A stretch of DNA of 64,000 bases, from positions 131,037 through 195,036 of the forward strand of contig JAJPGV010000056.1 of NCBI GenBank assembly GCA_021325635.1, read 5' to 3'. Each line of letters starts with the position of its first letter. Positions within the stretch are counted from its first letter, which is position 1. Below the pieces are notes generated by a model that saw nothing but the letters and a program-made list of their open reading frames with translations, ran no database searches and was not told the DNA's origin. Positions 1-64,000 of the stretch are shown here, one piece after another. The stretch comes from Chloroflexota bacterium. GTDB lineage: Bacteria > Chloroflexota > JAJPGV01. A program made the translations under genes and the position numbers.

Positions 1-678
1 GGGGGCGTCCCCGCGGGTGTTCGTGACCCAGAGCTGGCTGAGACTCGCGGTCGACGCTGACCCTGCTGCCGCAGCCGCGTAGGCGATGCGCTGCCCGTTC
101 CCCTCGATGGCCAGTGGGCCGTTGATCCCGGTCGGTCCCAGGCGCCGCGGTCCTCGCTCGTCCAGCACCCACAGCTGGCGCTCCGGGCTGGGTGGCAGTG
201 TGGCCGTGAGGGCAATTTGCCCGTCCTTCAGGAACTGTGCATTGGCGATTGCCGCGCCCGGCAGCGGCGAACGAATCTGCGTCAGCTGGGGCTGCGCCAG
301 CCACAGCGTGGTGTGCACCTGGACGCTCTGACCGTCCGCCGGACTGACCATCGACGTGCTGCCGGCGTAACCATCCAGGTGGAGCGCGACGCGATGTGAG
401 CCCGGAATGACGGCGACTGTTAGCGGCGTCTGGCCGCGCTGGCTGCCGTCCAGATCGACGACGGCCCCGGCCGGCGCGCTGGTGATCGTGACGGCCGCCG
501 TGGCCACCTGGATCTGGTGCTGCTTGACTAGGTGGTAGCCGACAAACATCACGGCCAGCGGGGCCGCGGCGATGACAAGCACGACCGTGGACCGGACCCA
601 GAAGCGCCAGCTGCGGCTCAGTGTCCGCACCTCGGCTCGGGATGGTGGTTCAAAGACCACCGTGAATGGGACTTGCAT
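1..678 (-). CDS. PEGA-domain membrane-anchored protein with propeller-like C-terminus (partial, C-terminus beyond window)
   Basis: The frame opens at ATG 678 behind a good AGGAGG-type site and stays open to the window edge, giving 226 residues without a stop. A short cytoplasmic N-terminus is followed by one transmembrane segment (about residues 33-50). Residues about 58-125 form a PEGA domain, seen in ITSAPAGAVVDLDGSQRG followed by TPL and the HRVALHLDGY segment. Beyond that, repeated LWV/LWVTNTRG segments look like the start of a TolB/WD40-type propeller. PEGA domains are surface carbohydrate or protein-binding modules; the function here is unknown. Its promoter carries the same operator array as tadB, so a link to the cell surface or pilus is inferred. 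Confidence 0.75.
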   Translation of the reverse strand, partial: MQVPFTVVFEPPSRAEVRTLSRSWRFWVRSTVVLVIAAAPLAVMFVGYHLVKQHQIQVATAAVTITSAPAGAVVDLDGSQRGQTPLTVAVIPGSHRVALHLDGYAGSTSMVSPADGQSVQVHTTLWLAQPQLTQIRSPLPGAAIANAQFLKDGQIALTATLPPSPERQLWVLDERGPRRLGPTGINGPLAIEGNGQRIAYAAAAAGSASTASLSQLWVTNTRGDAP

Positions 679-715
679 CGGCCTGACCTCCTGGCTGAAC
701 GCCGTTTTGTGGCGC

Positions 716-769
716 AGCCTAGAGACGGCCGATTACTTCGGAGTTACAGGTTCAGGCTCTGAAATTACA
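716..769 (-). promoter_or_regulatory. Promoter with three phased TGTAAYT sites (member 1 of 3)
   Basis: Read on the minus strand: TGTAATT at 769-763, TGTAACT at 748-742 (21 bp further on), AGTAATC at 737-731 (11 bp further on), a 9-nt spacer GGCCGTCTC, and a -10-like TAGGCT at 721-716. The same geometry recurs upstream of tadB and at 41514-41567. The start codon of the PEGA gene lies 38 nt downstream. Binding by a tandem activator overlapping the -35 position is inferred. Confidence 0.7.
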
Positions 770-804
770 GTTTTGCCCTACTCGATTTCAGATCCAACGG
801 CGAG

Positions 805-1254
805 TCAATCCGCCGCCTGGCCCTCGAGGGCGGTGGCTGGCGCGACGTCTTCGGTGCGCACGTCCGCGCCGTACGCCACGGAGCTGATCAGCCCGCGTCG
901 GACGGCAATCACCAGATGATCGAGGTCAAACGGCTTGTCGAGCTGGCTGTAGGCGCCCACCTGGGCCGCGTGCTCTGCGATCTTCTGGCCGGCGGTCATC
1001 ACGAGAATCGGCAGCTCATCGCCATACAGCTGGCGCAGCTGTTCCGCGACAGTGAGGCCATCCAGGCCGGGCAGCATGATGTCCAGCACGACCAGGTCGG
1101 GCCGGTCGGCTCGCGCCAGCTCGACGGCCGCGTAGCCGTCGGCGGCCTCCTTGACCAGTAGACCTTCTCCCGCGAGGGTGTCGCTCACCAGGCGCCGTAT
1201 AGCGTCGTCGTCCTCGATCACTAAGACGATGAGCGAGGGATGGGCCGGCGCCAT
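805..1254 (-). CDS. Stand-alone response-regulator receiver protein
   Basis: A CheY-like domain fills the protein: IVLVIEDDD supplies the acidic pocket, VVLDIMLPGLDG contains the phosphorylated Asp, VMTAG holds the conserved Thr, and DKPFD holds the Lys. There is no output domain, so it probably signals through protein contacts. ATG 1254 (149 residues) is chosen because the receiver begins right after it; an in-frame start 81 nt upstream would add a low-complexity extension. The gene lies just upstream of the PEGA gene on the same strand, but that gene has its own promoter. Confidence 0.8.
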   Translation of the reverse strand: MAPAHPSLIVLVIEDDDAIRRLVSDTLAGEGLLVKEAADGYAAVELARADRPDLVVLDIMLPGLDGLTVAEQLRQLYGDELPILVMTAGQKIAEHAAQVGAYSQLDKPFDLDHLVIAVRRGLISSVAYGADVRTEDVAPATALEGQAAD

Positions 1255-1353
1255 AGAATCTGTGCTTGGTTGCAAGTCTCGTGCCAACCGAGCTAGGGCC
1301 GTGGGCTGGACAGGTGTCGCCGGTGAGCCTTCCATCCGCGCCGCCGGGGACGA

Positions 1354-1671
1354 TTACACCGACAGCGCGCGTTTCAGCTCAGTTTCGTATTCCGGGAAAT
1401 AATGCGCGACGACCGCCAGGTCGAACTGGCGCAATATGGCGTACTTCGCCTCACGCGCCAGCAGAAACTCGAATGTCTTTTCGACCAGCACCTCAGGGTG
1501 GACGGCCAGTCCGGTGAGCCGCTCGTAGTCAGCGCGGGCGACAGTCACGCGGTGTTCCGTTTGGCCATTGGCCTCGATGACCCGCACGGTGAACGCCCAG
1601 CCGTCTGGCACGGTCGACGTCCGTTCGACTTCGATCAAGGCATCGCCGCGATCGGCGTCTGCCCCGGCCAT
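1354..1671 (-). CDS. Conserved hypothetical protein, about 105 residues
   Basis: Codon use and amino-acid composition look genuine. The protein has an acidic beta-rich N-terminal half (VPDGWAFTVRVIEANGQ, then a VTVARADYERLTG segment) and an alpha-helical C-terminal half ending with HYFPEYETEL. No membrane segment or catalytic motif is visible. It lies upstream of the receiver gene on the same strand, with about 100 bp between them. I do not recognise a named family. Confidence 0.6.
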   Translation of the reverse strand: MAGADADRGDALIEVERTSTVPDGWAFTVRVIEANGQTEHRVTVARADYERLTGLAVHPEVLVEKTFEFLLAREAKYAILRQFDLAVVAHYFPEYETELKRALSV

Positions 1672-1771
1672 CTTGAGGCATCGGTCAGTGTGCGGGCCAG
1701 GCGGCCCCCGGCTGTCGCCGCGAATGTCCGCCGGCTAGCCACCCCGGCCGGCGAACCGGGTCGGCAGCAGA

Positions 1772-2014
1772 TTATTCGCGGCGATGAGGTGCGGTGCGCG
1801 CGACCGCGTCCCCGAACCATAACCCGTAGATGTCCTCACGCACGTGACGATGGGAGACCAGCTCGGCCCGCGGGTCGACGATATGCGCGCGCATGTCCTG
1901 GATGGTCCGGGTGATGTGGCCGCAGCGGCAGCGCTGTAACTCATCGGGACGGCGGGTCACGTCTCGGACGTGTTCTCGAACGTCGTATGCCCTCGGCTCG
2001 CCCATGGCCGCCAA
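1772..2014 (-). CDS. Small hypothetical protein with CxCxH motif
   Basis: An 80-residue frame with a possible metal-binding patch, RCRCGHITRTIQDMRAHI, that resembles half of a zinc finger, plus a His-rich stretch SHRHVRED. No family is recognised and there is no strong ribosome binding site. It could be a small DNA-binding protein or a chance frame; overlapping alternative frames exist on the same strand. Confidence 0.35.
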   Translation of the reverse strand: MAAMGEPRAYDVREHVRDVTRRPDELQRCRCGHITRTIQDMRAHIVDPRAELVSHRHVREDIYGLWFGDAVARTAPHRRE

Positions 2015-2060
2015 GCCTAGGCCAACCGTGGCCGAAAGGCAAGGACCTTTTGGCGGCTTA

Positions 2061-2082
2061 CGGGTCCCACCGGGTGGACCCG
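2061..2082. other. Palindromic hairpin in the gap before arsM
   Basis: CGGGTCC and GGACCCG form a perfect 7-bp stem around an 8-nt loop, followed on the plus strand by TTTCC. It may be a weak terminator or an operator. Apart from this and the boxes at 2280-2310, I see nothing in 2015-2355. Confidence 0.35.
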
Positions 2083-2279
2083 TTTCCAGACCGCCGACCA
2101 GGTCGTGGACCCGGTGGGTGAGTGGCTGCCCAACTCACGGCCGCAGGCTGCGGCCTGGTGCTCTGGCCCACCGGCTCGTTGGAGGGCTGCTACGTCGACT
2201 GTCCCGGGCGGCACGTGTGCTGGGCGGCGTCCCTCGTGGACTGTTCCTCCGAGGCCTAGAGGCCGCCATCCGATGCGCC

Positions 2280-2310
2280 TATCATATTGATAGTGGTCGA
2301 TATAATATCG
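2280..2310 (+). promoter_or_regulatory. Two tandem AT-rich palindromes upstream of arsM (ArsR/SmtB-operator-like)
   Basis: TATCA-TAT-TGATA at 2280-2292 and CGATAT-A-ATATCG at 2298-2310 are perfect inverted repeats lying 46-76 nt before the arsM start in an otherwise GC-rich region. ArsR/SmtB repressors bind AT-rich imperfect palindromes of this kind. No arsR gene is adjacent, so the regulator would be encoded elsewhere. The second palindrome contains TATAAT, so it may overlap the -10 element. Confidence 0.55.
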
Positions 2311-2355
2311 TCAGGAATACATCGACGTCTGGTCGATGGAGCGAGGAGCTGGGAC

Positions 2356-3168
2356 ATGGGCGACGTCAAACAAGCCGTGAGAGAGCGCTACGGCGCGATC
2401 GCTTCGGGCGTGATTGAATCGCAAACCAACCAGGGCTGTTGTGGGCCGGCGGCCTCTTGCTGCGGCACCACGGAGAAGGACGTCATCAGCCGCGATCTCT
2501 ACGACCAGCTCGAAACGGGTGCCCTGCCCGAAGCGGCCGTCCTGGCCTCGCTGGGCTGCGGCAATCCCACGGCCCTGGCCCAGTTGCACCCTGGCGAGAC
2601 GGTTCTGGATCTGGGCAGCGGCGGCGGCATCGACGTGCTGCTGTCGGCCAAGCGCGTCGGCCCGCAGGGCTTCGTGTACGGCTTGGACATGACTGACGAA
2701 ATGCTGGCCCTGGCCGACCGCAACAAGGCCGCGGCGGGCGCTACCAATGTCGAGTTCTTGAGAGGCGACATCGAGTCCATCCCACTGCCCGACAACGCGG
2801 TCGACGTCATCATCTCCAACTGCGTCATCAACCTGGCCGCCGACAAAGACCGGGTGCTGGCCGAGGCCTTTCGCGTGCTCAAGCCGGGCGGCCGCTTCGC
2901 GGTTTCGGATGTCGTCGTGCGCGGTGAGGTACCGGACGACCTGCGCCGACAGATGGAGTCCTGGGTAGGCTGCATCGCTGGCGCGCTGTCGGAGGATGAC
3001 TACCGGGCGAAGCTCGCCGCTGCCGGCTTCGGTGACGTGAGTTTGGAAGTGACCCGCGTCTACTCGATCGCCGACGTGCCGGTTGGCGCCTGGCAGCCGA
3101 CCGAGCAGGAGAAAGAGCAGCTCGAAGGCAAGTTTGTGAGCGCCTTCGTCCGAGCCGAAAAACGCTGA
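2356..3168 (+). CDS. arsM: Arsenite S-adenosylmethionine methyltransferase
   Basis: A class I SAM methyltransferase that methylates As(III) to methylarsenicals. The SAM motif VLDLGSGGGIDVLLSAKRVG is followed by the NCVINL segment and the typical LKPGGRFAVSD strand. ArsM hallmarks are visible: the N-terminal Cys-rich CCGPAASCCG stretch and the Cys of WVGCIAGAL, used for As(III) binding. ATG 2356 follows an AGGAG site; an upstream in-frame start would read through the operator boxes. The length of 270 residues is normal for bacterial ArsM. The gene appears monocistronic and arsenic-controlled. Confidence 0.92.
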   Translation: MGDVKQAVRERYGAIASGVIESQTNQGCCGPAASCCGTTEKDVISRDLYDQLETGALPEAAVLASLGCGNPTALAQLHPGETVLDLGSGGGIDVLLSAKRVGPQGFVYGLDMTDEMLALADRNKAAAGATNVEFLRGDIESIPLPDNAVDVIISNCVINLAADKDRVLAEAFRVLKPGGRFAVSDVVVRGEVPDDLRRQMESWVGCIAGALSEDDYRAKLAAAGFGDVSLEVTRVYSIADVPVGAWQPTEQEKEQLEGKFVSAFVRAEKR

Positions 3169-3172
3169 GCGG

Positions 3173-3550
3173 CTAACGCGCCCCGGCGCGGTTCGACCAG
3201 CCCCACAGTGCGGCCAGGCCCACACCCAGGTGCGCCAGATGGTCGGTTGGGTCGGCCAGCGCCGGCACGTCAAAGCGGCGCGCTGCGCGTGAACCAAACA
3301 ACAGGCCCAGCGAGCCGAGCCCCAACCCCATGATCGTGGCGACGAGCGTCGTTCCGGACTGCAGCCTGGCCGAGCCTTTCAGACCGGCGCCGCTCACAAA
3401 CGCGCCCAGTCCGAGGTGAAACCAGTTGATCCAGGAGGGCGGGTGGAAGAAACTGCCGCGAGAAATCCGGCCGAGCCGGCCGGTAACGCCTAGCGTGCCA
3501 ATGGACAGAAGGACCGCTCCGCCGGCAGTGAGGAACCTTGTTGGATTCAT
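3173..3550 (-). CDS. DUF4383-like four-helix membrane protein
   Basis: 125 residues with about four hydrophobic segments. The pattern INWFHLGLGAFVSG in the first half and DPTDHLAHLGVGLAAL near the C-terminus matches the repeated N/D-x-x-H-x-x-LG layout of DUF4383 membrane proteins, whose function is unknown. ATG 3550 follows a strong GGAGG site. The gene is convergent with arsM, with four bases between the stops. Confidence 0.65.
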   Translation of the reverse strand: MNPTRFLTAGGAVLLSIGTLGVTGRLGRISRGSFFHPPSWINWFHLGLGAFVSGAGLKGSARLQSGTTLVATIMGLGLGSLGLLFGSRAARRFDVPALADPTDHLAHLGVGLAALWGWSNRAGAR

Positions 3551-3587
3551 CGGGACCTCCTCATGAGGTGTAGCACCGCAGGTGGGC

Positions 3588-3776
3588 TCAGCGAGACATC
3601 GACCGCGGCGGTGCTACCTGGTATAGCAAGCGGTTGAATAGAGTGATAGTTCTTGCGATCGACGATGAGGACGTCGGCGTGCTTTCAGACCAACCCTTCG
3701 GCGCGGCCAGTCCGCCGAATCCCGCGCCACGATAACGACCTTCGCTAACGACGGCCATTCGTCGGGCTTTTTCCAT
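3588..3776 (-). pseudogene. N-terminal fragment of a type II NADH dehydrogenase, broken by frameshifts
   Basis: Joining three frames on the minus strand recreates the NDH-2 N-terminus: KVVIVAR in one frame, GAGFGGLAAPKG in the next, KHADVLIVDRKNYHSIQP in the third, then LLYQVAP back in the first. Intact NDH-2 proteins read VVIVGAGFGGL...IDRxNHHLFQPLLYQVA. Only about 60 of some 400 residues remain, and no downstream part of the gene is present. It starts just below a DosR-like box, so the lost gene may have belonged to the hypoxia regulon. Confidence 0.7.
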
Positions 3777-3808
3777 AACTTTCGTCTCTGACTAACGCAC
3801 TGGGTTGC

Positions 3809-3847
3809 GGGAGCTTTGGTCCCCTTTGGGAGAGCGGCTGCTCTCCC
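3809..3847. promoter_or_regulatory. Variant DosR-like box followed by an 8-bp hairpin
   Basis: GGGAGCTTTGGTCCCC at 3809-3824 resembles the GGGACTTTGGTTCC boxes found elsewhere in the window, with one inserted base. Immediately next to it GGGAGAGC-GGCT-GCTCTCCC (3828-3847) is a perfect 8-bp stem, which could terminate the leftward operon's last gene or the decayed ndh transcript. No U-tract follows on either strand. Confidence 0.4.
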
Positions 3848-3863
3848 GGAAGACCTCCCGTGC

Positions 3864-3989
3864 TCAGCCCAGGAGCTGACTTGCGACCGCAACGGCCACA
3901 ACCAGGCCGGCAACGACACTGGCGAAAATGACCAGGCCGCCGAGCCCGAATGCGAGATACGCGATCTCTCGCGTCGTCAGGTTCGTCAT
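3864..3989 (-). CDS. 41-residue single-pass membrane peptide
   Basis: The short frame MTNLTTREIAYLAFGLGG... has a polar start and one long hydrophobic helix (about residues 9-40, rich in Val, Ala, Leu and Gly). It is the last gene of the leftward nitrate-reductase/HPP operon, about 28 bp after the HPP stop. Small single-helix peptides often stabilise membrane complexes; that role is only inferred. Confidence 0.5.
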   Translation of the reverse strand: MTNLTTREIAYLAFGLGGLVIFASVVAGLVVAVAVASQLLG

Positions 3990-4017
3990 GGACGGCACCA
4001 TTCCTCAGGCCAACCCA

Positions 4018-4593
4018 CTAGGTGGTCCGCGATGGTCCCCAGAACGGATAGTCGATGCCTGCCAGCCGGTTGATGACGAAGCCCTGCATGGTCAGTACCA
4101 GCACCGCCAGCATGAGCACCCCGATCTGCCACAGATGGGGCATCAGGCCGAGGGACACGATGAGCGTCGTCGCGCCAGCCGGCGGGTGAGGGACGCGCAG
4201 GATGACCATCAGGCCGGCGGTGAGGGCCAGCGACAGGCCGGCGGCGCCCACCCGCGCCCAGTCCACGCCACCGGTCAGCGCCGGTGGCGCGGCCGTCAGC
4301 CCGAACAGCACCAGGCTCAGCCAACCGGCGAGGGCGCCGATGAGGTGCCCACAGAGCGTGTTTCGGGGACACGCTGGCGGCGCAGTCGGGGTGTAGAACA
4401 GCAAAAACGCGGTTGGTCCGAGCGAGGGGAAGATGAACGGCGCCCGTGTGACCAGCGCCGCGATGGCCATGAGCGCGATGGAGATCAGGCCGTTGATGAA
4501 GCTGAAGGCAGCCAGGACCGTGGTGGAGCTGTGATGCTTGCTCAGCTCCGGCACGCGCAGCCGGTGGGCCAAGCCGAGCAGGACCTCGGACAT
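4018..4593 (-). CDS. HPP-family integral membrane protein, probable nitrite transporter
   Basis: 191 residues with about five transmembrane segments and the family signature RVPHPPAGATTLIV, preceded by FPSLGPTAFLLFYTPTAPPA. Cyanobacterial and plastid HPP proteins have been shown to move nitrite, which fits its place at the end of an operon for a nitrate-reductase-like enzyme. Unlike many bacterial HPP proteins it lacks a C-terminal CBS pair. ATG 4593 is used; the frame stays open further upstream to the previous stop with no standard start codon. Confidence 0.8.
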   Translation of the reverse strand: MSEVLLGLAHRLRVPELSKHHSSTTVLAAFSFINGLISIALMAIAALVTRAPFIFPSLGPTAFLLFYTPTAPPACPRNTLCGHLIGALAGWLSLVLFGLTAAPPALTGGVDWARVGAAGLSLALTAGLMVILRVPHPPAGATTLIVSLGLMPHLWQIGVLMLAVLVLTMQGFVINRLAGIDYPFWGPSRTT

Positions 4594-4679
4594 CTCGCCG
4601 CCGATGGGGTGGCGCTCGTCGACGGCGTAGCGGCGCCGCTTCGGCTCGCCCGGCGGCGGCCCGTCCTGGCTGCTCGTGC

Positions 4680-4967
4680 TCAGAGCAGCTCCCGCAGCGG
4701 GACCTCGGACTCGCCGTGCCGCAGACCGGGCCGGCGGCGGAGCAGGCGCAGGATGCCCAGCCCGCCGGCGAAGATGGCGCCCGAGATGAGGGCCAGCGGC
4801 CAGATGTCAAGACCCCGACCCGACTGGAAGAGTTCGAGTGCGACGGTCAGCAGCCACAGCTGCAGGGCCATGAGCAGCAGCCCAATCACCAGGGCGGCGG
4901 TTGCAAGGGCGTCCTGGCCGGGCGGCGTCAACGGGATCGGGTGCTGGTTGCCGTCGGAGGAGATCAT
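4680..4967 (-). CDS. Small two-helix membrane subunit
   Basis: 95 residues with two hydrophobic segments (about residues 21-45 and 55-75) and a basic C-terminal tail LRRRPGLRHG. The ATG overlaps the Rieske stop codon (TGATG), indicating translational coupling. No family is recognised. Its position suggests a membrane-anchor subunit of the Rieske/molybdoenzyme complex. Confidence 0.65.
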   Translation of the reverse strand: MISSDGNQHPIPLTPPGQDALATAALVIGLLLMALQLWLLTVALELFQSGRGLDIWPLALISGAIFAGGLGILRLLRRRPGLRHGESEVPLRELL

Positions 4968-5485
4968 CACAGCTCCCAGCCGGTGGCGTAGATCATGCCG
5001 TCCTGCTGCCGCAGCGTGATGCGGGTTAGACGACGCTGCGGCGGGCCGGCGACGGGCTCGCCGGTCTCGGGGTTGAACACCCCTTCGTGGCAGGGGCAGA
5101 ACACCCGCTTCTGGTCCGGCTGGTAAAACACGCCGCAGGACAGATGCGTGCAGGTCTGGTTGTACGCCGCGAACTGCCCGTTCGGGTGATGCAGCAGCAT
5201 GGCCTCGTCGCCGAGCGTCGATGTCGGGTAGTGAAAGTACACCGCCTGGCCCTCGGGCACGTCGGCCGCGCGGGCGATCTCGACGCCCGGTCCGCTGGAG
5301 CTGCGGGGGATGAAGCCCAACCCGGCCAGGACCGCCGTCGCGGCGAACAGCGCACCGGATGAGTACACGGCGAAGTTCAGCAGCTCGCGCCGCGAGATGG
5401 CTTCGTCGGCATTCCACTGGTAGGGGAACTCCCGCTGCCAGTGCAAGCGGGGCCATGCTCTTCGAGTTGTTTCTGGATCAGTCAA
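4967..5485 (-). CDS. Rieske [2Fe-2S] protein
   Basis: 172 residues: a polar N-terminus, RRELLNF before one hydrophobic anchor (about residues 38-58), then a Rieske fold. The two cluster motifs are CTHLSCG and CPCHEG, giving the Cys-x-His and Cys-x-x-His ligands. It is shorter than but similar to cytochrome bc-type QcrA proteins. Its stop overlaps the next gene and its start overlaps the ferredoxin-subunit stop by 8 nt. It probably carries electrons between quinol and the molybdoenzyme or its ferredoxin subunit; direction is unknown. Confidence 0.88.
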   Translation of the reverse strand: MTDPETTRRAWPRLHWQREFPYQWNADEAISRRELLNFAVYSSGALFAATAVLAGLGFIPRSSSGPGVEIARAADVPEGQAVYFHYPTSTLGDEAMLLHHPNGQFAAYNQTCTHLSCGVFYQPDQKRVFCPCHEGVFNPETGEPVAGPPQRRLTRITLRQQDGMIYATGWEL

Positions 5486-6101
5486 GCACCCAGGCCTCCT
5501 CTCGTACCTCTTCGCGACTCAGATCCTGGCGAGCCTGCCGCAGCAGTGCCGAGACGTCCAGGCGGTCCGCCGGTTCCGGCAGCACGTGGAACACGCGTGT
5601 TCGCACTTCCTGGTCGCCGAACACGGTGCGCCGCACGGGATGGCCGCGTCGCTGATTGATGAACTCCTCGTAGTCGCCGTACCAGATGGCGCCGGTGGGG
5701 CAGGCCTGGGCGCACCACGGTTTCAGCCCCTGGACGGTGCGGTCGTAGCACAGGTTGCACTTCTTCATGAGCCGCGCTTCGAGATCGATCTTGGGCACGC
5801 CGAAGGGGCAGGCGTAGACGCAGTTGCGGCAGGCGATGCAGCGGGATGGCTCCGCCTGCTGCACCACGCCCTCGGGCGTAATCATGATGGCCAGCACCGG
5901 GCACACCTGGGCGCACGGTGCGACCGGGTCCTCGCAGTGCATACACAGCGTCGGTTGCGTCGCCACGGAGTGGCGGCGGTCGACGAAATCGACCATGATC
6001 ATGCTCTCGCCCTTATGCGTGTCGCACTCGCGGCAGGCAGCTTCGCAAGCGCGGCAGCCGATACAGCGCGAGGGGTCGACGAACATCGTCTTGATGGCCA
6101 T
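5478..6101 (-). CDS. Four-cluster 4Fe-4S electron-transfer subunit (NrfC/FdhB/DmsB type)
   Basis: 207 residues with four Cys clusters: CIGCRACEAAC, CMHCEDPVAPCAQVC, CIACRNCVYAC and CNLCYDRT followed by CAQAC. This is the typical beta subunit that docks to a molybdopterin catalytic subunit and passes electrons to a membrane anchor. ATG 6101 overlaps the molybdoenzyme stop (ATGA). No Tat or Sec signal is present, so the complex is probably cytoplasmic-facing. Confidence 0.9.
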   Translation of the reverse strand: MAIKTMFVDPSRCIGCRACEAACRECDTHKGESMIMVDFVDRRHSVATQPTLCMHCEDPVAPCAQVCPVLAIMITPEGVVQQAEPSRCIACRNCVYACPFGVPKIDLEARLMKKCNLCYDRTVQGLKPWCAQACPTGAIWYGDYEEFINQRRGHPVRRTVFGDQEVRTRVFHVLPEPADRLDVSALLRQARQDLSREEVREEAWVLD

Positions 6102-8398
6102 CAGTGCGCCTTGCCGGGAGAAATCGGAGCCTTGGTCTCCCCGACTTCGTACGGGAACAGCCTGGGCGTGTCCTCGGCGGTGAAATTGACCTTGGCCCGA
6201 CCAGCGTGCTCCGGCGGCGGCGCGTCCAGACGCTCGACCGTGGCGGCACAGGCCTTGTACTCCGGAATCTTGACGGTCGGATCCACGGCCGGGTTGGTGA
6301 GCTGGTTGACCGCCTGGCGGTGGCCGTAATGGAAGGGAATGAACAGCGTGTCCGGCCGGATGGTGGGCACGACCAGCGCCGGCAGCTCCATCGATGCCCG
6401 CGCCGTGCGTACCCGCACCCTCTCCCCGTCGGAGATCCCCAACCGCCCGGCCGCCTGGGGATGGATCTCCACCCACGGCTCCGGGGCCTGACTGTTGAGA
6501 AAGCCAATGCGCCGCGTCTGGTTGCCGCTCAGGTAGTGGTACACGACCCGGCCGCTGGTCAGCCGGAAGGGAAAGTCCGGTGAGGGCTCTTCCGCGGGAG
6601 GCAGATATTCAAGAGGAAAGAAGCGCGCCCGTCCGTCGGGATGGCCGAAGCGCTCCGTGTGCAATCGCGGCGTCCCGGGATGGTCCTCGGACGGGCAGGG
6701 CCAGAACACGCCCTCCTGGGCATCGATCTTTTCCCAGCTGATGCCGTAGTAGTCAGCCGTGCCGCCTTTCGAGGCCAGACGCATCTCGTCGAAGATGGCC
6801 CGCACCGAGGTGAAGGGGAAGAGCGGGCCTTTGCCCAGGCGACGGGCCAGATCGCACACGATCTCCCAGTCTGTGCGGGCTTCGCCCGGCGGCTCTACGG
6901 CGCGGTTGATCTTAATAACCCGGCCCTCCAGGTTGGTGGTCGTGCCTTCATCTTCACACCACACCGTGCCCGGCAGCACCACGTCCGCCAGCTCGGCCGT
7001 CTCGGACTGGAAGAAGTCGATGACTACCAGCGGCTCGATGTTGCTCAATGCCCGCTGGACGGTCGCGTTCTCTGGCAGTGAGACCATCAGGTTGGAGCAC
7101 ACCACCAGGCAGCTCTTGATCTCGCCTTTTGCCATGAGGTGTACCTGCTCCAGGGCCGAGGCGCCCTCCCACGGCAGATCCTCCGCTGAAATCCCCCACA
7201 CGCCGGCGATGTACTCGCGGTCCTGCGGCACGTCGATGTGCCGGTAGCCGGGTAGCTGACTGGCCTTCTGGCCAACCTCGCGTCCGCCCTGGCCGTTGCC
7301 CTGGCCGGTCAGCATCATCGTCCCGCCGCCGGGCTTGCCGACCTGGCCGCGCGCGAGCGCCAGGTTGGTGCAAGCCAGTACGTTGTTGACTCCGTGACTG
7401 CTGTGCTCGATACCGCGAGCGTGCATGATGAGCGACGGGTCCGCCTGGCCGTAGAGGCGCGCGGCGGCCAGGATGCGCTCCGCCGGCACTCCCGAGAGCA
7501 TCTCGGCCACCTCAGGCGTGAACGATTCCGCCGCCTGGCGAGCCGCTTCCCAGCCGCTGGTGCGGGCGCCGACGTAATCCTCATCCACCATGCCCTCGTG
7601 GACGAGGACCCGCAGGATGGCGTTCAGCACGGCCACGTCGGTGCCGGGTTTGACGGGCAGCCAGATGTCAGCCGTGCGCGCTGTCGGCGTCTCGCGGGGG
7701 TCCATGACGATCAGCCGCGCCCCGTTGTCCCGGGCCTCCCACAGCCAGCGGGTGACGATGGGGAAGCACTCGCCGACGTTGGCGCCCGCGATCAGAATGC
7801 ACTTGGCCAGCGGGATGTCGGTCATGGGCAGGGGCGCGCGGTCCACGCCAAAGGCCTTGTCGTAGCCGCCGGCCGCCGAGGACATGCACAGCCGGCCGTT
7901 GTAGTCGACATGCCGTGTGCCCAGTCCGACCCGGGCGAACTTGCCCATGAGGTAGCACTTCTCGTTCGTCATCGACGACCCGCTGTACACCGCGACGGCA
8001 TCGCGCCCGTGTGCCGCCTGGATGTCCTGCCAGCGGCGGGCGACGTAGTCCAGCGCCTCGTCCCAGCTGACACGCTCCAGCGGCGAGCTCTTGCCGTGGC
8101 GGCGCATCATGGGATGGCGCAGCCGGTCGGGGTGATCCACCTGCTGGTAGGCCAGCACGCCTTTCGGGCAGAGGTTGCCGCGGTTATGGGGGTAGTCGCG
8201 CGGCTCGACGCCCACCACCTGCCCGTCACGGACGCGCAGGAACATGCCGCACTGCACGCCGCAGAAAGCGCAATGCGTGGGGACGAACGTCTCCGGGAGG
8301 TGCGCCGCATCCGCCCAGCCCGACGGCGGAGAACCGGCCGACTGGAAGTCGTAGTTGAAGTCGCGGTGCCGTTCGAAGACGTCCTTGTTGACGCTCAT
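6101..8398 (-). CDS. Molybdopterin oxidoreductase, NarB/NasA-type nitrate reductase-like catalytic subunit
   Basis: 765 residues. An N-terminal 4Fe-4S motif, CAFCGVQCGMFLRV with the fourth Cys in NRGNLCPKG, is followed by the bis-MGD-binding domains. DYNGRLCMSSAAGGYDKAFG matches the NarB/NasA/NapA region in which the Cys of RLCM-S ligates molybdenum. The C-terminal dinucleotide-binding domain includes HYLSGNQTRRIGFLNSQAPE. There is no twin-arginine leader. ATG 8398 lies in a TAATG overlap with the cytochrome gene. Nitrate is the likely substrate by motif and by the neighbouring NnrS/HPP genes; formate or another oxyanion remains possible. Confidence 0.85.
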   Translation of the reverse strand: MSVNKDVFERHRDFNYDFQSAGSPPSGWADAAHLPETFVPTHCAFCGVQCGMFLRVRDGQVVGVEPRDYPHNRGNLCPKGVLAYQQVDHPDRLRHPMMRRHGKSSPLERVSWDEALDYVARRWQDIQAAHGRDAVAVYSGSSMTNEKCYLMGKFARVGLGTRHVDYNGRLCMSSAAGGYDKAFGVDRAPLPMTDIPLAKCILIAGANVGECFPIVTRWLWEARDNGARLIVMDPRETPTARTADIWLPVKPGTDVAVLNAILRVLVHEGMVDEDYVGARTSGWEAARQAAESFTPEVAEMLSGVPAERILAAARLYGQADPSLIMHARGIEHSSHGVNNVLACTNLALARGQVGKPGGGTMMLTGQGNGQGGREVGQKASQLPGYRHIDVPQDREYIAGVWGISAEDLPWEGASALEQVHLMAKGEIKSCLVVCSNLMVSLPENATVQRALSNIEPLVVIDFFQSETAELADVVLPGTVWCEDEGTTTNLEGRVIKINRAVEPPGEARTDWEIVCDLARRLGKGPLFPFTSVRAIFDEMRLASKGGTADYYGISWEKIDAQEGVFWPCPSEDHPGTPRLHTERFGHPDGRARFFPLEYLPPAEEPSPDFPFRLTSGRVVYHYLSGNQTRRIGFLNSQAPEPWVEIHPQAAGRLGISDGERVRVRTARASMELPALVVPTIRPDTLFIPFHYGHRQAVNQLTNPAVDPTVKIPEYKACAATVERLDAPPPEHAGRAKVNFTAEDTPRLFPYEVGETKAPISPGKAH

Positions 8399-9501
8399 TA
8401 CAGGAACCGCTTGCCCATCAGCTGGTAGTAGGCCTGGCCGCGCAGCACGCGTTTGCAGGTGGGGCAATACTCCTGCAGCCAGCCCTGGCCATCGCCCAGG
8501 TCGTAGTGCTGACCGAGGTCCGTCAACGTGCCGCGCAGGTCGTCGATGAACTGGCGCGAGGGCAGCTCACGGCCGCAGCGCTTGCACGACTCGCCGTCCG
8601 CGGAGGACTCCTGGTTGACGGTCTGGTACAGGGTCACGCCGATGCTGGCCGGGCGCTCGATGATGTGGAAGAACTTGGCGAACGGCAGCGCCAGCAGCCA
8701 GGCGACCACGACCACCTCGTGGGTGAGCGAGATGAACCAGTAAAAGCGGCCCTGCCACAGGGTAGATGAGGCCGTTAGCGCCAGGCCCGTCACGGCAATG
8801 GCAAACAGCAGCACCAGCGGCATGAGATCGAAGGTGAAGCGCTGGAGCGTCAGCAGCCCCGCGTCCTGGATGCGCCTGCCGAAGGCAAGCACCAGTCCCA
8901 CGATGAGCAGCGCCGCGGTCCAGTCCAGGCCGTGGTAGATGGTGAAGCCAAGCAAACCCTCGACGGCGAAGCGCAGCAGGGGTAGCCCGAAGAACCACAG
9001 CTGGTAGTCGTTGGGCGGGACAAACGTGAACCGAAACCAGCCGAACGTCAGGGGGAAGGTGATGCAGCAGGACAGCACCACGCCCCAGAACAGGCACAGG
9101 TGCATGACCCAGCGCCGGGTGCTGCGCTTGCGGATAAAGGTCTGAGCAAAGATGTCCCGCCACCAGGCGACCGGGATGAGCAGCGTGTAATGCCGGAAGT
9201 TGCGCCACGAAAAGAAGTTGACCCAGCCCGCCTTGAAGTAGCGCCACGTTGGTGGCCGCATGATCCACAGGGTGTAGCGGTAGACGATGGCCGCCGCGGC
9301 GAAGATGGTGCCCACGGCGTAGCCGATGAGCGCCGCGTCGAAGGTGCGGAAGCCGAGCGAGCCCGCCCACATCAGCAGCACTACGATGAGGCCCGCCCCG
9401 ACGCCCGCGGCGGCGGCCGGCAGCCCGTGGCGCGCTACCGAACCCGCTGCTCCGTCCGTCGCTATGAGCGGCGAACTCGCGCTGGGTTGCGAAAGACTCA
9501 C
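8398..9501 (-). CDS. NarI-like membrane cytochrome b subunit with C-terminal CxxC pairs
   Basis: 367 residues with about seven or eight hydrophobic segments. Histidines suited to haem ligation occur in RHYTLLIPVAWWRD, RRWVMHLCLFWG, LTHEVVVVAW and FAKFFHIIERP. The soluble C-terminus carries CKRCG and YCPTCKR, a zinc-ribbon- or cluster-like pair not found in standard NarI. First gene of the leftward operon; GTG 9501 with a GAGGTGGGG site. It probably links the quinone pool to the ferredoxin/Rieske subunits. Confidence 0.75.
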   Translation of the reverse strand: MSLSQPSASSPLIATDGAAGSVARHGLPAAAAGVGAGLIVVLLMWAGSLGFRTFDAALIGYAVGTIFAAAAIVYRYTLWIMRPPTWRYFKAGWVNFFSWRNFRHYTLLIPVAWWRDIFAQTFIRKRSTRRWVMHLCLFWGVVLSCCITFPLTFGWFRFTFVPPNDYQLWFFGLPLLRFAVEGLLGFTIYHGLDWTAALLIVGLVLAFGRRIQDAGLLTLQRFTFDLMPLVLLFAIAVTGLALTASSTLWQGRFYWFISLTHEVVVVAWLLALPFAKFFHIIERPASIGVTLYQTVNQESSADGESCKRCGRELPSRQFIDDLRGTLTDLGQHYDLGDGQGWLQEYCPTCKRVLRGQAYYQLMGKRFL

Positions 9502-9527
9502 CGCCCCACCTCACAGCGGCCGGGAAG

Positions 9528-9543
9528 TGGCACCATGGTGGCA
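9528..9543. promoter_or_regulatory. Near-palindrome between the divergent nitrate-reductase operon and the CMD gene
   Basis: TGGCACCATGGTGGCA is an inverted repeat with one mismatch, lying in the 41-bp divergent intergenic space and touching the CMD start codon. A shared operator is possible; nothing else regulatory is visible in the gap. Confidence 0.3.
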
Positions 9544-10088
9544 TGGCACGGATACGACCATTGACGAAGGATGAAGTCGAGGGGGACGTGCGCACCGCCC
9601 TCGAGCAGTCCGAACGAGCCTTCGGTGAGCCCCTGGTGCCGACCGGCATTCGGGCCTACTCGCCGCCCATTCTGGAGGCGGCCCGCATGCTGGCGGCGGC
9701 GCCGGCCAGGAGCCACACGCTGCCGCCGCTGCTGCGATCGCTGGTCTGCCTCCGCGCCGGCCAGATGGTAGGCTGCCCCTTCTGAATGGACACCAATGCT
9801 GTCGGGAGCAGCAAAGGTGGCGCGTCCAAGGAGAAGATCGCGGCGGTCGCGCATTTTCGTGAGAGCGACCTGTTCAACTCTGAAGAGCGGGCCGCGCTGG
9901 CCCTGGCGGAAGCGATGACTGCCACACCGGCGGTCATCACCGACGAGGTGTTTGCCGAGGCCCGGCGTCATTTCAATGAGAAGCAACTGGTTGAGCTGGC
10001 CGCGACCGTGGCCATGGAGAACGAGCGCGCACGGTTCAACCGGGCCTTCGGCGTCGAGTCGCAGCACTTCTATGAACGCCTGTCATAA
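9543..10088 (+). CDS. CMD/AhpD-like protein, probable selenoprotein with in-frame TGA (CxxU)
   Basis: A single frame of 182 codons is interrupted only by TGA at 9783-9785. The two halves join to a normal carboxymuconolactone-decarboxylase/AhpD-like protein, and the TGA falls exactly where the second redox Cys of the CxxC site belongs: GCPF-U-MDTNAVG (intact relatives read CPxCxD). Downstream, the family features RAALALAEAM and QLVELAATVAMENERARFN are intact, with no decay. A stem-loop with a G-containing apical loop sits 11-28 nt after the TGA. Selenocysteine is the best explanation; a point nonsense mutation or sequencing error is the alternative. The likely role is thiol/selenol-dependent peroxide or NO-related detoxification. 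Confidence 0.75.
9797..9813 (+). promoter_or_regulatory. Candidate bacterial SECIS stem-loop
   Basis: TGCTGT-CGGGA-GCAGCA forms a 6-bp stem, its top pair a U-G wobble, with a five-base loop containing guanines. It begins 11 nt after the TGA codon and its loop starts 17 nt after it. Bacterial SECIS elements lie just downstream of the UGA, have a short upper stem and a G in the apical loop, and tolerate wide sequence variation. It was identified by eye only. Confidence 0.55.
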
Positions 10089-10510
10089 GCGACGGGACGT
10101 CGCTGGGGGTTGATAGCCGACGCGTCCTGACGTTCGTCCGCCGTCTTGACGTCGCGCTCGCTGGTTTGCAGTAGTTCCGCGATGACCACCGCCTGGTTGT
10201 GCTCGCGATCCTTCGCGCCGAACAGGATGGTCACCGCCTCCCGGCTGGCCAGATTGCGCAAATGGGCCAGCCGCTGGCGCTGGCTGGCCGCGGCGAGCTC
10301 GGCACGGTAGCGCTCGCGGAACTGGCTCCACAGTGCCGGATCGTGGCCGAACCACTTGCGCAGCACCGTGCTTGGCCCCAGGTCGGGTAGCCATTCGTCG
10401 ATGTGCGCCATTTCCTTCATCAGCCCACGTGGCCAGACGCGGTCCACCAGCACACGTCGACCGTCCCCCGGCGCCGGCTCATCGTAGACGCGCTTCAACT
10501 GCAAGGACAT
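10070..10510 (-). CDS. DUF488 family protein
   Basis: The N-terminal part LKRVYDEPAPGDGRRVLVDR followed by VWPRGL, and later LRKWFGHDP and ILFGAKDREHNQA, match DUF488 (YeaO-like) proteins of unknown function. ATG 10510 has a GGGGAAC site and is preferred to a longer in-frame start. The C-terminal tail is about 20 residues longer than usual. It overlaps the 3' end of the convergent CMD gene and closes the leftward hemerythrin/cupin gene set. Confidence 0.75.
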   Translation of the reverse strand: MSLQLKRVYDEPAPGDGRRVLVDRVWPRGLMKEMAHIDEWLPDLGPSTVLRKWFGHDPALWSQFRERYRAELAAASQRQRLAHLRNLASREAVTILFGAKDREHNQAVVIAELLQTSERDVKTADERQDASAINPQRRPVAYDRRS

Positions 10511-10625
10511 GTTCAGTTCCCCGTGCGCCGGACTGGCGTAATCCGATACATCGATCCTACGCCCGGCCGCAACCCCTGCAGCGGCACCGTGGCGCATAGT
10601 CTCGGCGCAGAGGCCGAACGCTGGG

Positions 10626-11126
10626 TCATGTGGCCAGGCGGGCACGCGCGATGGCCTCACCTGACGCTTCACCGGGCTCTGCCGCCAACTCGAGATGATC
10701 GACCCACTTCACGCTGCTAAAACACGCAGCGCCGCTCATGACCAGGCGCCACGGGCCACCATGGCTCAGGCTCAGCGGCTGGCCGTTCAGCTCGTCGGCC
10801 AGGATGGCCTGGCCAGCCTCCTCCAGCGATAGCGGAACGGCGTATTCGCCCGCGCTGACGCGGAGCCAGTGCGCCTCGGCGCGCGGTTGAGCGATAGCCA
10901 GCACATCGAGCAGGCGAACGCCGCACCAGGTGAGCCGGGGCACCTGCCAGCCCTCCTCGCAGATAAACGGTTCGGTCAATTCGGCGCGTGGCAAGCCCGC
11001 CAGATCAGCCGGGCTGAAGGCGCTCGCTTGCTCGACCAGTCCGTCTACTACCAAGCGACCCATCTGCACGGCTCGCCGTACGCCTTCCGGGATGGGATGC
11101 TCGGGTAGCCTCGATCGAATCTCCAT
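10626..11126 (-). CDS. Small sulfite-oxidase-fold molybdopterin-binding protein
   Basis: 166 residues matching the oxidoreductase molybdopterin-binding domain: FICEEGWQVPRLTWCGVRL contains the Cys that would ligate molybdenum and the E-G-W signature, followed by a SAGEYAVPLSLEEA segment and GPWRLV. It lacks the dimerisation domain of sulfite oxidase and has no signal peptide. The substrate is unknown. It sits 11 bp after the hemerythrin gene, in the same orientation. Confidence 0.8.
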   Translation of the reverse strand: MEIRSRLPEHPIPEGVRRAVQMGRLVVDGLVEQASAFSPADLAGLPRAELTEPFICEEGWQVPRLTWCGVRLLDVLAIAQPRAEAHWLRVSAGEYAVPLSLEEAGQAILADELNGQPLSLSHGGPWRLVMSGAACFSSVKWVDHLELAAEPGEASGEAIARARLAT

Positions 11127-11137
11127 GACCTGCCCGC

Positions 11138-11701
11138 TCAGCGGCTGGCCACGGGTGCGGCCAGGAAGGGAGCGACCCGGCCGGGCAGGGTCTCGATCAT
11201 GCCGTGCAGCCGTTCATGTGTGCCTGCGCCAATGCGTTCTGTTTCGATGCGTTCGAACGCTTCGGCCAGGTCGTTATCGTCGGCTGCAAGCTCCTTCTCG
11301 ACGACCGGCAGCAAGCGGTCCGTCTCGCGGGCAATATGCTCACGCAACCGGGTGGCATACTCGCTCGCCGCTCGCTGGACCGCCGCCGCGCTGGCTGCGT
11401 CGCCGGGGACGTAGGCGTCTACGGCCGCCGCGTAGGCCTTGGCCAGTTGGCGCCCCTGATTGTGCTCGGCCTCGAGCATCTGCCGTAGGCGGACGTCACT
11501 GAGCCGCGGGAACAGTACCGTCTCCTCTTTGCCGTGGTGGCATTGGTCGACGAACACCCGGAAGAACTCTCCCACGTCCGTGAAGAAGTCCGCCGGGACA
11601 GGTTGGCCGCCCCCGGCCGCGCTCGTCGCCTGCTCCAGCTGGTCCAGGACGTAGAGCACCGCGTTGTGCTCTGTTTGCAGGGTGTCTGTGGTTTCCATCA
11701 T
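11138..11701 (-). CDS. Hemerythrin HHE domain protein
   Basis: 187 residues. Di-iron ligands are visible as TEHNAVL, CHHGKEETVLFP, EHNQGRQ and LREHIARETDRLLP, giving the H..HxxxE..H..HxxxE layout of bacterial hemerythrins. Such proteins bind O2 or NO or aid Fe-S repair. The ATG at 11701 has an AAGGAA site; a second ATG follows directly. Downstream of the cupin gene in a leftward operon controlled from the box region at 12944-12983. Confidence 0.88.
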   Translation of the reverse strand: MMETTDTLQTEHNAVLYVLDQLEQATSAAGGGQPVPADFFTDVGEFFRVFVDQCHHGKEETVLFPRLSDVRLRQMLEAEHNQGRQLAKAYAAAVDAYVPGDAASAAAVQRAASEYATRLREHIARETDRLLPVVEKELAADDNDLAEAFERIETERIGAGTHERLHGMIETLPGRVAPFLAAPVASR

Positions 11702-11741
11702 CGATTCCTTTCTTCCTATCTTGTCTTCAATTCGGTGCAGG

Positions 11742-12878
11742 CTAGCGGCTGGCAACGTGGGGGCCGCCGCGCGCGAGGTGCCGCAGGTCGGGATAGCTGG
11801 CGTCGGCTGAGCTGTGCAGCCCCAGCTCCGCCGGCGTCGGCGGGATGAGGCTCATGGACGCGGTGTCGACCGGGACTTCGCCCGGCATGACCTGCCCTGG
11901 CATCCGCGCTCCTTCGCGCGGGACGACTGGCTCCGAATCGGCGCTGTGCTCTGCTGGAGGCTTCATTCCGGCGTATGGCTCGTCGACGACGTGCCAGCCG
12001 TGATGCCGGAAGTCGGTCGGCCCCGACTTCACGATCATGTAGCCCTCGATCGGCGCGAAGCAATTGCCCTGCACTTCTGTGTCGAAGTCCGGCCGCAGGT
12101 CGGCCTCGGTCAGGGTCGCCTGCTCGTCCGGAGAGAGATGCGGGGCCGGTGCCGTGAGTGGTGTTCGCGGCCGGTCGGGAAGAGCCGATCGTTGGGATAT
12201 CGCGTCCACCTGCTTGTCCGTTTCAGCCGTGGACTGGTGCTCGACCGTCTGGGCGATCGTCAGGAGCACTGCGCTCGACTCCAGCGCCTCCAGGTCGTGG
12301 CGGATGGCCGGGCTGACCGCCACCAACTCGCCGGCGGTCAGCTCGACGCGCTCGGAGGGCAGGTGCAGCCGCACCCGTCCGGACAGCACCTGGATGCTGA
12401 TGGCACCCACGGCCTGGTGCTCAGTCAGGCGGGCCCCGGGCTTGAGCGCCATGAGCACGATGCGCAGCTCCGGGTTCTTGACCAGCGTCTTGGCGTTGCG
12501 ATCGAACTCCTGCCAGGCCGGCTCGCTCCGCAGTTGCTGAATCTCGTGGCTCAGATCCAGCTCCGAGATCGGCGCTGCCAGGCGTGGCCCCGGCCACACG
12601 CGGTGGTCGTCAGCCGGTGCCGCCGGGGATGTGACCTCCGGCGTTCCCGGCGCGGCCTGGAGCAGGACGCCCACACCGATATGCTCGGCCTCAGCCAGCT
12701 GTCCAATCGTGCGATGCAGGTGCGGCCCGCAGATAATCGGTTCGGGCAGCCCGGCGGCTTGCAGCCGCGTGCAGAAGCCCGGATCGAGCTCCCGCACCTG
12801 GTCGATCGTCATGTCGACGATGGCCGGCCGGCCGCCGCGGCCGACGACCTGGCTCAACATATCTTTGACTGATTTCAT
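11742..12878 (-). CDS. Cupin protein with N-terminal DUF1858/ScdA-N-like domain
   Basis: 378 residues. Residues about 20-70 (IVDMTIDQVRELDPGFC, then IICGPHLHRTIGQLA) resemble the small helical domain seen in ScdA/Ric and DUF1858 proteins, linked to NO or Fe-S stress repair, and are paralogous to the gene at 18619. Residues about 155-245 form a cupin barrel (LKPGARLTEHQAVGAISIQV, then VELTAGELVAVSP) with few metal His. The C-terminal 130 residues are low-complexity with no recognised domain. ATG 12878 follows GGAGGAAA. First gene of the leftward operon. Confidence 0.75.
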   Translation of the reverse strand: MKSVKDMLSQVVGRGGRPAIVDMTIDQVRELDPGFCTRLQAAGLPEPIICGPHLHRTIGQLAEAEHIGVGVLLQAAPGTPEVTSPAAPADDHRVWPGPRLAAPISELDLSHEIQQLRSEPAWQEFDRNAKTLVKNPELRIVLMALKPGARLTEHQAVGAISIQVLSGRVRLHLPSERVELTAGELVAVSPAIRHDLEALESSAVLLTIAQTVEHQSTAETDKQVDAISQRSALPDRPRTPLTAPAPHLSPDEQATLTEADLRPDFDTEVQGNCFAPIEGYMIVKSGPTDFRHHGWHVVDEPYAGMKPPAEHSADSEPVVPREGARMPGQVMPGEVPVDTASMSLIPPTPAELGLHSSADASYPDLRHLARGGPHVASR

Positions 12879-12943
12879 GTGCGTTTCCTCCGGCACGTTC
12901 TCTTGTTCTGCTCTCAATATGTCGTAGCGCGATAAGTGCTTCA

Positions 12944-12983
12944 GGGACTTTGGTTCCTTTGCCGCGAAAGGAACCCAGGTTCC
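12944..12983. promoter_or_regulatory. Divergent DosR-like double box between cupin and DUF2249 operons
   Basis: GGGACTTTGGTTCC (12944-12957) and GGAACCCAGGTTCC (12970-12983) are centred 26 bp apart. The first, read on the minus strand, is GGAACCAAAGTCCCTG, identical to the boxes at 17799 and 18559. The second is a perfect GGAACC/GGTTCC palindrome. They lie 66 bp from the leftward and 60 bp from the rightward start codon, so both operons are probably co-regulated. The sequence resembles the mycobacterial DosR consensus. Confidence 0.65.
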
Positions 12984-13042
12984 TGAACTTCGGCCTCCCG
13001 GGCGTTAGCGTGGACCAGAGAAACCAGCTGCGGAGGAAAGAC

Positions 13043-13294
13043 ATGAACGCACCGAAGAACACGATCGTGGTCGATGTGCGAGAGGACTTGCGTGAGGGAC
13101 GAGAGCCGTTCCAACGGATCATGATGGCCGCCAACACGCTCGAGCCGGGGCAGGACATGGAACTGTGGGCGCTGTTCGAACCGAAGCCGCTGTTCGCTGT
13201 GATGGCGGGCATGGGCTTCGAGCACGAGGCTGAAGCACAGCCCAACGGCGATTGGCGCGTGCGCTTCTTCCGGGCGGCGCCAGCTCGGGTGTGA
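13043..13294 (+). CDS. DUF2249 domain protein
   Basis: 83 residues: IVVDVREDLREGREPFQRIM, then LEPGQDMELWALFEPKPL followed by FAVMAGMGFEHEAE, and a beta-hairpin ending WRVRFFRA, as in DUF2249 proteins that occur with hemerythrin and NO-respiration genes. The ATG follows GGAGGAAAGAC. First gene of a rightward operon with the oxidase-like, DUF59, NnrS and cupin genes. The fold is small and TusA-like; its biochemical role is unknown. Confidence 0.88.
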   Translation: MNAPKNTIVVDVREDLREGREPFQRIMMAANTLEPGQDMELWALFEPKPLFAVMAGMGFEHEAEAQPNGDWRVRFFRAAPARV

Positions 13295-13301
13295 ACCCGC
13301 C

Positions 13302-14645
13302 ATGACACCGCCGACCGTCGTCATCACCTCGCCGGGATCGCCGCCGCAGGCGCCAGCGATGCCGGCGGCGGGGCCGCTGTTGTCGGGGCTGACCACGTCG
13401 CGCGCCGCGTCCGTCAGCCTGCCGCTGCGCTACATGGTGACTGGTCTGCTGTTCGCCGTTTTCGCCTTCGGCCTCGCGACCGCCTACGCGCAGTCCTTTG
13501 TGGATGACGTGTTCCTGACGCCGCATCTACTGGCGGCGACCCACCTCGCCGCGCTCGGTTGGCTGACGATGATCGCCATGGGCGCGCTCTACCAGTTCGT
13601 GCCCGTCGTGCTGGACGTGCCGATCTTCAGCGAGCGCCTGGGCAAAGCCCAGTTCTATCTGTACCTGGCTGGTGTGCTGGGGCTGGCCTACGAGATGGGC
13701 AGCGGACGCCTGCAAACTGTGGCCTGGCCGGCCGGGCTGCTGGTGCTGGCCATCGGGATGTTCCTGTACAACATGGTCCGCACACTGGCCCGTGTCGAGC
13801 GCTGGCCGCTGACCGGCTGGTTCATCCTGGCCGCGCTGACGTCGCTCGGCCTCGTCGTGACGGCGGGCTTCGTGCTGGCCGTGAACCTCATCCTCGGCTT
13901 CGTGCCGCTCAGCCAGCTGGCCTTCGTCGAGGCCCATGCGCACCTGGCGGCGCTGGGCTGGCTGGGGCTGCTGGCAGTCGGCGTGTCCTACAAGCTGACG
14001 CCGATGTTCGCCCTGTCGCATCCTTTTAATGAGTGGCGTCTGGGCCGGGCCATCTTCGTGCTGCTGACCACCGGCGTTGTGGGCGTATTCGTGAGCCTGC
14101 TGCTGCGGCTTGGGCCGGTCGCGCTGCTGGCCTGCTGGCTCGTGGTGGGCGCCGGCGTGGGGCTGTACGCCTGGGACTACGCCACCATGCTGCGGGTGCG
14201 GCGCCGCCGGCCAATCGACCTCACCCAGCAGCACAACGTTGCCGGCGTTGCCGGGCTCGTCCTGACAACGCTGCTCGGTCTGGCGCTGGTGTTGACGCCT
14301 GCGGAGGCCGCGGGCCACTCGCGGCTGCAGCTCGCGTACGCCGTAATGGCCCTAGCAGGCTGGCTCGGGCTAACCACGCTTGGCCAGCTCTACAAGATCG
14401 TGCCCTTTCTGGTGTGGACGCACCGCTTCGCGCCGCGCATGGGCAAGGAGAAGGTCCCGCTGTTGAAGGACCTCTTTCCCCAGCGTCTGGCCACGGCCGG
14501 TTTCGTCGGCCTGCTGGCCGGCCTGGTGGTCGCTGAGCTGGGGGTTTTGACTGGATTTCTGCCGGTCGTCCAGACCGGCTTTGCGCTGGCTACCGCTGGC
14601 ACGGCCATCGCGGCAACCAATCTCATTCGGGTGGTGTTCCGATGA
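13302..14645 (+). CDS. Haem-copper-oxidase subunit I-like / NnrS-like membrane protein
   Basis: 447 residues with about 12 hydrophobic segments. Repeated THLAALGWLTMIAMGALYQF and AHAHLAALGWLGLLAVGVSY blocks contain histidines that could bind haem or metal. The complete subunit I ligand set (His pair of helix VII, HxH of helix X) is not evident, so it is not a normal oxidase or NorB. In other genomes such proteins sit beside NO-metabolism genes. It starts 7 bp after DUF2249 and its stop overlaps the DUF59 start. Confidence 0.65.
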   Translation: MTPPTVVITSPGSPPQAPAMPAAGPLLSGLTTSRAASVSLPLRYMVTGLLFAVFAFGLATAYAQSFVDDVFLTPHLLAATHLAALGWLTMIAMGALYQFVPVVLDVPIFSERLGKAQFYLYLAGVLGLAYEMGSGRLQTVAWPAGLLVLAIGMFLYNMVRTLARVERWPLTGWFILAALTSLGLVVTAGFVLAVNLILGFVPLSQLAFVEAHAHLAALGWLGLLAVGVSYKLTPMFALSHPFNEWRLGRAIFVLLTTGVVGVFVSLLLRLGPVALLACWLVVGAGVGLYAWDYATMLRVRRRRPIDLTQQHNVAGVAGLVLTTLLGLALVLTPAEAAGHSRLQLAYAVMALAGWLGLTTLGQLYKIVPFLVWTHRFAPRMGKEKVPLLKDLFPQRLATAGFVGLLAGLVVAELGVLTGFLPVVQTGFALATAGTAIAATNLIRVVFR

Positions 14646-14944
14646 TTGACAAGGAAGCGCTGATGGAGGCGCTCAAGAACGTCTACGACCCGGAGCTGGG
14701 TCTGAACGTGGTGGACCTGGGCCTCATCTATGGCATCGAGCAGCAGGACGGCACCGTCCAGGTGGACATGACCATGACCACGCCCGGCTGCCCGCTGCAC
14801 GAGAGCATGCTGCAGGGCGTCGGCGACGCGCTGAGCATCTTTGCCGGAGTCAAGCGGGTGGAGGTGCGACTGGTGTGGGAGCCGCTGTGGACCCCCGACC
14901 GCATCTCTGCCGAGGGGCGTCAAGCCCTGGGCTGGGCGGCGTGA
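14642..14944 (+). CDS. MIP18/DUF59 (SufT/PaaD-like) Fe-S assembly protein
   Basis: 100 residues with the DUF59 signature: YDPELGLNVVDLGLIYGI, then TMTTPGCPLHESM containing the conserved Cys, and VWEPLWTPDRIS at the end. These proteins help install Fe-S clusters. Overlaps the previous stop by ATGA, so it is coupled to the membrane protein upstream. In this setting it may serve the repair of NO-damaged clusters. Confidence 0.9.
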   Translation: MIDKEALMEALKNVYDPELGLNVVDLGLIYGIEQQDGTVQVDMTMTTPGCPLHESMLQGVGDALSIFAGVKRVEVRLVWEPLWTPDRISAEGRQALGWAA

Positions 14945-14972
14945 CGGGCAGCCACACGGCGGAGACGCGCTG

Positions 14973-16373
14973 ATGCCAGCCGGCATCGTCCCGCGGCGGC
15001 GCCACGAGCCGTACCAGTACTTCCTGAAGGCCAGCCTGCTGGTGGCCATCACCATTGGCTGGCTCCTGGGCGCGGTCGAGCTGAGCGCCATCACCTTCCA
15101 CGGGGCATTTCAGTCGCTGGCCACGCGCCTCATCTCGCCGGCGCTGTTCCAGGTCCACGGCCAGAGCCAGATCGTGGGCTGGGTAGGCCTGTTCATCATG
15201 GGCATTGCCTACCAGGTCATCCCCCGCCAGCGGCGCGTGGCCATCCACACGCCCGTCATGGCCTACGTCGTCCTGACGCTCATGTTGGGCGGCATCGTCC
15301 TGCGCGCGGTCGCGCAGCCGCTGGCGGCTGGCTCGGCGCTGTTCGGCGGCCTGACGGTGCTGTCGGCGCTGCTCGAGCTGGCCGGCCTGGGACTGTTCAT
15401 GTTCGGATTGATCCAGGGCCGCGTCATGGCCGACAGCATCCAGGGGCCGGAGCGTTTCAGCCGCGCGGCGCTGCAATGGTTCGCGCTCGCGCTCCTGCTC
15501 AATATCGGTGCGACGGTGTACATGGCGCTGACCGGCAGCTCCGTCGTGCCGGATTGGCTCGACCGCACGCTCATCGTGGTCGAGCTGTTCGGCTTCATCA
15601 CCTCCATGATCTTCGGCGTCAACGCCCGGAACCTGCCGCTGTTCATGCGGGTCAAGGCTGCGCCGGCCAGCGCTCTGCGGCCAGTCCTGTGGCTGCTGAC
15701 GGCGGCCACCGCCGTGTGCGCGGCTGGCCAAGCCCTGGCGGTGGTGTCGACCGAAGCCGCGCTGCTGGTGGCGGCGCTGGGCTGGGTCGGTCTCATCGTC
15801 TGCTCCGGCGTGTACATCCGGGCCAGCGGCCTGCTGGGGCCGCGCACCCGGCAGATCGTCACCGCCGGTCAGTCCGTCTGGTACGAGGCGTATGTCGTCG
15901 CCGCCTATGTCTGGCTCGCTGTGGGTCTCGGCCTGGAGCTGCTGACCTCGATGGCCCAGCTGCTGCACTGGCCTGTGCCCGCGAACGACCTGTTCCTGGC
16001 AGGCTTGCACGCCATCACGGTCGGCTTCATCTCGACCATGATCATGGGCATGGCGGCGCGCATCGTGCCCGCCTTCGCCGCCACCCGCTTGCACAGCCGC
16101 GGCCTGTTTATGGTGACCTGGTGGTGCCTCATGGCTGGGACGGCGCTGCGGGTGCCATCGCAGGCGCTGTACTCCGCCATAAGCGGGCCGTTCGTACCGC
16201 TGCTGGGCCTGTCGGGCGTTATCCAGCTGCTGGCCATGATGCTCTTTGCCTGGAACCTGTGGCGAACGCTCGCTACGAGTGCGACTGATTCCGCCGTGGC
16301 GGCCTCGCGGCCGGCCGTAGACATCGCCGGTGTGGCCAGTTCTCGGCCAGGAAGGGAACCTGTACATGGCTGA
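14973..16373 (+). CDS. nnrS: NnrS family haem/copper membrane protein
   Basis: 466 residues with about 12 transmembrane segments. Hallmarks are VHGQSQIVGWVGLFIMGIAY near the N-terminus, MIFGVNARNLPLFM in the middle and LHAITVGFISTMIMGMAARI near the C-terminus. NnrS proteins contain haem and copper and protect cells against NO-derived metabolic damage. ATG 14973 follows a GGAG site and is preferred over a longer frame that overlaps DUF59. Its end overlaps the next cupin gene by 8 nt. Confidence 0.85.
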   Translation: MPAGIVPRRRHEPYQYFLKASLLVAITIGWLLGAVELSAITFHGAFQSLATRLISPALFQVHGQSQIVGWVGLFIMGIAYQVIPRQRRVAIHTPVMAYVVLTLMLGGIVLRAVAQPLAAGSALFGGLTVLSALLELAGLGLFMFGLIQGRVMADSIQGPERFSRAALQWFALALLLNIGATVYMALTGSSVVPDWLDRTLIVVELFGFITSMIFGVNARNLPLFMRVKAAPASALRPVLWLLTAATAVCAAGQALAVVSTEAALLVAALGWVGLIVCSGVYIRASGLLGPRTRQIVTAGQSVWYEAYVVAAYVWLAVGLGLELLTSMAQLLHWPVPANDLFLAGLHAITVGFISTMIMGMAARIVPAFAATRLHSRGLFMVTWWCLMAGTALRVPSQALYSAISGPFVPLLGLSGVIQLLAMMLFAWNLWRTLATSATDSAVAASRPAVDIAGVASSRPGREPVHG

Positions 16374-16743
16374 TCCGCAACCATTTCTCGGGCATTACGC
16401 GGACCTGGCCGCGTTTCGCCCCGAACAATTCAATCCCCTTGGCCTGGCGCAAAGCGAGCACATGAAGCTAGTGCTGGTGTGTCTCGAGCCCGGCCAGTCC
16501 ATCCCTGCCCACGAGCCGGGAGTGGACATGGCGCTGATCGTGATCGAAGGCGAAGGGACACTGATCACCGGCGACCAGGAGCAGCCCATTCGGCCCGGCA
16601 GCATTGGCTTCGTGCCGGCGGGCGTACGTCGCGGCGTGAAGGCGACGACCCGTCTGATCGCGCTGCATACGGTGAGTCCCCCGCCGACGGCCCAGGACCA
16701 CGCTCAGGTGGTGGCTCAGCTCAGCGCCAAACCGAGCGCGTGA
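16366..16743 (+). CDS. Single-domain cupin protein
   Basis: 125 residues: LEPGQSIPAHEPGVDMALIV, then IEGEGTLITGDQEQPIRPGS followed by GFVPAGVRRGVKATT, a typical small cupin barrel. Of the usual metal ligands, H and E are partly present (PAHEPG). ATG 16366 follows GGAAGGG. It is the last gene of the rightward DUF2249-nnrS operon. Its ligand is unknown; a redox-sensing or scavenging role is inferred from context only. Confidence 0.75.
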   Translation: MADPQPFLGHYADLAAFRPEQFNPLGLAQSEHMKLVLVCLEPGQSIPAHEPGVDMALIVIEGEGTLITGDQEQPIRPGSIGFVPAGVRRGVKATTRLIALHTVSPPPTAQDHAQVVAQLSAKPSA

Positions 16744-16748
16744 GGTTC

Positions 16749-17411
16749 TTAGCCGCCCGCGGCTAGCCGTTCCAGACGGCGTGCATCCAGCAGCGTCGTC
16801 GTCCGCCGCGCAATCCGGATCATGCCCTGGTGCTCCATTTCGCGCAGCTCTCGACCGGCCACCTCGCGGGCCGTCCCGACGAGCTCCGCCAGGTCGCGCT
16901 GGGTCAGATGGCTTTCACCACCTTCAGCCGTCTCCAGGAGCGCGCGCGCCAGGCGGGCCCGCACGCTGTGGAATGCAAAGTCCTCGACCACCACTGTGAG
17001 CTGTCGCAGCCGCCGCGCGAAGACCCGCAGCATGGCAGCCCCAAAGCCTGGACGGGTGCGGAGCAGGTGATCGACGTCGGACGTCGCCAGCACGCCGACG
17101 TCGGATTCGTCCAGGCAGTCGGCGCTCGCAGGGTTCGGGCCGGCGTCGAACACGGGCACGTCGTTAAATGACTCGCCGGCTGGGATGAGCCGCAGTACCT
17201 GCTCCTTGCCGGCGGGTGACATTTTGTATATCCGGACGCGACCCTCTCGTACCACGTACAAGCCCTCACACGGGTCGCCTTCCAGCATGACCACCTGTCC
17301 GGCCGCGTAGTGCCGGACATGCACGTGCCGCGCGACCTCGTCGAAGTCTGCTTCCGGCAGCGCCGCGAAATACTCGACCTGCCGCAACCAGCTGGTGGCA
17401 TCAGAATCCAT
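16749..17411 (-). CDS. Crp/Fnr family transcriptional regulator
   Basis: 220 residues: cyclic-nucleotide-binding-type barrel (residues about 12-130, VVMLEGDPCEGLYVVREGRV), a long dimer helix, and a C-terminal winged HTH (LTQRDLAELVGTAREVAGR, then ELREME). It lacks the N-terminal Cys cluster of FNR, so it is closer to DNR/NnrR- or CooA-like sensors. Given its neighbours, NO or redox sensing is likely. Convergent with the cupin gene, only five bases apart. Confidence 0.87.
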   Translation of the reverse strand: MDSDATSWLRQVEYFAALPEADFDEVARHVHVRHYAAGQVVMLEGDPCEGLYVVREGRVRIYKMSPAGKEQVLRLIPAGESFNDVPVFDAGPNPASADCLDESDVGVLATSDVDHLLRTRPGFGAAMLRVFARRLRQLTVVVEDFAFHSVRARLARALLETAEGGESHLTQRDLAELVGTAREVAGRELREMEHQGMIRIARRTTTLLDARRLERLAAGG

Positions 17412-17532
17412 CGCAACTCAAGCGGCTCTACCTTACATCGGGCTGAGATGTAAACCGGCAAGGAGCGTCCAGAGTCGCCGCCTTCTTGAGGGGATAACCC
17501 CTGGATTAAGCGCTCCGGGCCGAGTCGGTCAG

Positions 17533-17754
17533 TTATCGGTCTGGCAGTTGGCGGCCATCGGGTGTGGCGTGTTCGAAGCGTCTGCTGCCGTCAATCCGTG
17601 TGTCGCGGAGGACGTAGCCCGCGTCCAACAACTCCAGTGTGCGCTGTTCTATTGACTTGGCGCCTGCCGGCCACACGTGGTCGTTCTCCATCAGGCTGCC
17701 ATCAGGCATGGGAGTCAGGCGCTTGGTCTCCGGCATCTTGCGATTCGCTCCCAT
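17533..17754 (-). CDS. Small hypothetical protein
   Basis: 73 residues, soluble and charged (MENDHVWPAGAKSIEQRTLE followed by LLDAGYVLRDTRIDGSRRFE), with no membrane segment or known motif. It is divergent from the ferredoxin gene and shares with it the DosR-like box at 17799-17812, which supports it being real. No family recognised. Confidence 0.5.
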   Translation of the reverse strand: MGANRKMPETKRLTPMPDGSLMENDHVWPAGAKSIEQRTLELLDAGYVLRDTRIDGSRRFEHATPDGRQLPDR

Positions 17755-17798
17755 GTCGCCTCCAGTATCGGCCCTGTGCAGCCGGCTGTCCTGGGAAA

Positions 17799-17812
17799 GG
17801 AACCAAAGTCCC
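17799..17812. promoter_or_regulatory. DosR-like box upstream of the ferredoxin gene
   Basis: GGAACCAAAGTCCC, followed by TTTCAGG. Identical over 14 bases to the boxes at 12957-12944 (minus strand) and 18559-18572. It lies 70 bp before the ferredoxin start and 45 bp before the divergent small gene. Confidence 0.6.
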
Positions 17813-17882
17813 TTTCAGGTGCGACCGGCCGCGGGAAGCTGAAGGAAGCTGGTCCGTGACCAGCCAAACGCGAAGGGGACCC

Positions 17883-18176
17883 ATGTCTTACGTTATTTGC
17901 AGCCCCTGCATCGATGTCATCGACACCGCCTGCCAGGAGGTCTGCCCGGTCGATTGCATCTACTTCGACCGGGGCACCGACCGCATGCTGTTCATCAACC
18001 CTGACGAGTGCATCGATTGCGGTGCGTGCGTTCCGGAGTGCCCGGTGAACGCCATCTACGAAGAAAGCGAAGTGCCTCCCGAGTGGCAGGACTTCATCCA
18101 GCTCAACGCGCAGTGGTTCGAGGACAAGCCGGCCGCCCGCCGCCAGGTGGACGACCTCGCGCCAGCACGTACGTAG
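17883..18176 (+). CDS. Seven-iron/two-cluster ferredoxin
   Basis: 97 residues: CSPCIDVIDTACQEVCPVDC and CIDCGACVPECPV supply the ligands for two clusters as in FdxA-type ferredoxins, with the acidic C-terminal extension PPEWQDFIQLNAQWFED. The ATG follows AAGGGGA. It is probably induced under low oxygen or NO and could donate electrons to the nitrate reductase complex, though this is inference from location and shared box. Confidence 0.9.
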   Translation: MSYVICSPCIDVIDTACQEVCPVDCIYFDRGTDRMLFINPDECIDCGACVPECPVNAIYEESEVPPEWQDFIQLNAQWFEDKPAARRQVDDLAPART

Positions 18177-18181
18177 AGTCG

Positions 18182-18508
18182 CTAGCCCGCTGCGAACTTG
18201 GGGGTAAGGAACGCGAGCATCATGAGCTCCTCAGTCCCCGTGTTACGGACCCGCAACTCTTCGTCACCACGATAGAAGGCCAGGCTTCCCGCGCCGAACG
18301 GCGTCTGGCCATCAGCCGTTTCAAGCTCGCCCTGGCCAGCGACCACATACAACATCAGATCGGATGTCCCATGACGGTGCGGGGGCAAGCTGTGGCCAGC
18401 CGCGATCCGAATAATCCGGACGTTGGACTGCTCCCCCTCAAGGAACGGTCGCGCCAGCAGGCCTGACGCATCCGGGGCCTCGACGTCTCCGATTCGTGCG
18501 ACCTTCAT
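18182..18508 (-). CDS. Cupin protein
   Basis: From ATG 18508 the protein has 108 residues: IIRIAAGHSLPPHRHGTSDL followed by MLYVVAGQGELETADG contains the HxH metal ligands and the cupin strands, then FGAGSLAFYRG. A TTG start 39 nt upstream is possible. A five-codon frame (ATG TTG GCA GTC GCA TGA) with a well-placed AGGAGG overlaps ATG 18508 and may couple translation. Convergent with the ferredoxin gene. Confidence 0.75.
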   Translation of the reverse strand: MKVARIGDVEAPDASGLLARPFLEGEQSNVRIIRIAAGHSLPPHRHGTSDLMLYVVAGQGELETADGQTPFGAGSLAFYRGDEELRVRNTGTEELMMLAFLTPKFAAG

Positions 18509-18558
18509 GCGACTGCCAACATTTCGGGCCTCCTGGCCTCGCAGCAAGTTGGGCGTAA

Positions 18559-18572
18559 GGAACCAAAGTCCC
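18559..18572. promoter_or_regulatory. DosR-like box between cupin and DUF1858-like genes
   Basis: GGAACCAAAGTCCC followed by TGTCAGGCCTATCGTATCG and CGACAT. Comparing with the minus strand below 12957 shows conserved downstream bases (TATCG, then GACAT at the same distance), consistent with a promoter core. The GTG start of the DUF1858-like gene is 46 bp downstream; the divergent cupin start is 50 bp away. Confidence 0.6.
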
Positions 18573-18618
18573 TGTCAGGCCTATCGTATCGCGACATGCT
18601 AGGGCCAGGAGGTCACCT

Positions 18619-18849
18619 GTGACGAAGAAATTGCTGAGTCAGACCATCAAGGAAGGACACTGGTCCGCGGTGCTCGACATGCGCGTCGGAGACGTCGTTC
18701 GAGCCCAGCCTGATGCCTGCGAACGGTTGCGGCAAATAGCCAGGAGCCGGCCTGTCCTGTGTGGTCGATACCCGGACCGAACGCTGGCCGATCTGGCGCT
18801 GATTGAGGACATTCCCTTGGATGCCATCCTGCGGATTCTTGCCACTTGA
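18619..18849 (+). CDS. DUF1858/ScdA-N-like small protein
   Basis: 76 residues starting at GTG with a strong AGGAGG site. VLDMRVGDVVRAQPDACERL, then PVLCGRYPDRTLADLALIED followed by IPLDAIL, is the helical domain also found at the N-terminus of the 11742 cupin, with the conserved single Cys. Related domains occur in ScdA/Ric di-iron repair proteins. Controlled by the box at 18559. Confidence 0.65.
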   Translation: MTKKLLSQTIKEGHWSAVLDMRVGDVVRAQPDACERLRQIARSRPVLCGRYPDRTLADLALIEDIPLDAILRILAT

Positions 18850-19009
18850 ATGGTGGCGGATTTCGCCTTCACCGATTTCGGGTCAGATCGCAACTCTGAC
18901 GGCAGCGCACGGTTATCAGCGCTGACGTAGCTTGGACGACCGTGTGAGGGGTTCCATACCGGCACCAGAGGCACGAGCCGGAGCCCGGGCACACACCAAT
19001 CAGCGGCGG

Positions 19010-21400
19010 CTACGAGCGCAATTCACGCAGGTGGCCTCGTTCCTCTGCGTCGAGCGGCAGACTGAACCAGCAGCGCGTTCCCTCCCGGATGCCACTCTCT
19101 AGCCACATGCGCCCGCCGTGCTCTTCAACGATGGCCTTGCAGATCGCCAAGCCAAGACCTGTGCCGGGCACGCGGCGGTCGACGCGATAGAAGCGCTCGA
19201 ACACCCGGGCCTGGTGCTGGGGAGCGATGCCCGGACCGTGATCGGCGACGCAGAACACGACCTCACCGTCGATCACCTCCGCCGTGACCCGAATCTCGGT
19301 GTGCTGAGGCGCGTACTTGGCGGCGTTTTCAACGAGATTGCCAAGTACGCGTTCGATTCTGGGTCCATCGAGCAAGACATCCGGCAGACCTTGCGCCACG
19401 ACCGGAAGCACGTTGTGATTCGCTGTTGTGCGTCGCAGGCGGTTCAGAGTTCGTTCCACCAGCGCCTGTGGTGCGTGCCAGCCCTTGTTGAGCTCGTCCG
19501 TGCCCGACTCGATCTTGGACATGTCGAGCAGGTCCGTGACCAGCGCCGCGAGGCGCTGCGACTCTTGATGGATCTCGCCGATAAAGTCCTTGACGGTCGC
19601 CGGATTCCAGTCCACATCCGGTTCCAGCAAGCTGCTGGAGAAGCCCATAATGTGGCCGATCGGTGTCCTCAATTCGTGTGAGACGAGCGAGATGATTTGG
19701 TCCTTCAACTGTTCCGCTTCGCGCTGACGGGTGATGTCGCGGACGACGACCACCACCAACTCGACGGATTGCTGGCCGTCCAGAATCGGGTTGGCGGTAA
19801 CGACAACTGGTGTTCGCTGCCCGCTCGATTTATGGAAGTAGAGGCCGGTTTCGGTGTGCGCCGACTTGCTGAACGCGGCCTTGAAAGACGGGTATTCGTG
19901 GGGATCGAGGGCGCGCCCACCTTCATCTTCCCAGTCACACAGCTCGCGGATGGAGAGACCGGCGAGCTGTTCCTTGGGGCGATGGATGAATGCGGCGGCA
20001 GCTTCGTTGGCAAACGCTACGTGACCGTCGGGGTGGAGGGCGAACACAGGCTCGGCAACGCCCTCCAGCACGCTGCTCACGGTGGCCAGCATCCGTTCCT
20101 GTCGGCGCTCGAGCTCTTTGATGCTGCTGATGTCCTGGAAGGCGACGACCGCCGCCGTGACGGCGCCAGTGTGATCGCGCACGGGGGCGCTGTTTAACAG
20201 CAGTGGCACGTCGGCACCGGTCGAGGCGTTACGAACGAGGAGTTGTTCGCCGGTAACAGTCTCGCCCCGGAGCAGTGATCGCTGCAGCGGCAGATCGCTG
20301 GCTTCATAGGGGGTGCCGTCCTCATGCCGTGTACCGAAGGCCTCCTGACCAGTGATTGGCATCGGGCTACCAACGATGTCGACCCCAAGAATCGAGGCGC
20401 TGGCGTCATTGCTGACGACAAAGCGGCCAGCCTCATCCGCGATGATGAGACCCTCCGGCAGGACGTCGATCACCTGCTGTAAGAGTTGCTGCTGTTCGCG
20501 GAGGGCCGAGTGCGCCGCCTGCAGCTCCGCCGCAGCGGTGCGGTTGACGGTGGCGTCGCGCGCGATGGCGATCACATGATGGCGTCCGCCCGCGATGGTC
20601 GGGCTGAGGCTGATTTCCACGGGGAAGCGTGTGCCGTCTTTGCGCTGCGCATACAGGTCGAGTCCCACGCCCATCGTGCGTCTGGAGGGGCTGGCCAGAT
20701 ACGCGCTGCGGTAGCCAAAGTGCGCGTCCCGCGCTTGGTCGGGGACGAGCAGTTCGATAGGCTGGCCGACCAGGTCGTCACGCTGGTAACCGAAGGCACG
20801 TTCCGCCTCCCGATTGACCAGGGTGATCACGCCAGCCTCGTCAACGATGAGCACCGGATCGGGTGCGGCTTCCAGCAGATCACGGTAGCTCGCCTCAGCT
20901 GCGTCTCGCTGGCGTTCCTCCTCAGCCTTGACGGACGTGAGGTCATGCGTCACGGTCGTCGCGCCCACCACCTTGCCACGGGCACCCAGGATCGGGCTCA
21001 CCGCGATCGCGGCGGGGAACAGAGTGCCACCTTTTCGTATATGTCGCGTTTCGTGGTGCAAGACCGTCTGCCCACAGAGGACGCTGCGCCAAATGGTCGA
21101 CCAGTCGTGCACTCCCTCCGGGGCGACCAGCCGGGAATAGGGCTGGCCCAGTGCTTCCTCTGGCGTGTAGCCGTACAGGCTTTGCGCCGCCGGGTTCCAG
21201 GTGACAATCGTGCCTTCCTGGGTCTTGCCGATGACGGCTACAGGCAGCTCATTGAAGAGCGAGGCGAAGTGCCCCTCGGCCAGCTCATCACCATGGCCGC
21301 TCACCATCTGGTCGCGATGCGGTCGATTTCCATCCGACCCTTCCTTGCCATCCCTGACACAGTAGGCAGGACGCTGGCGCAACCGCATAAACGGGCGCAC
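19010..21400 (-). CDS. PAS-rich sensor histidine kinase
   Basis: 796 residues with four PAS domains (about residues 45-150, 160-285, 295-410, 425-540; each has an NPAAQSLYGYTPEE-like or NREAERAFGY-like segment), a HisKA dimerisation domain with the phosphorylated His in LVSHELRTPIGH, and an ATPase domain with NLVENAAKYAP, DHGPGIAP and GTGLGLAICKAIVEEHGG. No membrane segment is visible, so it is a soluble sensor of redox, gas or small ligand. GTG 21400, ATG 21388 or ATG 21307 could start it. No response regulator is adjacent. Confidence 0.85.
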   Translation of the reverse strand: MRPFMRLRQRPAYCVRDGKEGSDGNRPHRDQMVSGHGDELAEGHFASLFNELPVAVIGKTQEGTIVTWNPAAQSLYGYTPEEALGQPYSRLVAPEGVHDWSTIWRSVLCGQTVLHHETRHIRKGGTLFPAAIAVSPILGARGKVVGATTVTHDLTSVKAEEERQRDAAEASYRDLLEAAPDPVLIVDEAGVITLVNREAERAFGYQRDDLVGQPIELLVPDQARDAHFGYRSAYLASPSRRTMGVGLDLYAQRKDGTRFPVEISLSPTIAGGRHHVIAIARDATVNRTAAAELQAAHSALREQQQLLQQVIDVLPEGLIIADEAGRFVVSNDASASILGVDIVGSPMPITGQEAFGTRHEDGTPYEASDLPLQRSLLRGETVTGEQLLVRNASTGADVPLLLNSAPVRDHTGAVTAAVVAFQDISSIKELERRQERMLATVSSVLEGVAEPVFALHPDGHVAFANEAAAAFIHRPKEQLAGLSIRELCDWEDEGGRALDPHEYPSFKAAFSKSAHTETGLYFHKSSGQRTPVVVTANPILDGQQSVELVVVVVRDITRQREAEQLKDQIISLVSHELRTPIGHIMGFSSSLLEPDVDWNPATVKDFIGEIHQESQRLAALVTDLLDMSKIESGTDELNKGWHAPQALVERTLNRLRRTTANHNVLPVVAQGLPDVLLDGPRIERVLGNLVENAAKYAPQHTEIRVTAEVIDGEVVFCVADHGPGIAPQHQARVFERFYRVDRRVPGTGLGLAICKAIVEEHGGRMWLESGIREGTRCWFSLPLDAEERGHLRELRS

Positions 21401-21428
21401 AACGGGCCATCAACTCTACGGTGAGTGG

Positions 21429-21467
21429 GTTAACAGTCTGTTAACGGCTTGTTCATGCCGCGTTCTG
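21429..21467 (+). promoter_or_regulatory. Pho-box-like array of four 11-bp direct repeats
   Basis: GTTAAC (21429), GTTAAC (21440), GTTCAT (21451) and GTTCTG (21462) are spaced exactly 11 bp apart, as in the direct-repeat boxes bound by PhoB/PhoP-family winged-helix regulators. Orientation points to a rightward promoter, with a CATAGG-like -10 near 21482. Between the first two units it also forms a GTTAACA/TGTTAAC palindrome. Confidence 0.55.
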
Positions 21468-21549
21468 GACCGGGACCGCACCATAGGCCCATGACAGGGT
21501 TGCGACGTCGCCAGTCCACGTCAGCCCGGATTCACGTCCTGGAGGTGCG

Positions 21550-21615
21550 TTGGCAAATCGATCAATGAGCCCTTCGCCGCAAGGGCAGGAAAGCGCCGCG
21601 AACACCGCCATTTAA
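21550..21615 (+). CDS. Possible 21-residue small protein
   Basis: GGAGG at 21541-21545 is followed by a TTG start and 20 further codons (MANRSMSPSPQGQESAANTA plus Ile) ending in TAA. It lies between the Pho-box-like repeat and a strong hairpin, so a short transcript of about 220 nt is plausible. The peptide has no recognisable motif; the transcript could equally be a regulatory RNA. Confidence 0.3.
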   Translation: MANRSMSPSPQGQESAANTAI

Positions 21616-21679
21616 CGACTGGCCAGTGAGGCGTCGATATCGGCATTAGGGCCGTGGCGGTTGCTCAAAGTTGAACGAT

Positions 21680-21712
21680 TAAGAAGCGACTCACGTGCTG
21701 AGTCGCTTCTTA
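21680..21712. terminator. 14-bp perfect hairpin, bidirectional terminator
   Basis: Arms 21680-21693 and 21699-21712 are perfectly complementary (TAAGAAGCGACTCA) around a CGTGC loop. The arms begin and end in A/T-rich bases, so transcripts from either side would have a short U-rich end. It closes the leftward Tad operon and the putative rightward small transcript. Confidence 0.6.
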
Positions 21713-21772
21713 GCGTACGCTGGTTGAACCTGCTCGTGGAACCGCTCAGATGGCTGGCAGTCCGTCCCCGCG

Positions 21773-22198
21773 TCACCCGGCCAGCAGAGGGATGACAAAC
21801 GCGATAGCCGTTCCGACCGCTATGGCCGGGACATAAGGCACGATCCGTTTCCCGCGCCGCACGGCGATCAGCGCCAGGACCAGCCCGGCCAGGCTGGTAC
21901 ACAAGCCAGCCAGCAGGGCGAAGGCCCAGCCTTCCCAGGCCCCGACAGCCGCGAGCAGCAAGCTGTCAGCGGGGCCGGCCCAGCCCTTCACCACGAAGGG
22001 CAGGAGCAGCAAGGCCCCAACGGCCAGGCCCAGCAGACTCCCTTCGAGTCTGGCGAGGCCATGCAGCGCGGCGGCGATAAGACCCAGCGCGATACCGCCG
22101 AGACTCCACCACCCCGGGACGCGCAGCCGGCGGACATCGGACACGGCCGCTCCAACCAACAACACCATGACAGCGGCCGGTGAAAGCCAGGCGACCAT
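21773..22198 (-). CDS. Prepilin peptidase (CpaA/TadV type)
   Basis: 141 residues with about five hydrophobic segments. The two aspartates of the A24 aspartic peptidases appear as AAVSDVRRLRVPGWWS and GPADSLLLAAVGAW; the second is a GxxD variant of the usual GxGD. It lacks the N-terminal methylase domain, as expected for CpaA. It would process the Flp pilin and TadE/G pseudopilins. Last gene of the leftward pilus set. Confidence 0.8.
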   Translation of the reverse strand: MVAWLSPAAVMVLLVGAAVSDVRRLRVPGWWSLGGIALGLIAAALHGLARLEGSLLGLAVGALLLLPFVVKGWAGPADSLLLAAVGAWEGWAFALLAGLCTSLAGLVLALIAVRRGKRIVPYVPAIAVGTAIAFVIPLLAG

Positions 22199-22203
22199 CG
22201 GCC

Positions 22204-25200
22204 CTAGCCGCCGGACACCCGTCGCTCGTCCGGTGCCAGCACGTCGTCGCGGTGCGCCAGTTGCAGCTCCAGCTCGCGACGCACCTGGTTAAAGACGGCG
22301 GCGATGGCCGGACCCGGCTGGCTGCCGGGTTTCCCCGTCTCTTCGCCGAACAGGTTTTGCAGAGCCTCGCGGAAATGGCGTTCCTCGCGAATGAGCGCAC
22401 CCACATCCCCTAGCTCGAGGTAGCAGTGATACAGGTCGGCCACGACGTCTTCCTGGGTGGGATCGAGGGCCAGCAGATTGCGCAGCAGCGGCACGGCCAT
22501 GTCGGGTCGCTTCTCCTGCCGCCAGCGCATGGCCAGTGTCCGGGTCGCTTCCTCGTAGTGCTTGCGAAAGCGCTCGCGGAGCGTCACGCCGTGCTCGTCG
22601 CGATCGTCCACCCAGGCGTAGCTCGGCTCATCCAACAGGTCGTCATGACCGATCGCGTGCAGTTCGTCGTACAGGGTCTGGGCCGACTCAAGCGGGGCTG
22701 GCGTGATGGCCGCGCACAGCGTCAGAAAGCGGTGGGCATCAGACACGGCCACCCCAGCGCCCAGCCGGCAGCGGCCATCGTGAGCGCGCACCACGTCGAC
22801 GGTGTCGTCGCGCAGCTGGGCCACCTGGTTGGCGAGGTGGGTGCGCAGCCGGGTCATGGTGACGCGCATGCGGTTGCTGGCCGAGTCCGAGTCGAGCTCC
22901 GGCCAGAGGCACATCAGCAGCTTGTCCTTGGACACGCCGTCTTCGTCGTGGGTCGCCAGGAAGGCCAGCATCTCCCAGCCCTTGTTCGGTCCGTTAACGT
23001 CGCGCACTGACGTGAGCTTGCGGCCTCCGCTCGACACCTGCAGACTGCCAAAACAGCGGATCTCGATCAGCGGCGCCGGGGCATCCACCGGAGCTGGTTC
23101 ATCCGCGGCCTCGGCGACGGCCCCTGGCTCCAGCAGACTTAACTGCTCGCTAGCTGTAGCGGCGGCCAACGGACCCTCTGCCAATGGTGGGGAGACGGTG
23201 GTCACACCGTCCGGGATGGCCGGCTCAGCATCGGCAGGTTCGGCCGCCAGGTCGTCGGCGCTCGCGATCTCGACGGGCGCCGCGTCAGGAGGCGCCGACG
23301 CCCCCGGCTCTTCAGTCGGAACAGGCAGCAGCTCATCGCGCGGCTGGCCATAGGCCAGCTGGATGGCCTCGACCAGCTCCGACAGATCCTCGGGCGCGAC
23401 CTTGAAACCGCGGCCGGTCAGGGCAGAGCGTCCACCGAGACGGACTAGGAGGTGGCCCCCACCGCCCAGGTCGGCTGCGTCGATCTGTCCCAGCAATCGA
23501 ACGCTGTCACCTTCCGTGGGCATGTGCAGCACCAGGCGGGTTGGGAACAGCTCCACCAGACTCTGGTCGAGGACCGGCGGAGCGAGGCCGAGCACCAGTC
23601 GCACGCCGCATTCCCGCCCCTTGGACGCGATGAAGTCCAGGGTGGTCTCGTGCCCCTTCACATCAGCCGCGTCCGCGATCACCACCAGCCAGTCCGGCTC
23701 AGTGGGCATGTGCTCACCCTCGCTGCCTGGCGGTGAGACGAAGCGCAGTCGGCGACTCACCTCGGCGTGAAGTTGCGCCAGCGCTTCGCCGACCGCGGCC
23801 GGATCACCGCCGTCCACGAGTGCGCGGAGCTGGTGGGGAAGCCCGGCCAGCTCGCGCGGCAGGGCGTGGTTGCGGGCGATGGTCATGACGCGCAGCTCGT
23901 CAGGGCGGAGACGGGCTGCCAGCGAGGCCAGCAAGCTGGTGATGATGACGTCGGACCCGGCGTTGGGCAGGCTGGCCACGAGGGTGTTGCCGAGCTGGTC
24001 CCAGTTGACGTACAGGATGTCCTGGTTGGGCAGCACGACGAGCGGCAGCAGCGGTGCCATCTCGACGGCGCTCTCGGCGGCCATACCCAGCCAGCGAATG
24101 CCGTTTAGCCGCCATTCCACGTCCTGGTCGTGGGTCAGTCGAGCCTCGGCGGCGCCACCCAGCAGCCGACCAAACTCCGTTCCCAGCTCAATCAGCCGCC
24201 CCTGATCGGTGCCGCGCGCGGCCAGTGCGATGGTGGTCGCCTTACGACCGTCACGCACCCACAGCACGGGCACGTCCTGCACGCCGTGCTCATGCAGGAA
24301 GCGCAGCACTTCCTGAGCGATGACGCTCACGGGTTCGGGGCCGTCGCCTTCGAGGTTGTGGGAGAACACTCGAGCCGGCTGCGCTTCGGCGAAGCCCTGT
24401 TCGATGACCACGTCGGCCGGGGCGGTGGGCCGCTGCGAGCGCAAACGCCGCGTTCTCAGGGCGAGGGCACTGGCGCCGGCCGCCAGGCCCGCGACCGCCC
24501 CACCAGCCCGCGCCCAGGTCGGGAACTGAATCAGCTGGCCCCAGTCCGAGCGAGGAGGGCTGGCAGCCGCGACGGGAGTGGCGACAACGGTCGGTTCCGC
24601 GAGCGGGGTGTCGCTGCTGGCGGAAGTCGTTGGGAGTGCCGGTGGTTCTATGTACGGCACGGCCACCGGCAGGTCCGCGGGTGGTGGTGGCGGTGTCGCG
24701 GTCGCAACCGGCAGGGGCAGTTTCAGGCGCAGACCAGGCCAGATCAGGCTTGCGTTCTGCAGTGTGCGGCCGTCGGCCAGCTTCGCACTGCCACGATTGA
24801 GGTCGAAGATCTCAGGCCAGCGGTTGGGGTCGCCCAGCAGCCGCACGGCAATGCCGGCGAGGGTATCGCCGGCCTCAACCGTGTAGAAGACCTGCCCGTT
24901 GACTTCGTCCAGCGCCGTGCTCGGCTCAGGGATGGTCAGGAGCCAGCCGGGGTAGATGACGCCCGCGCCGGTAAACCGCCGGCCGTCCGGCATCTTCCGG
25001 TGGGCGTTGGCCTCGACCAGGCGGGGGAACTCCTCCCCGGCGCCGTAGAAACGCTGCGCAATGGCCCACAACGTATCGCCCGATTGCACGGTGTATTGCA
25101 CCGGAGTTGGCGCCGGCTGCTCCCCCGTGAACGCGTGCGTGTCCCCTGCCTGCGTCGTGAGTGGCGCGACGACGGCCGCTACGGGTGGCAGGGGTTGGGC

Positions 25201-25632
25201 GGCAGCGGCCGTGCCGGCGCGTCCGGCGACTTGGGCCAAGAAGAGGGCCACGAACGCGCCTTCGACCAGACGCCGGACCAGGGGAACGGTCAGTCGATCT
25301 GATACGCTCCGCAAGCGCCGCACCCAGGTCCCACTGGTCAGCCCCTCGGCCACCACGACGAGGGTGTGCAGGGCGATCGAGCCAACCATCCACAGCCACA
25401 GCAGCCACGCGACGGTGAAGAAAACGTAGGCCAGCCCAGCCATCGGCAGTTCGGGGCCGCGAAGCGTGACCAGAACCTCGGTCCAGCCGGGCAGCACGTG
25501 GGGCAGATGGGGTGGCCCGCCCAGGCGATACAGCCCGGCACCGGTGGCGACGAGGCCCGCGGTCAGGCCGAAGAGCCGGAGGCGCTGCTGCTGCACCTGT
25601 GGGTCGGATGGCGAACGCACGGTCGAAGACAT
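22204..25632 (-). CDS. Membrane protein with two LysM domains and C-terminal BTAD/SARP domain
   Basis: 1142 residues. Two or three transmembrane helices (residues about 20-140), LysM 1 (YTVQSGDTLWAIAQRFYG, about 180-240), LysM 2 (YTVEAGDTLAGIAVRLLG, about 250-310), a Pro-rich linker, another hydrophobic stretch with basic residues (about 385-410), a large central domain without recognised motif, and a BTAD-type region (IRCFGSLQVSSGGRK followed later by KDKLLMCLWPE, about 880-1140). LysM binds peptidoglycan; BTAD is a transcription/oligomerisation domain. Similar fusions accompany Tad pili. It may couple wall state to pilus expression, which is inference. Confidence 0.75.
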   Translation of the reverse strand: MSSTVRSPSDPQVQQQRLRLFGLTAGLVATGAGLYRLGGPPHLPHVLPGWTEVLVTLRGPELPMAGLAYVFFTVAWLLWLWMVGSIALHTLVVVAEGLTSGTWVRRLRSVSDRLTVPLVRRLVEGAFVALFLAQVAGRAGTAAAAQPLPPVAAVVAPLTTQAGDTHAFTGEQPAPTPVQYTVQSGDTLWAIAQRFYGAGEEFPRLVEANAHRKMPDGRRFTGAGVIYPGWLLTIPEPSTALDEVNGQVFYTVEAGDTLAGIAVRLLGDPNRWPEIFDLNRGSAKLADGRTLQNASLIWPGLRLKLPLPVATATPPPPPADLPVAVPYIEPPALPTTSASSDTPLAEPTVVATPVAAASPPRSDWGQLIQFPTWARAGGAVAGLAAGASALALRTRRLRSQRPTAPADVVIEQGFAEAQPARVFSHNLEGDGPEPVSVIAQEVLRFLHEHGVQDVPVLWVRDGRKATTIALAARGTDQGRLIELGTEFGRLLGGAAEARLTHDQDVEWRLNGIRWLGMAAESAVEMAPLLPLVVLPNQDILYVNWDQLGNTLVASLPNAGSDVIITSLLASLAARLRPDELRVMTIARNHALPRELAGLPHQLRALVDGGDPAAVGEALAQLHAEVSRRLRFVSPPGSEGEHMPTEPDWLVVIADAADVKGHETTLDFIASKGRECGVRLVLGLAPPVLDQSLVELFPTRLVLHMPTEGDSVRLLGQIDAADLGGGGHLLVRLGGRSALTGRGFKVAPEDLSELVEAIQLAYGQPRDELLPVPTEEPGASAPPDAAPVEIASADDLAAEPADAEPAIPDGVTTVSPPLAEGPLAAATASEQLSLLEPGAVAEAADEPAPVDAPAPLIEIRCFGSLQVSSGGRKLTSVRDVNGPNKGWEMLAFLATHDEDGVSKDKLLMCLWPELDSDSASNRMRVTMTRLRTHLANQVAQLRDDTVDVVRAHDGRCRLGAGVAVSDAHRFLTLCAAITPAPLESAQTLYDELHAIGHDDLLDEPSYAWVDDRDEHGVTLRERFRKHYEEATRTLAMRWRQEKRPDMAVPLLRNLLALDPTQEDVVADLYHCYLELGDVGALIREERHFREALQNLFGEETGKPGSQPGPAIAAVFNQVRRELELQLAHRDDVLAPDERRVSGG

Positions 25633-25642
25633 CTCGTAACTC

Positions 25643-26737
25643 CTAGGGTTTCTGCGGAGCGCTCAGCGTGGACTGGACCTCTTGCACCGGGTAATTGGCG
25701 CGATAGGTGTGCTGGATGGGTGGCAGTCCCTGCGGAGCCCCACCGTTCACCTGGAACTGCGCCGCGAACTCCACCGTCAGCAGCAGCTCAAAGCCGCTGC
25801 TCAGGCCGAAGGACGAGAACTCATAGGTGTGCTTCACGTCGGACTCTTGCGGATAGGCCTTGCCGAGCGAGCCGGACAGGGGGCTTGTGCCGTCGCCGAA
25901 GTTCCAGATGTACTTGTTGCCCCAGACGCGAACGGTGACGGTGAACGATCGCGGTGGGCCGCCCGGGAACGCCGGTGGCAGGGTGACCGTCTTTGACGCG
26001 CCGAATGTTCTGCCGTCGTAGCCCTGGACCCAGAACCAGCCCGGCATGGCCACCAGCCCGAGGCCGGGGTTCTGTTCCAGTTGAATGGTGGGTAGCGGGA
26101 TGTGCGTCAGGACGTCGAGGGCGACCTGGTAGGGGTCGGTGCTTCCGCCGTTGCCGGCCGGCGGCGTGTCAGGCGGAGCCTGCGGATCCGGGCCAACGTA
26201 AACTGCCGTGCCCGGCTGGTTGGGCAGCCAGACGAAGCCCTGGTACTGCTGATCGACGACCAGGTTGTACGGCGACTGATTGGGGTGCTCGGCGAATTGC
26301 TGGTGCCAGAAGTCCTGGCTCACGCTGCTGAAGTTCTCGGGCAGGATGTCCTGCGTGTGGCTGCCGTCGGCGCTTCGATAGTGGTAGCCGAAGTCATCTG
26401 TCCATGACGTGCCACTCGGCGCTGGCGGCGAACTCGGGACACTTGGAGAAGAGGCACGCGCTGCTGGCGCGACGGCGACTGCAGGTTGGGGATTCCCATG
26501 ATCACCGTCCCCAGTGCCTCGGACGGAAATGTGCACATAGATGCCATCCGACTTGCTTTCGACCTGAGCTGTCGCTGTCACCTTTCGTAGGTCGCTCCCC
26601 GGAACGAAGGTTTCGCCTGGTGGCCCATCAGCCGTTGCAGATCCGACCCCGGCCAGACCCGCGGCCAACACCAATGAGAGGAGCACCGTCCGGCCTGCCA
26701 CCCAATGGGAACGTTGAGAGGCTGACACCCTCCGCAT
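25643..26737 (-). CDS. Secreted protein with PKD-like domain
   Basis: About 364 residues from ATG 26737: a signal peptide (TVLLSLVLAAGLAGVGSATA) followed by a Ser/Pro-rich stretch and a beta-rich C-terminal half. The segment NKYIWNFGDGTSPLSGSLG, then VKHTYEFSS, is a PKD-type fold signature. Probably an extracellular or wall-associated part of the pilus system. No catalytic motif. It lies between the LysM-BTAD gene and an anchored protein, tightly spaced. Confidence 0.65.
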   Translation of the reverse strand: MRRVSASQRSHWVAGRTVLLSLVLAAGLAGVGSATADGPPGETFVPGSDLRKVTATAQVESKSDGIYVHISVRGTGDGDHGNPQPAVAVAPAARASSPSVPSSPPAPSGTSWTDDFGYHYRSADGSHTQDILPENFSSVSQDFWHQQFAEHPNQSPYNLVVDQQYQGFVWLPNQPGTAVYVGPDPQAPPDTPPAGNGGSTDPYQVALDVLTHIPLPTIQLEQNPGLGLVAMPGWFWVQGYDGRTFGASKTVTLPPAFPGGPPRSFTVTVRVWGNKYIWNFGDGTSPLSGSLGKAYPQESDVKHTYEFSSFGLSSGFELLLTVEFAAQFQVNGGAPQGLPPIQHTYRANYPVQEVQSTLSAPQKP

Positions 26738-26739
26738 TG

Positions 26740-27396
26740 CTAGCCAGACTCCCGGATGCCGCTGACGACTTTCCAAACACCGGCGATGCGCTGCAGCGTG
26801 TACGTGTCTGTGATCTGCTGGGTCTGGCCCGGCGACCCGAGGGGTTTCCTAGTAGATGGGTCGATCGAGTAACTGTTGTTGATGTAAGAGTCGTGAACTG
26901 ACGCCGTGGTCTCGGTTACGTCGAACACGCCGACGCTATGTTGCACGTCGATCTTTGCCGCTTTCCCCTGCGCTTTCACCTTCTGGACTTCGTCCATGGC
27001 TTGCTGCAGCCGCTCGCCAGAGGCCACATCCGCCAGGTGCGAAGGGTCCAGGGTCAACATGGCATCGCTGTAGACCGACCAGTACCTGAGATACGCCTGC
27101 TCCACGTCTGTGGCGACAGCACCACTCGCCCGGGGTGAAACGCTGACGGCGGCCGCACTCACTGCTGAGACGGTCGGTGCGGCTGATGCGACGCCCAGGG
27201 CTGGCACGCTGGACGCCGGTAGCGCTACCTGCTCCATCCCAATCGGCGGTCGCAGATGAGTTCCGAGTACGTAGCCACCGACCAGGAGGACGGCGATGAC
27301 GCCGAAGAGTGCCGCCCCGACCAGACCGTAGCGCCGGAAGCCACTCACCCCCGGCTTGTCATCCACGTGTTCGGAGCCCATCGTTCCCTGTGCCAT
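26740..27396 (-). CDS. Membrane-anchored protein with extracellular NTF2-like domain
   Basis: 218 residues: short cytoplasmic N-terminus, one transmembrane helix (about residues 25-47), Ala/Ser/Val-rich linker, then an alpha/beta domain (VEQAYLRYWSVYSDAMLTLD, then HDSYINNSYSIDPSTR and DTYTLQRIAGVWKVVSGI). The pattern resembles NTF2-like or IMS-type ligand-binding domains. Function unknown; its place in the Tad cluster suggests an assembly accessory. Confidence 0.6.
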   Translation of the reverse strand: MAQGTMGSEHVDDKPGVSGFRRYGLVGAALFGVIAVLLVGGYVLGTHLRPPIGMEQVALPASSVPALGVASAAPTVSAVSAAAVSVSPRASGAVATDVEQAYLRYWSVYSDAMLTLDPSHLADVASGERLQQAMDEVQKVKAQGKAAKIDVQHSVGVFDVTETTASVHDSYINNSYSIDPSTRKPLGSPGQTQQITDTYTLQRIAGVWKVVSGIRESG

Positions 27397-27402
27397 GTCC
27401 TA

Positions 27403-27876
27403 TTACCCGCCGTTCCCTCGCGTGATCCCGAACCTCGGCTGCGCCACCGAGGTCGCCCCGACGTGGACGGTGGTGATCCCAGCCAGCCGCAAGAAGCTGG
27501 TGGGCATGTCCCGGCCGATCTGCACCACGATGCGCTGCGGGTCGGCGCTGATGGTCGCGGCCGCCTGCGGCTCGGCGCCGGTGATGAACGCCGCGGCCAC
27601 CTGGCGCGCCTTCGAGGTGTCCAGCGCCAGCGTCTGGCCGGAGCTCTGGCGGTAGACATTCTGATCGACCTGGGCCGCCCCATTGCGAGCGGCGGAATCG
27701 GCCACGTTCTGCAGCTCACGGCGGTTGGCCAGCACCAGCCCGCCGTCGGCCGCCAGGCCCAGCATCGACAGGAAGAAGGGCAGCATGACCGCCACCCAGA
27801 CCACCACCTGCCCGGACTCGAGCGGCTCGATCGCCAGGAGCGGCTTCGTGGAGCCCAGCCACAGCGGCGCCCTCAT
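27403..27876 (-). CDS. TadG-like pilus assembly protein
   Basis: 157 residues. The N-terminal ESGQVVVWVAVMLPFFLSML followed by GLAADGG is the pseudopilin-like helix of TadG/TadE proteins (Glu at the cleavage region), followed by VLANRRELQNVADSAARNGA, typical of TadG. Only the N-terminal domain is present; full TadG proteins have a VWA region. Start overlaps the previous stop (ATGA). Confidence 0.75.
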   Translation of the reverse strand: MRAPLWLGSTKPLLAIEPLESGQVVVWVAVMLPFFLSMLGLAADGGLVLANRRELQNVADSAARNGAAQVDQNVYRQSSGQTLALDTSKARQVAAAFITGAEPQAAATISADPQRIVVQIGRDMPTSFLRLAGITTVHVGATSVAQPRFGITRGNGG

Positions 27877-28328
27877 GGGCTCGCACTCGGCCAGCGGCTG
27901 CGGTACAGGTCGATCGGCGCGCTGCGCCGGCTCTGCATCGGGATGGTGGTCCACTGCAGCAGCGGCAGGTCGCCCAGGCTGACGCGGTACCTGGCCACGG
28001 CGATCACCTGGCCGCCGCGATCGAACGCGCCCGGGTCGACGGTCAGCTCGAACGAGCCGTTGGTCAGGCCGTAGCCGGCGGCCACGTCCTTGCCGCGGCT
28101 GAGCCCGCGCTGGGCCGCTTCGGATCCGTTGTTGGCCAGGGCCGCGGTGGTAGCCGCTTCCTGGGCGACCTCGGCGACGCCCATGCGGGCCTGCAGCACC
28201 CGCCCGATGCCGATGATGGCGAAGGCCATCATGAGCAGCAGCGGCGCCACCAGCGCCGTCTCGACCAGGGCGCTGCCGCGCTGCTGGCCGAGCGCCCGGC
28301 GCGCCAACCCGACGATCGTGCTAGCCAT
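27873..28328 (-). CDS. TadE-like pseudopilin 1
   Basis: 151 residues with RGSALVETALVAPLLLMMAF, the TadE helix carrying the conserved Glu, and a soluble beta-rich C-terminal part. Overlaps the neighbouring TadE-like gene by 8 nt and the TadG-like gene by ATGA, so the three are translationally coupled. Likely a minor pseudopilin processed by the CpaA-type peptidase. Confidence 0.8.
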   Translation of the reverse strand: MASTIVGLARRALGQQRGSALVETALVAPLLLMMAFAIIGIGRVLQARMGVAEVAQEAATTAALANNGSEAAQRGLSRGKDVAAGYGLTNGSFELTVDPGAFDRGGQVIAVARYRVSLGDLPLLQWTTIPMQSRRSAPIDLYRSRWPSASP

Positions 28329-28728
28329 TGGGGCCCGCCCGGAACTTCTCTTTGCTCACGATCGCCTGGGCGCCCAGCGGCAGCCGGGCGTCGGCTGCCC
28401 AGGGGATGATCAGCCGCAGCTGGCCCTGGGCCGTCACGGATACCGCGTCGCCGCCGTCGACCGCCTTGAGCTGCACGCCCTGGGCGCTCGGTCCCAGGCC
28501 GGCCGTCAAGAGCGTCTGGGCGTAGCTGACGCCGTCGGCCAGGCTGCGGCCGTCGGACGCCGCCACCCGGGCGCCGTCCTGCACGGCCGTCGTCACCACA
28601 TCCTGGGCGTGCCAGTAGATGGCGAACTGGACCAGTCCGACGGCAATCAGCAGGATGATCGGAAAGGACAGCGCCGTCTCGAGCGTGGCCGTGCCCCGTT
28701 CGAGCCGCCGCCAATCGGCCGGCTGCAT
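28321..28728 (-). CDS. TadE-like pseudopilin 2
   Basis: 135 residues from ATG 28728. RGTATLETALSFPIILLIAV is the conserved TadE N-terminal helix with Glu, followed by VQFAIYWHAQDVVTTAVQDG and a soluble domain. The longer upstream frame overlaps the flp gene and is rejected as a start. 20 bp after flp. Confidence 0.8.
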   Translation of the reverse strand: MQPADWRRLERGTATLETALSFPIILLIAVGLVQFAIYWHAQDVVTTAVQDGARVAASDGRSLADGVSYAQTLLTAGLGPSAQGVQLKAVDGGDAVSVTAQGQLRLIIPWAADARLPLGAQAIVSKEKFRAGPNG

Positions 28729-28747
28729 GGCGAGACGCTGGCTGCGG

Positions 28748-28957
28748 CTAGCCCATGCCGGCGATGTGGCCGAGCAGGTTGCCGAAGACGTGGGCCACGC
28801 CGCCGCCGAAGGCCTGGATGGCGCCCATGGCGCCGATGGCCACGAGCGCGGCGACAATGGCGTATTCCACGGTGACCACGCCCGGCTCCAGCGCGTCAGC
28901 CCAGCCGACGCCGATCCTCCTTATCCAGGTCCGGTGAATCCCTGGCTTGAAACGCAT
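28748..28957 (-). CDS. flp: Flp/Fap-type major pilin
   Basis: 69 residues: basic leader, then EPGVVTVEYAIVAALVAIGA, with the Glu-Tyr pair typical of Flp pilins at the processed N-terminus, and a Gly-rich C-terminus. The ATG has a strong AAGGAGG site, consistent with high expression. The 73-bp gap after tadC contains GC-rich inverted sequences that may protect the pilin message. Confidence 0.88.
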   Translation of the reverse strand: MRFKPGIHRTWIRRIGVGWADALEPGVVTVEYAIVAALVAIGAMGAIQAFGGGVAHVFGNLLGHIAGMG

Positions 28958-29030
28958 GCCCGTAACCTCCTTTCTTTTCGGTGTTTCAGCACGCCGCCGA
29001 CGGGTAGCGGCCGGCGCGCTGTCTATCTAG

Positions 29031-30056
29031 TCAGCCGCCCAGGTGGACGATCTCCATGGCGGCGGGAACGATCAGCACGACGAACAGCGCGGGCAGGATG
29101 AACAGCACGATCGGCAGCACCATCCGCACGCCCGCTTTGCCACCCTCTTCGACGACCCGCAGGCGCTGGGCTTCGCGCAGGCTCTCGGCCTGCGTGGCCA
29201 GGGCCTGGACCAGCGGCACGCCCTGCTCGTGGGCGGTGCGCAGCTGGCTGACGAAGCTGCTCAACTCGGGCACGCCGTTGCGCTCGGCCATGGCGTCCAG
29301 GGCCTGCACCAGCGGCCGCTGGCCCAGCGCCACCTCGCGGTTCACGCCCTGCAGCTCCAGGGCCACGGCGCCGGCGCTCTCGCGGGCCACCAGGTCCAGC
29401 GCCTGCTCCAGGGCCATGCCGCCGGAGGTGGCGATGCTCAACATGTCGAGCAGGACCGGCAGCTCCATCAGGCAGCGGGTGCGGCGGGCCGCGAGCTGGC
29501 GTTCCAGCCGCCAGTCGGGCGCCATGAAGCCCACCAGGAAGCCGACCAGCCACAGCCAGGCCGGCCACACCCCGAAGGGATGGATGCCCAGCCAGTCCAT
29601 GAGCGGGAAGATGCCCAGCCCGATGGCGCCCGAGGCCACCTTCTCGCCAAAGAACTGGGCCGGCTCGACGCCGCCGCCGGCGATCCGCAGCTTGCGGTCC
29701 AGCTCGTCGCCGCCGCCCAGGCCGAAGCGGGCCAGCAGGCCGCGCACCACCCGGCCGACGTCTTCCAGCACCGGCCGCAGGATGCGCTCGAGCTGGGCCG
29801 AGGCGAAGATGGGCGCCACGTCGCGGTGGCTGATCTCGTCGCGAATGCGCTCGTCCACGTCGGCCCGGCGCAGCCGCTCCAGCAGGTCCGGCTTGGGCCG
29901 GCCGACCGGCTGGGCGGTGACGACCAGGTACAGCCCGAGACCGAACAGTACCGGCCAGATGAGCAGGCGCAGCTGCAGCACGCCCGGGTCGAAGTGGAAA
30001 TGCCCCACCGTCTGGCCGACGGCCAGAGCGAGCGCGTCCAGGCCAGCAGGACTCAT
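29031..30056 (-). CDS. tadC: TadC, inner-membrane pilus assembly protein
   Basis: 341 residues with a GspF-type domain in the C-terminal half (MELPVLLDMLSIATSGGMAL followed by EQALDLVA, then FVSQLRTAHEQGVPLVQALA) and transmembrane segments near the N-terminus, middle and C-terminus (LPIVLFILPALFVVLIVPAA). Start codon overlaps the tadB stop (TGATG). Works with TadB as the platform for the TadA ATPase. Confidence 0.88.
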   Translation of the reverse strand: MSPAGLDALALAVGQTVGHFHFDPGVLQLRLLIWPVLFGLGLYLVVTAQPVGRPKPDLLERLRRADVDERIRDEISHRDVAPIFASAQLERILRPVLEDVGRVVRGLLARFGLGGGDELDRKLRIAGGGVEPAQFFGEKVASGAIGLGIFPLMDWLGIHPFGVWPAWLWLVGFLVGFMAPDWRLERQLAARRTRCLMELPVLLDMLSIATSGGMALEQALDLVARESAGAVALELQGVNREVALGQRPLVQALDAMAERNGVPELSSFVSQLRTAHEQGVPLVQALATQAESLREAQRLRVVEEGGKAGVRMVLPIVLFILPALFVVLIVPAAMEIVHLGG

Positions 30057-30922
30057 CGCAGCACCCGCGGCTCGCCCGGCAGGCGGGTCAGCCACAGCAT
30101 GGCGGCGTAGCCGAAGGCCACGCTGACCACCGTCCCGGCCAGCAGCGTCTGTCCGGCCAGGGTGTTGAACATGGCCAGGTAGGTCGGGTTGACGCCGCGA
30201 ATGACGACCAGCAGCACCAGCGGCACGGCGGCCACGATCTGGGCCGACAGGACGGTGTGGGCCTGCGAGGCCCGCAGCTCGTCCTGCACCCGGCGCTGGC
30301 TGCGCGTAGCCTGGGCCAGCCGGTCCAGCACCTGGCTGACGTTGCGGCCGCCCAGACGCTCGTTCAGCCGCAGGGTGCTGGCCACGGTGTCGAACACGGG
30401 GTCGGCCAGCCGGCGCTGCATGCCGCCGATGGCCAGCTCGAAGCCGTCGAAGCGGGCCTCGCGCACCAGGCGGGCAAACTCGGGCCGCAGCACGGTCGGG
30501 CCGTTGCGGGCCAACGCCGCCAGGGCCTCCTGGACCGACAGGCCGGTGCGAATCGAATCGCGCAGCTGCCCGATGGCGTCCACCAGGCCGGCCTGCATGG
30601 CCGCCCGGCGGCGATCGTGGCGGCGTACGAAATAGGCGACCGGCGCCAGGACGCCCAGGGCAGCGGCCATCAGGCTGACCAGCAGCCAGCCCAGCAGCAG
30701 CTGGGCGGCCACGCCGGCCAGCGCCCCGGCGACCAGTGCGAAGAAGGCGAAGTCGCGCGGCGCCACGCCGTGCAACCCGGCCCGGGTCAGGAAGTCCTCC
30801 AGGCGCTGCAGCCGCTCGTCGCGGCGCCGGGCGCGGTCCTCGGGACTGGTGGGATTGGTCAGGCCTTCATACAGCAGCCACACGCCCAGACCCAGCGTGA
30901 CCGACAGCAGCAGCGGCAGCAT
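30053..30922 (-). CDS. tadB: TadB, inner-membrane pilus assembly protein
   Basis: 289 residues: N-terminal hydrophobic helix, paired helices around residues 55-100, the GspF-type segment GLVDAIGQLRDSIRTGLSVQ followed by EALAALA, and C-terminal helices (LLAGTVVSVAFGYAAMLWL). First gene after the array promoter at 30953-31069, so tadB-tadC-flp and following genes can be switched separately from cpaB-cpaE-tadA. Confidence 0.88.
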   Translation of the reverse strand: MLPLLLSVTLGLGVWLLYEGLTNPTSPEDRARRRDERLQRLEDFLTRAGLHGVAPRDFAFFALVAGALAGVAAQLLLGWLLVSLMAAALGVLAPVAYFVRRHDRRRAAMQAGLVDAIGQLRDSIRTGLSVQEALAALARNGPTVLRPEFARLVREARFDGFELAIGGMQRRLADPVFDTVASTLRLNERLGGRNVSQVLDRLAQATRSQRRVQDELRASQAHTVLSAQIVAAVPLVLLVVIRGVNPTYLAMFNTLAGQTLLAGTVVSVAFGYAAMLWLTRLPGEPRVLR

Positions 30923-30952
30923 TTACGTTCGCGACCCGTCCTTCGGCTGCAT

Positions 30953-31069
30953 AGCCTAGTGCCGCCCTGTTACACGGGAATTACGGGGCCGGCGGCCGGA
31001 ATTACACGAGCGCCGCGGCCAATTACAGTGCCGGCCGGGCCGATGACAGGGGCTCGTACGGCAATTACA
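30953..31069 (-). promoter_or_regulatory. tadB promoter with six phased TGTAATT-type sites (member 2 of 3)
   Basis: On the minus strand: TGTAATT 31069-31063, TGTCATC 31048-31042, TGTAATT 31027-31021, TGTAATT 31006-31000, CGTAATT 30985-30979 (each 21 bp apart), TGTAACA 30974-30968 (11 bp), 9-nt spacer GGGCGGCAC, then -10-like TAGGCT 30958-30953. The intervening sequence is almost pure G/C. The last three sites and -10 match the spacing at 716-769 and 41514-41567 exactly. A multi-copy activator stacking on one DNA face is inferred. Confidence 0.75.
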
Positions 31070-31131
31070 CTTCCGCCTCCCGGCGCCCCTGCCGGGCGCG
31101 GACGCGCACCGCCCGAGCGCGATCTCGCCGT

Positions 31132-32469
31132 TCATGCCAGGCGCTCCAGGGCTTCCTGGGGCAGGGCATAGTCGACCCCTTTGGCCGCCATGCGGGCCAG
31201 GCAGCGCGGCCGGACGCCGCTCCACACCAGCCGATCGCTGGCCGCGTCGAGCTGCCACAGCTCCTGGCCAGCGATGACGCCGCCCTCCATGCCGGTCACC
31301 TCGAACACGCTGACCACCCGCCGCCGGCCGGTGCGCGGCTCCAGCCGCACCTGGACCACCAGCTCGATGGTGCGGGCCACCATGCGGGTCAGCGACTCCA
31401 GGGACAGGCGCTCCTCGGCCATGCTGGCCCAGGTGGCCAGCTGCTCCAGGGCGTCGCGTGGCGAGTTGGCATGGACGGTTGTCAGCGAGCCTTCGTGGCC
31501 GGTGTTCATGGCCACCAGCATGTCCAGCGACTCGGCGCCGCGGACCTCGCCCACCACGATGCGCGTGGGCCGCTGGCGCAGGGCGTTGCGCACCAGGTCG
31601 CGAATGCGGATCTCGCCGACGCCCTCGATGTTGCCCGGCCGGGCCTGCAGGGCCACGCAGTTGGGCAGCTGCTTCTCCAGCTCGAGCTCGGGTGTTTCCT
31701 CGACCGTCACAACACGCTCGCTGGGTGAAGCGATGGCCGCGCCCAGGCAGTTGAGCATGGTCGTCTTGCCGCTGGCCGTGCCGCCGCTGACCAGGATGTT
31801 GATGCCGGCCTGGACGGCGGCCTCCAGGAAGTGGGCCACGGCCTGGCTGAGCGTGCCGAAGGCCGTCAGCTCCTCAAGCGAGCGAGCTCTGAGGAGAAAT
31901 TTTCGGATCGTCACGCAGCACCAGCGGGTGCTGGCCGGCGGAATGACGGCGTTGATGCGCGAGCCGTCGGGCAGCCGGGCGTCGACCATGGGCGAGGACT
32001 CGTCCAGGCGCTTGCCCAGCGGCCCGATCAGGCGCTTGACCAGGTCGCGCAGCTCCTGGTCGTCGTCGAAGTACAGGTCCGGCACCAGCCGCATCTCGCC
32101 GTTCTCCACGACGAAGATGCGCTGCGGCCCGTTGCACATGATCTCTTCACAGCTCGCTCGCTCAATCCAGGGCTGCAGGATGCCCAGCCGCAGCAGGCTG
32201 TCGAACAGCCGCTGCTCCACGCCGTCGGGGTCGAGCAGCATCGGCGCGTTGACCGTGGCCGCGCGCCGCTGATAGGCCGCCACGCGGTCGTGAATGAGGG
32301 CCCGAATGCGGGCCTCGTCCTCGGGTCCGGGGCTGAACACCTGGCGCTCGTCCAGGAAGCGGTTGACGGCTTCCCGAATCTCCTGCCGCAGGTCGCGCTC
32401 GACGGCCCGATCCAGGTGGGCCGGGCCGTGGCCGTTGCCGCTAACCGGCGGCGCGACCCTGGTCGCCAT
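31132..32469 (-). CDS. tadA: TadA/CpaF pilus assembly ATPase
   Basis: 445 residues. The N-terminal CpaF region (MLLDPDGVEQRLFDSLLRL, then EIMCNGPQRIFV) is followed by the secretion ATPase core: Walker A SGGTASGKTT, Asp box VVTVEETPELEL, His box GHEGSLTTVHANSPRDALEQ, and RPTRIVVGEVRGAE as the Walker B region. ATG 32469 is used; the longer frame overlaps cpaE. Powers Flp pilus assembly. Confidence 0.93.
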   Translation of the reverse strand: MATRVAPPVSGNGHGPAHLDRAVERDLRQEIREAVNRFLDERQVFSPGPEDEARIRALIHDRVAAYQRRAATVNAPMLLDPDGVEQRLFDSLLRLGILQPWIERASCEEIMCNGPQRIFVVENGEMRLVPDLYFDDDQELRDLVKRLIGPLGKRLDESSPMVDARLPDGSRINAVIPPASTRWCCVTIRKFLLRARSLEELTAFGTLSQAVAHFLEAAVQAGINILVSGGTASGKTTMLNCLGAAIASPSERVVTVEETPELELEKQLPNCVALQARPGNIEGVGEIRIRDLVRNALRQRPTRIVVGEVRGAESLDMLVAMNTGHEGSLTTVHANSPRDALEQLATWASMAEERLSLESLTRMVARTIELVVQVRLEPRTGRRRVVSVFEVTGMEGGVIAGQELWQLDAASDRLVWSGVRPRCLARMAAKGVDYALPQEALERLA

Positions 32470-33793
32470 CCGGCGTCCCTTTCCGTCCTGGCCAGCGCGG
32501 CCGCGGCGGCCGCGCCCGGGCCAGCCGGGCCAGCCTGACCCGCAGCCGGCGATCGCCCCGGTCGGGCTCGGGCGCCAGCCGAATCTTGCCGCCGTGCACC
32601 CGCCCGGCCAGCTCCAGCAGCGCGTGCGCCGCCCGGCCCCGGCGCTCCAGCACCAGCGGCCGCTGGGCGGCGACGGCGTGCTGCGCGCGCTGGTAGTCGT
32701 ACGGGATGACCGCCGCGGTGCCGATGCCCAGGGCCCACTCGATCTCGGCCCGGCCGTGATGGTGATGGTGGTCGTAGCGGTTGAGGATGAGCGCCAGCCG
32801 CTCGGCGTCCATGCCCAGGTCATCTCGGATGAAGCGCAGCAGCGCCCGCGTCCGAGACAGACCCGGCAGGTCGGTCGCGGTCACCAGCAGGCTGTGATCG
32901 GCGAGACCCAGGGCGCGCCGGTGCAGGCCGACGTCACTGCCCAGGACGTCGGGGCCGGTGTCCAGCACGACGTAGCGGTAGCGCGCCCGCAGCTCGCCCA
33001 CCAGGCGGTCGAAGAAGGCGCTCGAGATGGCCCGCCGCATCTCCGGCTTGGGCACGCCGCACAGCAGCACCGCCCGCGTGCCCCGGGCCAGCGGCTGGGT
33101 CTCCTGCTCGATGGCGCGGTCCCAGTCGCGGACGGTCTCCGGCTCGGCGTGGGCCAGCATGTACAGGTTGCGGGTCGGGTCCACGTCCAGCTGGATGACG
33201 GCCGCGGGGCTGGACATGTCGGCGTCCACCAGGACGGTCGAGTCCACCGCGCCCAGGGCCGCGGCCAGGTTGATGGCGACCGTCGTGCGGCCCGGCGAGC
33301 CGTGGCCGCCGGCGATGGTCAGCACGGACACCGCCTCGGCGGTCACCTGGGCCGGCAGCGGCAGCTCGTCCTCGGGTTCGAGGCGCTCCTGGTCACCGTC
33401 TCGCACGCTCAGATCGGTGCCGGCCAGCGCCGCCAGCAGAGCCGCCCGGACGGCTTCCGGCTCGGCGGTCAGGGGCAGTACGGCTCCCAGCCCGGCCAGC
33501 CGCGCCTCGGCGCCCACGGGCGCCAGGACCACGATGGGCACGCCGCTCTCGCCCAGGGCCAGCCCGGCGTCGCCGCTCAGGCGGTGCAGGTCGCCCGCCA
33601 CCAGGATGGCGTCGGCCTGTCCCCGCCGGACCGCCTCCAGCAGCTCGTCGCCGGTCAGACAGCGAGCGGCGATGGCGAAGCCGTGGCCGTCGTTCAGGGT
33701 GGGAAACAGGCGCTGCTCGCGCTCGGCGTCACCCAGGCCGACGGCCAGGCGAATGGTCGGAAGGTCGGGCGCCGCATCCGGGGGTGCGGCCAT
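32441..33793 (-). CDS. CpaE/TadZ-like pilus localisation ATPase
   Basis: 450 residues: an N-terminal receiver-like domain (residues about 12-125) without a clear phospho-Asp set, then a ParA/MinD-type domain with GGHGSPGRTTVAINLA at the P-loop, VLVDADMSSP, and VVLDTGPDV. The P-loop Lys is replaced by Arg, so ATP hydrolysis may be weak, as in some TadZ proteins. A run of five His follows NRYD. The start overlaps the cpaB stop (ATGA). Confidence 0.82.
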   Translation of the reverse strand: MAAPPDAAPDLPTIRLAVGLGDAEREQRLFPTLNDGHGFAIAARCLTGDELLEAVRRGQADAILVAGDLHRLSGDAGLALGESGVPIVVLAPVGAEARLAGLGAVLPLTAEPEAVRAALLAALAGTDLSVRDGDQERLEPEDELPLPAQVTAEAVSVLTIAGGHGSPGRTTVAINLAAALGAVDSTVLVDADMSSPAAVIQLDVDPTRNLYMLAHAEPETVRDWDRAIEQETQPLARGTRAVLLCGVPKPEMRRAISSAFFDRLVGELRARYRYVVLDTGPDVLGSDVGLHRRALGLADHSLLVTATDLPGLSRTRALLRFIRDDLGMDAERLALILNRYDHHHHHGRAEIEWALGIGTAAVIPYDYQRAQHAVAAQRPLVLERRGRAAHALLELAGRVHGGKIRLAPEPDRGDRRLRVRLARLARARPPRPRWPGRKGTPDGDQGRAAG

Positions 33794-34494
33794 CAGTGGC
33801 CGTCCGGAGCTTGCTGCGGGGGAAGCAGGACCAGGTCCAGCTCCGAGTTCCACTTGGCCAGCGCTAGAGCGCTTGCTTGGTCCTGGGTCACGACGAGGGT
33901 GATCGACTTCAGCACGCCGCCGGGCGCGGTGCCGGTCGCGCTGGCGCCGCTGTTGATGACCGTCGACTGCTGGTCGTAGCCCAGGCTGTAGACGACCACC
34001 CGCGGCAGCACGACGGTCGTCTTGGACTCGGGCTTGCCCTTGTTGACCGTCTGGAAGACCTCGACGGAGTCGCCGGCGCGAATCTCGCCGCCCCCGGCGT
34101 TCTCGGCGCTCATAGGGATGGTCATGGCCACCTGTCCCGGCGCCAGCGGGGCGCGCGGGTTGAGCTGGCTTTGGACCAGAATCTGGTGGGCGTGCACCGG
34201 CTCGGCGAGCTGCTTGCCGACCAGGCTGGCCACGGTGTCGGCCGGTACCGCGGCCTGGTAGACGCTGTCGTCGAGCCGCAGGTGGGTGATGCTCACGTCG
34301 CCCGACGACAGGACCGCGCCAGCCGGGACGTCGCGCGTGGCCACGAGCACCGCCCGGGTATCGCTGAGGGCGCTCCAGACGACCAGCGAGCCGGCGATGG
34401 TGAACAGCATCAGCACCACGCCCAGCACGGCCCGCAGGTCCAGGTGCCGCGGCCGGCGCAGAGCCCGGGCCGGCGACAGCGCCGCTACCGCCAC
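33793..34494 (-). CDS. cpaB: CpaB/RcpC-like SAF-domain pilus protein
   Basis: 233 residues: one N-terminal transmembrane helix (LDLRAVLGVVLMLFTIAGSL), then a SAF domain (VLVATRDVPAGAVLSSGDVS, then LVGKQLAEPVHAHQILVQSQ) and an RcpC-type beta domain (ENAGGGEIRAGDSVEVFQT). GTG start. First gene of the leftward cpaB-cpaE-tadA operon. Helps gate or stabilise the secretin-type or wall-crossing part of the machine; no secretin gene is seen here. Confidence 0.85.
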   Translation of the reverse strand: MAVAALSPARALRRPRHLDLRAVLGVVLMLFTIAGSLVVWSALSDTRAVLVATRDVPAGAVLSSGDVSITHLRLDDSVYQAAVPADTVASLVGKQLAEPVHAHQILVQSQLNPRAPLAPGQVAMTIPMSAENAGGGEIRAGDSVEVFQTVNKGKPESKTTVVLPRVVVYSLGYDQQSTVINSGASATGTAPGGVLKSITLVVTQDQASALALAKWNSELDLVLLPPQQAPDGH

Positions 34495-34992
34495 GGGGGC
34501 ACCTGCCGGCTGTCCGGCCCCGACGCGCCGAGCGCCCGACCTCTAGCCGGGACCTGCCCCGACCTTCCAATGGTTCGGGCGCTGGCGGTGGTGCTGACGG
34601 GCCCTAGGGCCGACATGGCGGCACTTGATCGTCCTGCTACATATCCGCGCTATTGACCTATGCGTTTTGCTCTGGCGCTAACTACTCACGCTGGTGAGTG
34701 CCTGCGCAGCGCCGCAAGTTTCGGGCCACCGCTCGCTCGATATACCGAGTGCTCGCTGCTGGAGACGCCGCCCTGAGACGCATTGACCGCACTGCCGGCG
34801 GTCCCGTCCAGCTGTAGGGAAGCCAGCTTGAGCCCGTCAGCCGCCTGACAGGGCCATGACTCCGCTGCCCTGTCCGCGACGGCGGCCACCCGGCGGCGCG
34901 GGCGTGGCGCGCAACTTGCGGGGAACCTCGGCCTTGTCAGAAGCAACCTGGCTGAGGCCGCGCGGGATTCGGAGGGCGAAGCTGTAAAGGAG
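34495..34992. other. Gene-poor gap upstream of cpaB
   Basis: About 500 bp between the divergent cpaB gene and the zinc-motif frame. It must hold the cpaB promoter, but I find no convincing -35/-10 pair and no TGTAAYT array. No conserved-looking coding sequence is visible before about 34950. Confidence 0.5.
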
Positions 34993-35205
34993 TGCGACAT
35001 CGAGCCCTGCGGCGCCGCGCAAGCCCTTACCATCAACGGCGTCCGTTTGTGCGTGGACCACTACGTCCGACTGCTGGCGGGGCTCCAGGTGTGTGGTCAG
35101 GACCTGCGAAGCTACGCCGGCGACCCGCACACTCTGCTACGCGAGTCCGGCAGCCCGGAAGCGGTCAGCCCGCCGCAGGCGCCCGGCATGTGGCCGCGGC
35201 GATGA
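34993..35205 (+). CDS. Small zinc-motif protein, start unresolved
   Basis: A frame that is open from 34849 and ends in TGA overlapping the next ATG (ATGA). It contains CDIEPCGAAQALTINGVRLC followed by VDHYVRLL: a Cys-x4-Cys then Cys-x2-His treble-clef-like motif that looks genuinely coding. No ATG, GTG or TTG exists in frame before the first Cys, so translation may begin at a rare codon or the 5' end is damaged. Coupled to the receiver gene. Confidence 0.45.
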   Translation, partial: CDIEPCGAAQALTINGVRLCVDHYVRLLAGLQVCGQDLRSYAGDPHTLLRESGSPEAVSPPQAPGMWPRR

Positions 35206-35576
35206 CCAGGATTCTGGTCGTCGACGACGACGCCGACATCGGGCGGCTGGTGGCCGAGGTGCTCGGCGATGAGGGCCATCAGGTCCGGCCGTTGACCCGG
35301 CCGCAGGAGCTCGCCGCAGCCATCACCAGCTGGCAGCCCGACCTGGTCCTGCTGGACGTCAACCTGCCGTACTTCGACGTGTGGGCCGCGCTGCCCCTCA
35401 AGAGCGCACCGGCGGCCCTGCCGCTGCCGGTGATCCTGATGACCGGCGATCGGAATGCGTTCAACGCGGTCGCCGACCTGGGCGCGCTCGGTGTCACTGG
35501 ACACCTGTTCAAACCGTTCGAGCTGACCGAGCTGCTGGCGAGCGTCGAATGCGCGTGCCGCCTGCAGTCGGTCTGA
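35202..35576 (+). CDS. Stand-alone response-regulator receiver protein
   Basis: 124 residues: ILVVDDDADIGRLVAEVL (acidic pocket), LVLLDVNLPYFDVWA (phospho-Asp), LMTGD (Thr) and FKPFELTELL (Lys). No output domain. ATG overlaps the stop of the zinc-motif frame. Confidence 0.82.
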   Translation: MTRILVVDDDADIGRLVAEVLGDEGHQVRPLTRPQELAAAITSWQPDLVLLDVNLPYFDVWAALPLKSAPAALPLPVILMTGDRNAFNAVADLGALGVTGHLFKPFELTELLASVECACRLQSV

Positions 35577-35611
35577 CACCCGGTCTCTGGCGGTGGCCGC
35601 GAAGCTGGTCT

Positions 35612-35878
35612 CTAGGCTGAGGCGGCCTGTGGGTGGGCGCACTCGGTTCCGTCCCGGCGCGCCTGCCAGCAGGGCAGGCAGTAGCTCAGCCCGTTGCGGC
35701 TGAGTCCGGGGCCGCGGAAGCTCAGGCAGCAGACGCAGACATGGCTGCGCGGAGCGGCGATGCCGAGCGGCACGGCCTCCCATCCAGGAATGCTTCTCGT
35801 ACCGTCGCCGGCCAGCGCTGTGCCCGTGGCTGCCCCCGTGTCCCTCACGCGCAGAACGTATGACAGGCGACCGGTCAA
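35612..35878 (-). CDS. Small zinc-ribbon-like protein
   Basis: 88 residues from a TTG start; a GTG about 95 nt further in is also possible. Residues 46-76 contain CVCC and CLPC around GLSRNGLSY, a four-Cys zinc-ribbon pattern, plus a later Cys-Ala-His. No enzymatic motif. Convergent with the receiver gene. Confidence 0.45.
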   Translation of the reverse strand: MTGRLSYVLRVRDTGAATGTALAGDGTRSIPGWEAVPLGIAAPRSHVCVCCLSFRGPGLSRNGLSYCLPCWQARRDGTECAHPQAASA

Positions 35879-36054
35879 GTCAACTAGGCACTCCCATTCG
35901 CCTTGGGCCGGGCGGCCTAACCCATCTGGTGCTTTTGGGTTGGCACGATCACCGTCCCGTGGTGGTGCGCTTCCTGGGATGGCCGGGCAGACACCCTTTG
36001 AGCAAGCGGTCGGAGAGCCACTTGCCCATCAGTTAGTATCTCGGGGAACCTTTC

Positions 36055-36417
36055 ATGGCCCGAGTGCTCCTCATCGAGGACGACGCGACCATCCGACACC
36101 TCATCCGCGACGTCCTTACCGAGGATGGCCTGGACGTGATTGAGGCGCCCGACGGTATGAGCGGCTATGAACTGGTGCGCCAAACGGCGCCGGACGCCGT
36201 GGTGCTCGACCTGTTCCTGCCGCGCATGGACGGCGAGGAGTTTTTGAACCTCTCGCGCATGCTGCCCAACGGAGCGGCCCTGCCCGTGGTCGTACTGTCG
36301 GCCAGCGACCGCGTGCCCGTGGATAAGCGGGTGCGTGCCTTCCTCAAAAAGCCGTTCGACCTGCACGTCCTGTCGCAGACGGTGCAAAGCGTGATCCCGG
36401 TCGTCCACCCGTCCTAG
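36055..36417 (+). CDS. Stand-alone response-regulator receiver protein
   Basis: 120 residues: VLLIEDDATIRHLIRDVL, VVLDLFLPRMDGEEF with the phospho-Asp, VLSASD and LKKPFDLHVL. Ends at the receiver boundary with no effector domain. It is the third such protein in the window; none has a partner kinase next to it. Confidence 0.85.
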   Translation: MARVLLIEDDATIRHLIRDVLTEDGLDVIEAPDGMSGYELVRQTAPDAVVLDLFLPRMDGEEFLNLSRMLPNGAALPVVVLSASDRVPVDKRVRAFLKKPFDLHVLSQTVQSVIPVVHPS

Positions 36418-36556
36418 CGCCCGGCCGGGAGTCGGCCTCAGTTACCACGGTGACGCTCGCTGTCCGTGCGCCCTCCGCGGACCCGTTCATCCGCCGTTTA
36501 CCCCGGGCTAGCGAGCCATTTACGGCAGCCTGGGCATCCTTAAGCTGGAGGCCGAC

Positions 36557-37072
36557 TTGAGCGCGCAGCCAGCTGGGTATTGGTCGAGCACGCCGTCGGC
36601 GGCGAAATGGGCGCTGGTGGGCGCCGGGTTCCTGGCGGTCGTCGCGGTGGTGCCGTTCGTCGTGACCGTTGTCATGGTCAGTGTCGAGCGGCAGATGTCG
36701 CCGCTGACGGTCATCTTCGGACCCGGGCCGGGCATGCCGCTGATCGTGTGGCTCTATTACACCGTCCCACCGGCGGTGATTCAGACCGCCGCCGCGCTGG
36801 GGTTGCGACACCTGCAGTCAGCTGTGCGCATCGCCGGACTGCTGGGTGTGCTGCTGGTCCTGACCGCGGCGCTGGTCTGGCTGGGAGCGATGGTCTACAG
36901 CGGCGTGCTGTGGCTGGTGACCGGAGCGATGGCTGGCGACTACTACGACATGCTGGGCATCGTCTTCTTTGGCGTGCCTGTGCTGATCGTGATCACCGTG
37001 CTCAATGGGCGCGCCGCGCTGCTGAGCGCCCGCGACCTGTTCGGTCGACGCGCCAGCCCGGCGACCCGCTGA
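36557..37072 (+). CDS. Four-helix membrane protein
   Basis: 171 residues with hydrophobic segments at about residues 18-42, 58-80, 90-118 and 130-152. TTG start with a GGAGG site. No recognised family. Coupled by TGATG overlap to the next small membrane protein. Confidence 0.6.
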   Translation: MSAQPAGYWSSTPSAAKWALVGAGFLAVVAVVPFVVTVVMVSVERQMSPLTVIFGPGPGMPLIVWLYYTVPPAVIQTAAALGLRHLQSAVRIAGLLGVLLVLTAALVWLGAMVYSGVLWLVTGAMAGDYYDMLGIVFFGVPVLIVITVLNGRAALLSARDLFGRRASPATR

Positions 37073-37311
37073 TGAGCGCCCGACGCTGGGAGAGCCTGTC
37101 CGCGGCCGTCGCGGTCCTGCTGCTGTTCCTCACGGCCTACGGCAATGCCCTGCTGCTGGCCGCCGTCGCGGGCGCGCTGCTGGTCGCGCTGCTCGCCTGG
37201 CGCCGGTTCCGTCACGACGGCCCGCGGCCTGGCCTGCTGCTGGCGTCCAGCGTCATCGGCTTCGCGCTGGCCATCGCCCTGGTCTGGCTGCTGCAGCGTC
37301 CGATCCCCTGA
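37072..37311 (+). CDS. Two-helix small membrane protein
   Basis: 79 residues with helices at about residues 10-45 and 53-75 separated by a basic RRFRHDGPR loop. Starts inside the stop of the upstream membrane protein gene, so they form one unit. Function unknown. Confidence 0.6.
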   Translation: MSARRWESLSAAVAVLLLFLTAYGNALLLAAVAGALLVALLAWRRFRHDGPRPGLLLASSVIGFALAIALVWLLQRPIP

Positions 37312-37407
37312 CGGACCAGCTGCTCCGTGGTGTCTTGGCGACGCGAACCGGTCAGCCTTGAAGTGCCGCATCGCCCAGGCGAAGGGGTTGCGCGACGCCG
37401 AGTGTGT

Positions 37408-37433
37408 CTCAGCCGAGCCGCCGCTCGGCTGAG
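37408..37433. terminator. 11-bp perfect hairpin
   Basis: CTCAGCCGAGC-CGCC-GCTCGGCTGAG. Located about 100 bp after the small membrane-protein gene, a probable terminator without a clear U-tract. Confidence 0.45.
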
Positions 37434-37435
37434 AT

Positions 37436-37715
37436 GAGGACGCGGCCGATCTCGTGGGCTTCTGCCTGGAGCACGGCGTCAGCTGCTGCTGCACGCCAAA
37501 GCCCTGTCCAGTGACTTCTTCCAGCTCAAGACCGGGGTCACCGGAGGCATGCCGCAGAAGCCGGTCAACTACCGCATTCGGACCGTGCTGCTGCTGGCCA
37601 GGTCCGACCGCGTGAGCGAGCGAGTCGAGGAGATGGCGCGGGAAGCCAACCGCGGCCACCAGTTCGGCTGTTTTCGTGCCCGCGAAAAGGCGGAGGTATG
37701 GCTAGCCGGGTACCT
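37436..37715 (+). pseudogene. DUF4180 gene remnant with frameshift and missing N-terminus
   Basis: Two frames combine to a DUF4180-like sequence: EDAADLVGFCLEHGV in one, then LLLHAKALSSDFFQLKTGVT and MPQKPVNYRIRTVLLLA, EMAREANRGHQFGCF and KAEVWLAG in another. Intact relatives read SxDFFxLxTGLAGExLQKFVNYR...EANRG. The shift is near 37485. No start codon is found upstream. Confidence 0.65.
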
Positions 37716-38160
37716 GCGTGGGCCCTTTTCGCCCGCCGGTCAGGGTGCAACGCTGCTGGCTCACCGTCTTTGCCCGCTCACCGAGCCCAGACGTCGCATC
37801 GAGAGGCGGGGGCCGCCTGGCGTGTCGCTGGCGATGCCCGTGCCACAGCTCCAGCACGGCGACACAGCCTTCGCGCTCGCACTCCACCTGCTCACGCATG
37901 GCGAGCACCCACTCATGGTCGAACATCCGTGATTCGGACAGCATCCAGTCAAGCACGTGACACAGGCGAAGCTGCGTCTCGATGAGCTGGGCCAGATGCC
38001 AGCCTTGATGGCCCAGCTCCGGACGGTCGGCGGAGACGAGGTGTCTGTCGTGGCCCATTCCCAACCACACGGTGGCTCTAGTCTTGGCTAAGAGCCTAGC
38101 AAGACCGCCGGCCGGCACGGGTGCGACTAGAGCGGGCTCCTCAGCGCTGGGCGCCCGCAT
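37702..38160 (-). CDS. Possible hypothetical protein
   Basis: 152-residue frame whose central part (GHQGWHLAQLIETQLRLCHV, then LDWMLSESRMFDHEWVLAMR) reads like a helical soluble protein, but the C-terminal 40 residues overlap the antisense of the DUF4180 remnant and look non-coding. No recognised family. It may be a fragment extended by chance. Confidence 0.3.
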   Translation of the reverse strand: MRAPSAEEPALVAPVPAGGLARLLAKTRATVWLGMGHDRHLVSADRPELGHQGWHLAQLIETQLRLCHVLDWMLSESRMFDHEWVLAMREQVECEREGCVAVLELWHGHRQRHARRPPPLDATSGLGERAKTVSQQRCTLTGGRKGPTQVPG

Positions 38161-38677
38161 GTGGTGTCGGTGGTAACCCGTGTCGAAGCGCCCCGAGCAC
38201 GGCCCCGATGTCGTCGAACTCCGAGGTCTCCAGCGGCGCGCGGAACAGCAGATAGGCCGCGACGATGGCCAGGATGCTGAACGGGAAGGCCCCGCCCACG
38301 CCCAGCGGCGCCAGGCCGATCATGAAGCCGACCACGCCGATCATCGACAGCCGCCGCCACGTCCTGGTACCGGTAGCCAGCAGGCCGATGGCCAGTTCCC
38401 CGAAGGCGATGGGCACGACGAACAACGCCGGGTTGGCCGCGAAGGGCCCGAAGATGAAGGCGGCGTAGGGTGGCGTCGCCAGGTGGCCGTAGGTCGTCAC
38501 GTAGAACGCCGGCATGGTCAACGAGGCGAACAGGTTCCACACGCCGCCGCCGACGAACAGCACGCTGAACAGCAGCCGGGCAACCCGCGGCCACCTGGCG
38601 GCCGTCAGCACCAGCAGCAGCGCGAAGAGGTTCGAGCCGACGTAATTACCCAGCTCGGCCAGGATTTGTTCCTTCAT
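38141..38677 (-). CDS. Integral membrane protein, possibly DoxX-like
   Basis: 178 residues with about five hydrophobic segments (SNLFALLLVLTAA, LLFSVLFVGGGVWNLFASL, FVVPIAFGELAIGLLATG, MIGVVGFMIGLAPLGVGGAF, SILAIVAAYLLF). ATG with AAGGAGA site. The helix layout resembles DoxX/DUF-type quinone-associated proteins but no signature is clear. Confidence 0.6.
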   Translation of the reverse strand: MKEQILAELGNYVGSNLFALLLVLTAARWPRVARLLFSVLFVGGGVWNLFASLTMPAFYVTTYGHLATPPYAAFIFGPFAANPALFVVPIAFGELAIGLLATGTRTWRRLSMIGVVGFMIGLAPLGVGGAFPFSILAIVAAYLLFRAPLETSEFDDIGAVLGALRHGLPPTPHAGAQR

Positions 38678-38712
38678 CTGAGTGTCTCCTTGCTCAAGTC
38701 CGTCGCCTCAAT

Positions 38713-40307
38713 TCACGCTGCCCGAGGCCGGCGCATGTCGACCGACCGCTGCTGGCGATCTTCTTTGCAGTGTCCGAGCACCAGCCAGCTGCGCACAAAC
38801 ATCCACAGCCCGGCGAAACCGCCGCAGACAAGGGCCGTCCAGGTGAAGTCCGGTCCGTACAGCAGGAAGCCGCGCAGGCTGCTGCTAGCCAGGCCCAGCG
38901 GCGCCGCCACCAGCAGCGCGTTGGGCATCAGCGGTAGGAGCACGTGCAGCGCCCAGGTGCGGCCGCGCGACGGACGGAGCTCAGGCGCTCGCCGCCAGCG
39001 GCGCAGCCGCCGCAGGGTGAGCACCACGCCGAGGACCTGCAGCAGCGGAACGAGCAGCAGGCTGCGCAGCGCCCAGGGCATGATCCCGCCCCAGCGAACG
39101 GGGTCCGGCTGGCCGCCGGCGAGCAGCGCTGCCGCGCCCATCCCGACTTCCACGAGCGCCGTGTTGGACATCAGGAAGTGGTCGGCGTTGAACAGGAGCA
39201 CCAGGCCCCGCTGCTGCCCGGGCAGCAGTGCCATGTAGCCGAAGTAGGCCGGCACTACGCCGTCGTGCCACACGACCTGACGGCCGCCCTGTGTGCTCAC
39301 GAACCAGCCCATGCCGTACTGCCCCGACTGGCCCATCAAGCTGAAGTCGACTGCCGGCCGGTGCATCTCGTCGATGCCCGCCGGGGACAGGACTTGGGCG
39401 CCGCCGTAGCGACCGCCGTTCAGGTGCGCGATGAGCCAGTGCGACAGGTCCTCGCTCGTTGACACCAGCTGGCCCGAGGCCAGGGAGCCGAGCGGGAACT
39501 GATCGTCCTCGTCCGCAATGGGCTGGCCGAACCAGTAGCGGTGGCCCAGCGCCAGCCTGCTCCGCTGCGCCTCAGCCGGGTCGGTGTAACTGCGTCCATG
39601 TCCAGCGGCTGAAGGATGCGGGTCCGCACGTAGTCGGCGTAGCGCTGCCCGCTGACCGCCTCGACGATCAGGCCGAGCAGGTTGTAGTTCATGTTGCTGT
39701 ACTCGAAGGCCGCGCCTACCGGACGGTTAAGGCGTTGCGTCGCCAGGGCCCGCGCCTGGCGCTCGCTGGCGTCCGGCCGGCTGTCGAAATCAGCCAGCGG
39801 CGTCCAGCCGGTGGACATCGGCAGGCCGCTGGTCTGGTTGAGCAGGTGACGAACCGTCATCCGGGCTGAGGCCTGGGCAGCGGCCACCCGGAACCAGGGC
39901 AGGTAGCGCTGCACCGGCGCGTCCAGGTCGACTGCGCCGGCCTCGACCAGCTGCATGACTGCCAGGGCGGTGAACGACTTGGTGATCGAGCCGATGAAGA
40001 ACGGCGTCTGCGGCAGCGGCGCGTCGCCGCGGGCGTCGGCCTGGCCGAAGCCGTGCGTGTGCACGATGCGGTCGCCATCCACGACGGCCAGCGCCGCCCC
40101 CGGCACTTTAAGGCGCGGCAATTCCCGTTCGAGGTACATGTCGATCGCGTCATACGTCGTGCCGTCCGCCGAGCGCTCGACAGGCTCCGCGAGGCCGGGC
40201 GGTGCAGCCAGGGCCGAAGCAGGCTGTCCCAGGCGAGCCAGCGCCGCGAGGCACAGCATGGAGGCGGCCATGCCGCAGCCCAGCCAGACTCTGCCGACCT
40301 CGGCCAT
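38713..40307 (-). pseudogene. Beta-lactamase-family serine hydrolase with C-terminal membrane domain, one frameshift
   Basis: The N-terminal part (from ATG 40307) has a signal peptide, the catalytic SITK (SxxK) motif in FIGSITKSFTA, and YSNMNYNLLG (YxN). Near 39590 the frame shifts: reading on one base over gives SYTDPAEAQRSRLALGHRYW then STSEDLSHWLIAHLNGG and a three-helix membrane tail ending at 38713. All active-site residues are kept, so this is a recent one-base deletion or a sequence error. The product would be a PBP4*/esterase-type hydrolase. Confidence 0.75.
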
Positions 40308-41089
40308 CAGCGCACCTGCTGCATCGGCTCGCCGGCCACGGGTTCACGCGTCAGCCCGTCCGAGGCGCCCGTCGCGGTCGGCCTGGTCTGCGCCAACCGG
40401 AGGAACGCCCGCCCGACAAGCACGTACCACACCAGCAGCGGCAGCAGCGCGATGAAGCCGATGTACAGGCCGACCAGCGGCAGGAACATGCCCGGGTTGA
40501 GCACGTTGGCGGCGATGCCGCAGCTGCCGGCGACCTTGCCAAAGCGCGGGCTGCGCAGCATCAGGGCGCCGAGGATGACGCCGGCGGCAGAGACCAGCAC
40601 GATGTACAGGTTGAAGCCAGTGCCCTTGTAGATCGCCAGCACCGTCTGCCCGGCGGCCAGGGCTGCCGCGCGGTCCGCCTCGCTCCCGGCGGCGAGGTAA
40701 TGGTCGCTGAGGGCCAGCATCGAGAAGGCCGGGTTGATGGCGAAGTAGCCGGCGGTCCCCACCAGGGCGGCGGCGACGGCGATCGTCGTCCACGACAGGC
40801 TGATGCGCCGCAGCGCCACGTACAGGGCCAGGAAGACGGGGATGGCCAGGACGTTGTCCATGACCATCACCAGGTCGAGGTTGAACAGGCCCACCAGGCG
40901 GTGCGCCTGGAAGAAGGCGAACCACTCGCGGGTGTTGCTGGCCGTCGGCTCGAAGCCGGGCGGCGGCATGCGCACGAACACGGCCCCGGCCACGATGATC
41001 AGCGCGGCGGATGTAAACGTCGCCACCCCGGCAAGGCGATACAGCCAGGTCCACTCAGGGTGCGAGTCAACGTCGAGCGGCTGTTCCAT
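40307..41089 (-). CDS. DUF4386-like membrane protein
   Basis: 260 residues from ATG 41089 (a start at 41119 is possible) with about six helices. The segments YRLAGVATFTSAALIIVAGA, LFNLDLVMVMDNVLAIPVFL and NLYIVLVSAAGVILGALMLR fit DUF4386-type membrane proteins of unknown role. Its stop overlaps the start of the serine hydrolase gene (ATGA), so the two were one operon. Confidence 0.65.
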   Translation of the reverse strand: MEQPLDVDSHPEWTWLYRLAGVATFTSAALIIVAGAVFVRMPPPGFEPTASNTREWFAFFQAHRLVGLFNLDLVMVMDNVLAIPVFLALYVALRRISLSWTTIAVAAALVGTAGYFAINPAFSMLALSDHYLAAGSEADRAAALAAGQTVLAIYKGTGFNLYIVLVSAAGVILGALMLRSPRFGKVAGSCGIAANVLNPGMFLPLVGLYIGFIALLPLLVWYVLVGRAFLRLAQTRPTATGASDGLTREPVAGEPMQQVR

Positions 41090-41898
41090 CAAAGGCCACG
41101 TCCGGGCCAGCTCCACCATGAACTGTTCCGCGCAGGTCGTGAAGCAGCCGTAAACGGGAGGGCAACGCCAGCCAAAGGTCGAGGTGAGGTGTCAGATGAG
41201 ACGATGACCAGCCCGGGAGACAGGACATCGATGGGGTGTCGCAGGTCGAGAGCTCACGGTCCCGAGAGGCTCCGGAAGACAAGGCATCGCGAAAACGAGC
41301 GACTCGAGATGGAGGGACCGACGGCGCGGACAGGTTGGGGGAGGCTTCCTATCTATAGAGAAGTGATCTGATCCTTGATCAGTCCGCGCCAGATCGCCTC
41401 ATGCTGAGCGTGGACGGCCACGTAGATCGGGCAGCGCTGGAGCAGTCATTTTCCACTAAACAGTCGCCTACAGACAGCTGCCTGGTGGCGACTGCAATGC
41501 GGAGGACCAACACTGTAACTGGGGAGACCGGACCTGTAATTCCCGGGTAACTGGCCGTGAGTACGCTGCGGGCGTATAGATATGGTTCCGACCGGCCACC
41601 ATCACAACACCGCCGGCGAGGTGCGACTCCGCCTCTGGACGGACTGGATCGCGAGCGGCAACTGCTGCCACTCCGAGAGCGTGCTCTCCTGTTCGCCCAC
41701 AAGTGATCCATCTCATTCCTGGAGGAAGGCCTAGCGACTACCCCGAGCAAGCACGTTCCACAGTCAGCAATGACCCAGCTGGCACTCACCTTTTGCCAGC
41801 GATCCGTTCGACGAACAATGTCTGCGCGGACGGCACCGCGCTCCTGCACGCGCAGAACGCGATGCCGCCATGCGATGGGCGAAACCCAGGAGAAGACC
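41090..41898. other. 800-bp intergenic region with palindrome and array promoter
   Basis: Holds CTGATC-CTT-GATCAG at 41368-41382 (perfect 6-bp palindrome with a nearby TGATC direct repeat) and the three-site promoter at 41514-41567. A frame from GTG 41557 to TGA near 41706 overlaps that promoter and lacks a ribosome site, so it is not called. A GGAGGAAG at about 41720 is not followed by a start codon. About 330 nt of leader separates the promoter from the first gene. Confidence 0.5.
41514..41567 (+). promoter_or_regulatory. Promoter with three phased TGTAAYT sites (member 3 of 3)
   Basis: TGTAACT 41514-41520, TGTAATT 41535-41541 (21 bp), GGTAACT 41546-41552 (11 bp), 9-nt spacer GGCCGTGAG, -10-like TACGCT 41562-41567. 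The spacer and -10 also match the PEGA promoter in sequence: GGCCGT, then TA, then GCTGCG. It drives rightward transcription toward the small genes at 41899 and 42131. Confidence 0.7.
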
Positions 41899-42093
41899 AT
41901 GAGGAACGTATGGCGAGATTTCTGGACGAGCGAACCATCCGACATGGAGCGCGAGCTGCGCGAGGCGGGCTTCACCGCCGAGCAGGCCACGCAGCTGATT
42001 GACCTGAAGCTGCACTACGAGTACGGCCGCTTCCACGACGACGGCGGACCAGCGCCCCGCGCGGGCTCGGGCCCGGTCGACAAGGCGGCCTGA
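41899..42093 (+). CDS. Small acidic hypothetical protein
   Basis: 64 residues from an ATG with a CAGGAG site. MERELREAGFTAEQATQLID followed by LKLHYEYGRF is helical and resembles a short UBA- or HTH-like segment; the tail is Gly/Pro-rich. First gene below the array promoter. No recognised family. Confidence 0.6.
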   Translation: MRNVWRDFWTSEPSDMERELREAGFTAEQATQLIDLKLHYEYGRFHDDGGPAPRAGSGPVDKAA

Positions 42094-42130
42094 TGCGAGT
42101 CGCCGCCAGCCCACTCTGGAGGTTTTGATA

Positions 42131-42346
42131 ATGGACACCTTCGGTCTCTCGGCCAGCCTGATCTTCAGCGAGTTTCTGGTGCGCGAGGGCCTGTGCGATC
42201 GGCAGCTCGCGCGCCAGCTCGCCAGCAAACTCGACCGCGAGCTTGCCGCGTACGAACGCATCGAAACGGAGGACGGTGCGTCCTTTGTTCGTTCTCGCAG
42301 CCGCCAGGCCGGCGGGTCGCGACAGCTCGCCTTCGGCCGCCTGTAG
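42131..42346 (+). CDS. Small helical hypothetical protein
   Basis: 71 residues from ATG 42131 with GGAGG. FSEFLVREGLCDRQLARQLA followed by SKLDRELAAYERIETED is strongly helical. Follows the 41899 gene by 37 bp and probably shares its promoter. No recognised family. Confidence 0.6.
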   Translation: MDTFGLSASLIFSEFLVREGLCDRQLARQLASKLDRELAAYERIETEDGASFVRSRSRQAGGSRQLAFGRL

Positions 42347-42653
42347 CCGGCCGGATTCTTCTCTACCCGGTCGACACACGGCGTTAGGGCGGCCACCAGC
42401 CGCTCGCTGAGGCTGGTCGTCGGCCCATCAGCAGCGTTAGAGGCCGATCGACACCACTTCCCGTTTCACTGGCCGTGTTCATTACGGCCGCATGGCTTGC
42501 CGTCGGCAGGCCGCTCACCCATCAGCTTGCTTTGGCAAGAGAAAGGACCTGACATGACCTGACGTCCCGACCAGCCTTCCCAGCGATCACTCGAAGCAAG
42601 CGCCGACTCCCGATACACGGGGGCCGGCGCTGTTCATTTCCAGGAGGCAATTC
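42347..42653. other. Intergenic gap, nothing recognised
   Basis: 307 bp with several GC-rich inverted stretches but no convincing terminator, RNA or coding signal. The last 15 bp hold the CAGGAGG ribosome site of the next gene. This may be the left border of the mobile-type block. Confidence 0.4.
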
Positions 42654-43202
42654 ATGGCCAAACGTTCACGGAAAGTCCATCCCATCGTCACGGCGCTACG
42701 GCGGGTATGCGCGGCGCTGGCAACCACCGGCAGGTTCATTCGCCGGCACCTGCCCCTGCCGCGGCGCATTCCCATCGAGGTCGTCCTGGCCGACCAGGTC
42801 CGGCGGCGAGCACTCAAGCGCGAGGTCGCGCGCACGGTGCGCAGCCTGCAGCGCATCCTGGGCGAGCTGCTGCCAGGCGACGTCGTGGTCGTCGTGCAGC
42901 AGGCCATCCCGGCCGAGCAGGAGCTGGCAGGCTGCTGCCAGCTGGCCCAGCGTCCCGACCAGCGGCGCTTCGCGCTCATCCGCCTGGCGCTGCAGGTCGA
43001 CGGCCGCCGGTTGAGCACCGACGAGGTGCTGGCCACCCTGGCGGAGCAATGCGTCGGACTGGCCATGAAGGAGGCGCCCGGCGTCGAGCACCGCGTGCCC
43101 GTCCGGCTGCAGCCGGGCGAGCGCCGCACCAGCTTCCCGCCCGATCCGCTGCGGCCGCTGCGGGACGTGTCGCACGACGAGCCCGAGCCGCCGGCCGCCT
43201 AG
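42654..43202 (+). CDS. Hypothetical basic protein
   Basis: 182 residues, Arg-rich N-terminus (RRVCAALATTGRFIRRHLPL), then a helical and mixed region. ATG with CAGGAGG site. First gene of the rightward replication/repair block. No recognised motif. Confidence 0.6.
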   Translation: MAKRSRKVHPIVTALRRVCAALATTGRFIRRHLPLPRRIPIEVVLADQVRRRALKREVARTVRSLQRILGELLPGDVVVVVQQAIPAEQELAGCCQLAQRPDQRRFALIRLALQVDGRRLSTDEVLATLAEQCVGLAMKEAPGVEHRVPVRLQPGERRTSFPPDPLRPLRDVSHDEPEPPAA

Positions 43203-43244
43203 GCCGCCGGTCAAGCCAGTTGAGTTTCCGAAAGGAGTACCGCC

Positions 43245-44282
43245 ATGTCTACCCAGATCACGCTGAACAGCTTTGAGGAGCTGGCCGAGGTGTTCCGGAC
43301 CGACCAGGTCCCATCCGGCACCGCACAACCGATCACGTATGAGGCGCCGCTAGCGGCGGGTGGGGCCAGCCCCGAGCTGGCCGACCTGCTGGCGGAGCTG
43401 CAGCGGGCCGGGGCCACGCTGGCCACGATCGCCCGCCGTGACGACGAAGCCCGGCGGCAGGCGCTGAGCGAGCTGGAGCGCTACGACGCGCTGCTGGCCC
43501 AGCAAACCGAGGCCGAGACCGTCGGCAAGCGTGCGCGCCAGGTCAGGCGGCAGGCCCACGAGCTGGCCGAGAACGCGTTCGAAGACGACGCCCGTGAGGC
43601 GGCCCGGCGGGTCATCCAGCTGGCCGAACGGGCCGAGGCGCAGGCCGCCCAGGTCGCCAGTGATCAGCGCCAGGCCGTCGAACAGCTGGCCGCCAGCATG
43701 GACCTGGAGCGGCTGCTGACGGAACGCCGGCGGCTGCAGGCGCTGGAACACAGAAAAGCCGCCGAGACCGAGCGGGCCAGGCGACTGTCCGCCGGCCTGA
43801 CCGGAGCGCGAGCGGCGCTCCAGGCAGGACGGCTCGAGGAAGCTACGGCGCTGCTGGGCCCTTTGGGAGAAGAGCACCCAGACAACGTTGAAGTCGCTTC
43901 GCTCCTGGGCACTATCGCGCAGCGCCAGCTGGCCGTCAAGACGTCGGCGGCCGAGGAGGCGCTGTGGTCGGCTCGGCGCGAGTACCGCCGCGATCCGGTG
44001 ACCGCGGTGGCCCGCATCCAAGCCCTGGACGTCGACGGCCTCGACGGCGAGCTGGTCAAGGAAGTCTTCTCGGTGTGGCTGCGGGCCTGCGCCCGGCTGT
44101 GCCAGGAGCGGCAACTCAGCGACGCGGTGCGCTGCTCGGCCGGCTTCGGCAAGGCGTTCGTCGCCGCCCGCGAGCGGGCCGACGGTCCGCACCTGGTGGT
44201 CAGTGCCGTCGGTCTGGCCGAGCTATGTCCGGCCGGCTCGTTTCCGAATGCCCGCCTCATGGCGGGGGCGCGGCCGCTCTAG
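43245..44282 (+). CDS. Coiled-coil protein with TPR-like C-terminus
   Basis: 345 residues: short N-terminal region, a long Glu/Arg/Ala-rich coiled coil (about residues 45-185), then a helical repeat region (GRLEEATALLGPLGEEHPDN, then VASLLGTIAQRQ). ATG with GAAAGGAG. Structural or scaffolding role inferred; family unknown. Confidence 0.65.
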   Translation: MSTQITLNSFEELAEVFRTDQVPSGTAQPITYEAPLAAGGASPELADLLAELQRAGATLATIARRDDEARRQALSELERYDALLAQQTEAETVGKRARQVRRQAHELAENAFEDDAREAARRVIQLAERAEAQAAQVASDQRQAVEQLAASMDLERLLTERRRLQALEHRKAAETERARRLSAGLTGARAALQAGRLEEATALLGPLGEEHPDNVEVASLLGTIAQRQLAVKTSAAEEALWSARREYRRDPVTAVARIQALDVDGLDGELVKEVFSVWLRACARLCQERQLSDAVRCSAGFGKAFVAARERADGPHLVVSAVGLAELCPAGSFPNARLMAGARPL

Positions 44283-44386
44283 CCGGCGGTGTCGCGCGGT
44301 CATCAGCCCCGGGCGGATGCGTCTGCCCGGGGCCGGAGGCACATGGCGCACGGAGGTCTCGATGACGGCAGCGAAAGGACGATGAC

Positions 44387-44686
44387 ATGGAGCTGAACCG
44401 CTACGACCAGGTCACGGTGGGCATGTGGGGTCGGGGCTACGCGGCGGTGGTCGCCCGCTACGGGGTCAACCCATTCGTGGACGCGGCCATCGCCGCCGTG
44501 GTCGCCGGGCTGCGGCGACACGCCGAGGCGCGGGCGCTGTTCCGCGGCTACGAGGACGACGCCGATCCCGACTACCAGCTGATCGACAGCGTCCTGCCGG
44601 ACCGGCCGGGCGACGAGGTCCTGGTGCAGGTCCGGGACGCGGCCTTTCACATCCGCTGGCTGCAGCTCAACGGACTGAGCGTGTGA
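44387..44686 (+). CDS. Small hypothetical protein
   Basis: 99 residues, YDQVTVGMWGRGYAAVVARY followed by GVNPFVDAA, acidic end. Three bases separate its stop from the helicase start, so they are co-transcribed. No recognised domain. Confidence 0.6.
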   Translation: MELNRYDQVTVGMWGRGYAAVVARYGVNPFVDAAIAAVVAGLRRHAEARALFRGYEDDADPDYQLIDSVLPDRPGDEVLVQVRDAAFHIRWLQLNGLSV

Positions 44687-44689
44687 GCG

Positions 44690-46549
44690 GTGCTGGATCT
44701 CACCCGCTTGAGCGACCAGCAGCGCACGATCGTGCTGGCGCCGGAGGGGCCGCTGCTGGTCGTGGCTGGCCCCGGCTGCGGCAAGACGACCCTCATCGCG
44801 GCGCGCATCGCCTACCTGGTGGCGGTCAAAGGCATCGACCCGGCCAGCATTCTGGCCATGGCCTTCACCCGCGTGGCGGCCGGCCAGCTGCGCGAACGCC
44901 TGCACGGCTTGCTGGGCGATCAGGCCCGGCAGGTGGAGGTCAGCACCTTCCACGCCCTCGGCCTGCGCATCATCCGCCACTGGCAGGAAGAGCTGGGCTT
45001 CGGCAGCCGGCCGCTGACCGTCTACGACCAGTACGAAGCGCGGCAGGTCCTGGCGGACTGCGCCGCAACGATTGGCATCGACCTCAAGCGCCTGACGCTG
45101 GCCGAGCTGGCGCTGGAGATCGATCGCTTCCGGCTGGACGGCTGCTCCGCCCTGGAGCTGGCGCTGGCCCGGCAGCTGGTGGCGGACTACGAAGCGCGGC
45201 TGCGGCAGCGCGGCGCGGTCGACTTCCCGTCGATGCTGGCCCTGCCGCTGCGGCTGTTCAGCAGCGAGCCGCGGGCGCTGCAGCTGTATCGCGACACCTA
45301 CCGCTACGTCTTCGCCGACGAGCTGCAGGACGTCTCGCCAGCGCAGTACGACCTGCTGCGGCGCATCGCCGAGCGCCATCGCAACCTGGCCGCCGTCGGC
45401 GACCTGGCGCAGACCCTGTATGCGTATCGAGGCGCTGGCGGCCACGTCTTCCGGCGCTTTCGCGAGGACTTTGCGGAGCTGGCGGAGCGTGCGCTGGACG
45501 AAAACTTCCGCTCGACCGCCCACATCGTGGCGATGGCCAACCGGCTGGGTGAGCAGCTCAGCTACGCCCAGCCGCTCCATACCGAGAATCCGGCCGGCCC
45601 CAAGCCGCACGTCTACCTGGCGGCCGACGAGCAGGCCGAAGCCGTGTTCGTGGCCGGCGAGCTGCTCCGGCTGCTCGACAGCCAGCGCATTGCCTGCCCC
45701 GGCGAGGTGGCGGTGCTGTACCGCACCAATGCCCAGGCCGGCCAGCTCGTGGCGGTGCTCCGCGAAGCCCGGATTCCCTATCGGGTGGCCGGCGACGGCG
45801 AGCTGTTCAGCCAGCCGGAGGTCCAGCAGGCGCTGGCCTATTTGCGGCTGGCGGTAAATCCGGGCGACGAGCGCGCCCTGGCGCGCATCGTCAACGTGCC
45901 GCCTCGCGGCCTGGCCCGGCTGGCCCGGCGCGTGGAGATGGAGGCCTACTCCGTCGAGGCCCTTACCGCGATCGCGTCTGAATTCGGCGCTGACGCGGCA
46001 GCCAGGACGGACGAGCTGGTCCGCTTCCTGGGCGAGCTGTCCCAGGCAGCCGCTGTGCGCAGGCCGGCCGCCATCCTGGACATGATCCTGGAGGACGGCG
46101 GCCTGGCCGGCTGGCTGAGTCAGCTGCCGGATGCCGAGGTGCGCCTCAAGCGGCTGCAGTCGCTGCGAGATCTGCTGCAGGAGGCGGCCGACGGACTGGC
46201 TGCCTGGCTGGTCGACCTGGCGCTGTCCCCGGACCTGGAGCCCGTGCAGGGCGACGCCGAGGCGGTGCTGCTGACGACCATTCATCGGGCCAAGGGCCGC
46301 GAGTGGCCGGTGGTCTTCATCGTCGGCGTCGAAGAGGGTCTGCTGCCGCACGCCCGCGCGATCGAGGACGGGCACCAGGGCGGCCTGGAGGAGGAGACCC
46401 GCGTCGCCTACGTGGCCCTGACCAGGGCCAGGGAACGGCTGTATCTGACCGGCTGCCGGCGGCGCCGCCGCGGCGACCTGGTCGAGGTCCGGCAGCCATC
46501 CCGCTTTCTCAGCGCGGCGGTTGACCCGCCGTCCTTCCGCGCGGCCTAG
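44690..46549 (+). CDS. UvrD/Rep-family SF1 DNA helicase
   Basis: 619 residues from GTG 44690. Motifs in order: QQRTIVLAPEGPLLVVAGPG followed by CGKTTLIAARI (Q and Walker A), MAFTRVAAGQLRERL (Ia), YVFADELQDVSPAQYDLLRR (II; a DELQD variant of DEYQD), VGDLAQTLYAYRGA (III), LDENFRSTAHI (IV), TTIHRAKGREWPVVFI (V) and RVAYVALTRARERLYLT (VI). Slightly shorter than chromosomal UvrD. A role in replication or repair of a mobile element is inferred from its neighbours. Confidence 0.92.
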   Translation: MLDLTRLSDQQRTIVLAPEGPLLVVAGPGCGKTTLIAARIAYLVAVKGIDPASILAMAFTRVAAGQLRERLHGLLGDQARQVEVSTFHALGLRIIRHWQEELGFGSRPLTVYDQYEARQVLADCAATIGIDLKRLTLAELALEIDRFRLDGCSALELALARQLVADYEARLRQRGAVDFPSMLALPLRLFSSEPRALQLYRDTYRYVFADELQDVSPAQYDLLRRIAERHRNLAAVGDLAQTLYAYRGAGGHVFRRFREDFAELAERALDENFRSTAHIVAMANRLGEQLSYAQPLHTENPAGPKPHVYLAADEQAEAVFVAGELLRLLDSQRIACPGEVAVLYRTNAQAGQLVAVLREARIPYRVAGDGELFSQPEVQQALAYLRLAVNPGDERALARIVNVPPRGLARLARRVEMEAYSVEALTAIASEFGADAAARTDELVRFLGELSQAAAVRRPAAILDMILEDGGLAGWLSQLPDAEVRLKRLQSLRDLLQEAADGLAAWLVDLALSPDLEPVQGDAEAVLLTTIHRAKGREWPVVFIVGVEEGLLPHARAIEDGHQGGLEEETRVAYVALTRARERLYLTGCRRRRRGDLVEVRQPSRFLSAAVDPPSFRAA

Positions 46550-46586
46550 CGGTCGCGCCCGACTCTTTCCCGAAGGAGGCAAACCC

Positions 46587-47651
46587 ATGCTCTCCAACGA
46601 AGACATTCGCGCGCTGAAGCGCGCCAATCCGCTGGCCGACGTCGCCAGCCGCCGCGGCCTGGACCTGCGCCGCAGCGGCACGTCCTACGTCGGCCGCTGT
46701 CCCTTCCACAACGATCAGGGCCGGCCAAACCTGTCCATCTGCGCCGCGCGCGACCCGGCCGACGACTTCTTTCATTGCTTTCGCTGCGGCGTAGGCGGCG
46801 ACGTAATCCGGTTCGTGCGGCTGCTCGATCAGCTGAGCTTCCGCGAGGCGATTACCCGTCTCGAGGGCGCTCCGGCGCTGGCATCAGCGCAGCCGCGGCG
46901 TGCGACGCTGCCGCGCTCCGGCAGCACGCCCGGCTGGGCCGCGCCCGAACGGGCCTGTCTGGCCGCCGCGGTGACGCTCTACCAGAACGCCCTGCTGGAC
47001 AACGGCCGGGCGCTGGGCTACCTCGACAGCCGCGGCATCGACCGCGCGACGATCGAGCGCTGCCGGCTCGGCTACGCCGCCGGCGACGAGCTGCGGCGCT
47101 ACCTGGCCTGGCGGCGGCTGCCAATCCGGGCCGCCTTCCGGCTCGGCCTGCTCAAACCTGGCGGCCGGGAAACCTTCGCCGGGCGGATCGTGGTGCCGGA
47201 GCTTCGCGCTGCCCAGCCGATCTGGCTCATTGGCCGGACGGTGGGCGAGCCGGGCGGCGACACGCTCAAGTACCTGGGCCTGCCCGGCCGCGGACGCAAG
47301 CCGCTGCTCGGCTGGGAAAGCGCCATCGGGCAGCCCTGCCCGGTGATCGTCGAGAGCGTGTTCGACTGGTTGACCCTGGTCAGCTGGGGCATCGCCGGCC
47401 TGGCGCTGCTGGGCACCAGGGTCCGGCCGCCCGTGCTGCGCTCACTGGCCCGCTTTCGGCATTTCTACGTCGCGCTGAACAGCGACCAGGCTGGCCAGGA
47501 CGCCACGGCACTGCTGGTCGATACCTTCGGTTCGCGGGCCGTCCCGATCGCGCTGCCGGGGGTCAAAGACATCTCCGAGCTGGCGCCGCTGCCGGACGGC
47601 CGCGAGCGCTTTCTGCGGGTGCTGACATGGCCGGCCCGGGCCGCCGCCTGA
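46587..47651 (+). CDS. CHC2 zinc-finger/Toprim DNA primase
   Basis: 354 residues. Zinc finger CPFHND with FHCFRCGVGGD (CHC2), then a DnaG-like linker (YLDSRGIDRATIERCRLGYA) and a Toprim domain (VIVESVFDWLTL for the Glu motif, LNSDQAGQDAT for the Asp motif, the first Asp of DxD replaced by Asn). It is about half the length of chromosomal DnaG and lacks the helicase-interaction domain, like plasmid or phage primases. ATG with AAGGAGG. Confidence 0.87.
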   Translation: MLSNEDIRALKRANPLADVASRRGLDLRRSGTSYVGRCPFHNDQGRPNLSICAARDPADDFFHCFRCGVGGDVIRFVRLLDQLSFREAITRLEGAPALASAQPRRATLPRSGSTPGWAAPERACLAAAVTLYQNALLDNGRALGYLDSRGIDRATIERCRLGYAAGDELRRYLAWRRLPIRAAFRLGLLKPGGRETFAGRIVVPELRAAQPIWLIGRTVGEPGGDTLKYLGLPGRGRKPLLGWESAIGQPCPVIVESVFDWLTLVSWGIAGLALLGTRVRPPVLRSLARFRHFYVALNSDQAGQDATALLVDTFGSRAVPIALPGVKDISELAPLPDGRERFLRVLTWPARAAA

Positions 47652-48343
47652 AAGCCGTCACGGACACCGTGCCGGAGGAGCCGCCAGCCGGCGTCTGGCC
47701 CGAACGCGGCTTGCCAGCATCGGTCGTGGCGCTGCTCGAGGAGAAGCTCGATCCCCGGCTGGTCGCCCGGCGCAAAGGACCGAACGGCCACCTGGTCCGC
47801 TACCTGGAGGGCTTCCAGGCCATCAACCAGGCCAACCGCGTGTTCGGCCCGGATCACTGGGGCGCCGAGCTGGTGGCCCCGGTCAGCTACCACGAGCTGT
47901 CCCGCAGCCAGGCCAACAACGGGGCGATCGCCAGCACCGGTATCTACTCGGCCACGGTCCGGGTGCGGGTGCGCGGCTGCCTGCCCAAGGCCGACGTCGG
48001 CTCGGCCACGACCGCCGACGACAGCGCGGAGGCGCACGAGACGGCCATCAAAGCGGCCGTGACCGACGGCATGAAGCGCGCGCTGCGCCAGTTCGGCGAC
48101 CAGTTCGCCAACGCGCTGTACGAGCGGCCGGGACCCAGGCGCGCCCGCGAAGCCGGCGAGCTGGCCGACCTGCAGGCGACCGTGCTGGGACTGGGCGCGC
48201 AGTTGCACATGGATCCGGACAAGACCCGCGAGGCCGTGCAGGCCCGCGCGGGCAAGGCCTTCGAGCAGCTGGATACGGCCGAGCTGGCCCGGGTGCTCAA
48301 GGCCATGGCCGGCGCGCTGGCCAAGCAGCCCCGGGCCGCATGA
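47627..48343 (+). CDS. Rad52/Rad22-type single-strand annealing protein
   Basis: 238 residues. LVRYLEGFQAINQANRVFGP followed by DHWGAELV and the AHETAIKAAVTDGMKRALRQ followed by FGDQFANALY block match the Rad52 fold, often found on phages and plasmids. Overlaps the primase end by 25 nt and the MutS-domain start by ATGA. Probably anneals single strands during replication or recombination of the element. Confidence 0.85.
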   Translation: MAGPGRRLKAVTDTVPEEPPAGVWPERGLPASVVALLEEKLDPRLVARRKGPNGHLVRYLEGFQAINQANRVFGPDHWGAELVAPVSYHELSRSQANNGAIASTGIYSATVRVRVRGCLPKADVGSATTADDSAEAHETAIKAAVTDGMKRALRQFGDQFANALYERPGPRRAREAGELADLQATVLGLGAQLHMDPDKTREAVQARAGKAFEQLDTAELARVLKAMAGALAKQPRAA

Positions 48344-48753
48344 CGTCCTGCGCCGGCGGCGAGTCCCCCAACGGCTCTCCCATCTGGGCGCAGTACCAGA
48401 CGCTGAAAGAGCAGCACCCCGACACGGTGCTGTTCTTCCGCCTAGGAGATTTCTACGAGGTCTTCGACGACGACGCCCGGCTGGTCGCGCGGGAGCTGCA
48501 GATCACGCTCACCTCGCGGCCGGTCAGCGCCGGTGTTCGCGCCGCGATGGCCGGCGTCCCGGTCCACTCCGTGGACAGCGTGGTCGCCCGGCTGCTGGCC
48601 CGTGGACACCAGGTGGCCCTGGCCGAGCAGCTTGACGCCGTCGCCGAGCCATCCGTCGGCCGGCCGCAGCCGCCGCCGCCCGCATGGCCAGCCCCAGAAC
48701 CACCGCCGGCTGCCCCGATGAGCAGCCCGACGCAGCTCAGCCTGCCGCTGTAG
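48340..48753 (+). CDS. Stand-alone MutS domain I protein
   Basis: 137 residues: WAQYQTLKEQHPDTVLFFRL followed by GDFYEVFDDDARLVARELQI and the AGVPVHSVDSVVARLLARGH segment correspond to the N-terminal mismatch-recognition domain of MutS, including the Phe-x-Glu pair within FYEVF. The clamp, lever and ATPase domains are absent; a Pro-rich tail replaces them. It may bind mispaired or branched DNA without signalling. Coupled to the Rad52-type gene. Confidence 0.85.
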   Translation: MTSCAGGESPNGSPIWAQYQTLKEQHPDTVLFFRLGDFYEVFDDDARLVARELQITLTSRPVSAGVRAAMAGVPVHSVDSVVARLLARGHQVALAEQLDAVAEPSVGRPQPPPPAWPAPEPPPAAPMSSPTQLSLPL

Positions 48754-48822
48754 CGGCGGCGCCTCTCTCAGCGCGCCTCGCCGAGGCGCCGCGTCGCGAT
48801 TCGCACCACGAAAGGAGTCCCC

Positions 48823-49269
48823 ATGGGACAGCCCGACTATCTCCTGAATTTCCGCTGGCGCAAGCCGGCGCGCATCTTCCAGGCGTCACAGCTCCGCGTC
48901 GAGCACCCCGAGATCCGCAAGGTCAAGTACAGCAACCTGGGCGGCTTCCGCTTCGGGCACTCGACCGGCACCGGCCGGATCGATCGCGCCAGGCTCGACA
49001 TCAGCTCACCCGAGGTCCGCAGCTTCGTCTTCCGCATCGCCGCGACCGCCGAGGGCGTGAAGTCCGTGCTGCGGCGCATCCGGCCGCAGGAGGCCGGACT
49101 GCTGGACGCCATCGACGCCGACCTGGCCCGGCTGCAGACGCAGCTCGACGCCCTGAAACAGCGGCGCGCGGACATCCTGCACCGCGCCTGGCAGCACGGC
49201 AACGTGGTCCGGCTCAAGGACGTCGAAGCGCTGCTGCCCACCGCCGATGCCGCGCCAGACGAACAGTAG
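48823..49269 (+). CDS. Hypothetical protein with C-terminal coiled coil
   Basis: 148 residues: beta-rich N-terminus (YLLNFRWRKPARIFQASQLR), then a helical coiled-coil-like end (LDAIDADLARLQTQLDALKQ). ATG with GAAAGGAG. No recognised family. Confidence 0.6.
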   Translation: MGQPDYLLNFRWRKPARIFQASQLRVEHPEIRKVKYSNLGGFRFGHSTGTGRIDRARLDISSPEVRSFVFRIAATAEGVKSVLRRIRPQEAGLLDAIDADLARLQTQLDALKQRRADILHRAWQHGNVVRLKDVEALLPTADAAPDEQ

Positions 49270-49358
49270 CCAACCCCACAGAAGCGCCGACGTGCGCTTC
49301 GCCCTTCCCGACCGGGACAGCCACAGCGGCGAACCAGTCCACGCCAAGGAGCCTTGCC

Positions 49359-49550
49359 ATGTATAGCCCCAAGATCCCCGAGCACCTCATTCCGCGGCTC
49401 TACCAGGCCGCCCGAGCCCAGAAGCGGCCGATGACCCGTCTGGCCGCCGACGCCATCCAGCGCTACCTCGAGGAACACGAGCCGGTCGAGGTCGGCTACG
49501 TGCTGACCGAACAGGGGCGCGACTGCCTGCGCCGGACACGGGCCGCCTAG
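49359..49550 (+). CDS. Small ribbon-helix-helix-like protein
   Basis: 63 residues. KIPEHLIPRLYQAARAQKRP followed by MTRLAADAIQRYLEEHE has the strand-helix-helix layout of RHH regulators that act on plasmid or toxin-antitoxin operons. ATG with AAGGAG. Its stop abuts the MoxR start. A local autoregulator is plausible. Confidence 0.6.
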   Translation: MYSPKIPEHLIPRLYQAARAQKRPMTRLAADAIQRYLEEHEPVEVGYVLTEQGRDCLRRTRAA

Positions 49551-50549
49551 ATGGCCGCGGTGAGCGAGGTCAGCCTCAAGCCCTCCGAAGCGGCCGCGGC
49601 GCTGACGGCGTGCCTGCACGCCAGCCAGCCGGCTTGCCTGTGGGGCGCGCCGGGCATCGGCAAGTCACAGCTCGTGCAGCAGACCGCGGCGATTGAAAGC
49701 CTGGCCTGCTACGACGTCCGGGCGGTCCTGCTCGATCCCGTCGACCTGCGCGGGCTGCCACACCTCAACGGCGACGGCCGGACACACTGGGCCACGCCGG
49801 AGTTCCTGCCGCGCGATGGCCACGGCGTGCTGTTCCTGGACGAACTGAATCGGGCGCCGACACTGGTGCAGAACGCCTGCTTCCAGCTGGTGCTGGACCG
49901 GCGGCTGGGCGAGTACGTCCTGCCGGACGGCTGGCGCGTCGTGGCGGCCTGCAACCGGGAATCCGACGGCGGTGGCATCACCCGTATGCCCTCGGCCCTG
50001 GCCAACCGCTTCACCCACCTCAACGTCGAGCCCGACCTGGACGACTGGTGCCGCTGGGCCCTGGGCGCCGGCATCGAGCCGGCGGTCATCGCCTTCCTGC
50101 GCTTCAGGCCGGCGCTGCTGCACCAGTTCAGCCGCGAGGCGCGCGCCTTCCCCACGCCGCGGTCCTGGCAGTTCGTCAGCACCATCGTCGGCCAGCAGGT
50201 GTCGCCCGACGTCGAGCTGGCCCTGGTGGCCGGCAGCGTCGGGCACGAGGCGGCGGTGGAGTTCACTGCCTTCGCACGGCTGTATCGCTCCCTGCCCAAC
50301 ATCGACGCCATCCTGCTCGACCCGGCCAATGCCCACGTGCCGGACGACGTGGCCACGCTCTACGCCGTCTCCAGCGCCCTGTCGCACCGGGCCAAGCCGG
50401 ACAACCTCGGCCGGGTCATCCAGTACCTGGATCGGCTGCCGGTCGAGTACAGCGTGTTCGCCGTCAAGGACGCGTCCACGCGCGACCCGGGCCTGCAGAG
50501 CACACCGGAGTTCACGGCCTGGGCCATCCACCACTCAGACGTGATGTAA
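49551..50549 (+). CDS. MoxR-type AAA+ ATPase
   Basis: 332 residues. Walker A WGAPGIGKSQLVQQ, Walker B GVLFLDELNRAPTLVQNACF, sensor-like VVAACNRESDGGGITRMPSA followed by LANRFTHLNV. MoxR ATPases act as chaperones with VWA-domain partners; the partner is probably the 51428 gene. First of a three-gene module. Confidence 0.88.
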   Translation: MAAVSEVSLKPSEAAAALTACLHASQPACLWGAPGIGKSQLVQQTAAIESLACYDVRAVLLDPVDLRGLPHLNGDGRTHWATPEFLPRDGHGVLFLDELNRAPTLVQNACFQLVLDRRLGEYVLPDGWRVVAACNRESDGGGITRMPSALANRFTHLNVEPDLDDWCRWALGAGIEPAVIAFLRFRPALLHQFSREARAFPTPRSWQFVSTIVGQQVSPDVELALVAGSVGHEAAVEFTAFARLYRSLPNIDAILLDPANAHVPDDVATLYAVSSALSHRAKPDNLGRVIQYLDRLPVEYSVFAVKDASTRDPGLQSTPEFTAWAIHHSDVM

Positions 50550-50561
50550 GGAGGCAGCCTC

Positions 50562-51431
50562 ATGACCTCGATCACCGAACGAGCCATGCTCGTCGACCTG
50601 ACCATCAAGCAGTGGACCGCGGCCAAGAACGACCCCAAGGTGAGCCAGCAGGTGGCCGAGCTGCACGGCTCGGACGCCAGCATGGGCCGCTATCACAAGC
50701 TCTTAATAGGAAGGGAGGCGCTGGAGCAGCTGCGCCAGCTCGCCGCCGCCGCCGGCCAGGAGCACCGCCGGCGCACCCTGCCGTGGCTGGACAACGGCGC
50801 GCGCATCCTGTCCGCTGAGGGCTATTTCGGCTACGCCGAGGTGATGCGCGGCTTCGAAAGCCAGTGGGAGCCGGCCCTGGATACCTTCGTGCGGGACTAC
50901 CCGGCCTACATGGAAGAGGCCCGGCAGAAGCTCAACGGCCTCTACCGCGCCGACGACTACCCGTCGTCACACGGCATCCGGGACCGCTTCAGCTTCGGCT
51001 ACAACGTCTTCCCGCTGCCGTCGCAGCTGGACTTCCGGGTGCAGCTCGGCGACGCCGAAACCGCCCGGGTGCAGGCCTCGATTGAGGACCAGGTCAACCA
51101 GGCGCTGGACGCGGCCATGAAGGACGTCTGGGAGCGCATCCGCGACGCGGTCGGTCACATGGCCGAACGGCTGCGGGCCTACACCGTCAGCGCCGAGGGC
51201 GTGAACGGCGCCTTCCGGGACACGCTCGTGCAGAACGTCCGCGACCTGGTCGACATCCTGCCCAGCCTCAACGTGCGGGACAACCCGGCGCTGGCCGAGT
51301 TCACCGAGCGCATGCGGGCCGAGCTGTGCGCCTACTCGCCGCAGACGCTGCGCGATTCGAAGTGCGCCCGCGAGCGCACGGCGGCGGCGGCCGAGGACAT
51401 CTTGAGCCGCGTGGAGGCCTACGCGGCGTGA
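50562..51431 (+). CDS. DUF3150-like protein
   Basis: 289 residues, mostly helical. Segments such as RDRFSFGYNVFPLPSQLDFR and DTLVQNVRDLVDILPSLNVR fit DUF3150-type proteins, which sit between MoxR and VWA genes in phages and integrative elements. Unknown biochemistry. Overlaps the next start (GTGA). Confidence 0.65.
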   Translation: MTSITERAMLVDLTIKQWTAAKNDPKVSQQVAELHGSDASMGRYHKLLIGREALEQLRQLAAAAGQEHRRRTLPWLDNGARILSAEGYFGYAEVMRGFESQWEPALDTFVRDYPAYMEEARQKLNGLYRADDYPSSHGIRDRFSFGYNVFPLPSQLDFRVQLGDAETARVQASIEDQVNQALDAAMKDVWERIRDAVGHMAERLRAYTVSAEGVNGAFRDTLVQNVRDLVDILPSLNVRDNPALAEFTERMRAELCAYSPQTLRDSKCARERTAAAAEDILSRVEAYAA

Positions 51432-52612
51432 CCGCCAGAGGCACGGCGAGCGAGCGCATCACCCGCGCTCGCTCGCGCCTGCTGCTGGATCAGCCATGGT
51501 TCGGCGCGCTCAGCCTGCGGCTGCGCATCATCGAAGCGCCGGAGCTGACGAAGACCATGAGTACCGACGGCACGCGGCTGGTGTTCAACGCCGGCTGGGT
51601 GGCCGAGCGCACGGACTCGGAACTGATGGCGCTGGTGGCCCACGAGGTGCTGCACTGCGCGCTGCTGCATCCCTACCGCGTGGGCGGACGCGACCTGAAG
51701 CTGTGGAACCTGGCCTGCGACTACGCCATCAATCCGATGCTCACGCAGCAGGGCTTCGGACTGCCGGACGGCATGGCCAATGACCCGCAGTACGCCGGTC
51801 TGAGCGCGGAGACCATCTACGCCCGGTTGAAGCGGGACGGCCAGCCGTCGCCCGCTCCTGATGGCGGCGGCAGCGAGGCGCCGGATCAGCCGGACTTCAC
51901 GCCGGCGTCGCAGCCTGTGGGCGGGCAGCGTCCCGAGGCCCAGGCGCAGGCGCCCGACCAGCCGCCGCCACCACAGCCGATGACGGCCAGCGACTGGCAG
52001 ATCGCGGCTGAGCAGGCCACGTCCGTGGCTCGCAAGGCGGGCAAGATGGACGGCGGCCTGGAGCGCTCCGTCAAGGACGCGCGCCGTTCGGCAGTGGACT
52101 GGCGGACCATCCTGCGCCGCTTCGTCGAGCAGTCGATGCCCTCGGATTACTCCTGGTCCAGCCCCAATCGACGCTTCATCGCGGCCGGCCTGTACCTGCC
52201 CGGCGTGGTGCGGGAGAACCTGCCGCGGCTGGCCGTCGCCATTGACACCAGCGCCAGCATTGGCCAGGAGCTGCTGGACCTGTTTGGCGCCGAGCTGACG
52301 GCCATCCTCCATGAGGCCCGGCCGGAAACGCTGGAAGTCGTCTACTGTGACACCCAGGTCCAGGCCGGAGAGAGCTTCAGTCCGGACGATGTGGCCATCG
52401 AGCTGCACGCCAAGGGCGGCGGCGGAACACGCTTCCAGCCGGTCTTCGATCACTTCCGCGATGACGAGCCGGCCGGCCTGATCTACTTCACCGACCTGCA
52501 GGGGCCGGCGCCCGTGCAACCGGACTACCCGGTGCTGTGGGTCACCACCGAGGCCGCCACGCGGCCCGCGCCGTTCGGCGAGTCGGTGGCGCTCAGCCCC
52601 TGGGAGCCGTAG
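51428..52612 (+). CDS. DUF2201 metallopeptidase/VWA-like protein
   Basis: 394 residues from GTG 51428. The N-terminal domain has a zinc-binding HEVLHCALLHP (HExxH) site; after a Pro/Gln-rich linker, the C-terminal VWA-like domain has AIDTSASIGQELLD (MIDAS-like DxSxS) and LIYFTDLQGPAP. With MoxR and DUF3150 it forms a module common on large mobile elements. Possibly remodels or cleaves a protein complex; the target is unknown. Confidence 0.82.
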   Translation: MTARGTASERITRARSRLLLDQPWFGALSLRLRIIEAPELTKTMSTDGTRLVFNAGWVAERTDSELMALVAHEVLHCALLHPYRVGGRDLKLWNLACDYAINPMLTQQGFGLPDGMANDPQYAGLSAETIYARLKRDGQPSPAPDGGGSEAPDQPDFTPASQPVGGQRPEAQAQAPDQPPPPQPMTASDWQIAAEQATSVARKAGKMDGGLERSVKDARRSAVDWRTILRRFVEQSMPSDYSWSSPNRRFIAAGLYLPGVVRENLPRLAVAIDTSASIGQELLDLFGAELTAILHEARPETLEVVYCDTQVQAGESFSPDDVAIELHAKGGGGTRFQPVFDHFRDDEPAGLIYFTDLQGPAPVQPDYPVLWVTTEAATRPAPFGESVALSPWEP

Positions 52613-52709
52613 GCCTCCCGAACACCACGACGAGCCGAAGGCTCGCCTTTTCCCACCGAAGTTCCACGGCCGGCAGCCAGATCGGTTTGCCGGCCGGAAA
52701 GGAGTCCCC

Positions 52710-53414
52710 ATGGGTTCGAACGCTCATCCACTTGGATTTTGTGTCTGCCAGCACGTACAGCCGGTCTGGCAGCGAAGCCGCCACTGGAGCGCCAGCGAGG
52801 TCAGCTATCTAGAGGAGTGGTATGGCCGCATGACGGACGAGCGCCTGGCCGAAAAGCTCGGGCGCCCGCTCCTGGGCGTCCGGCTGAAGGCCAAGCGGCT
52901 GCGCCTGCGCAAACGGAACACCGGCCTGACGGCTAGCAATGTCGCCAGCATCTTCGCCGTCGATCCCAAGGCGGTGGTGCACTGGATTGCAGCCGGGTTG
53001 CTCCGCGCCCGGCGCGGCTACACCGTCGGCGTCAACCGCACCTGGATGATGACCGATGAGGCGGTCGAGGCGTTCATCCGCGACCACGGCCAGTACGTCG
53101 ACGTCGACCGCATGCCGCCGGGCTGGTGGCGGGACGTCGCCGAGGAGCATCGCTGGTACTCGCTGGTCGAGGTCGAACGGCTGACCGGTGAGTCACCGCA
53201 TCGCCTGCGGCAGGCCGTTCAGGCCGGGACGTATCGAGGCGCGATGCGCGGCCCGCACCTATACATCCCTGCTGGCGAGCTGGACCGGATACGGGAGGCC
53301 ACCGATGCCTGGCGGCGCACTCACCTGGCCATCCTGCAGCGCGAGCGCGAGGAGCGGCTGAAGCGCCGGCGCGACAAGCGCAAAGGTGTCGGCCGCTTCA
53401 GTCGAGCGGCCTGA
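52710..53414 (+). CDS. DNA-binding protein with repeated HTH segments
   Basis: 234 residues. HWSASEVSYLEEWYGRMTDE followed by RLAEKLGRPLLGVRLKAKRL resembles a Myb/SANT-like HTH; two later segments (NVASIFAVDPKAVVHWIAAG and LVEVERLTGESPHRLRQAVQ) look like MerR/excisionase-type HTHs. Highly basic C-terminus. ATG with GAAAGGAG. A regulator or excisionase-like protein of the element is inferred. Confidence 0.7.
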   Translation: MGSNAHPLGFCVCQHVQPVWQRSRHWSASEVSYLEEWYGRMTDERLAEKLGRPLLGVRLKAKRLRLRKRNTGLTASNVASIFAVDPKAVVHWIAAGLLRARRGYTVGVNRTWMMTDEAVEAFIRDHGQYVDVDRMPPGWWRDVAEEHRWYSLVEVERLTGESPHRLRQAVQAGTYRGAMRGPHLYIPAGELDRIREATDAWRRTHLAILQREREERLKRRRDKRKGVGRFSRAA

Positions 53415-53575
53415 TGGCCGACCAGTACGTCGACGAGCTCGAACGGCTGGTCCGCAGGCTCATCGAAGCCTGGCGGGCCTGGCTCGACGCGGACGACAAC
53501 TTCGGGCCCGAGTACGAGGCTCTGAACGCGTGCATCGAGGCCCTCAAGCGGCAGCTCGAGGAGCATGAAGGTTAG
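53414..53575 (+). CDS. Small acidic helical protein
   Basis: 53 residues, ATG overlapping the previous stop (TGATG). DELERLVRRLIEAWRAWLDA and a C-terminal helix ALKRQLEEHE. No recognised domain; last gene of the block. Confidence 0.55.
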   Translation: MADQYVDELERLVRRLIEAWRAWLDADDNFGPEYEALNACIEALKRQLEEHEG

Positions 53576-53963
53576 CCTCTGGTTCGGGCCAGGGGCCTGA
53601 ACTGCTTGCGGTTCGATGACATCGAGCTGCGAGATAGCCCAGAATGTGTGGTCCGTCGGCTACCGTCCGAAGGTCCAGGTCAGTGATCACCAGGGCAACA
53701 TCATCGAGACCTGGCGGACCGGAGAACTCCCGCCATGCTGCCATCGAACTGCTCGATGGGAGTCGCTAAGGATGGCTAGGTGATCTCAGCTCGCCCTTGA
53801 TAAGAGGCGGGCGAAAGAGCAAGAAAGACTGGCTGCATGGGCCGGTCTTTTTTGCTGCCCATAAGCAAACTACCGGCGCGGAATTAGCACGCGCCGCCGC
53901 CTCCTCCTCGTCCTCCTCGCTCGTACGTGTGGCACCCCTGCAACCGCACAGGGCGCCACGGAA
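53576..53963. other. Intergenic region closing the replication/repair block
   Basis: Contains short competing frames around 53600-53780 with no support, a CGCCC/GGGCG stem near 53795-53815, and a clear terminator at 53825-53853. Base composition drops in GC to the right, consistent with a border between unrelated blocks. Confidence 0.45.
53825..53853 (+). terminator. Intrinsic terminator
   Basis: AAGACTGGC-TGCATGG-GCCGGTCTT forms a 9-bp stem with one U-G pair, followed directly by T residues (TTTTTT spans 53848-53853). The most convincing rho-independent terminator in the window. Confidence 0.85.
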
Positions 53964-53987
53964 TTGCGGTTCAGTCAACGAGCGAAA

Positions 53988-54929
53988 ATGCATGCGATCG
54001 GCATGTCTGCATTGAGCTACCTCCGAGAGCTACAGGGAGGGGTCCGATATCGCATTTACGTTCCCGATGACATCGTGGCCAAGCGGTCGCATGAATTGCA
54101 GGGTTATCAGGAGGCGTATGACAGGACTGCTAAGACGATCGAAGCACACGAGGAGTGGTTCAAGCGGGCGCTTGTTGAACCCCTCATCTATTCCGTACCC
54201 AGACCGCTCAATGTCGATCTATCTGCGGTCGTCGTTGGATTGATGCCCACTTATGACCCTAATGCGTGGTCCCTCAAGACGCCCGATGGCGACGACTTGA
54301 TCGTCGTGCATACTGAGCTACTGAGTGCACTAAGTTTCTATAACGAAGTCCAGTTAACATATCTGTTTCTTCGCGACGAGAACACCAAGGAAGCAAGACG
54401 CATCTTTGGCCAAGGAATGGAATTCATCAGGCAATCCTTTGTAGATCGAGTGCCTGTTCAGTACCCAGCGATCCCACATGAATTACCATCTCACTTTCAG
54501 CAGTTGGCGCTAATGAAGACAATGGCGCAAGAACTCTTCGTAATTGCCCATGAGTTTTCTCACATTAACCTAGGCCACACTGCTGCGGCTACGGAGACTA
54601 TGTCGTCCGTCATTCAGCACCGAAGCGTCGAAAAAATCGGCTGGCAGCACCGGCAGGAATTAGATGCTGACTTTCAGGCTTTCCGTTGGCTGTGTGGTCT
54701 GAAGAGTTCTTCGCGAGGCCTTGTCCAATTCGTGTCCCAGGCGCCATTCCTGGCCGCAGAAGTACTTGTATTCATGCATGTCGTTGAATCTTTCTTTGCC
54801 ACTGGCCAACAGGTCTCATCTCATCCGAGTGCGTTAGCACGGCTGAAGTCCTTGCACGAACGCTCCGAGGGCGTAATACCTGAAACAATCCGAACGGAGT
54901 TGTTCGACATGTCAAACATTCTGGAGTGA
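53988..54929 (+). CDS. HExxH metalloprotease-like protein
   Basis: From ATG 53988 (a TTG at 53964 is possible) 313 residues. FVIAHEFSHINLGH gives the zinc-binding HExxH and a third His, and RQELDADFQAFRW gives a glutamate/aspartate motif like those of M48/ImmA-type gluzincins. No signal peptide or membrane helix. Codon use is more AT-rich than in neighbours, suggesting recent transfer. May be a regulatory or defence-linked peptidase. Confidence 0.65.
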   Translation: MHAIGMSALSYLRELQGGVRYRIYVPDDIVAKRSHELQGYQEAYDRTAKTIEAHEEWFKRALVEPLIYSVPRPLNVDLSAVVVGLMPTYDPNAWSLKTPDGDDLIVVHTELLSALSFYNEVQLTYLFLRDENTKEARRIFGQGMEFIRQSFVDRVPVQYPAIPHELPSHFQQLALMKTMAQELFVIAHEFSHINLGHTAAATETMSSVIQHRSVEKIGWQHRQELDADFQAFRWLCGLKSSSRGLVQFVSQAPFLAAEVLVFMHVVESFFATGQQVSSHPSALARLKSLHERSEGVIPETIRTELFDMSNILE

Positions 54930-55140
54930 ACGCGCAGCTATTGTGAGCATGGCATAGGGCTTTGGCGCTGCTTCGACTAGCCAGCTCTTGCCTTGTACGT
55001 TGGATCGCAAGAGTTACGTGTGTCGCAGTCTGCTCAAGCTCCCAAGGACGGGAGAGCGTGGCGCCAAGTTCAGTCCAGGGATACGGCCTACCGGCGCAGT
55101 CCCTAAGCTTCCTCTGGATATTCCGGCCCCCCAAGAGCGA

Positions 55141-55159
55141 AGAGCCGCTTGGCGGCTCT
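55141..55159. terminator. 8-bp hairpin in the 54930-55218 gap
   Basis: AGAGCCGC-TTG-GCGGCTCT, perfect stem, no U-tract. Otherwise the 290-bp gap holds only the TAGGAG ribosome site of the next gene. Confidence 0.35.
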
Positions 55160-55218
55160 GGCGACCGCCATAACGAGCGGACGGTTTACTATCGACCTAA
55201 ATCCTGTAGGAGTCTGTG

Positions 55219-56601
55219 GTGACACGTATAGCGCCAGGAGTTCAGCCGAAGCGTCCTGCTGCAGCTCCGCCAAGCCCCGAAGTACTGCACTCAATCCGTG
55301 CGGACATGGAACGTCGAGGCCTAAATGTGCTGGACCGCCGAATGCCGTCCGTGACGATGGCACTGATCGTTGAGCCCGTCGACGTTCCGGGGCTCAACGA
55401 AGGCATTTTTTACTACGAAGCGGCGCTACCCCAGCGCGTTGCCGCGTTCGTCTCCCCGAGCCGAGCAGTTCGCGGTCGACCTACAACTGGGCGCCTAACC
55501 TGTTTGGTGCTACTGGTGGACTTCGCGGATAATCCCGGGATTCGTCCACCCGCCGATATTGGCAACATGCTGTTTTCCACGAAGGCGTACGCCACCGGCA
55601 GCCTGCGCGACTTCTACTCGGAGAACTCTTATGGCCAGTTGGACGTCGACGGCCAGGTTACGGATTGGATGCGACTGCCACAACCCTACGCCTATTACGT
55701 GGATGGAAACAATGGTCAAGGAGCATACCCACACAACTCGCAGCGCATGGTCGAAGATGCGTTAGTGGTAGCCGCCAGTCAACTCAACTTCCAAAACTTC
55801 GATACCGATGGCGACGGCTATATCGATGGATTGTTCATCGTGCATGCCGGCGGAGGTGCTGAAGCGGATCCAAACCCAACGAGCCGTGCCCAGAAGATGT
55901 GGTCCCATCAGTGGAACTTGCCCCAGCCGTTCACCGCCAATGGAATCACGGCCTATTCCTACTCTGTCCAGCCCGAAGATGGACGTATCGGAGTCTTCTG
56001 CCACGAATTTGGGCATATTCTTGGCTTGCCAGATCTCTATGACACCACGAACAAATCCGAAGGCGTTGGTGTCTGGTGCCTTATGGGTGCAGGTAGCTGG
56101 AACAACGCCGGCCTCACGCCAGCACAGTTGTGCATATGGGCAAAAGCACGGCTCAATTGGACTCAGCCCCAAAACGTCGCTGGCTCGACCCGTGTCAGCT
56201 TAAACCCAATCGAAACTGATCCAGCGGGTACCGCTCGGGTCTGGAGCAAAGGCGCTTTTGGCTCAGAGTACTTCCTTATCGAGAACCGTCAGCGACACGG
56301 GTTCGATATGCATCTTCCGGGCGATGGACTCTTGATCTGGCACATCAACGATTTGCAGAACAACAACAATCATCCGGGCAGCTATCGAGTTGGTCTTTGT
56401 CAGGCCGATGGGCGGACGGACTTGGAGTTCGCGCGTAACCAGGGTGACCCGGACGATGCTTTCCCTGGTGGGATTGGCAACACCCGGTTTGACGACATAA
56501 GCAACCCAGCTGCTCGAGACGCGGTCGGCAACCGGACCGGAATCACTATCTCTCAGATAGCGGTCAACGGTGGGATAGTCACTTGCGACATTTCGGTGTA
56601 G
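55219..56601 (+). CDS. M6-family (immune inhibitor A-like) metalloprotease
   Basis: 460 residues. The active site HEFGHILGLPDLYD (HExxHxxGxxD) and a later GVGVWCLMGAGSWNN (Met-turn region) are typical of M6 peptidases; DTDGDGYIDGLFIVHAGGGA is a calcium-binding/strand segment. No signal peptide is visible at the N-terminus, unlike secreted family members. GTG 55219 gives the best spacing to TAGGAG. Possibly released by another route or acting internally. Confidence 0.85.
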   Translation: MTRIAPGVQPKRPAAAPPSPEVLHSIRADMERRGLNVLDRRMPSVTMALIVEPVDVPGLNEGIFYYEAALPQRVAAFVSPSRAVRGRPTTGRLTCLVLLVDFADNPGIRPPADIGNMLFSTKAYATGSLRDFYSENSYGQLDVDGQVTDWMRLPQPYAYYVDGNNGQGAYPHNSQRMVEDALVVAASQLNFQNFDTDGDGYIDGLFIVHAGGGAEADPNPTSRAQKMWSHQWNLPQPFTANGITAYSYSVQPEDGRIGVFCHEFGHILGLPDLYDTTNKSEGVGVWCLMGAGSWNNAGLTPAQLCIWAKARLNWTQPQNVAGSTRVSLNPIETDPAGTARVWSKGAFGSEYFLIENRQRHGFDMHLPGDGLLIWHINDLQNNNNHPGSYRVGLCQADGRTDLEFARNQGDPDDAFPGGIGNTRFDDISNPAARDAVGNRTGITISQIAVNGGIVTCDISV

Positions 56602-56615
56602 CCGAAACTGACTGA

Positions 56616-56924
56616 TTAGAGATTCCGGAGCTCGTCACCCGACAGAAGGAACAAACCGCCTCGTTCGTCTCCGCGATATGACACCTTGGCCTCCACACGG
56701 GACCCGTCGTGCGGGATGACGCTTGGGGACAGGCGGGAATAAATATCAATAACCCGACCTATGTACGAACGAGTGAAATTGGGCAATCCTGGCACGTCCT
56801 GCGAGTCATCCATCGCAACATGCCAGAGCCAACCGCCGTCCGGATCGCGTTCCGCTTTCAGCAGTTTGCCCCGAACTTTGCTAGCGTTTGGCACCGCGGG
56901 AACTGCGCGAGGACCCAAGCTCAT
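56616..56924 (-). CDS. Hypothetical protein
   Basis: 102 residues from ATG 56924 (GAGAGGGAA site): KVRGKLLKAERDPDGGWLWH, then YIGRVIDIYSRLSPSVIPHD and KVSYRGDERGGLFLLSG, a beta-rich protein. Convergent with the M6 peptidase gene. No family recognised. Confidence 0.5.
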   Translation of the reverse strand: MSLGPRAVPAVPNASKVRGKLLKAERDPDGGWLWHVAMDDSQDVPGLPNFTRSYIGRVIDIYSRLSPSVIPHDGSRVEAKVSYRGDERGGLFLLSGDELRNL

Positions 56925-57140
56925 TTCCCTCTCACTGCCCGAGCGTTCCGCACGGAACAGCAATTCTACGGTTGAGCATATCGCGCGGGGAACGAGTCCC
57001 GCCGCGTCGACGTGAACCCGTCCACACCTGCGATCCAATTGGAGAAGGACTCAAGGCAATGAATTTCAAAATAGCCAGACTCTGCGCCGTCGCAGGATGG
57101 AAGAGTACAAACCAGTGGAACGACTCTGAGCGGGGCACGT

Positions 57141-57926
57141 TTAGAGCGCCGTCCAAGTGGGCAGTGATTGCCTGACCAGAGGCCTGCGAGCTGGTGGTGG
57201 CGCCGGCTGACCGGCAAGCGCGGGTTGAGGTTGGGGCCGAGGTCCTGCTTGACGCACTATCTGGTCATTCACAGCCTCATAGGTACTGTGGATTGTGTAG
57301 ACGATGAGAAACGCAACGATGGCGGCCAACACAAGTTCTATTGCGAGAAAAATTGAGGGCGACAGGGTCGGCGCTGACGCGGGGATCGATTGCACATCGA
57401 AGACGGCGTTGTTGGGACCAATGACTTTCATTGTGGTGACGGGCGTCTGTCCGGGAGGTAAGGAGAGTCTCCACGCGTACTCGCCCAGGGCGGCGAGCTG
57501 GACGAGTACGCCCCAGAGGGTTAAATACGCTGAAACCAAAAAGAGCCAGACAGAACCCTGGAGCTGCCACGCCTGTGGATCGTTGCGGGGTATTCCGACG
57601 GGTTGGCTCAGAGAGTTGTAGACCAGTGGCCCGATTAAGACCAACAGGGCTGCAAGTGCGCTCAGCACCAGTATCTGTCCAGGTGGGTTCGCGCTGGTTA
57701 GCTTGATGGCGAGGATCGCGGCAAAGATGGCTCCGATCGCGGTGATATTGGTTGCCCAATTCTTTGTGAAGTCCCACGTCGGTTTGCCCATGGGCTGTCG
57801 CCAGATATTGGGCACATCAATGTCAGTGATCAGGTCGTGATTGATACGGAGAGCATTTAGCCAAACGACGATGATGGCTACGGCCCCCGCCACACCGATC
57901 GTCCACCAAACCAGACTTTCGTCCAT
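57141..57926 (-). CDS. Four-helix membrane protein with Pro-rich tail
   Basis: 261 residues: helices at about residues 8-27, 58-78, 87-107, 125-148 and 190-212, and a Pro/Gln/Arg-rich cytoplasmic tail. ATG with GAGGAGG. No recognised family. Lies alone between convergent and divergent neighbours. Confidence 0.6.
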   Translation of the reverse strand: MDESLVWWTIGVAGAVAIIVVWLNALRINHDLITDIDVPNIWRQPMGKPTWDFTKNWATNITAIGAIFAAILAIKLTSANPPGQILVLSALAALLVLIGPLVYNSLSQPVGIPRNDPQAWQLQGSVWLFLVSAYLTLWGVLVQLAALGEYAWRLSLPPGQTPVTTMKVIGPNNAVFDVQSIPASAPTLSPSIFLAIELVLAAIVAFLIVYTIHSTYEAVNDQIVRQAGPRPQPQPALAGQPAPPPARRPLVRQSLPTWTAL

Positions 57927-58580
57927 GTGCGTCCCTCCTCAGCAGCGGTACCAGCAGCCGCGCCTGCCGGCAGCTTACAAGCAGCAGTCAGGCGGTGTCA
58001 ATCGTGGCCGTGAAAGTCCCCGTCCTGACTGGCTCGACATTCGCCATCCCTGTCTTGGCCCGGCGAGCAGTCTGGCGCGTTCCGACTACCTGAAACGGCC
58101 CTGGGAGCTTACGGGCTCTGAACCACCCGGGAGAGCTGGAGGGGCCGAAGCCTAAACGACTCTGTCAGTCGCTGACGGTAGGACGCTTTGCTCGTTGTCC
58201 GATCGAAGTGACTGGTCAGTACGCTGGAGCGAGTCGCATGCCACCGGCGGCATTTTTCAGCAATATCTCGCAGAGGCTTTGAATTCGCGGCCAAGTTGTC
58301 ATTCAGTTCCGTCGCGCAGAGTTGGTCATCGGAGCTCAGCGTGCGGCTAGTCTGGGCTCGGGCGAGCACCAGGCCGTTGATTCAAGTGACAGCCTGCCGG
58401 CGCCCCCCGGTAGCGCCGGGGGCACGGGAAGGAGGAGGAGCGCGGCGGGCCAGAGAAAAGGTGCGGGTGGCTTGCAAGGTAGCGGCCCGGGGGCGCAGCG
58501 GCGGGCTGCGTCGCTGCCGCAGCAGCAGCTGCAGAGAGAGAGAGAGAGAGAGAGGACGAGAGAGTCGGGGCCGCCCTAGC
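57927..58580. other. 650-bp gap with hairpin and dinucleotide tract
   Basis: Contains a minus-strand frame without start that ends 57988 (VRTGTFTATIDTA), possibly debris of a mobile element, a GC-rich hairpin GCCCCCCGG-TAGCG-CCGGGGGC at 58402-58423, and the (AG)11 tract. The upstream in-frame extension of the next gene is low-complexity and not called. Confidence 0.4.
58533..58554 (+). repeat. (AG)11 dinucleotide repeat
   Basis: Eleven perfect AG units end 26 bp before the double ATG of the TPR/propeller gene, followed by more GA-rich sequence. No separate ribosome site is seen, so the tract may itself act as a purine-rich initiation region. Its length could vary by slippage. Confidence 0.8.
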
Positions 58581-60842
58581 ATGATGTCCATGGTCGAGCC
58601 AAACATACGCATCCGGCAGCTACTGGAACAGGCTAAGGCGGCCGGGTCCGAGCGGCCTGAGTACGCTGAGTCGCTGTTCAAGCAGGCTCTCGCTGCATGC
58701 CAGGAGCTGATGGCAGCGAGTCGCAATACGGCAGAACCGGACAATCCTGCCTCTGATGAAGACATGGAACAGGCCTGGCAGAACGCCGTGCATCCGGACC
58801 GTCGAGACTTCTCCATCCTGGACACGGAATGGATCCACGCGGGAAATATCTGGAGTCACGGAGAGATCGGATATCGACCTCTTCTGGATGAAGCGGTGCG
58901 AGCGTACATGTCGTTCTGTTCTGAGCAGGACCGGACCTTCAATGCGGCGGTACTCGCCACGCAAGGCCTCGACCAAGCCAGAGCGGATGACCTCATTCGC
59001 GATATGGCGCTTGAAGCCTACAGAGATCGCCGACTGGATGACGCGGCGGGCCTGCTCGAAGGGTTGAGCGAGCCCGGTCACCTGGCAGGTACTGTGTTCT
59101 TGGAGCGGCTGTTTGCGGCCCGCAAGGCGCGCGACGTCGAGAAAATGTGGCGGGCGGCGCTGCAGGGACATGGCCGCTCCAGAGCCTCTGCGGCCTACGA
59201 GCTCATCCGAACGGCGAAATCTGAACTTCGCGCTGGAAATGCAGAATTCGCTGCCGCCATCGTTGCGCGAGTTCAGAACGAGGAACCCACCGAGAAGTTC
59301 GGTCCGATCGGTTGGTGGTGCTTTGACGAGCTGAGCCGGTGCGTCGAGCGTTTGAGGGGTAAGGACGCGTCAAACGGACTCTGGCAGGCAGCTATCCAAA
59401 ATGCGCCAAGCGATGGTGGGCAAGCACAGCAAGAGCACGAATTCGAATTCGCAGAACACGGCCAACTCTCCCCACCAGAGCCGGCCAATCAGGACGAAAG
59501 CGGTCCGGCTTCTATAGAACAACTCCTTCAATACCTGGAATCCGACGCCAGCCGTGCCCGGGCGGCTGAGATCGCCCGGATTGCGCTGCAATGTGATTTG
59601 CCCGAATTGGTCGTTGCGGGCTTTCAGCGGCTGCAGCGCGAACTGAGGTCGAGGCGACAGTCAGGACGAACGGACGGGCCTTCCCCGCGGTTCTCGATTG
59701 CACATGGGGAGGAACATCTCACGCGTGTCTTTGAGACCACGACCAGTCCGCGAATCCAACGCGCGTATTTGCTCGACTCAACGATCCGTTGCATGTTGGC
59801 TCGAGCAAATTCGACCAGCTTCGTCGACCTGGAGCTCGAGACTGGCGAAATGGCCGCCAGGCAGGACAACCTGCCGCGACTCACCAGAGCACTGTTTGGG
59901 CACGATGGATGTGGCATTGGCTGGGTTCGTCCGAGGAGTATCGGGGAGGGAACAACAAAGATCTATCTGTTTGACCACGACGCGACACTCGTTGCCGAAA
60001 CTGAAATCCCAGACATGGACATGGGCGTCGCCCTGTTCGGCGACCTGTGGTGCGTCGCGAGCCGCGACGGCTTAATCCACGCCTTCGACAAGCGCGGACG
60101 GACGGTATGGGACTGGAACATACCTGGCTGGCCTGCCTGGACGCCCAATGATGACATCGCTTTGCGGCCCGCGCCACTGAGAGGCTTGGTTGCCACCAGC
60201 TCGCTGCTCGCCATCGCCGATTTGACGGAACTCTACGCCGTCAACGCGGACGGTGCGCTGTGCTGGCACGTCACGATGCCGGAAAACGAGCGTGTTCTGC
60301 GAGAGGAGGCAGAGTTTCGCCACTCCATTCCGGAGCTCGATGACGACGAAATCGATGAAGATCGACGCGACGAAACACTTCTTACGCTGATAAGTCACCT
60401 CAACGCGGCATCAGACCTTATCGTGCTGGGTACCTACGAAGGTGAGCTGTATGAGGTCACGTCGGCGGGCTCGATGGCTCTGCGATTCAAGCTCCCCCCG
60501 AAAGCCTACGGGCCGGACATCATCCGCGGCACGACGATCAAGGACGGCCGCGTGGCCGCGCTCTGGACGGACGACCAATTCCATTTGCTCGTAGACGACG
60601 AGCGCCTACAAGGCTTCGCGCGGGCACACGGTTCCGAGCTCCTTGTCTCCGGTCACGACTACATCACAAAGACGAACGGTTTTGCGGCACGCAAAGGCCG
60701 GGACGGAAACACGCTCTGGGGCATCTCATTCAAGAACAGACTTACCGACGTGTTGGTTCGCGGTGATCGGGTGTTCTTCGCGTCCGGCTCGCTCAGCGGC
60801 TTCGCTGATCACACCGCCTTGACCCCTGAGAAGCAGTTCTAG
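58581..60842 (+). CDS. TPR-like/beta-propeller protein
   Basis: 753 residues from ATG 58581. The first 440 residues are helical and TPR/HEAT-like (ARADDLIRDMALEAYRDRRL, then LLEGLSEPGHL). The remainder has PQQ/WD-like propeller repeats (IYLFDHDATLVAETEIPDMD, then GLIHAFDKRGRTVWDWNIPG, ELYAVNADGALCWHV). No catalytic motif. Upstream of the NurA-HerA operon in the same direction; it could be a sensor or scaffold for it. Confidence 0.65.
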   Translation: MMSMVEPNIRIRQLLEQAKAAGSERPEYAESLFKQALAACQELMAASRNTAEPDNPASDEDMEQAWQNAVHPDRRDFSILDTEWIHAGNIWSHGEIGYRPLLDEAVRAYMSFCSEQDRTFNAAVLATQGLDQARADDLIRDMALEAYRDRRLDDAAGLLEGLSEPGHLAGTVFLERLFAARKARDVEKMWRAALQGHGRSRASAAYELIRTAKSELRAGNAEFAAAIVARVQNEEPTEKFGPIGWWCFDELSRCVERLRGKDASNGLWQAAIQNAPSDGGQAQQEHEFEFAEHGQLSPPEPANQDESGPASIEQLLQYLESDASRARAAEIARIALQCDLPELVVAGFQRLQRELRSRRQSGRTDGPSPRFSIAHGEEHLTRVFETTTSPRIQRAYLLDSTIRCMLARANSTSFVDLELETGEMAARQDNLPRLTRALFGHDGCGIGWVRPRSIGEGTTKIYLFDHDATLVAETEIPDMDMGVALFGDLWCVASRDGLIHAFDKRGRTVWDWNIPGWPAWTPNDDIALRPAPLRGLVATSSLLAIADLTELYAVNADGALCWHVTMPENERVLREEAEFRHSIPELDDDEIDEDRRDETLLTLISHLNAASDLIVLGTYEGELYEVTSAGSMALRFKLPPKAYGPDIIRGTTIKDGRVAALWTDDQFHLLVDDERLQGFARAHGSELLVSGHDYITKTNGFAARKGRDGNTLWGISFKNRLTDVLVRGDRVFFASGSLSGFADHTALTPEKQF

Positions 60843-60981
60843 GATTCGCACCGAAGCAGCCGCGTCGGTCCCGCGCGACGATGGTCGCGAATGAAACGCG
60901 TCCCAATGCTTTTCAGATCCTTTCCCGCTAAGCGGTGTTGGCGACTTTCCTCTACCCTCTTGCATTCTTTGGCATGACGCA

Positions 60982-60998
60982 TTAACCTCTTGGGTTAA
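60982..60998 (+). promoter_or_regulatory. Inverted repeat overlapping the nurA start codon
   Basis: TTAACC-TCTTG-GGTTAA: the right arm ends on the first base of ATG 60998, in an AT-richer patch with no Shine-Dalgarno sequence. It could be an operator or indicate leaderless translation. Confidence 0.45.
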
Positions 60999-62002
60999 TG
61001 GCACTGTCATGGAATCTCCGGGGCAGCCAGCCCGAGTCCGCCATCTACGTCGAAGAGTGGGCGCCGGCCTACGGTGGGCCCTACCTCATCGGTCCGGATG
61101 AGGACGGCGCGGCGGCAGACGTCGTGTTGATGGAGGACGGGGATGAGATACGTCCCCATCTGCCGGCAGGCGAGGCGCAATCGTTCGCTCGGATTGCGTT
61201 CGTCGACGGCGTCCGCCGCGTCGAGGCGGCTCTCTACCAGCACGACCCAGCGACAGGGCAGATCGCGCGCGGTATCGCCGGCTCCGCAGCCTGCGGCGCC
61301 GTCTGTACGGGCAATCACGGACGGCTAGAGTTCGGGGAGCATCGCGTCTACCGCCTCCTCGTTTGGGGCTCCGGTACGACAGGGGAACTCCCCGAGGTAG
61401 CTGGCGGCTGGCAGTGGCGATCGCTCTCCATCGCGAGCGACCTCCCGGATGCGCCGCTGCACGAGCTGCAGACGGTGATGCGAGAAGAAGAAGGGCGTCT
61501 GGCGGAGTCGCTCTGGTCTGAAGACACGCTGGTCATCGTTGACGGGCCGCTGAACTTCGTTCGGAGCCGTGAAGTGCCCGTCCTCGGGTACGTCAAAACC
61601 CACCATCGAGCCCTGTTGCCCGCTGAGCAGCACATGAAGGTGCCGCTGTTAGGTCCGGGTGAACGCACATCAGTGTTCGCCATTGGGGAGGACCGCTATT
61701 CCTGCTACTTGCGCCTTACGTGGGGGACTACACTCGCCGGTCCTTGGTCAGGCATCGTGCGCCTCGAAGTCCCACAAGCCGTCGGAGCGAACCTCGCTAT
61801 CGCTGTAGCCGACGAGGCGACACGGATGTTACCCAGCTTCGCGGGTGTGCCACATCGCGATGCGCGGGCGCCGCAAAATCTCCAGCCTATTGGCTCGCTG
61901 GAGACACATCTTCGGCATTTGTTGGGGGATAGCGGCCTGGCCAACCGCGCCGTACGAGAGGCAGTCGCGCTGAAGAGTGCTACTGCCCAGAAAGGGACGT
62001 AA
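60998..62002 (+). CDS. nurA: NurA-domain nuclease-like protein
   Basis: 334 residues. The NurA-type signature is seen in TLVIVDGPLNFVR and VLGYVKTHHRALLP, and the gene is directly followed by herA, its usual partner. NurA proteins are 5'-3' nucleases that work with HerA in DNA end resection. The N-terminal half is less conserved. ATG 60998 has no ribosome site. Confidence 0.75.
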   Translation: MALSWNLRGSQPESAIYVEEWAPAYGGPYLIGPDEDGAAADVVLMEDGDEIRPHLPAGEAQSFARIAFVDGVRRVEAALYQHDPATGQIARGIAGSAACGAVCTGNHGRLEFGEHRVYRLLVWGSGTTGELPEVAGGWQWRSLSIASDLPDAPLHELQTVMREEEGRLAESLWSEDTLVIVDGPLNFVRSREVPVLGYVKTHHRALLPAEQHMKVPLLGPGERTSVFAIGEDRYSCYLRLTWGTTLAGPWSGIVRLEVPQAVGANLAIAVADEATRMLPSFAGVPHRDARAPQNLQPIGSLETHLRHLLGDSGLANRAVREAVALKSATAQKGT

Positions 62003-62005
62003 ACC

Positions 62006-63835
62006 ATGATCGGTCTTGAAGAGCTGCAAGCGCCAGGGGCGGACGGGTCATCACCGCCGGGGAACGTTGGACGGGTGGATGGTTCCGTCGCCTGCACGAC
62101 GAGGCGGTTCCAGGTCGTGCTGGACGAGCATGCCGTCGTGCAGCTTGACGACCTGGTGTCCACCGCGCAGCGTCTTCCGGATGGGCGGACCGTGACCCAC
62201 TTCGGCATCGTGGTGGAGGGCAGTGGGGAGATTGAGGGAGCCGAAATGAGCTCCGACACCCACCGCATCGCCGCGGCCAAGACGATGCCGGGCCAGACAT
62301 CGCGCACCGTAGACGTACAGGTGCTGCGCACCGTACCGGAGTTGTGGCTGGCGCCGGAGCCCGGAGCGGCCGTGCAGCGCGCTGTTGGCAGCGAGCGCGA
62401 ACAGGCCTTGTTCATCGATCAGATGGACCAGCCCATGGCCGTGGGTTTGGACCAAGCGGGTGACCCCGTCTACCTGGACTTCGCCTTTGTCAGCGGGGAA
62501 AAGGGCGGCCATCTCTCGATCTCAGGTGTGTCCGGAGTGGCCACGAAGACCAGCTACGCCACGTTCTTCCTCTACCAACTGCTCGAGACCGACGGAGGAC
62601 GCCGGTTACTTGGCACGTCGCTGCCGAACACCCGGGCCCTCATCTTTAATACGAAAGGCGAAGACCTCCTCCACCTCGATCAGCCCAACGCGAACTTGGC
62701 GCGCCACGAATCCGCGCGCGACGAATGGCGGCGTCTGGGGGTGGACGAGCCCGGCCCGTTTCGGAGTGTGCGGTTCTACGGAGCCCGAGCACCCGGCCGC
62801 AACCGGGAGCAGCGTATGACGGACGTCGTCTCGCGCACTGATGTCATCCCGTTCGGTTGGTCGCCATGGGAGTTCATCCGGAACGGCCTGCTCAGGTTCT
62901 GCTTCTCGGATGCTGAGGATGCGCGCAACCAGGTGTCGTTCATCGAGCAGCGCGTGCGCATCCAGCTCATGCGCTGGGCCTACCCGCTCTATGGAATGCC
63001 CGGGGGCGTCCTCTTGAAAGCGCCGGACCCTGGCGAGAACGTCAGTTACAACGCCGATCGCCTCCTCGAGGAGCGGCGCGAGCCGCGAGACCTGACCAAT
63101 GGGGGTGACGCCATCCTCGACTTCAGTGACCTGGTGGACTTCCTGACGACGGTCATTGGTCCAGACGCCCCTGAGGATATCGCCAATTCGTGGGCAGCTG
63201 GGGTGACGGCCGGGACGCGGTTCGCGTTCCTGCGACGACTCTACGCGGAAGCGCCGCGCATCGGCCAGCTCATCTCACACGGCGTCGACTCAGTCAAGCT
63301 CGAGACCGCGGTGACCGTCGTCGATTTGCACGCCCTTCATGACGACGCCCAGCGTTTCGTCGTTGGCGCCCTGCTCTCTGAGATCTTTGCTGAAAAGCAG
63401 GGCAGCGGGCGACTGCCGCTGCGCTTCATCATGCTAGACGAACTCAATAAGTACGCGCCGCGCGAAGGGACGAGCCCCATCAAGGACCTCCTGGTGGACA
63501 TCGCTGCCCGCGGACGTAGTCTCGGAGTTATCCTGATCGGCGCCCAGCAATCCGCGCGGGAAGTGGCCCCGGCGATCACGTCCAACGCTGCGATCAAAGT
63601 CGTCGGCCGCCTCGATGCTGGTGAGGCCAGGGAATACGCCTTCTTATCGTCAGAACTACGAGAGCGCGCCAGCCGCTTTCTGCCCGGCACAATGGTGTTG
63701 GACCAACCCATTATCCCGGCACCCATCCCGCTGCGCTTTCCCTTCCCGGGCTACGCCACCTCCGTCACCGAGCGTGGCGGCGTCGTGCAATCGGCGGAGA
63801 AGGAGGCCGAAGCGTTCGACTTCGGAACCGTATGA
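62006..63835 (+). CDS. herA: HerA-like (DUF87) DNA translocase ATPase
   Basis: 609 residues. P-loop region SISGVSGVATKTSYATF (a variant in which the Gly before Lys is Thr), Walker B RFIMLDELNKYAP, sensor LGVILIGAQQSAREV and the N-terminal HAS-barrel-like domain. Three bases after nurA and overlapping the Mre11 gene by ATGA. Forms hexamers that drive NurA. Involved in end resection or defence. Confidence 0.85.
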   Translation: MIGLEELQAPGADGSSPPGNVGRVDGSVACTTRRFQVVLDEHAVVQLDDLVSTAQRLPDGRTVTHFGIVVEGSGEIEGAEMSSDTHRIAAAKTMPGQTSRTVDVQVLRTVPELWLAPEPGAAVQRAVGSEREQALFIDQMDQPMAVGLDQAGDPVYLDFAFVSGEKGGHLSISGVSGVATKTSYATFFLYQLLETDGGRRLLGTSLPNTRALIFNTKGEDLLHLDQPNANLARHESARDEWRRLGVDEPGPFRSVRFYGARAPGRNREQRMTDVVSRTDVIPFGWSPWEFIRNGLLRFCFSDAEDARNQVSFIEQRVRIQLMRWAYPLYGMPGGVLLKAPDPGENVSYNADRLLEERREPRDLTNGGDAILDFSDLVDFLTTVIGPDAPEDIANSWAAGVTAGTRFAFLRRLYAEAPRIGQLISHGVDSVKLETAVTVVDLHALHDDAQRFVVGALLSEIFAEKQGSGRLPLRFIMLDELNKYAPREGTSPIKDLLVDIAARGRSLGVILIGAQQSAREVAPAITSNAAIKVVGRLDAGEAREYAFLSSELRERASRFLPGTMVLDQPIIPAPIPLRFPFPGYATSVTERGGVVQSAEKEAEAFDFGTV

Positions 63836-64000
63836 GACTGCTGCACACCTCCGACTGGCATCTTGGCCGCCAGACGTACAACATCTCCCGCGCGGCAGAT
63901 CACGACGCGGCCATCGCCGAAATCGTGGATGTAGCCCGCCACTTCAAGCCACACCTGGTGCTGCACACAGGCGACCTGTTCGATGGGCCGCGCCCACCGC
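63832..64000 (+). CDS. sbcD: SbcD/Mre11-type nuclease (partial, runs off right edge)
   Basis: The first 56 residues include LLHTSDWHLGR and LVLHTGDLFDGP, the metal-binding phosphodiesterase motifs I and II of Mre11/SbcD. ATG overlaps the herA stop. The partner SbcC/Rad50 is expected downstream, outside the window. Confidence 0.9.
   Translation, partial: MRLLHTSDWHLGRQTYNISRAADHDAAIAEIVDVARHFKPHLVLHTGDLFDGPRPP

Follow-up and report, generated by a model that had tools for sequence, protein, structure and literature searches.

Phased repeats at three promoters of an ICE-like element in a Chloroflexota genome as putative operators of a SARP-type regulator

What could link a PEGA-domain gene, the pilus gene tadB and a run of small genes when all three stand behind sequences of one design? 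The question is raised by a 64-kb stretch of DNA (the window), which covers positions 131037–195036 of contig C24 in G000, a draft Chloroflexota assembly of 4.64 Mb in 63 contigs (completeness 96.4, contamination 3.95). The initial annotation had picked out three 54-mers with invariant spacing in the window, and all three were found exactly where it had placed them.

Three phased arrays and their rarity

Site 1 (716–769, minus strand) reads TGTAATT-N14-TGTAACT-N4-AGTAATC-N9-TAGGCT and lies upstream of the PEGA gene; its phased GTAAY repeats start 21 and 11 bp apart, and its predicted -10 element is the TAGGCT at 721–716. Site 3 (41514–41567, plus strand), upstream of a helicase/primase/Rad52 operon, has the same phasing of 21 and 11 bp in TGTAACT-N14-TGTAATT-N4-GGTAACT-N9-TACGCT, with the -10 TACGCT at 41562–41567. 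Site 2, between tadA and tadB on the minus strand, is longer. To a core at 31006–30953 (TGTAATT-N14-CGTAATT-N4-TGTAACA-N9-TAGGCT; -10 TAGGCT at 30958–30953) it adds two upstream copies, at 31027 and 31069, in helical register, and the whole (30953–31069) comprises five phased GTAAY repeats whose starts are 42, 21, 21 and 11 bp apart. Throughout, the GTAAYT repeats are helically phased at 11 or 21 bp, and the array ends about 10 bp before TASGCT, the predicted -10. Sites 1 and 2 stand ~40 bp from the ATGs of the PEGA gene and tadB (about 36 bp at site 2), and site 3 stands ~330 bp upstream of the first conserved open reading frame, at about 41899. The letters reported earlier as common to the spacer and -10 of two sites are present as well, as GGCCGT-N3-TASGCTGCG at sites 1 and 3. 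The sequences between the repeats differ among the sites, which are therefore not copies of one repeat.

The initial annotation had proposed a genome-wide search with the fixed-gap motif and held that many chance matches inside genes would speak against a regulon. Run on the 4.64 Mb, this search returned no such matches, and nothing beyond the three known sites. The pattern GTAAYT-N5-GTAAY-N10-TA matched three times, at the three sites alone, the 21-bp pair GTAAYT-N15-GTAAY four times, always within the three sites (reversed control, 2), and the three-repeat core, at a tolerance of up to three mismatches, only at the three sites (reversed control, 0); these patterns were derived from the sites themselves, and the informative part is the lack of matches elsewhere together with the position of all three within 41 kb. 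A hexamer-free scan, which asked for three 7-column units at 11, 21 or 22 bp with TAnnnT at the right distance, recovered only the expected kind of array from the 919 kb fetched (shuffled control, 0.2 per replicate); it demands 6 of 7 identical columns, and hence does not score the three sites of the window. GTAAY by itself is common, with 55 occurrences in the window, and one might on that ground suspect that the arrays resemble one another by chance or belong to a family of dispersed repeats that regulates nothing. Either is highly improbable, however, given genome-wide and shuffled controls near zero, the differing sequences between the repeats and, as described below, the array position kept at homologous promoters of several elements despite changed letters.

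The modules behind the arrays

The three promoters head three modules, namely a T4SS/relaxase operon, tadB with a regulator gene, and a UvrD/primase/Rad52 operon. The PEGA-domain gene (1–678, minus strand, continuing outside the window) is the first gene of the T4SS/relaxase operon (C24:130263–131714 and downstream), which runs out of the window on the minus strand through genes for TrbL/VirB6-like, SLT-NlpC/P60, PrgI, VirB4-like, CHC2 primase, TrwB-like coupling and Replic_Relax proteins and is followed by an integrase gene. The tadB gene (30053–30922, minus strand) opens a same-strand run of tadC, two tadE genes, further Tad genes and the genes for a 1142-residue regulator and a prepilin peptidase; the Tad pilus cluster as a whole (21773–34494, minus strand) encodes RcpC/CpaB, a TadZ-like protein, TadA, TadB, TadC, two TadE proteins, a PKD protein, the regulator and the prepilin peptidase. 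Operon 3 (41899–53414), a plus-strand run of ~12 kb, encodes small proteins, a TPR-like protein, a UvrD helicase, a CHC2/Toprim primase, Rad52-like, MutS_I, MoxR-like AAA and DUF2201 VWA proteins and an HTH_17 protein. What had been read as a mix of surface protein, pilus and small proteins is thus better described as the genes that lead the three modules of a single mobile element.

An integrase (Phage_integrase), a relaxase (Replic_Relax), a coupling protein (TrwB-like) and a T4SS ATPase (VirB4-like, TraG P-loop), the combination by which an ICE is recognized, occur in one region, along with TrbL and PrgI. Judged by gene content, the three modules and their cargo are one ICE-like element of ~67 kb on contig C24. 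No significant direct repeat was found between the tested flanks, nor a tRNA gene nearby; with att ends not found, the label is therefore kept at 'ICE-like', and the element may instead be an integrated plasmid. The genes of the PEGA-led operon (VirB4, TrbL, PrgI, NlpC/P60, TrwB-like, Replic_Relax and a tyrosine integrase) resemble those of Gram-positive-type ICEs and conjugative plasmids, whereas the complete Tad cluster and the helicase/primase/Rad52/MoxR-VWA operon, under the same putative operator, are additions of the window element.

The region between the T4SS and Tad modules (3000–18547) holds respiratory-type cargo, that is, genes for a molybdopterin oxidoreductase, Fe-S and Rieske proteins, NnrS, a COX1-like protein, hemerythrin and cupins. 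A gene of beta-lactamase fold (38713–40307, minus strand) is split over the overlapping frames 38713–39465 and 39420–40307, which is a frameshift either in the gene or in the assembly.

Phased direct repeats are typical of iterons, and the element carries replication and repair genes; the arrays might on these grounds be read as partition or replication iterons bound by a Rep or Par protein, or as repressor sites. We regard this as very unlikely. Iterons usually cluster once, at an origin, whereas the arrays here are found at three separate places, each ending at a constant distance from a TASGCT-like hexamer and directly before the first gene of a module, and the DNA-binding domain of the regulator is of a type that suits promoter activation.

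The proposed regulator and the half-sites

According to the rule established for SARPs, the repeats lie 11 or 22 bp apart and the 3′ repeat lies 8 bp from the -10, while the SARP dimer overlaps the -35 and offers a docking surface to sigma region 4 (PMC10936776); in PimR, three heptamers are separated by 4-bp spacers (PMC5930380). The window arrays agree with this rule, since their repeats are 11 and 21 bp apart, with one base of difference between 21 and 22, and the last GTAAYT is followed by N9, which places the end of the unit 8–9 bp from the predicted -10. The 'promoter grammar' of the initial annotation is for this reason better understood as a SARP/OmpR-type operator than as a mere promoter consensus.

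The proposed regulator (22204–25632, minus strand; 1142 aa), whose gene sits in the tadB operon, has hydrophobic N-terminal segments, a LysM domain, an FtsK-like domain and, at the C-terminus, a Trans_reg_C winged helix-turn-helix (wHTH) with a BTAD/TPR-like region. The OmpR-type wHTH characteristic of the SARP family is present, although the Trans_reg_C match (E 3.6e-5, residues 879–936) falls slightly under the Pfam cut-off; it also has a weak PDB match to an OmpR-type regulator. The region behind it matches TPR_19 only and not BTAD in Pfam, whereas the homologues on contigs C17 and C18 of the same genome, alignable throughout, exceed the BTAD cut-off, and the SARP-type class of the window regulator is therefore assigned by homology to these members, not by its own Pfam match. 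As the wHTH-BTAD part is C-terminal, and not N-terminal as in canonical SARPs, we use the term 'SARP-type'. Four element regulators can be aligned over their full length (N-terminal hydrophobic segments, LysM, FtsK-like domain, OmpR-type wHTH and BTAD-like helices), with an FtsK-like domain that is degenerate and lacks the Walker A motif. AlphaFold, run with two sequences, gave a poor model of the regulator's C-terminus (mean pLDDT 53). ToxR and CadC are membrane-bound OmpR-wHTH regulators, and the window regulator likewise combines a wHTH with predicted membrane segments; unlike in those proteins, the wHTH lies at the C-terminus with a BTAD-like region behind it, and LysM is a candidate sensor. 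Other proteins of the window were rejected as binders: its three receiver-domain proteins show no DNA-binding domain in Pfam, and the CRP-type (16749) and HTH_17 (52710) proteins have no OmpR-type DNA-binding domain or a different type of operator.

A VirB4 search of G000 uncovered two paralogues, 69–70% identical, on C17 and C18, each of which also carries tad genes and a LysM/BTAD regulator. The similar tetranucleotide profiles of C24, C17 and C18 speak for a single genome as the home of the three elements but are no proof of it. Contig C17 has a paralogue of operon 3 (64–92% amino-acid identity), and its PEGA, tadB and operon-3 promoters bear triple GTCAC arrays of 11-bp period, with N11 leading to TAGCCT, TAGCGT and TACGCT, respectively. 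All four exact genome-wide matches to the triple GTCAC pattern fall on C17, three at the predicted promoters and one before an XRE-like gene (control, 0). On C18, the PEGA promoter reads GGGAAAGG-N3-GGGAAAGG, with N10 from the second GGAAAG to TAGCGT; the exact pair occurs nowhere else in the genome, and its half-site is GGAAAGG. The fourth GTCAC array (C17:126954–126993, plus strand; L177) precedes the gene for a small XRE-like protein, of which the other element contigs have no homologue. Beside a tRNA-Lys gene lies a one-mismatch GTCAC array (C49:15693–15732, minus strand; L182), which may mark what is left of a C17-type element, or one of its ends.

Similar arrays were found in other genomes. 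In G061, a Chloroflexi MAG whose TadA is 74% identical to that of the window element, five 11-bp GGTAAG units, N10 and TAGGGT lead up to tadB; three GGTAAG units and GGAAAG, N10 and TACGCT to operon 3; and six GTAGY-type units, N10 and TACGCT to a PEGA homologue on another contig; the GGTAAG pairs of this genome all derive from the tadB and operon-3 arrays (6/6; control, 0). Two weak GTAAY pairs of the same MAG, on its contigs C63 and C242, lie away from the contigs with element modules. When 400 genomes of the phylum were searched blind for a triple GTAAY array, matches turned up at 12 places (two of them overlapping) in 11 genomes, against 2 matches in the reversed control. One genome, G089, has its array upstream of operon-3 homologues and, with one mismatch allowed, a second upstream of tadB. 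At homologous promoters, the array thus keeps its position across elements while its letters change: the half-site is GTAAYT in the window element and G089, GTCAC in C17, GGAAAGG in C18 and GTAAG or GTAGY in G061, and repeats are spaced 11/11 at C17, G061 and G089, with N10 or N11 to the -10. The spacing described as invariant is so inside the window element and differs in the others. The regulon first suggested for the PEGA gene, tadB and the 41.9-kb genes gains support, since the same three promoters carry equally placed, differently spelled arrays in C17 and two of the three carry arrays in two other genomes.

Operon 3 is conserved in C17, in G061 and, for its first part, in G089. Its leader (window 41568–41898, plus strand) has a 5′ hairpin with changes on both sides and contains CGAGCNTGCTCTCC, once in the window element and as two copies exactly 73 nt apart in three elements (C17:30298 and 30225; G061 C249:48081 and 48008; L143:9893 and 9820; all minus strand). 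The leader had no match in Rfam, and a search for its motif in viral contigs gave none; it is a candidate leader RNA.

In AfsR, base contacts are made by the recognition helix (PMC10936776). Over the five regulator/half-site pairs, half-site similarity correlated with recognition-helix identity (Spearman 0.84, Mantel p 0.033), against a Spearman coefficient of -0.16 for identity of the remaining domain, with n=5, pairs that are not independent and half-site letters read by eye. G089 and C24 have GTAAYT and NRMRVxMxRLR in common while the remainder is 39% identical; G089 and G061, at 59% identity in the remainder, have GTAAYT versus GTAAGT as half-site and NRMRV versus NRLSV in the helix. We therefore consider it likely that the mobile element encodes its own SARP/OmpR-type activator, the proposed regulator at 22204–25632, and that the three sites serve as its operators: the sites are unique in the genome and all in one element, their spacing fits the published SARP rule (PMC10936776), a regulator of wHTH+BTAD type is encoded in the tadB operon, and sister elements carry arrays at the same promoters, with half-sites that correlate with the recognition helix.

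GTAAY arrays also directly adjoin unrelated SARP genes in G011, G168, G200 and G272. Those of G011 (L109, L110), G200 (L140) and G168 (L141) come directly after the SARP gene and before FabG/phasin/PhaC-like genes, possibly a SARP-controlled polyhydroxyalkanoate or acyl-CoA cluster. G092 (L142) has a good triple array at position 10000 (plus strand), with a -10-like TAGACT and no SARP within 10 kb, and no SARP was found in the stretches fetched around the arrays of G344 (L145) and G106 (L149). In three small low-GC genomes (G029, G090 and G047; L146, L147 and L148), the arrays end in TGTTA and each stretch encodes a weakly scoring OmpR-like protein of 224–253 aa, which was not found in the fetched stretch of the similar array of G106; these TGTTA-ending arrays are probably a separate system.

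OmpR-family regulators, too, use direct repeats of ~11 bp. Together with the OmpR-like proteins near the low-GC arrays and the receiver-domain proteins near sites 1 and 2, this would suit a different OmpR-family regulator as the reader of the repeats, for example a two-component response regulator encoded elsewhere, with the LysM/BTAD protein a merely co-localized Tad component. Such an arrangement seems unlikely to us: the three receiver proteins of the window have, as noted, no DNA-binding domain in Pfam, and a single host regulator would leave unexplained both the element-specific half-sites and their match to the helix of the LysM/BTAD protein.

Proposed mechanism and relation to known systems

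As the activator of the three operons, the proposed regulator would be anchored in the membrane by its N-terminus, its LysM part probably outside the membrane, where it may act as a sensor of the cell wall. Protomers bound next to one another would recognize the array at one GTAAYT unit each per turn of the helix; with the two proximal units over the -35/spacer region, they would, by analogy with AfsR, recruit sigma to the TASGCT -10 without a good -35. The PEGA-led operon for T4SS, coupling protein and relaxase, the run from tadB onward and the helicase/primase/Rad52 operon would be switched on jointly, and the regulator's own gene, in the tadB run, would provide positive feedback. One programme would then build the transfer machine and the pilus and handle the transferred DNA. 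The sister elements would keep the layout, each with its own half-site matched to the recognition helix of its own regulator, and may in this way be insulated from one another.

Much of this is shared with the Streptomyces SARPs (AfsR and its afs box, PimR, ActII-4), namely repeats one or two helical turns apart, a 3′ repeat 8–9 bp from a -10-like hexamer, a poor -35 and a wHTH followed by a BTAD or BTAD-like region. The window system differs from them in its half-sites, in a regulator that adds an N-terminal membrane/LysM and FtsK-like part to a C-terminal SARP part, and in its putative targets, which are operons for mobile-element transfer, pilus and DNA processing rather than antibiotic genes. 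The SARP operator with its activator is known; the element-specific half-sites are what is unusual. For plasmid tad loci, a LysM-BTAD gene has already been recorded, PAGK_2369 of Cutibacterium pIMPLE-HL096PA1 (PMC3666418), and plasmids of Streptomyces, Microbacterium, Xylanimonas and Chlorohelix also have LysM genes, several with a BTAD-like C-terminus, where their tad loci end. These loci resemble the window element in having, near the tad end, a LysM protein whose C-terminus is BTAD-like, in several cases with conjugation genes close by, but they belong to another phylum, except for Chlorohelix, and have no operators described; in the open literature searched, no description of operators or a regulon for LysM/BTAD Tad proteins was found. 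At the stringency of our scan, five actinobacterial plasmids and the Chlorohelix plasmid showed no phased arrays at their LysM-Tad loci, so that the operator may be specific to a branch of the Chloroflexota or too diverged.

Tad/Flp pili and conjugation genes have been found together on Cutibacterium plasmids, with a functional link stated to be unclear (PMC5696575). With putative operators of a single regulator at all three kinds of operon (pilus, transfer and DNA processing), the link between pilus and conjugation becomes directly testable. A broader proposal, for which we see about even chances, is that several related Tad-pilus conjugative elements in one Chloroflexota genome each have a private 'address', a SARP-type activator with its matching repeat, such that the operons of each element would answer only to their own, possibly cell-wall-sensing, switch, and that a few residues of the recognition helix would determine the half-site (for instance NRMRV for GTAAY, NRLSV for GTAAG). 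If true, this would offer a readable SARP code as well as regulatory evidence for Tad pili in a conjugation programme. The five natural regulator/half-site pairs on one scaffold form a small data set for a DNA-recognition code of the SARP type, and their pattern suggests a means by which co-resident mobile elements may separate their control circuits.

Follow-up and report, generated by a model that had tools for sequence, protein, structure and literature searches.

Does the TGA at positions 9783–9785 of this stretch end a gene, or is it read as selenocysteine (Sec) within a longer one? The window, by which we mean the whole 64,000-nucleotide stretch of Chloroflexota DNA analyzed here, is part of a 4.6-Mb assembly in 63 contigs. 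On its forward strand lies a CMD/AhpD-like frame (9543–10088) of 181 sense codons, with TGA counted as Sec, followed by the stop codon TAA (10086–10088). The TGA is its sole internal stop, and no frameshift is present between 9543 and 10088. When the TGA is read as Cys, residues 57–124 match the Pfam CMD family (PF02627) with 46 bits, as compared to a gathering score of 23. Members of this family commonly bear the name of a decarboxylase or a peroxidase. Aligned to the redox cysteines of CMD homologues, the TGA takes the place of the second Cys of the CxxC motif (GCPF-U-MD), giving a CxxU active site (9774–9785, forward strand) composed of C78 (TGC, 9774–9776), P79, F80, and U81. The initial annotation had described a CMD/AhpD-like frame free of frameshifts and interrupted only by a TGA at the second Cys, and had suggested aligning it with CMD homologues. 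Each of these points holds, and the homologues show either Cys or TGA at this codon.

The computational evidence consists of the open frame, decoding machinery in the same genome, a covarying hairpin, fixation of the TGA among relatives, continued selection 3′ of it, and the predicted fold. On this evidence, the gene is almost certainly a genuine bacterial selenoprotein gene. The fuller account, in which SelB and a bSECIS element decode the UGA to give an AhpD-fold protein with a CxxU redox pair, is also highly probable. Gene callers using table 11 would split such a gene or call it broken, and a conserved redox enzyme could therefore go unnoticed or be wrongly annotated in genomes throughout Chloroflexota and Acidobacteriota.

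Decoding machinery and the downstream hairpin

The genes named in the initial annotation as those to look for, selA, selB, selD, and that for tRNA-Sec, are all found in the same genome, where they are grouped in one locus on contig G000:C50. The matches are 545 bits for selA (cut-off 268), 347 bits for selB (cut-off 242), 152 bits for a selD fragment (cut-off 125), and 73.3 bits for tRNA-Sec (cut-off 47), which has the anticodon UCA. A tRNA with this anticodon would also be expected if this organism read TGA generally as sense (Trp or Cys), but that reading has a negligible chance: the UCA tRNA is the tRNA-Sec adjoining selA and selB, long table-11 reading frames are normal, and TGA remains a stop, terminating 10 of the 16 window genes checked. 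In the proposed mechanism, SelA and SelD would produce Sec-tRNA(Sec), which SelB would carry; SelB would then bind the hairpin at 9797–9813, just 3′ of the UGA, and deliver Sec at UGA 9783–9785.

The genome has three other Sec genes, those for SelD and two formate dehydrogenases, which serve as positive controls from the same genome. The selD gene (L186, G000:C50, minus strand) is thus itself a selenoprotein gene, with TGA at the usual active-site position (TNYAHCAGUAAK). The formate dehydrogenase genes (L172 on G000:C9 and L173 on G000:C50) have their TGA within ARIUHSS, and one of the two lies near the sel locus. One formate dehydrogenase gene has a hairpin whose loop, GGUCU, begins as far from the TGA as the loop in the CMD/AhpD-like gene does and resembles the one known from E. 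coli fdhF.

Across the phylum, 78 of the 101 genomes sampled have selB above the cut-off, as do all 13 genomes with a verified active-site TGA (p about 0.03). The corresponding tally for tRNA-Sec carries no information at scores below about 55 bits, since the model also picks up other long-arm tRNAs. Two MAGs with selB yielded no strong tRNA-Sec: G083, which has a Sec-type CMD gene, and G061, whose CMD match contains a TGA somewhere along its length.

The hairpin that had been placed 11–28 nt past the TGA is real. It occupies 9797–9813 on the forward strand, corresponding to nucleotides 12–28 after the TGA, and consists of a 6-bp stem (TGCTGT/GCAGCA) and a 5-nt apical loop (CGGGA) with G at loop position 2. 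The spacing from TGA to loop is 17 nt. The bSECIS model specifies a loop of 3–9 nt, a stem of 4–16 bp, a G in the first two loop positions, and a spacing of 16–37 nt (PMC13188914). The hairpin, for which a bacterial SECIS check had been suggested, fits all four of these constraints, and its U-G closing pair and G at loop position 2 are permitted by the model but not ideal. An Rfam scan of the gene region matched neither SECIS nor any other family beyond the level of chance.

The folding energy of the single sequence is mildly unusual (z about −1.7). This score was treated as weak evidence, and conservation tests were used in its place. In most of 29 aligned Sec sequences, the stem starts about 12–14 nt and the loop about 18–19 nt past the TGA. 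Across these sequences, 88.2% of cells are paired, five of seven pairs show two-sided changes, and the covariation score is 0.283, as compared to 0.164 in shuffles. On all five measures, 0 of 500 shuffles equaled the hairpin, and sliding the partner strand reduces every pairing measure. Because the hairpin sits in coding DNA, a synonymous recoding control was also run. The mean stem score is 6.2 in 39 Sec rows versus 3.5 in the same rows after recoding, and it is 2.97 in 92 Cys rows; the hairpin is absent from Cys homologues. When compared with seven close relatives, the hairpin codons show few synonymous-site changes in most pairs. Conservation of the hairpin across 29 relatives is far beyond chance, and these aligned, covarying bSECIS elements can be used for training predictors.

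Relatives and the distribution of Sec and Cys

In a search of 101 genomes of the phylum together with GTDB contigs, the nearest homologues have TGA at exactly the same codon. The 29 top matches of a 400-genome phylum search all carry an in-frame TGA. In a maximum-likelihood tree of 84 rows, the gene falls in a supported clade of 32 Sec and 3 Cys rows, and Sec is close to fixed in this subfamily. The Sec homologues of the clade are mostly from Chloroflexota, plus two Acidobacteriota MAGs and one Burkholderiaceae MAG, and are 34–76% identical to the window protein where measured. The whole tree requires a minimum of six gains or losses of Sec. Of the Cys rows nearest by score, one (L046) comes from a genome with tRNA-Sec and another (L048) from a genome without a tRNA-Sec above the cut-off. 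Relatives were not found in a search of viral contigs, and a plasmid collection gave only distant CMD proteins, with up to about 36% identity among the matches listed.

This distribution bears on two other ways of explaining the TGA. The first is that the sequence was read wrongly here, or that a gene of the Cys type has recently suffered a nonsense mutation, making the frame an artefact or a pseudogene. A one-base change suffices to turn TGC or TGT into TGA, and the assembly is fragmented into many contigs. However, the clade contains 31 further homologues with the same TGA, which come from separate genomes, and its recurrence in some thirty independently sequenced genomes serves as resequencing. 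A pseudogene is further opposed by the conserved hairpin after the TGA and by the frame downstream of it, which is under purifying selection (pN/pS of 0.24–0.39 against seven close relatives). The second is that the ribosome terminates at the TGA and reinitiates at the adjoining ATG (9786–9788; TGAATG), yielding proteins of 80 and 100 residues. The ATG lies directly 3′ of the TGA, and the 100-residue reading frame is open, but many homologues have Leu, Ile, Thr, Ala, Val, Gln, or Gly immediately past the TGA, and this ATG is therefore not conserved. Splitting the gene would also sever the CMD fold at the redox pair, and the second half alone matches no Pfam family. An AlphaFold2 model of the read-through protein, built with 28 relatives, has a mean pLDDT of 96.7. 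Selection past the TGA and this confident read-through fold rule out sequencing error, gene decay, and a split into two proteins, and we regard either explanation as extremely improbable.

Several loci encountered among the relatives deserve mention. A contig of the Burkholderiaceae bacterium AOB1 MAG (L045, minus strand) carries, besides a close relative of the window protein, a second CMD-like frame of very different sequence, in which the TGA falls at CxxU (CTYUGNQR) and is followed 21 nt later by an 8-bp hairpin. This genome has two strong tRNA-Sec matches, and mixed binning is therefore possible. A decaying copy of the gene (positions 203–513 of L049; also L017) has lost its 5′ part and, through a deletion of about 19 nt, the TGA codon as well, but retains the SECIS hairpin sequence, in a genome that keeps selB and tRNA-Sec. 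A neighboring Chloroflexota clade (L019, L034, L035, L037, L038, and L148) consists of CMD selenoproteins with the motif CxYU-x-x-x-H and a hairpin with the loop GGC 21 nt past the TGA. Within this neighborhood, L019 (Sec) and L020 (Cys, without the hairpin) appear to record a recent Sec/Cys switch.

Predicted fold and likely chemistry

The product is predicted to be a 181-residue, all-helical protein of the AhpD fold, with the CPFU redox pair at a helix N-terminus. Foldseek gives the debrominase Bmp8 (6ohi) as the best solved match, full-length with TM 0.87; AhpD-like PA0269 (TM 0.72) and Atu0492 are also among the best, and the match to 1gu9 is weak (TM 0.53). The window protein resembles Bmp8 and P. 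aeruginosa PA0269/AhpD (2ijc, 7xw1; TM about 0.7) in fold and in the position of the CxxC motif, but both have Cys where it has Sec, and identities are about 23–31%.

Compared with M. tuberculosis-type AhpD, the redox pair is present, as CxxU, whereas the Glu and His of the proton relay are absent. The positions of these relay residues of the M. tuberculosis enzyme, equated by spacing from the CxxC motif, are occupied here by Ser66 and Asn85. Most members of the clade likewise have no relay Glu, and Asn, not His, is usual. With both relay residues replaced, the standard AhpD mechanism should not be assumed. We considered whether Sec had relieved the need for this relay, but the idea is unsupported, as both residues are likewise missing from L046 and L048, the nearest Cys relatives, and the Sec clade with CxYU-x-x-x-H retains both.

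A CxxU pair in an AhpD fold leads us to expect a thiol/selenol redox reaction. The Cys–Sec pair (C78 and U81) would cycle between the selenol/thiol form and a selenenylsulfide. The protein may be a selenol reductase or peroxidase resembling AhpD. Its task would be either to clear peroxides or reactive nitrogen species or to reduce a partner protein, and the cells concerned are probably those that use the neighboring molybdoenzyme. A peroxidase of the M. tuberculosis AhpD type would work with AhpC or a lipoyl partner, and AhpC-TSA proteins are present in the genome. A role of the AhpD type, in peroxide or reactive nitrogen chemistry or in thiol redox, has roughly an even chance.

The most serious competitor accepts that the gene encodes a selenoprotein but assigns it a different chemistry, reductive dehalogenation or a decarboxylase-like reaction, as in the CMD-family debrominase Bmp8. 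Bmp8 is a match in sequence as well as the best full-length match in structure, and the absence of the proposed AhpD relay residues is in keeping with such a role. Identity to Bmp8 is only about 23%, however; genes for halogenated compounds were not noticed beside the gene; and folds of the PA0269 and Atu0492 ‘antioxidant’ type match equally well by E-value. We therefore consider this chemistry unlikely, and the modeled closeness to Bmp8 may leave room for other reductive reactions.

Known families and the molybdoenzyme neighborhood

CMD/AhpD-like selenoproteins had been said to be predicted before in bacteria, and indeed CxxU proteins of this kind (CMD/AhpD-like 2, pfam02627) were reported in 2005 (PMC1088965) and 2008 (PMC2398784) and are tabulated in a 2026 review (PMC13188914). 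Like these, the window protein has a Pfam CMD domain, a CxxU motif with Sec in the second position, and a downstream bSECIS element. The published proteins came from marine metagenomes, whereas this branch is mostly from Chloroflexota, has the motif CPFU-x-D-x-N, and has nearest relatives that adjoin a molybdoenzyme cluster. The initial annotation regarded a selenoprotein beside a nitrate-reduction region in such an organism as notable. The selenoprotein stands, but the surprise is smaller than supposed given how common selB is in the phylum and that the CxxU kind is published.

Two curated families come close. The window protein gives a full-length match (1–179 of 179) to NF053654 (GroundWater_YciW, a YciW-related (seleno)protein family of NCBIfam), but with 129 bits, below the curated cut-off of 310. 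NF053654 is a CxxU family that falls in this tree clade too (L018, ‘CAFUQDIN’, with 296 bits across a partial stretch), and the score below the cut-off therefore indicates a sister subfamily, not a member. An AhpD-type core and similar length are shared with TIGR01926 (peroxidase-related enzyme, YciW/COG2128-like), for which the window protein scores 33 bits, below the cut-off of 81.8; L019, from the neighboring clade with CxYU-x-x-x-H, passes with 99 bits. As judged from these sequence comparisons, the gene appears to represent a new branch, or subfamily, of already known CMD/AhpD selenoproteins, adding one in which Sec is nearly fixed to the catalogue.

The selenoprotein gene is flanked by a molybdoenzyme cluster on the minus strand. 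Its first gene (8398–9501) encodes a membrane protein with weak similarity to QmoC and a 74% identical homologue in L041; it is divergent from the selenoprotein gene, with 41 bp between the listed starts. Next are a molybdopterin oxidoreductase (6101–8467), nearest to the assimilatory nitrate reductase NasC at 804 bits but below the equivalog cut-off of 1100, a 4Fe-4S electron-transfer subunit (5478–6476), a Rieske-type iron–sulfur protein (4967–5485), and an HPP-family membrane protein (4018–4593). On the other side, also on the minus strand, lie a convergent DUF488 gene (10070–10672), which has a homologue close to the Sec gene in both L043 and L168, and a gene for a sulfite-oxidase-like Oxidored_molyb domain protein (10626–11126), with homologues adjoining the selenoprotein gene in L041 and L168.

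A NasC-like cluster lies within 16 kb of the Sec gene, in differing arrangements, in L041, L150, and L151, which are the nearest relatives of the window gene on the tree. It is absent from most other Sec loci examined. More distant Sec relatives do without the cluster, and the molybdoenzyme link is therefore limited to a lineage. The nitrate-reduction setting given in the initial annotation is thus real as a neighborhood but is common only to the nearest relatives. A specific link to nitrate or NO chemistry is accordingly plausible, if less likely than not, and somewhat less likely again is the more specific proposal that this Sec-fixed AhpD-fold subfamily is a selenium-dependent defense or repair enzyme coupled to the NasC/Rieske-type molybdoenzyme. 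If that proposal were true, nitrate or NO metabolism in these bacteria would depend in part on selenium by way of a protein that is not formate dehydrogenase. The arrangement suggests a testable link between selenium and a nitrate/NO-type gene cluster. Between 10626 and 17411, the window carries Oxidored_molyb, hemerythrin, cupin, DUF2249, COX1-like, FeS_assembly_P, NnrS, a further cupin, and Crp-type genes, a run that is suggestive of NO or nitrogen-oxide handling.
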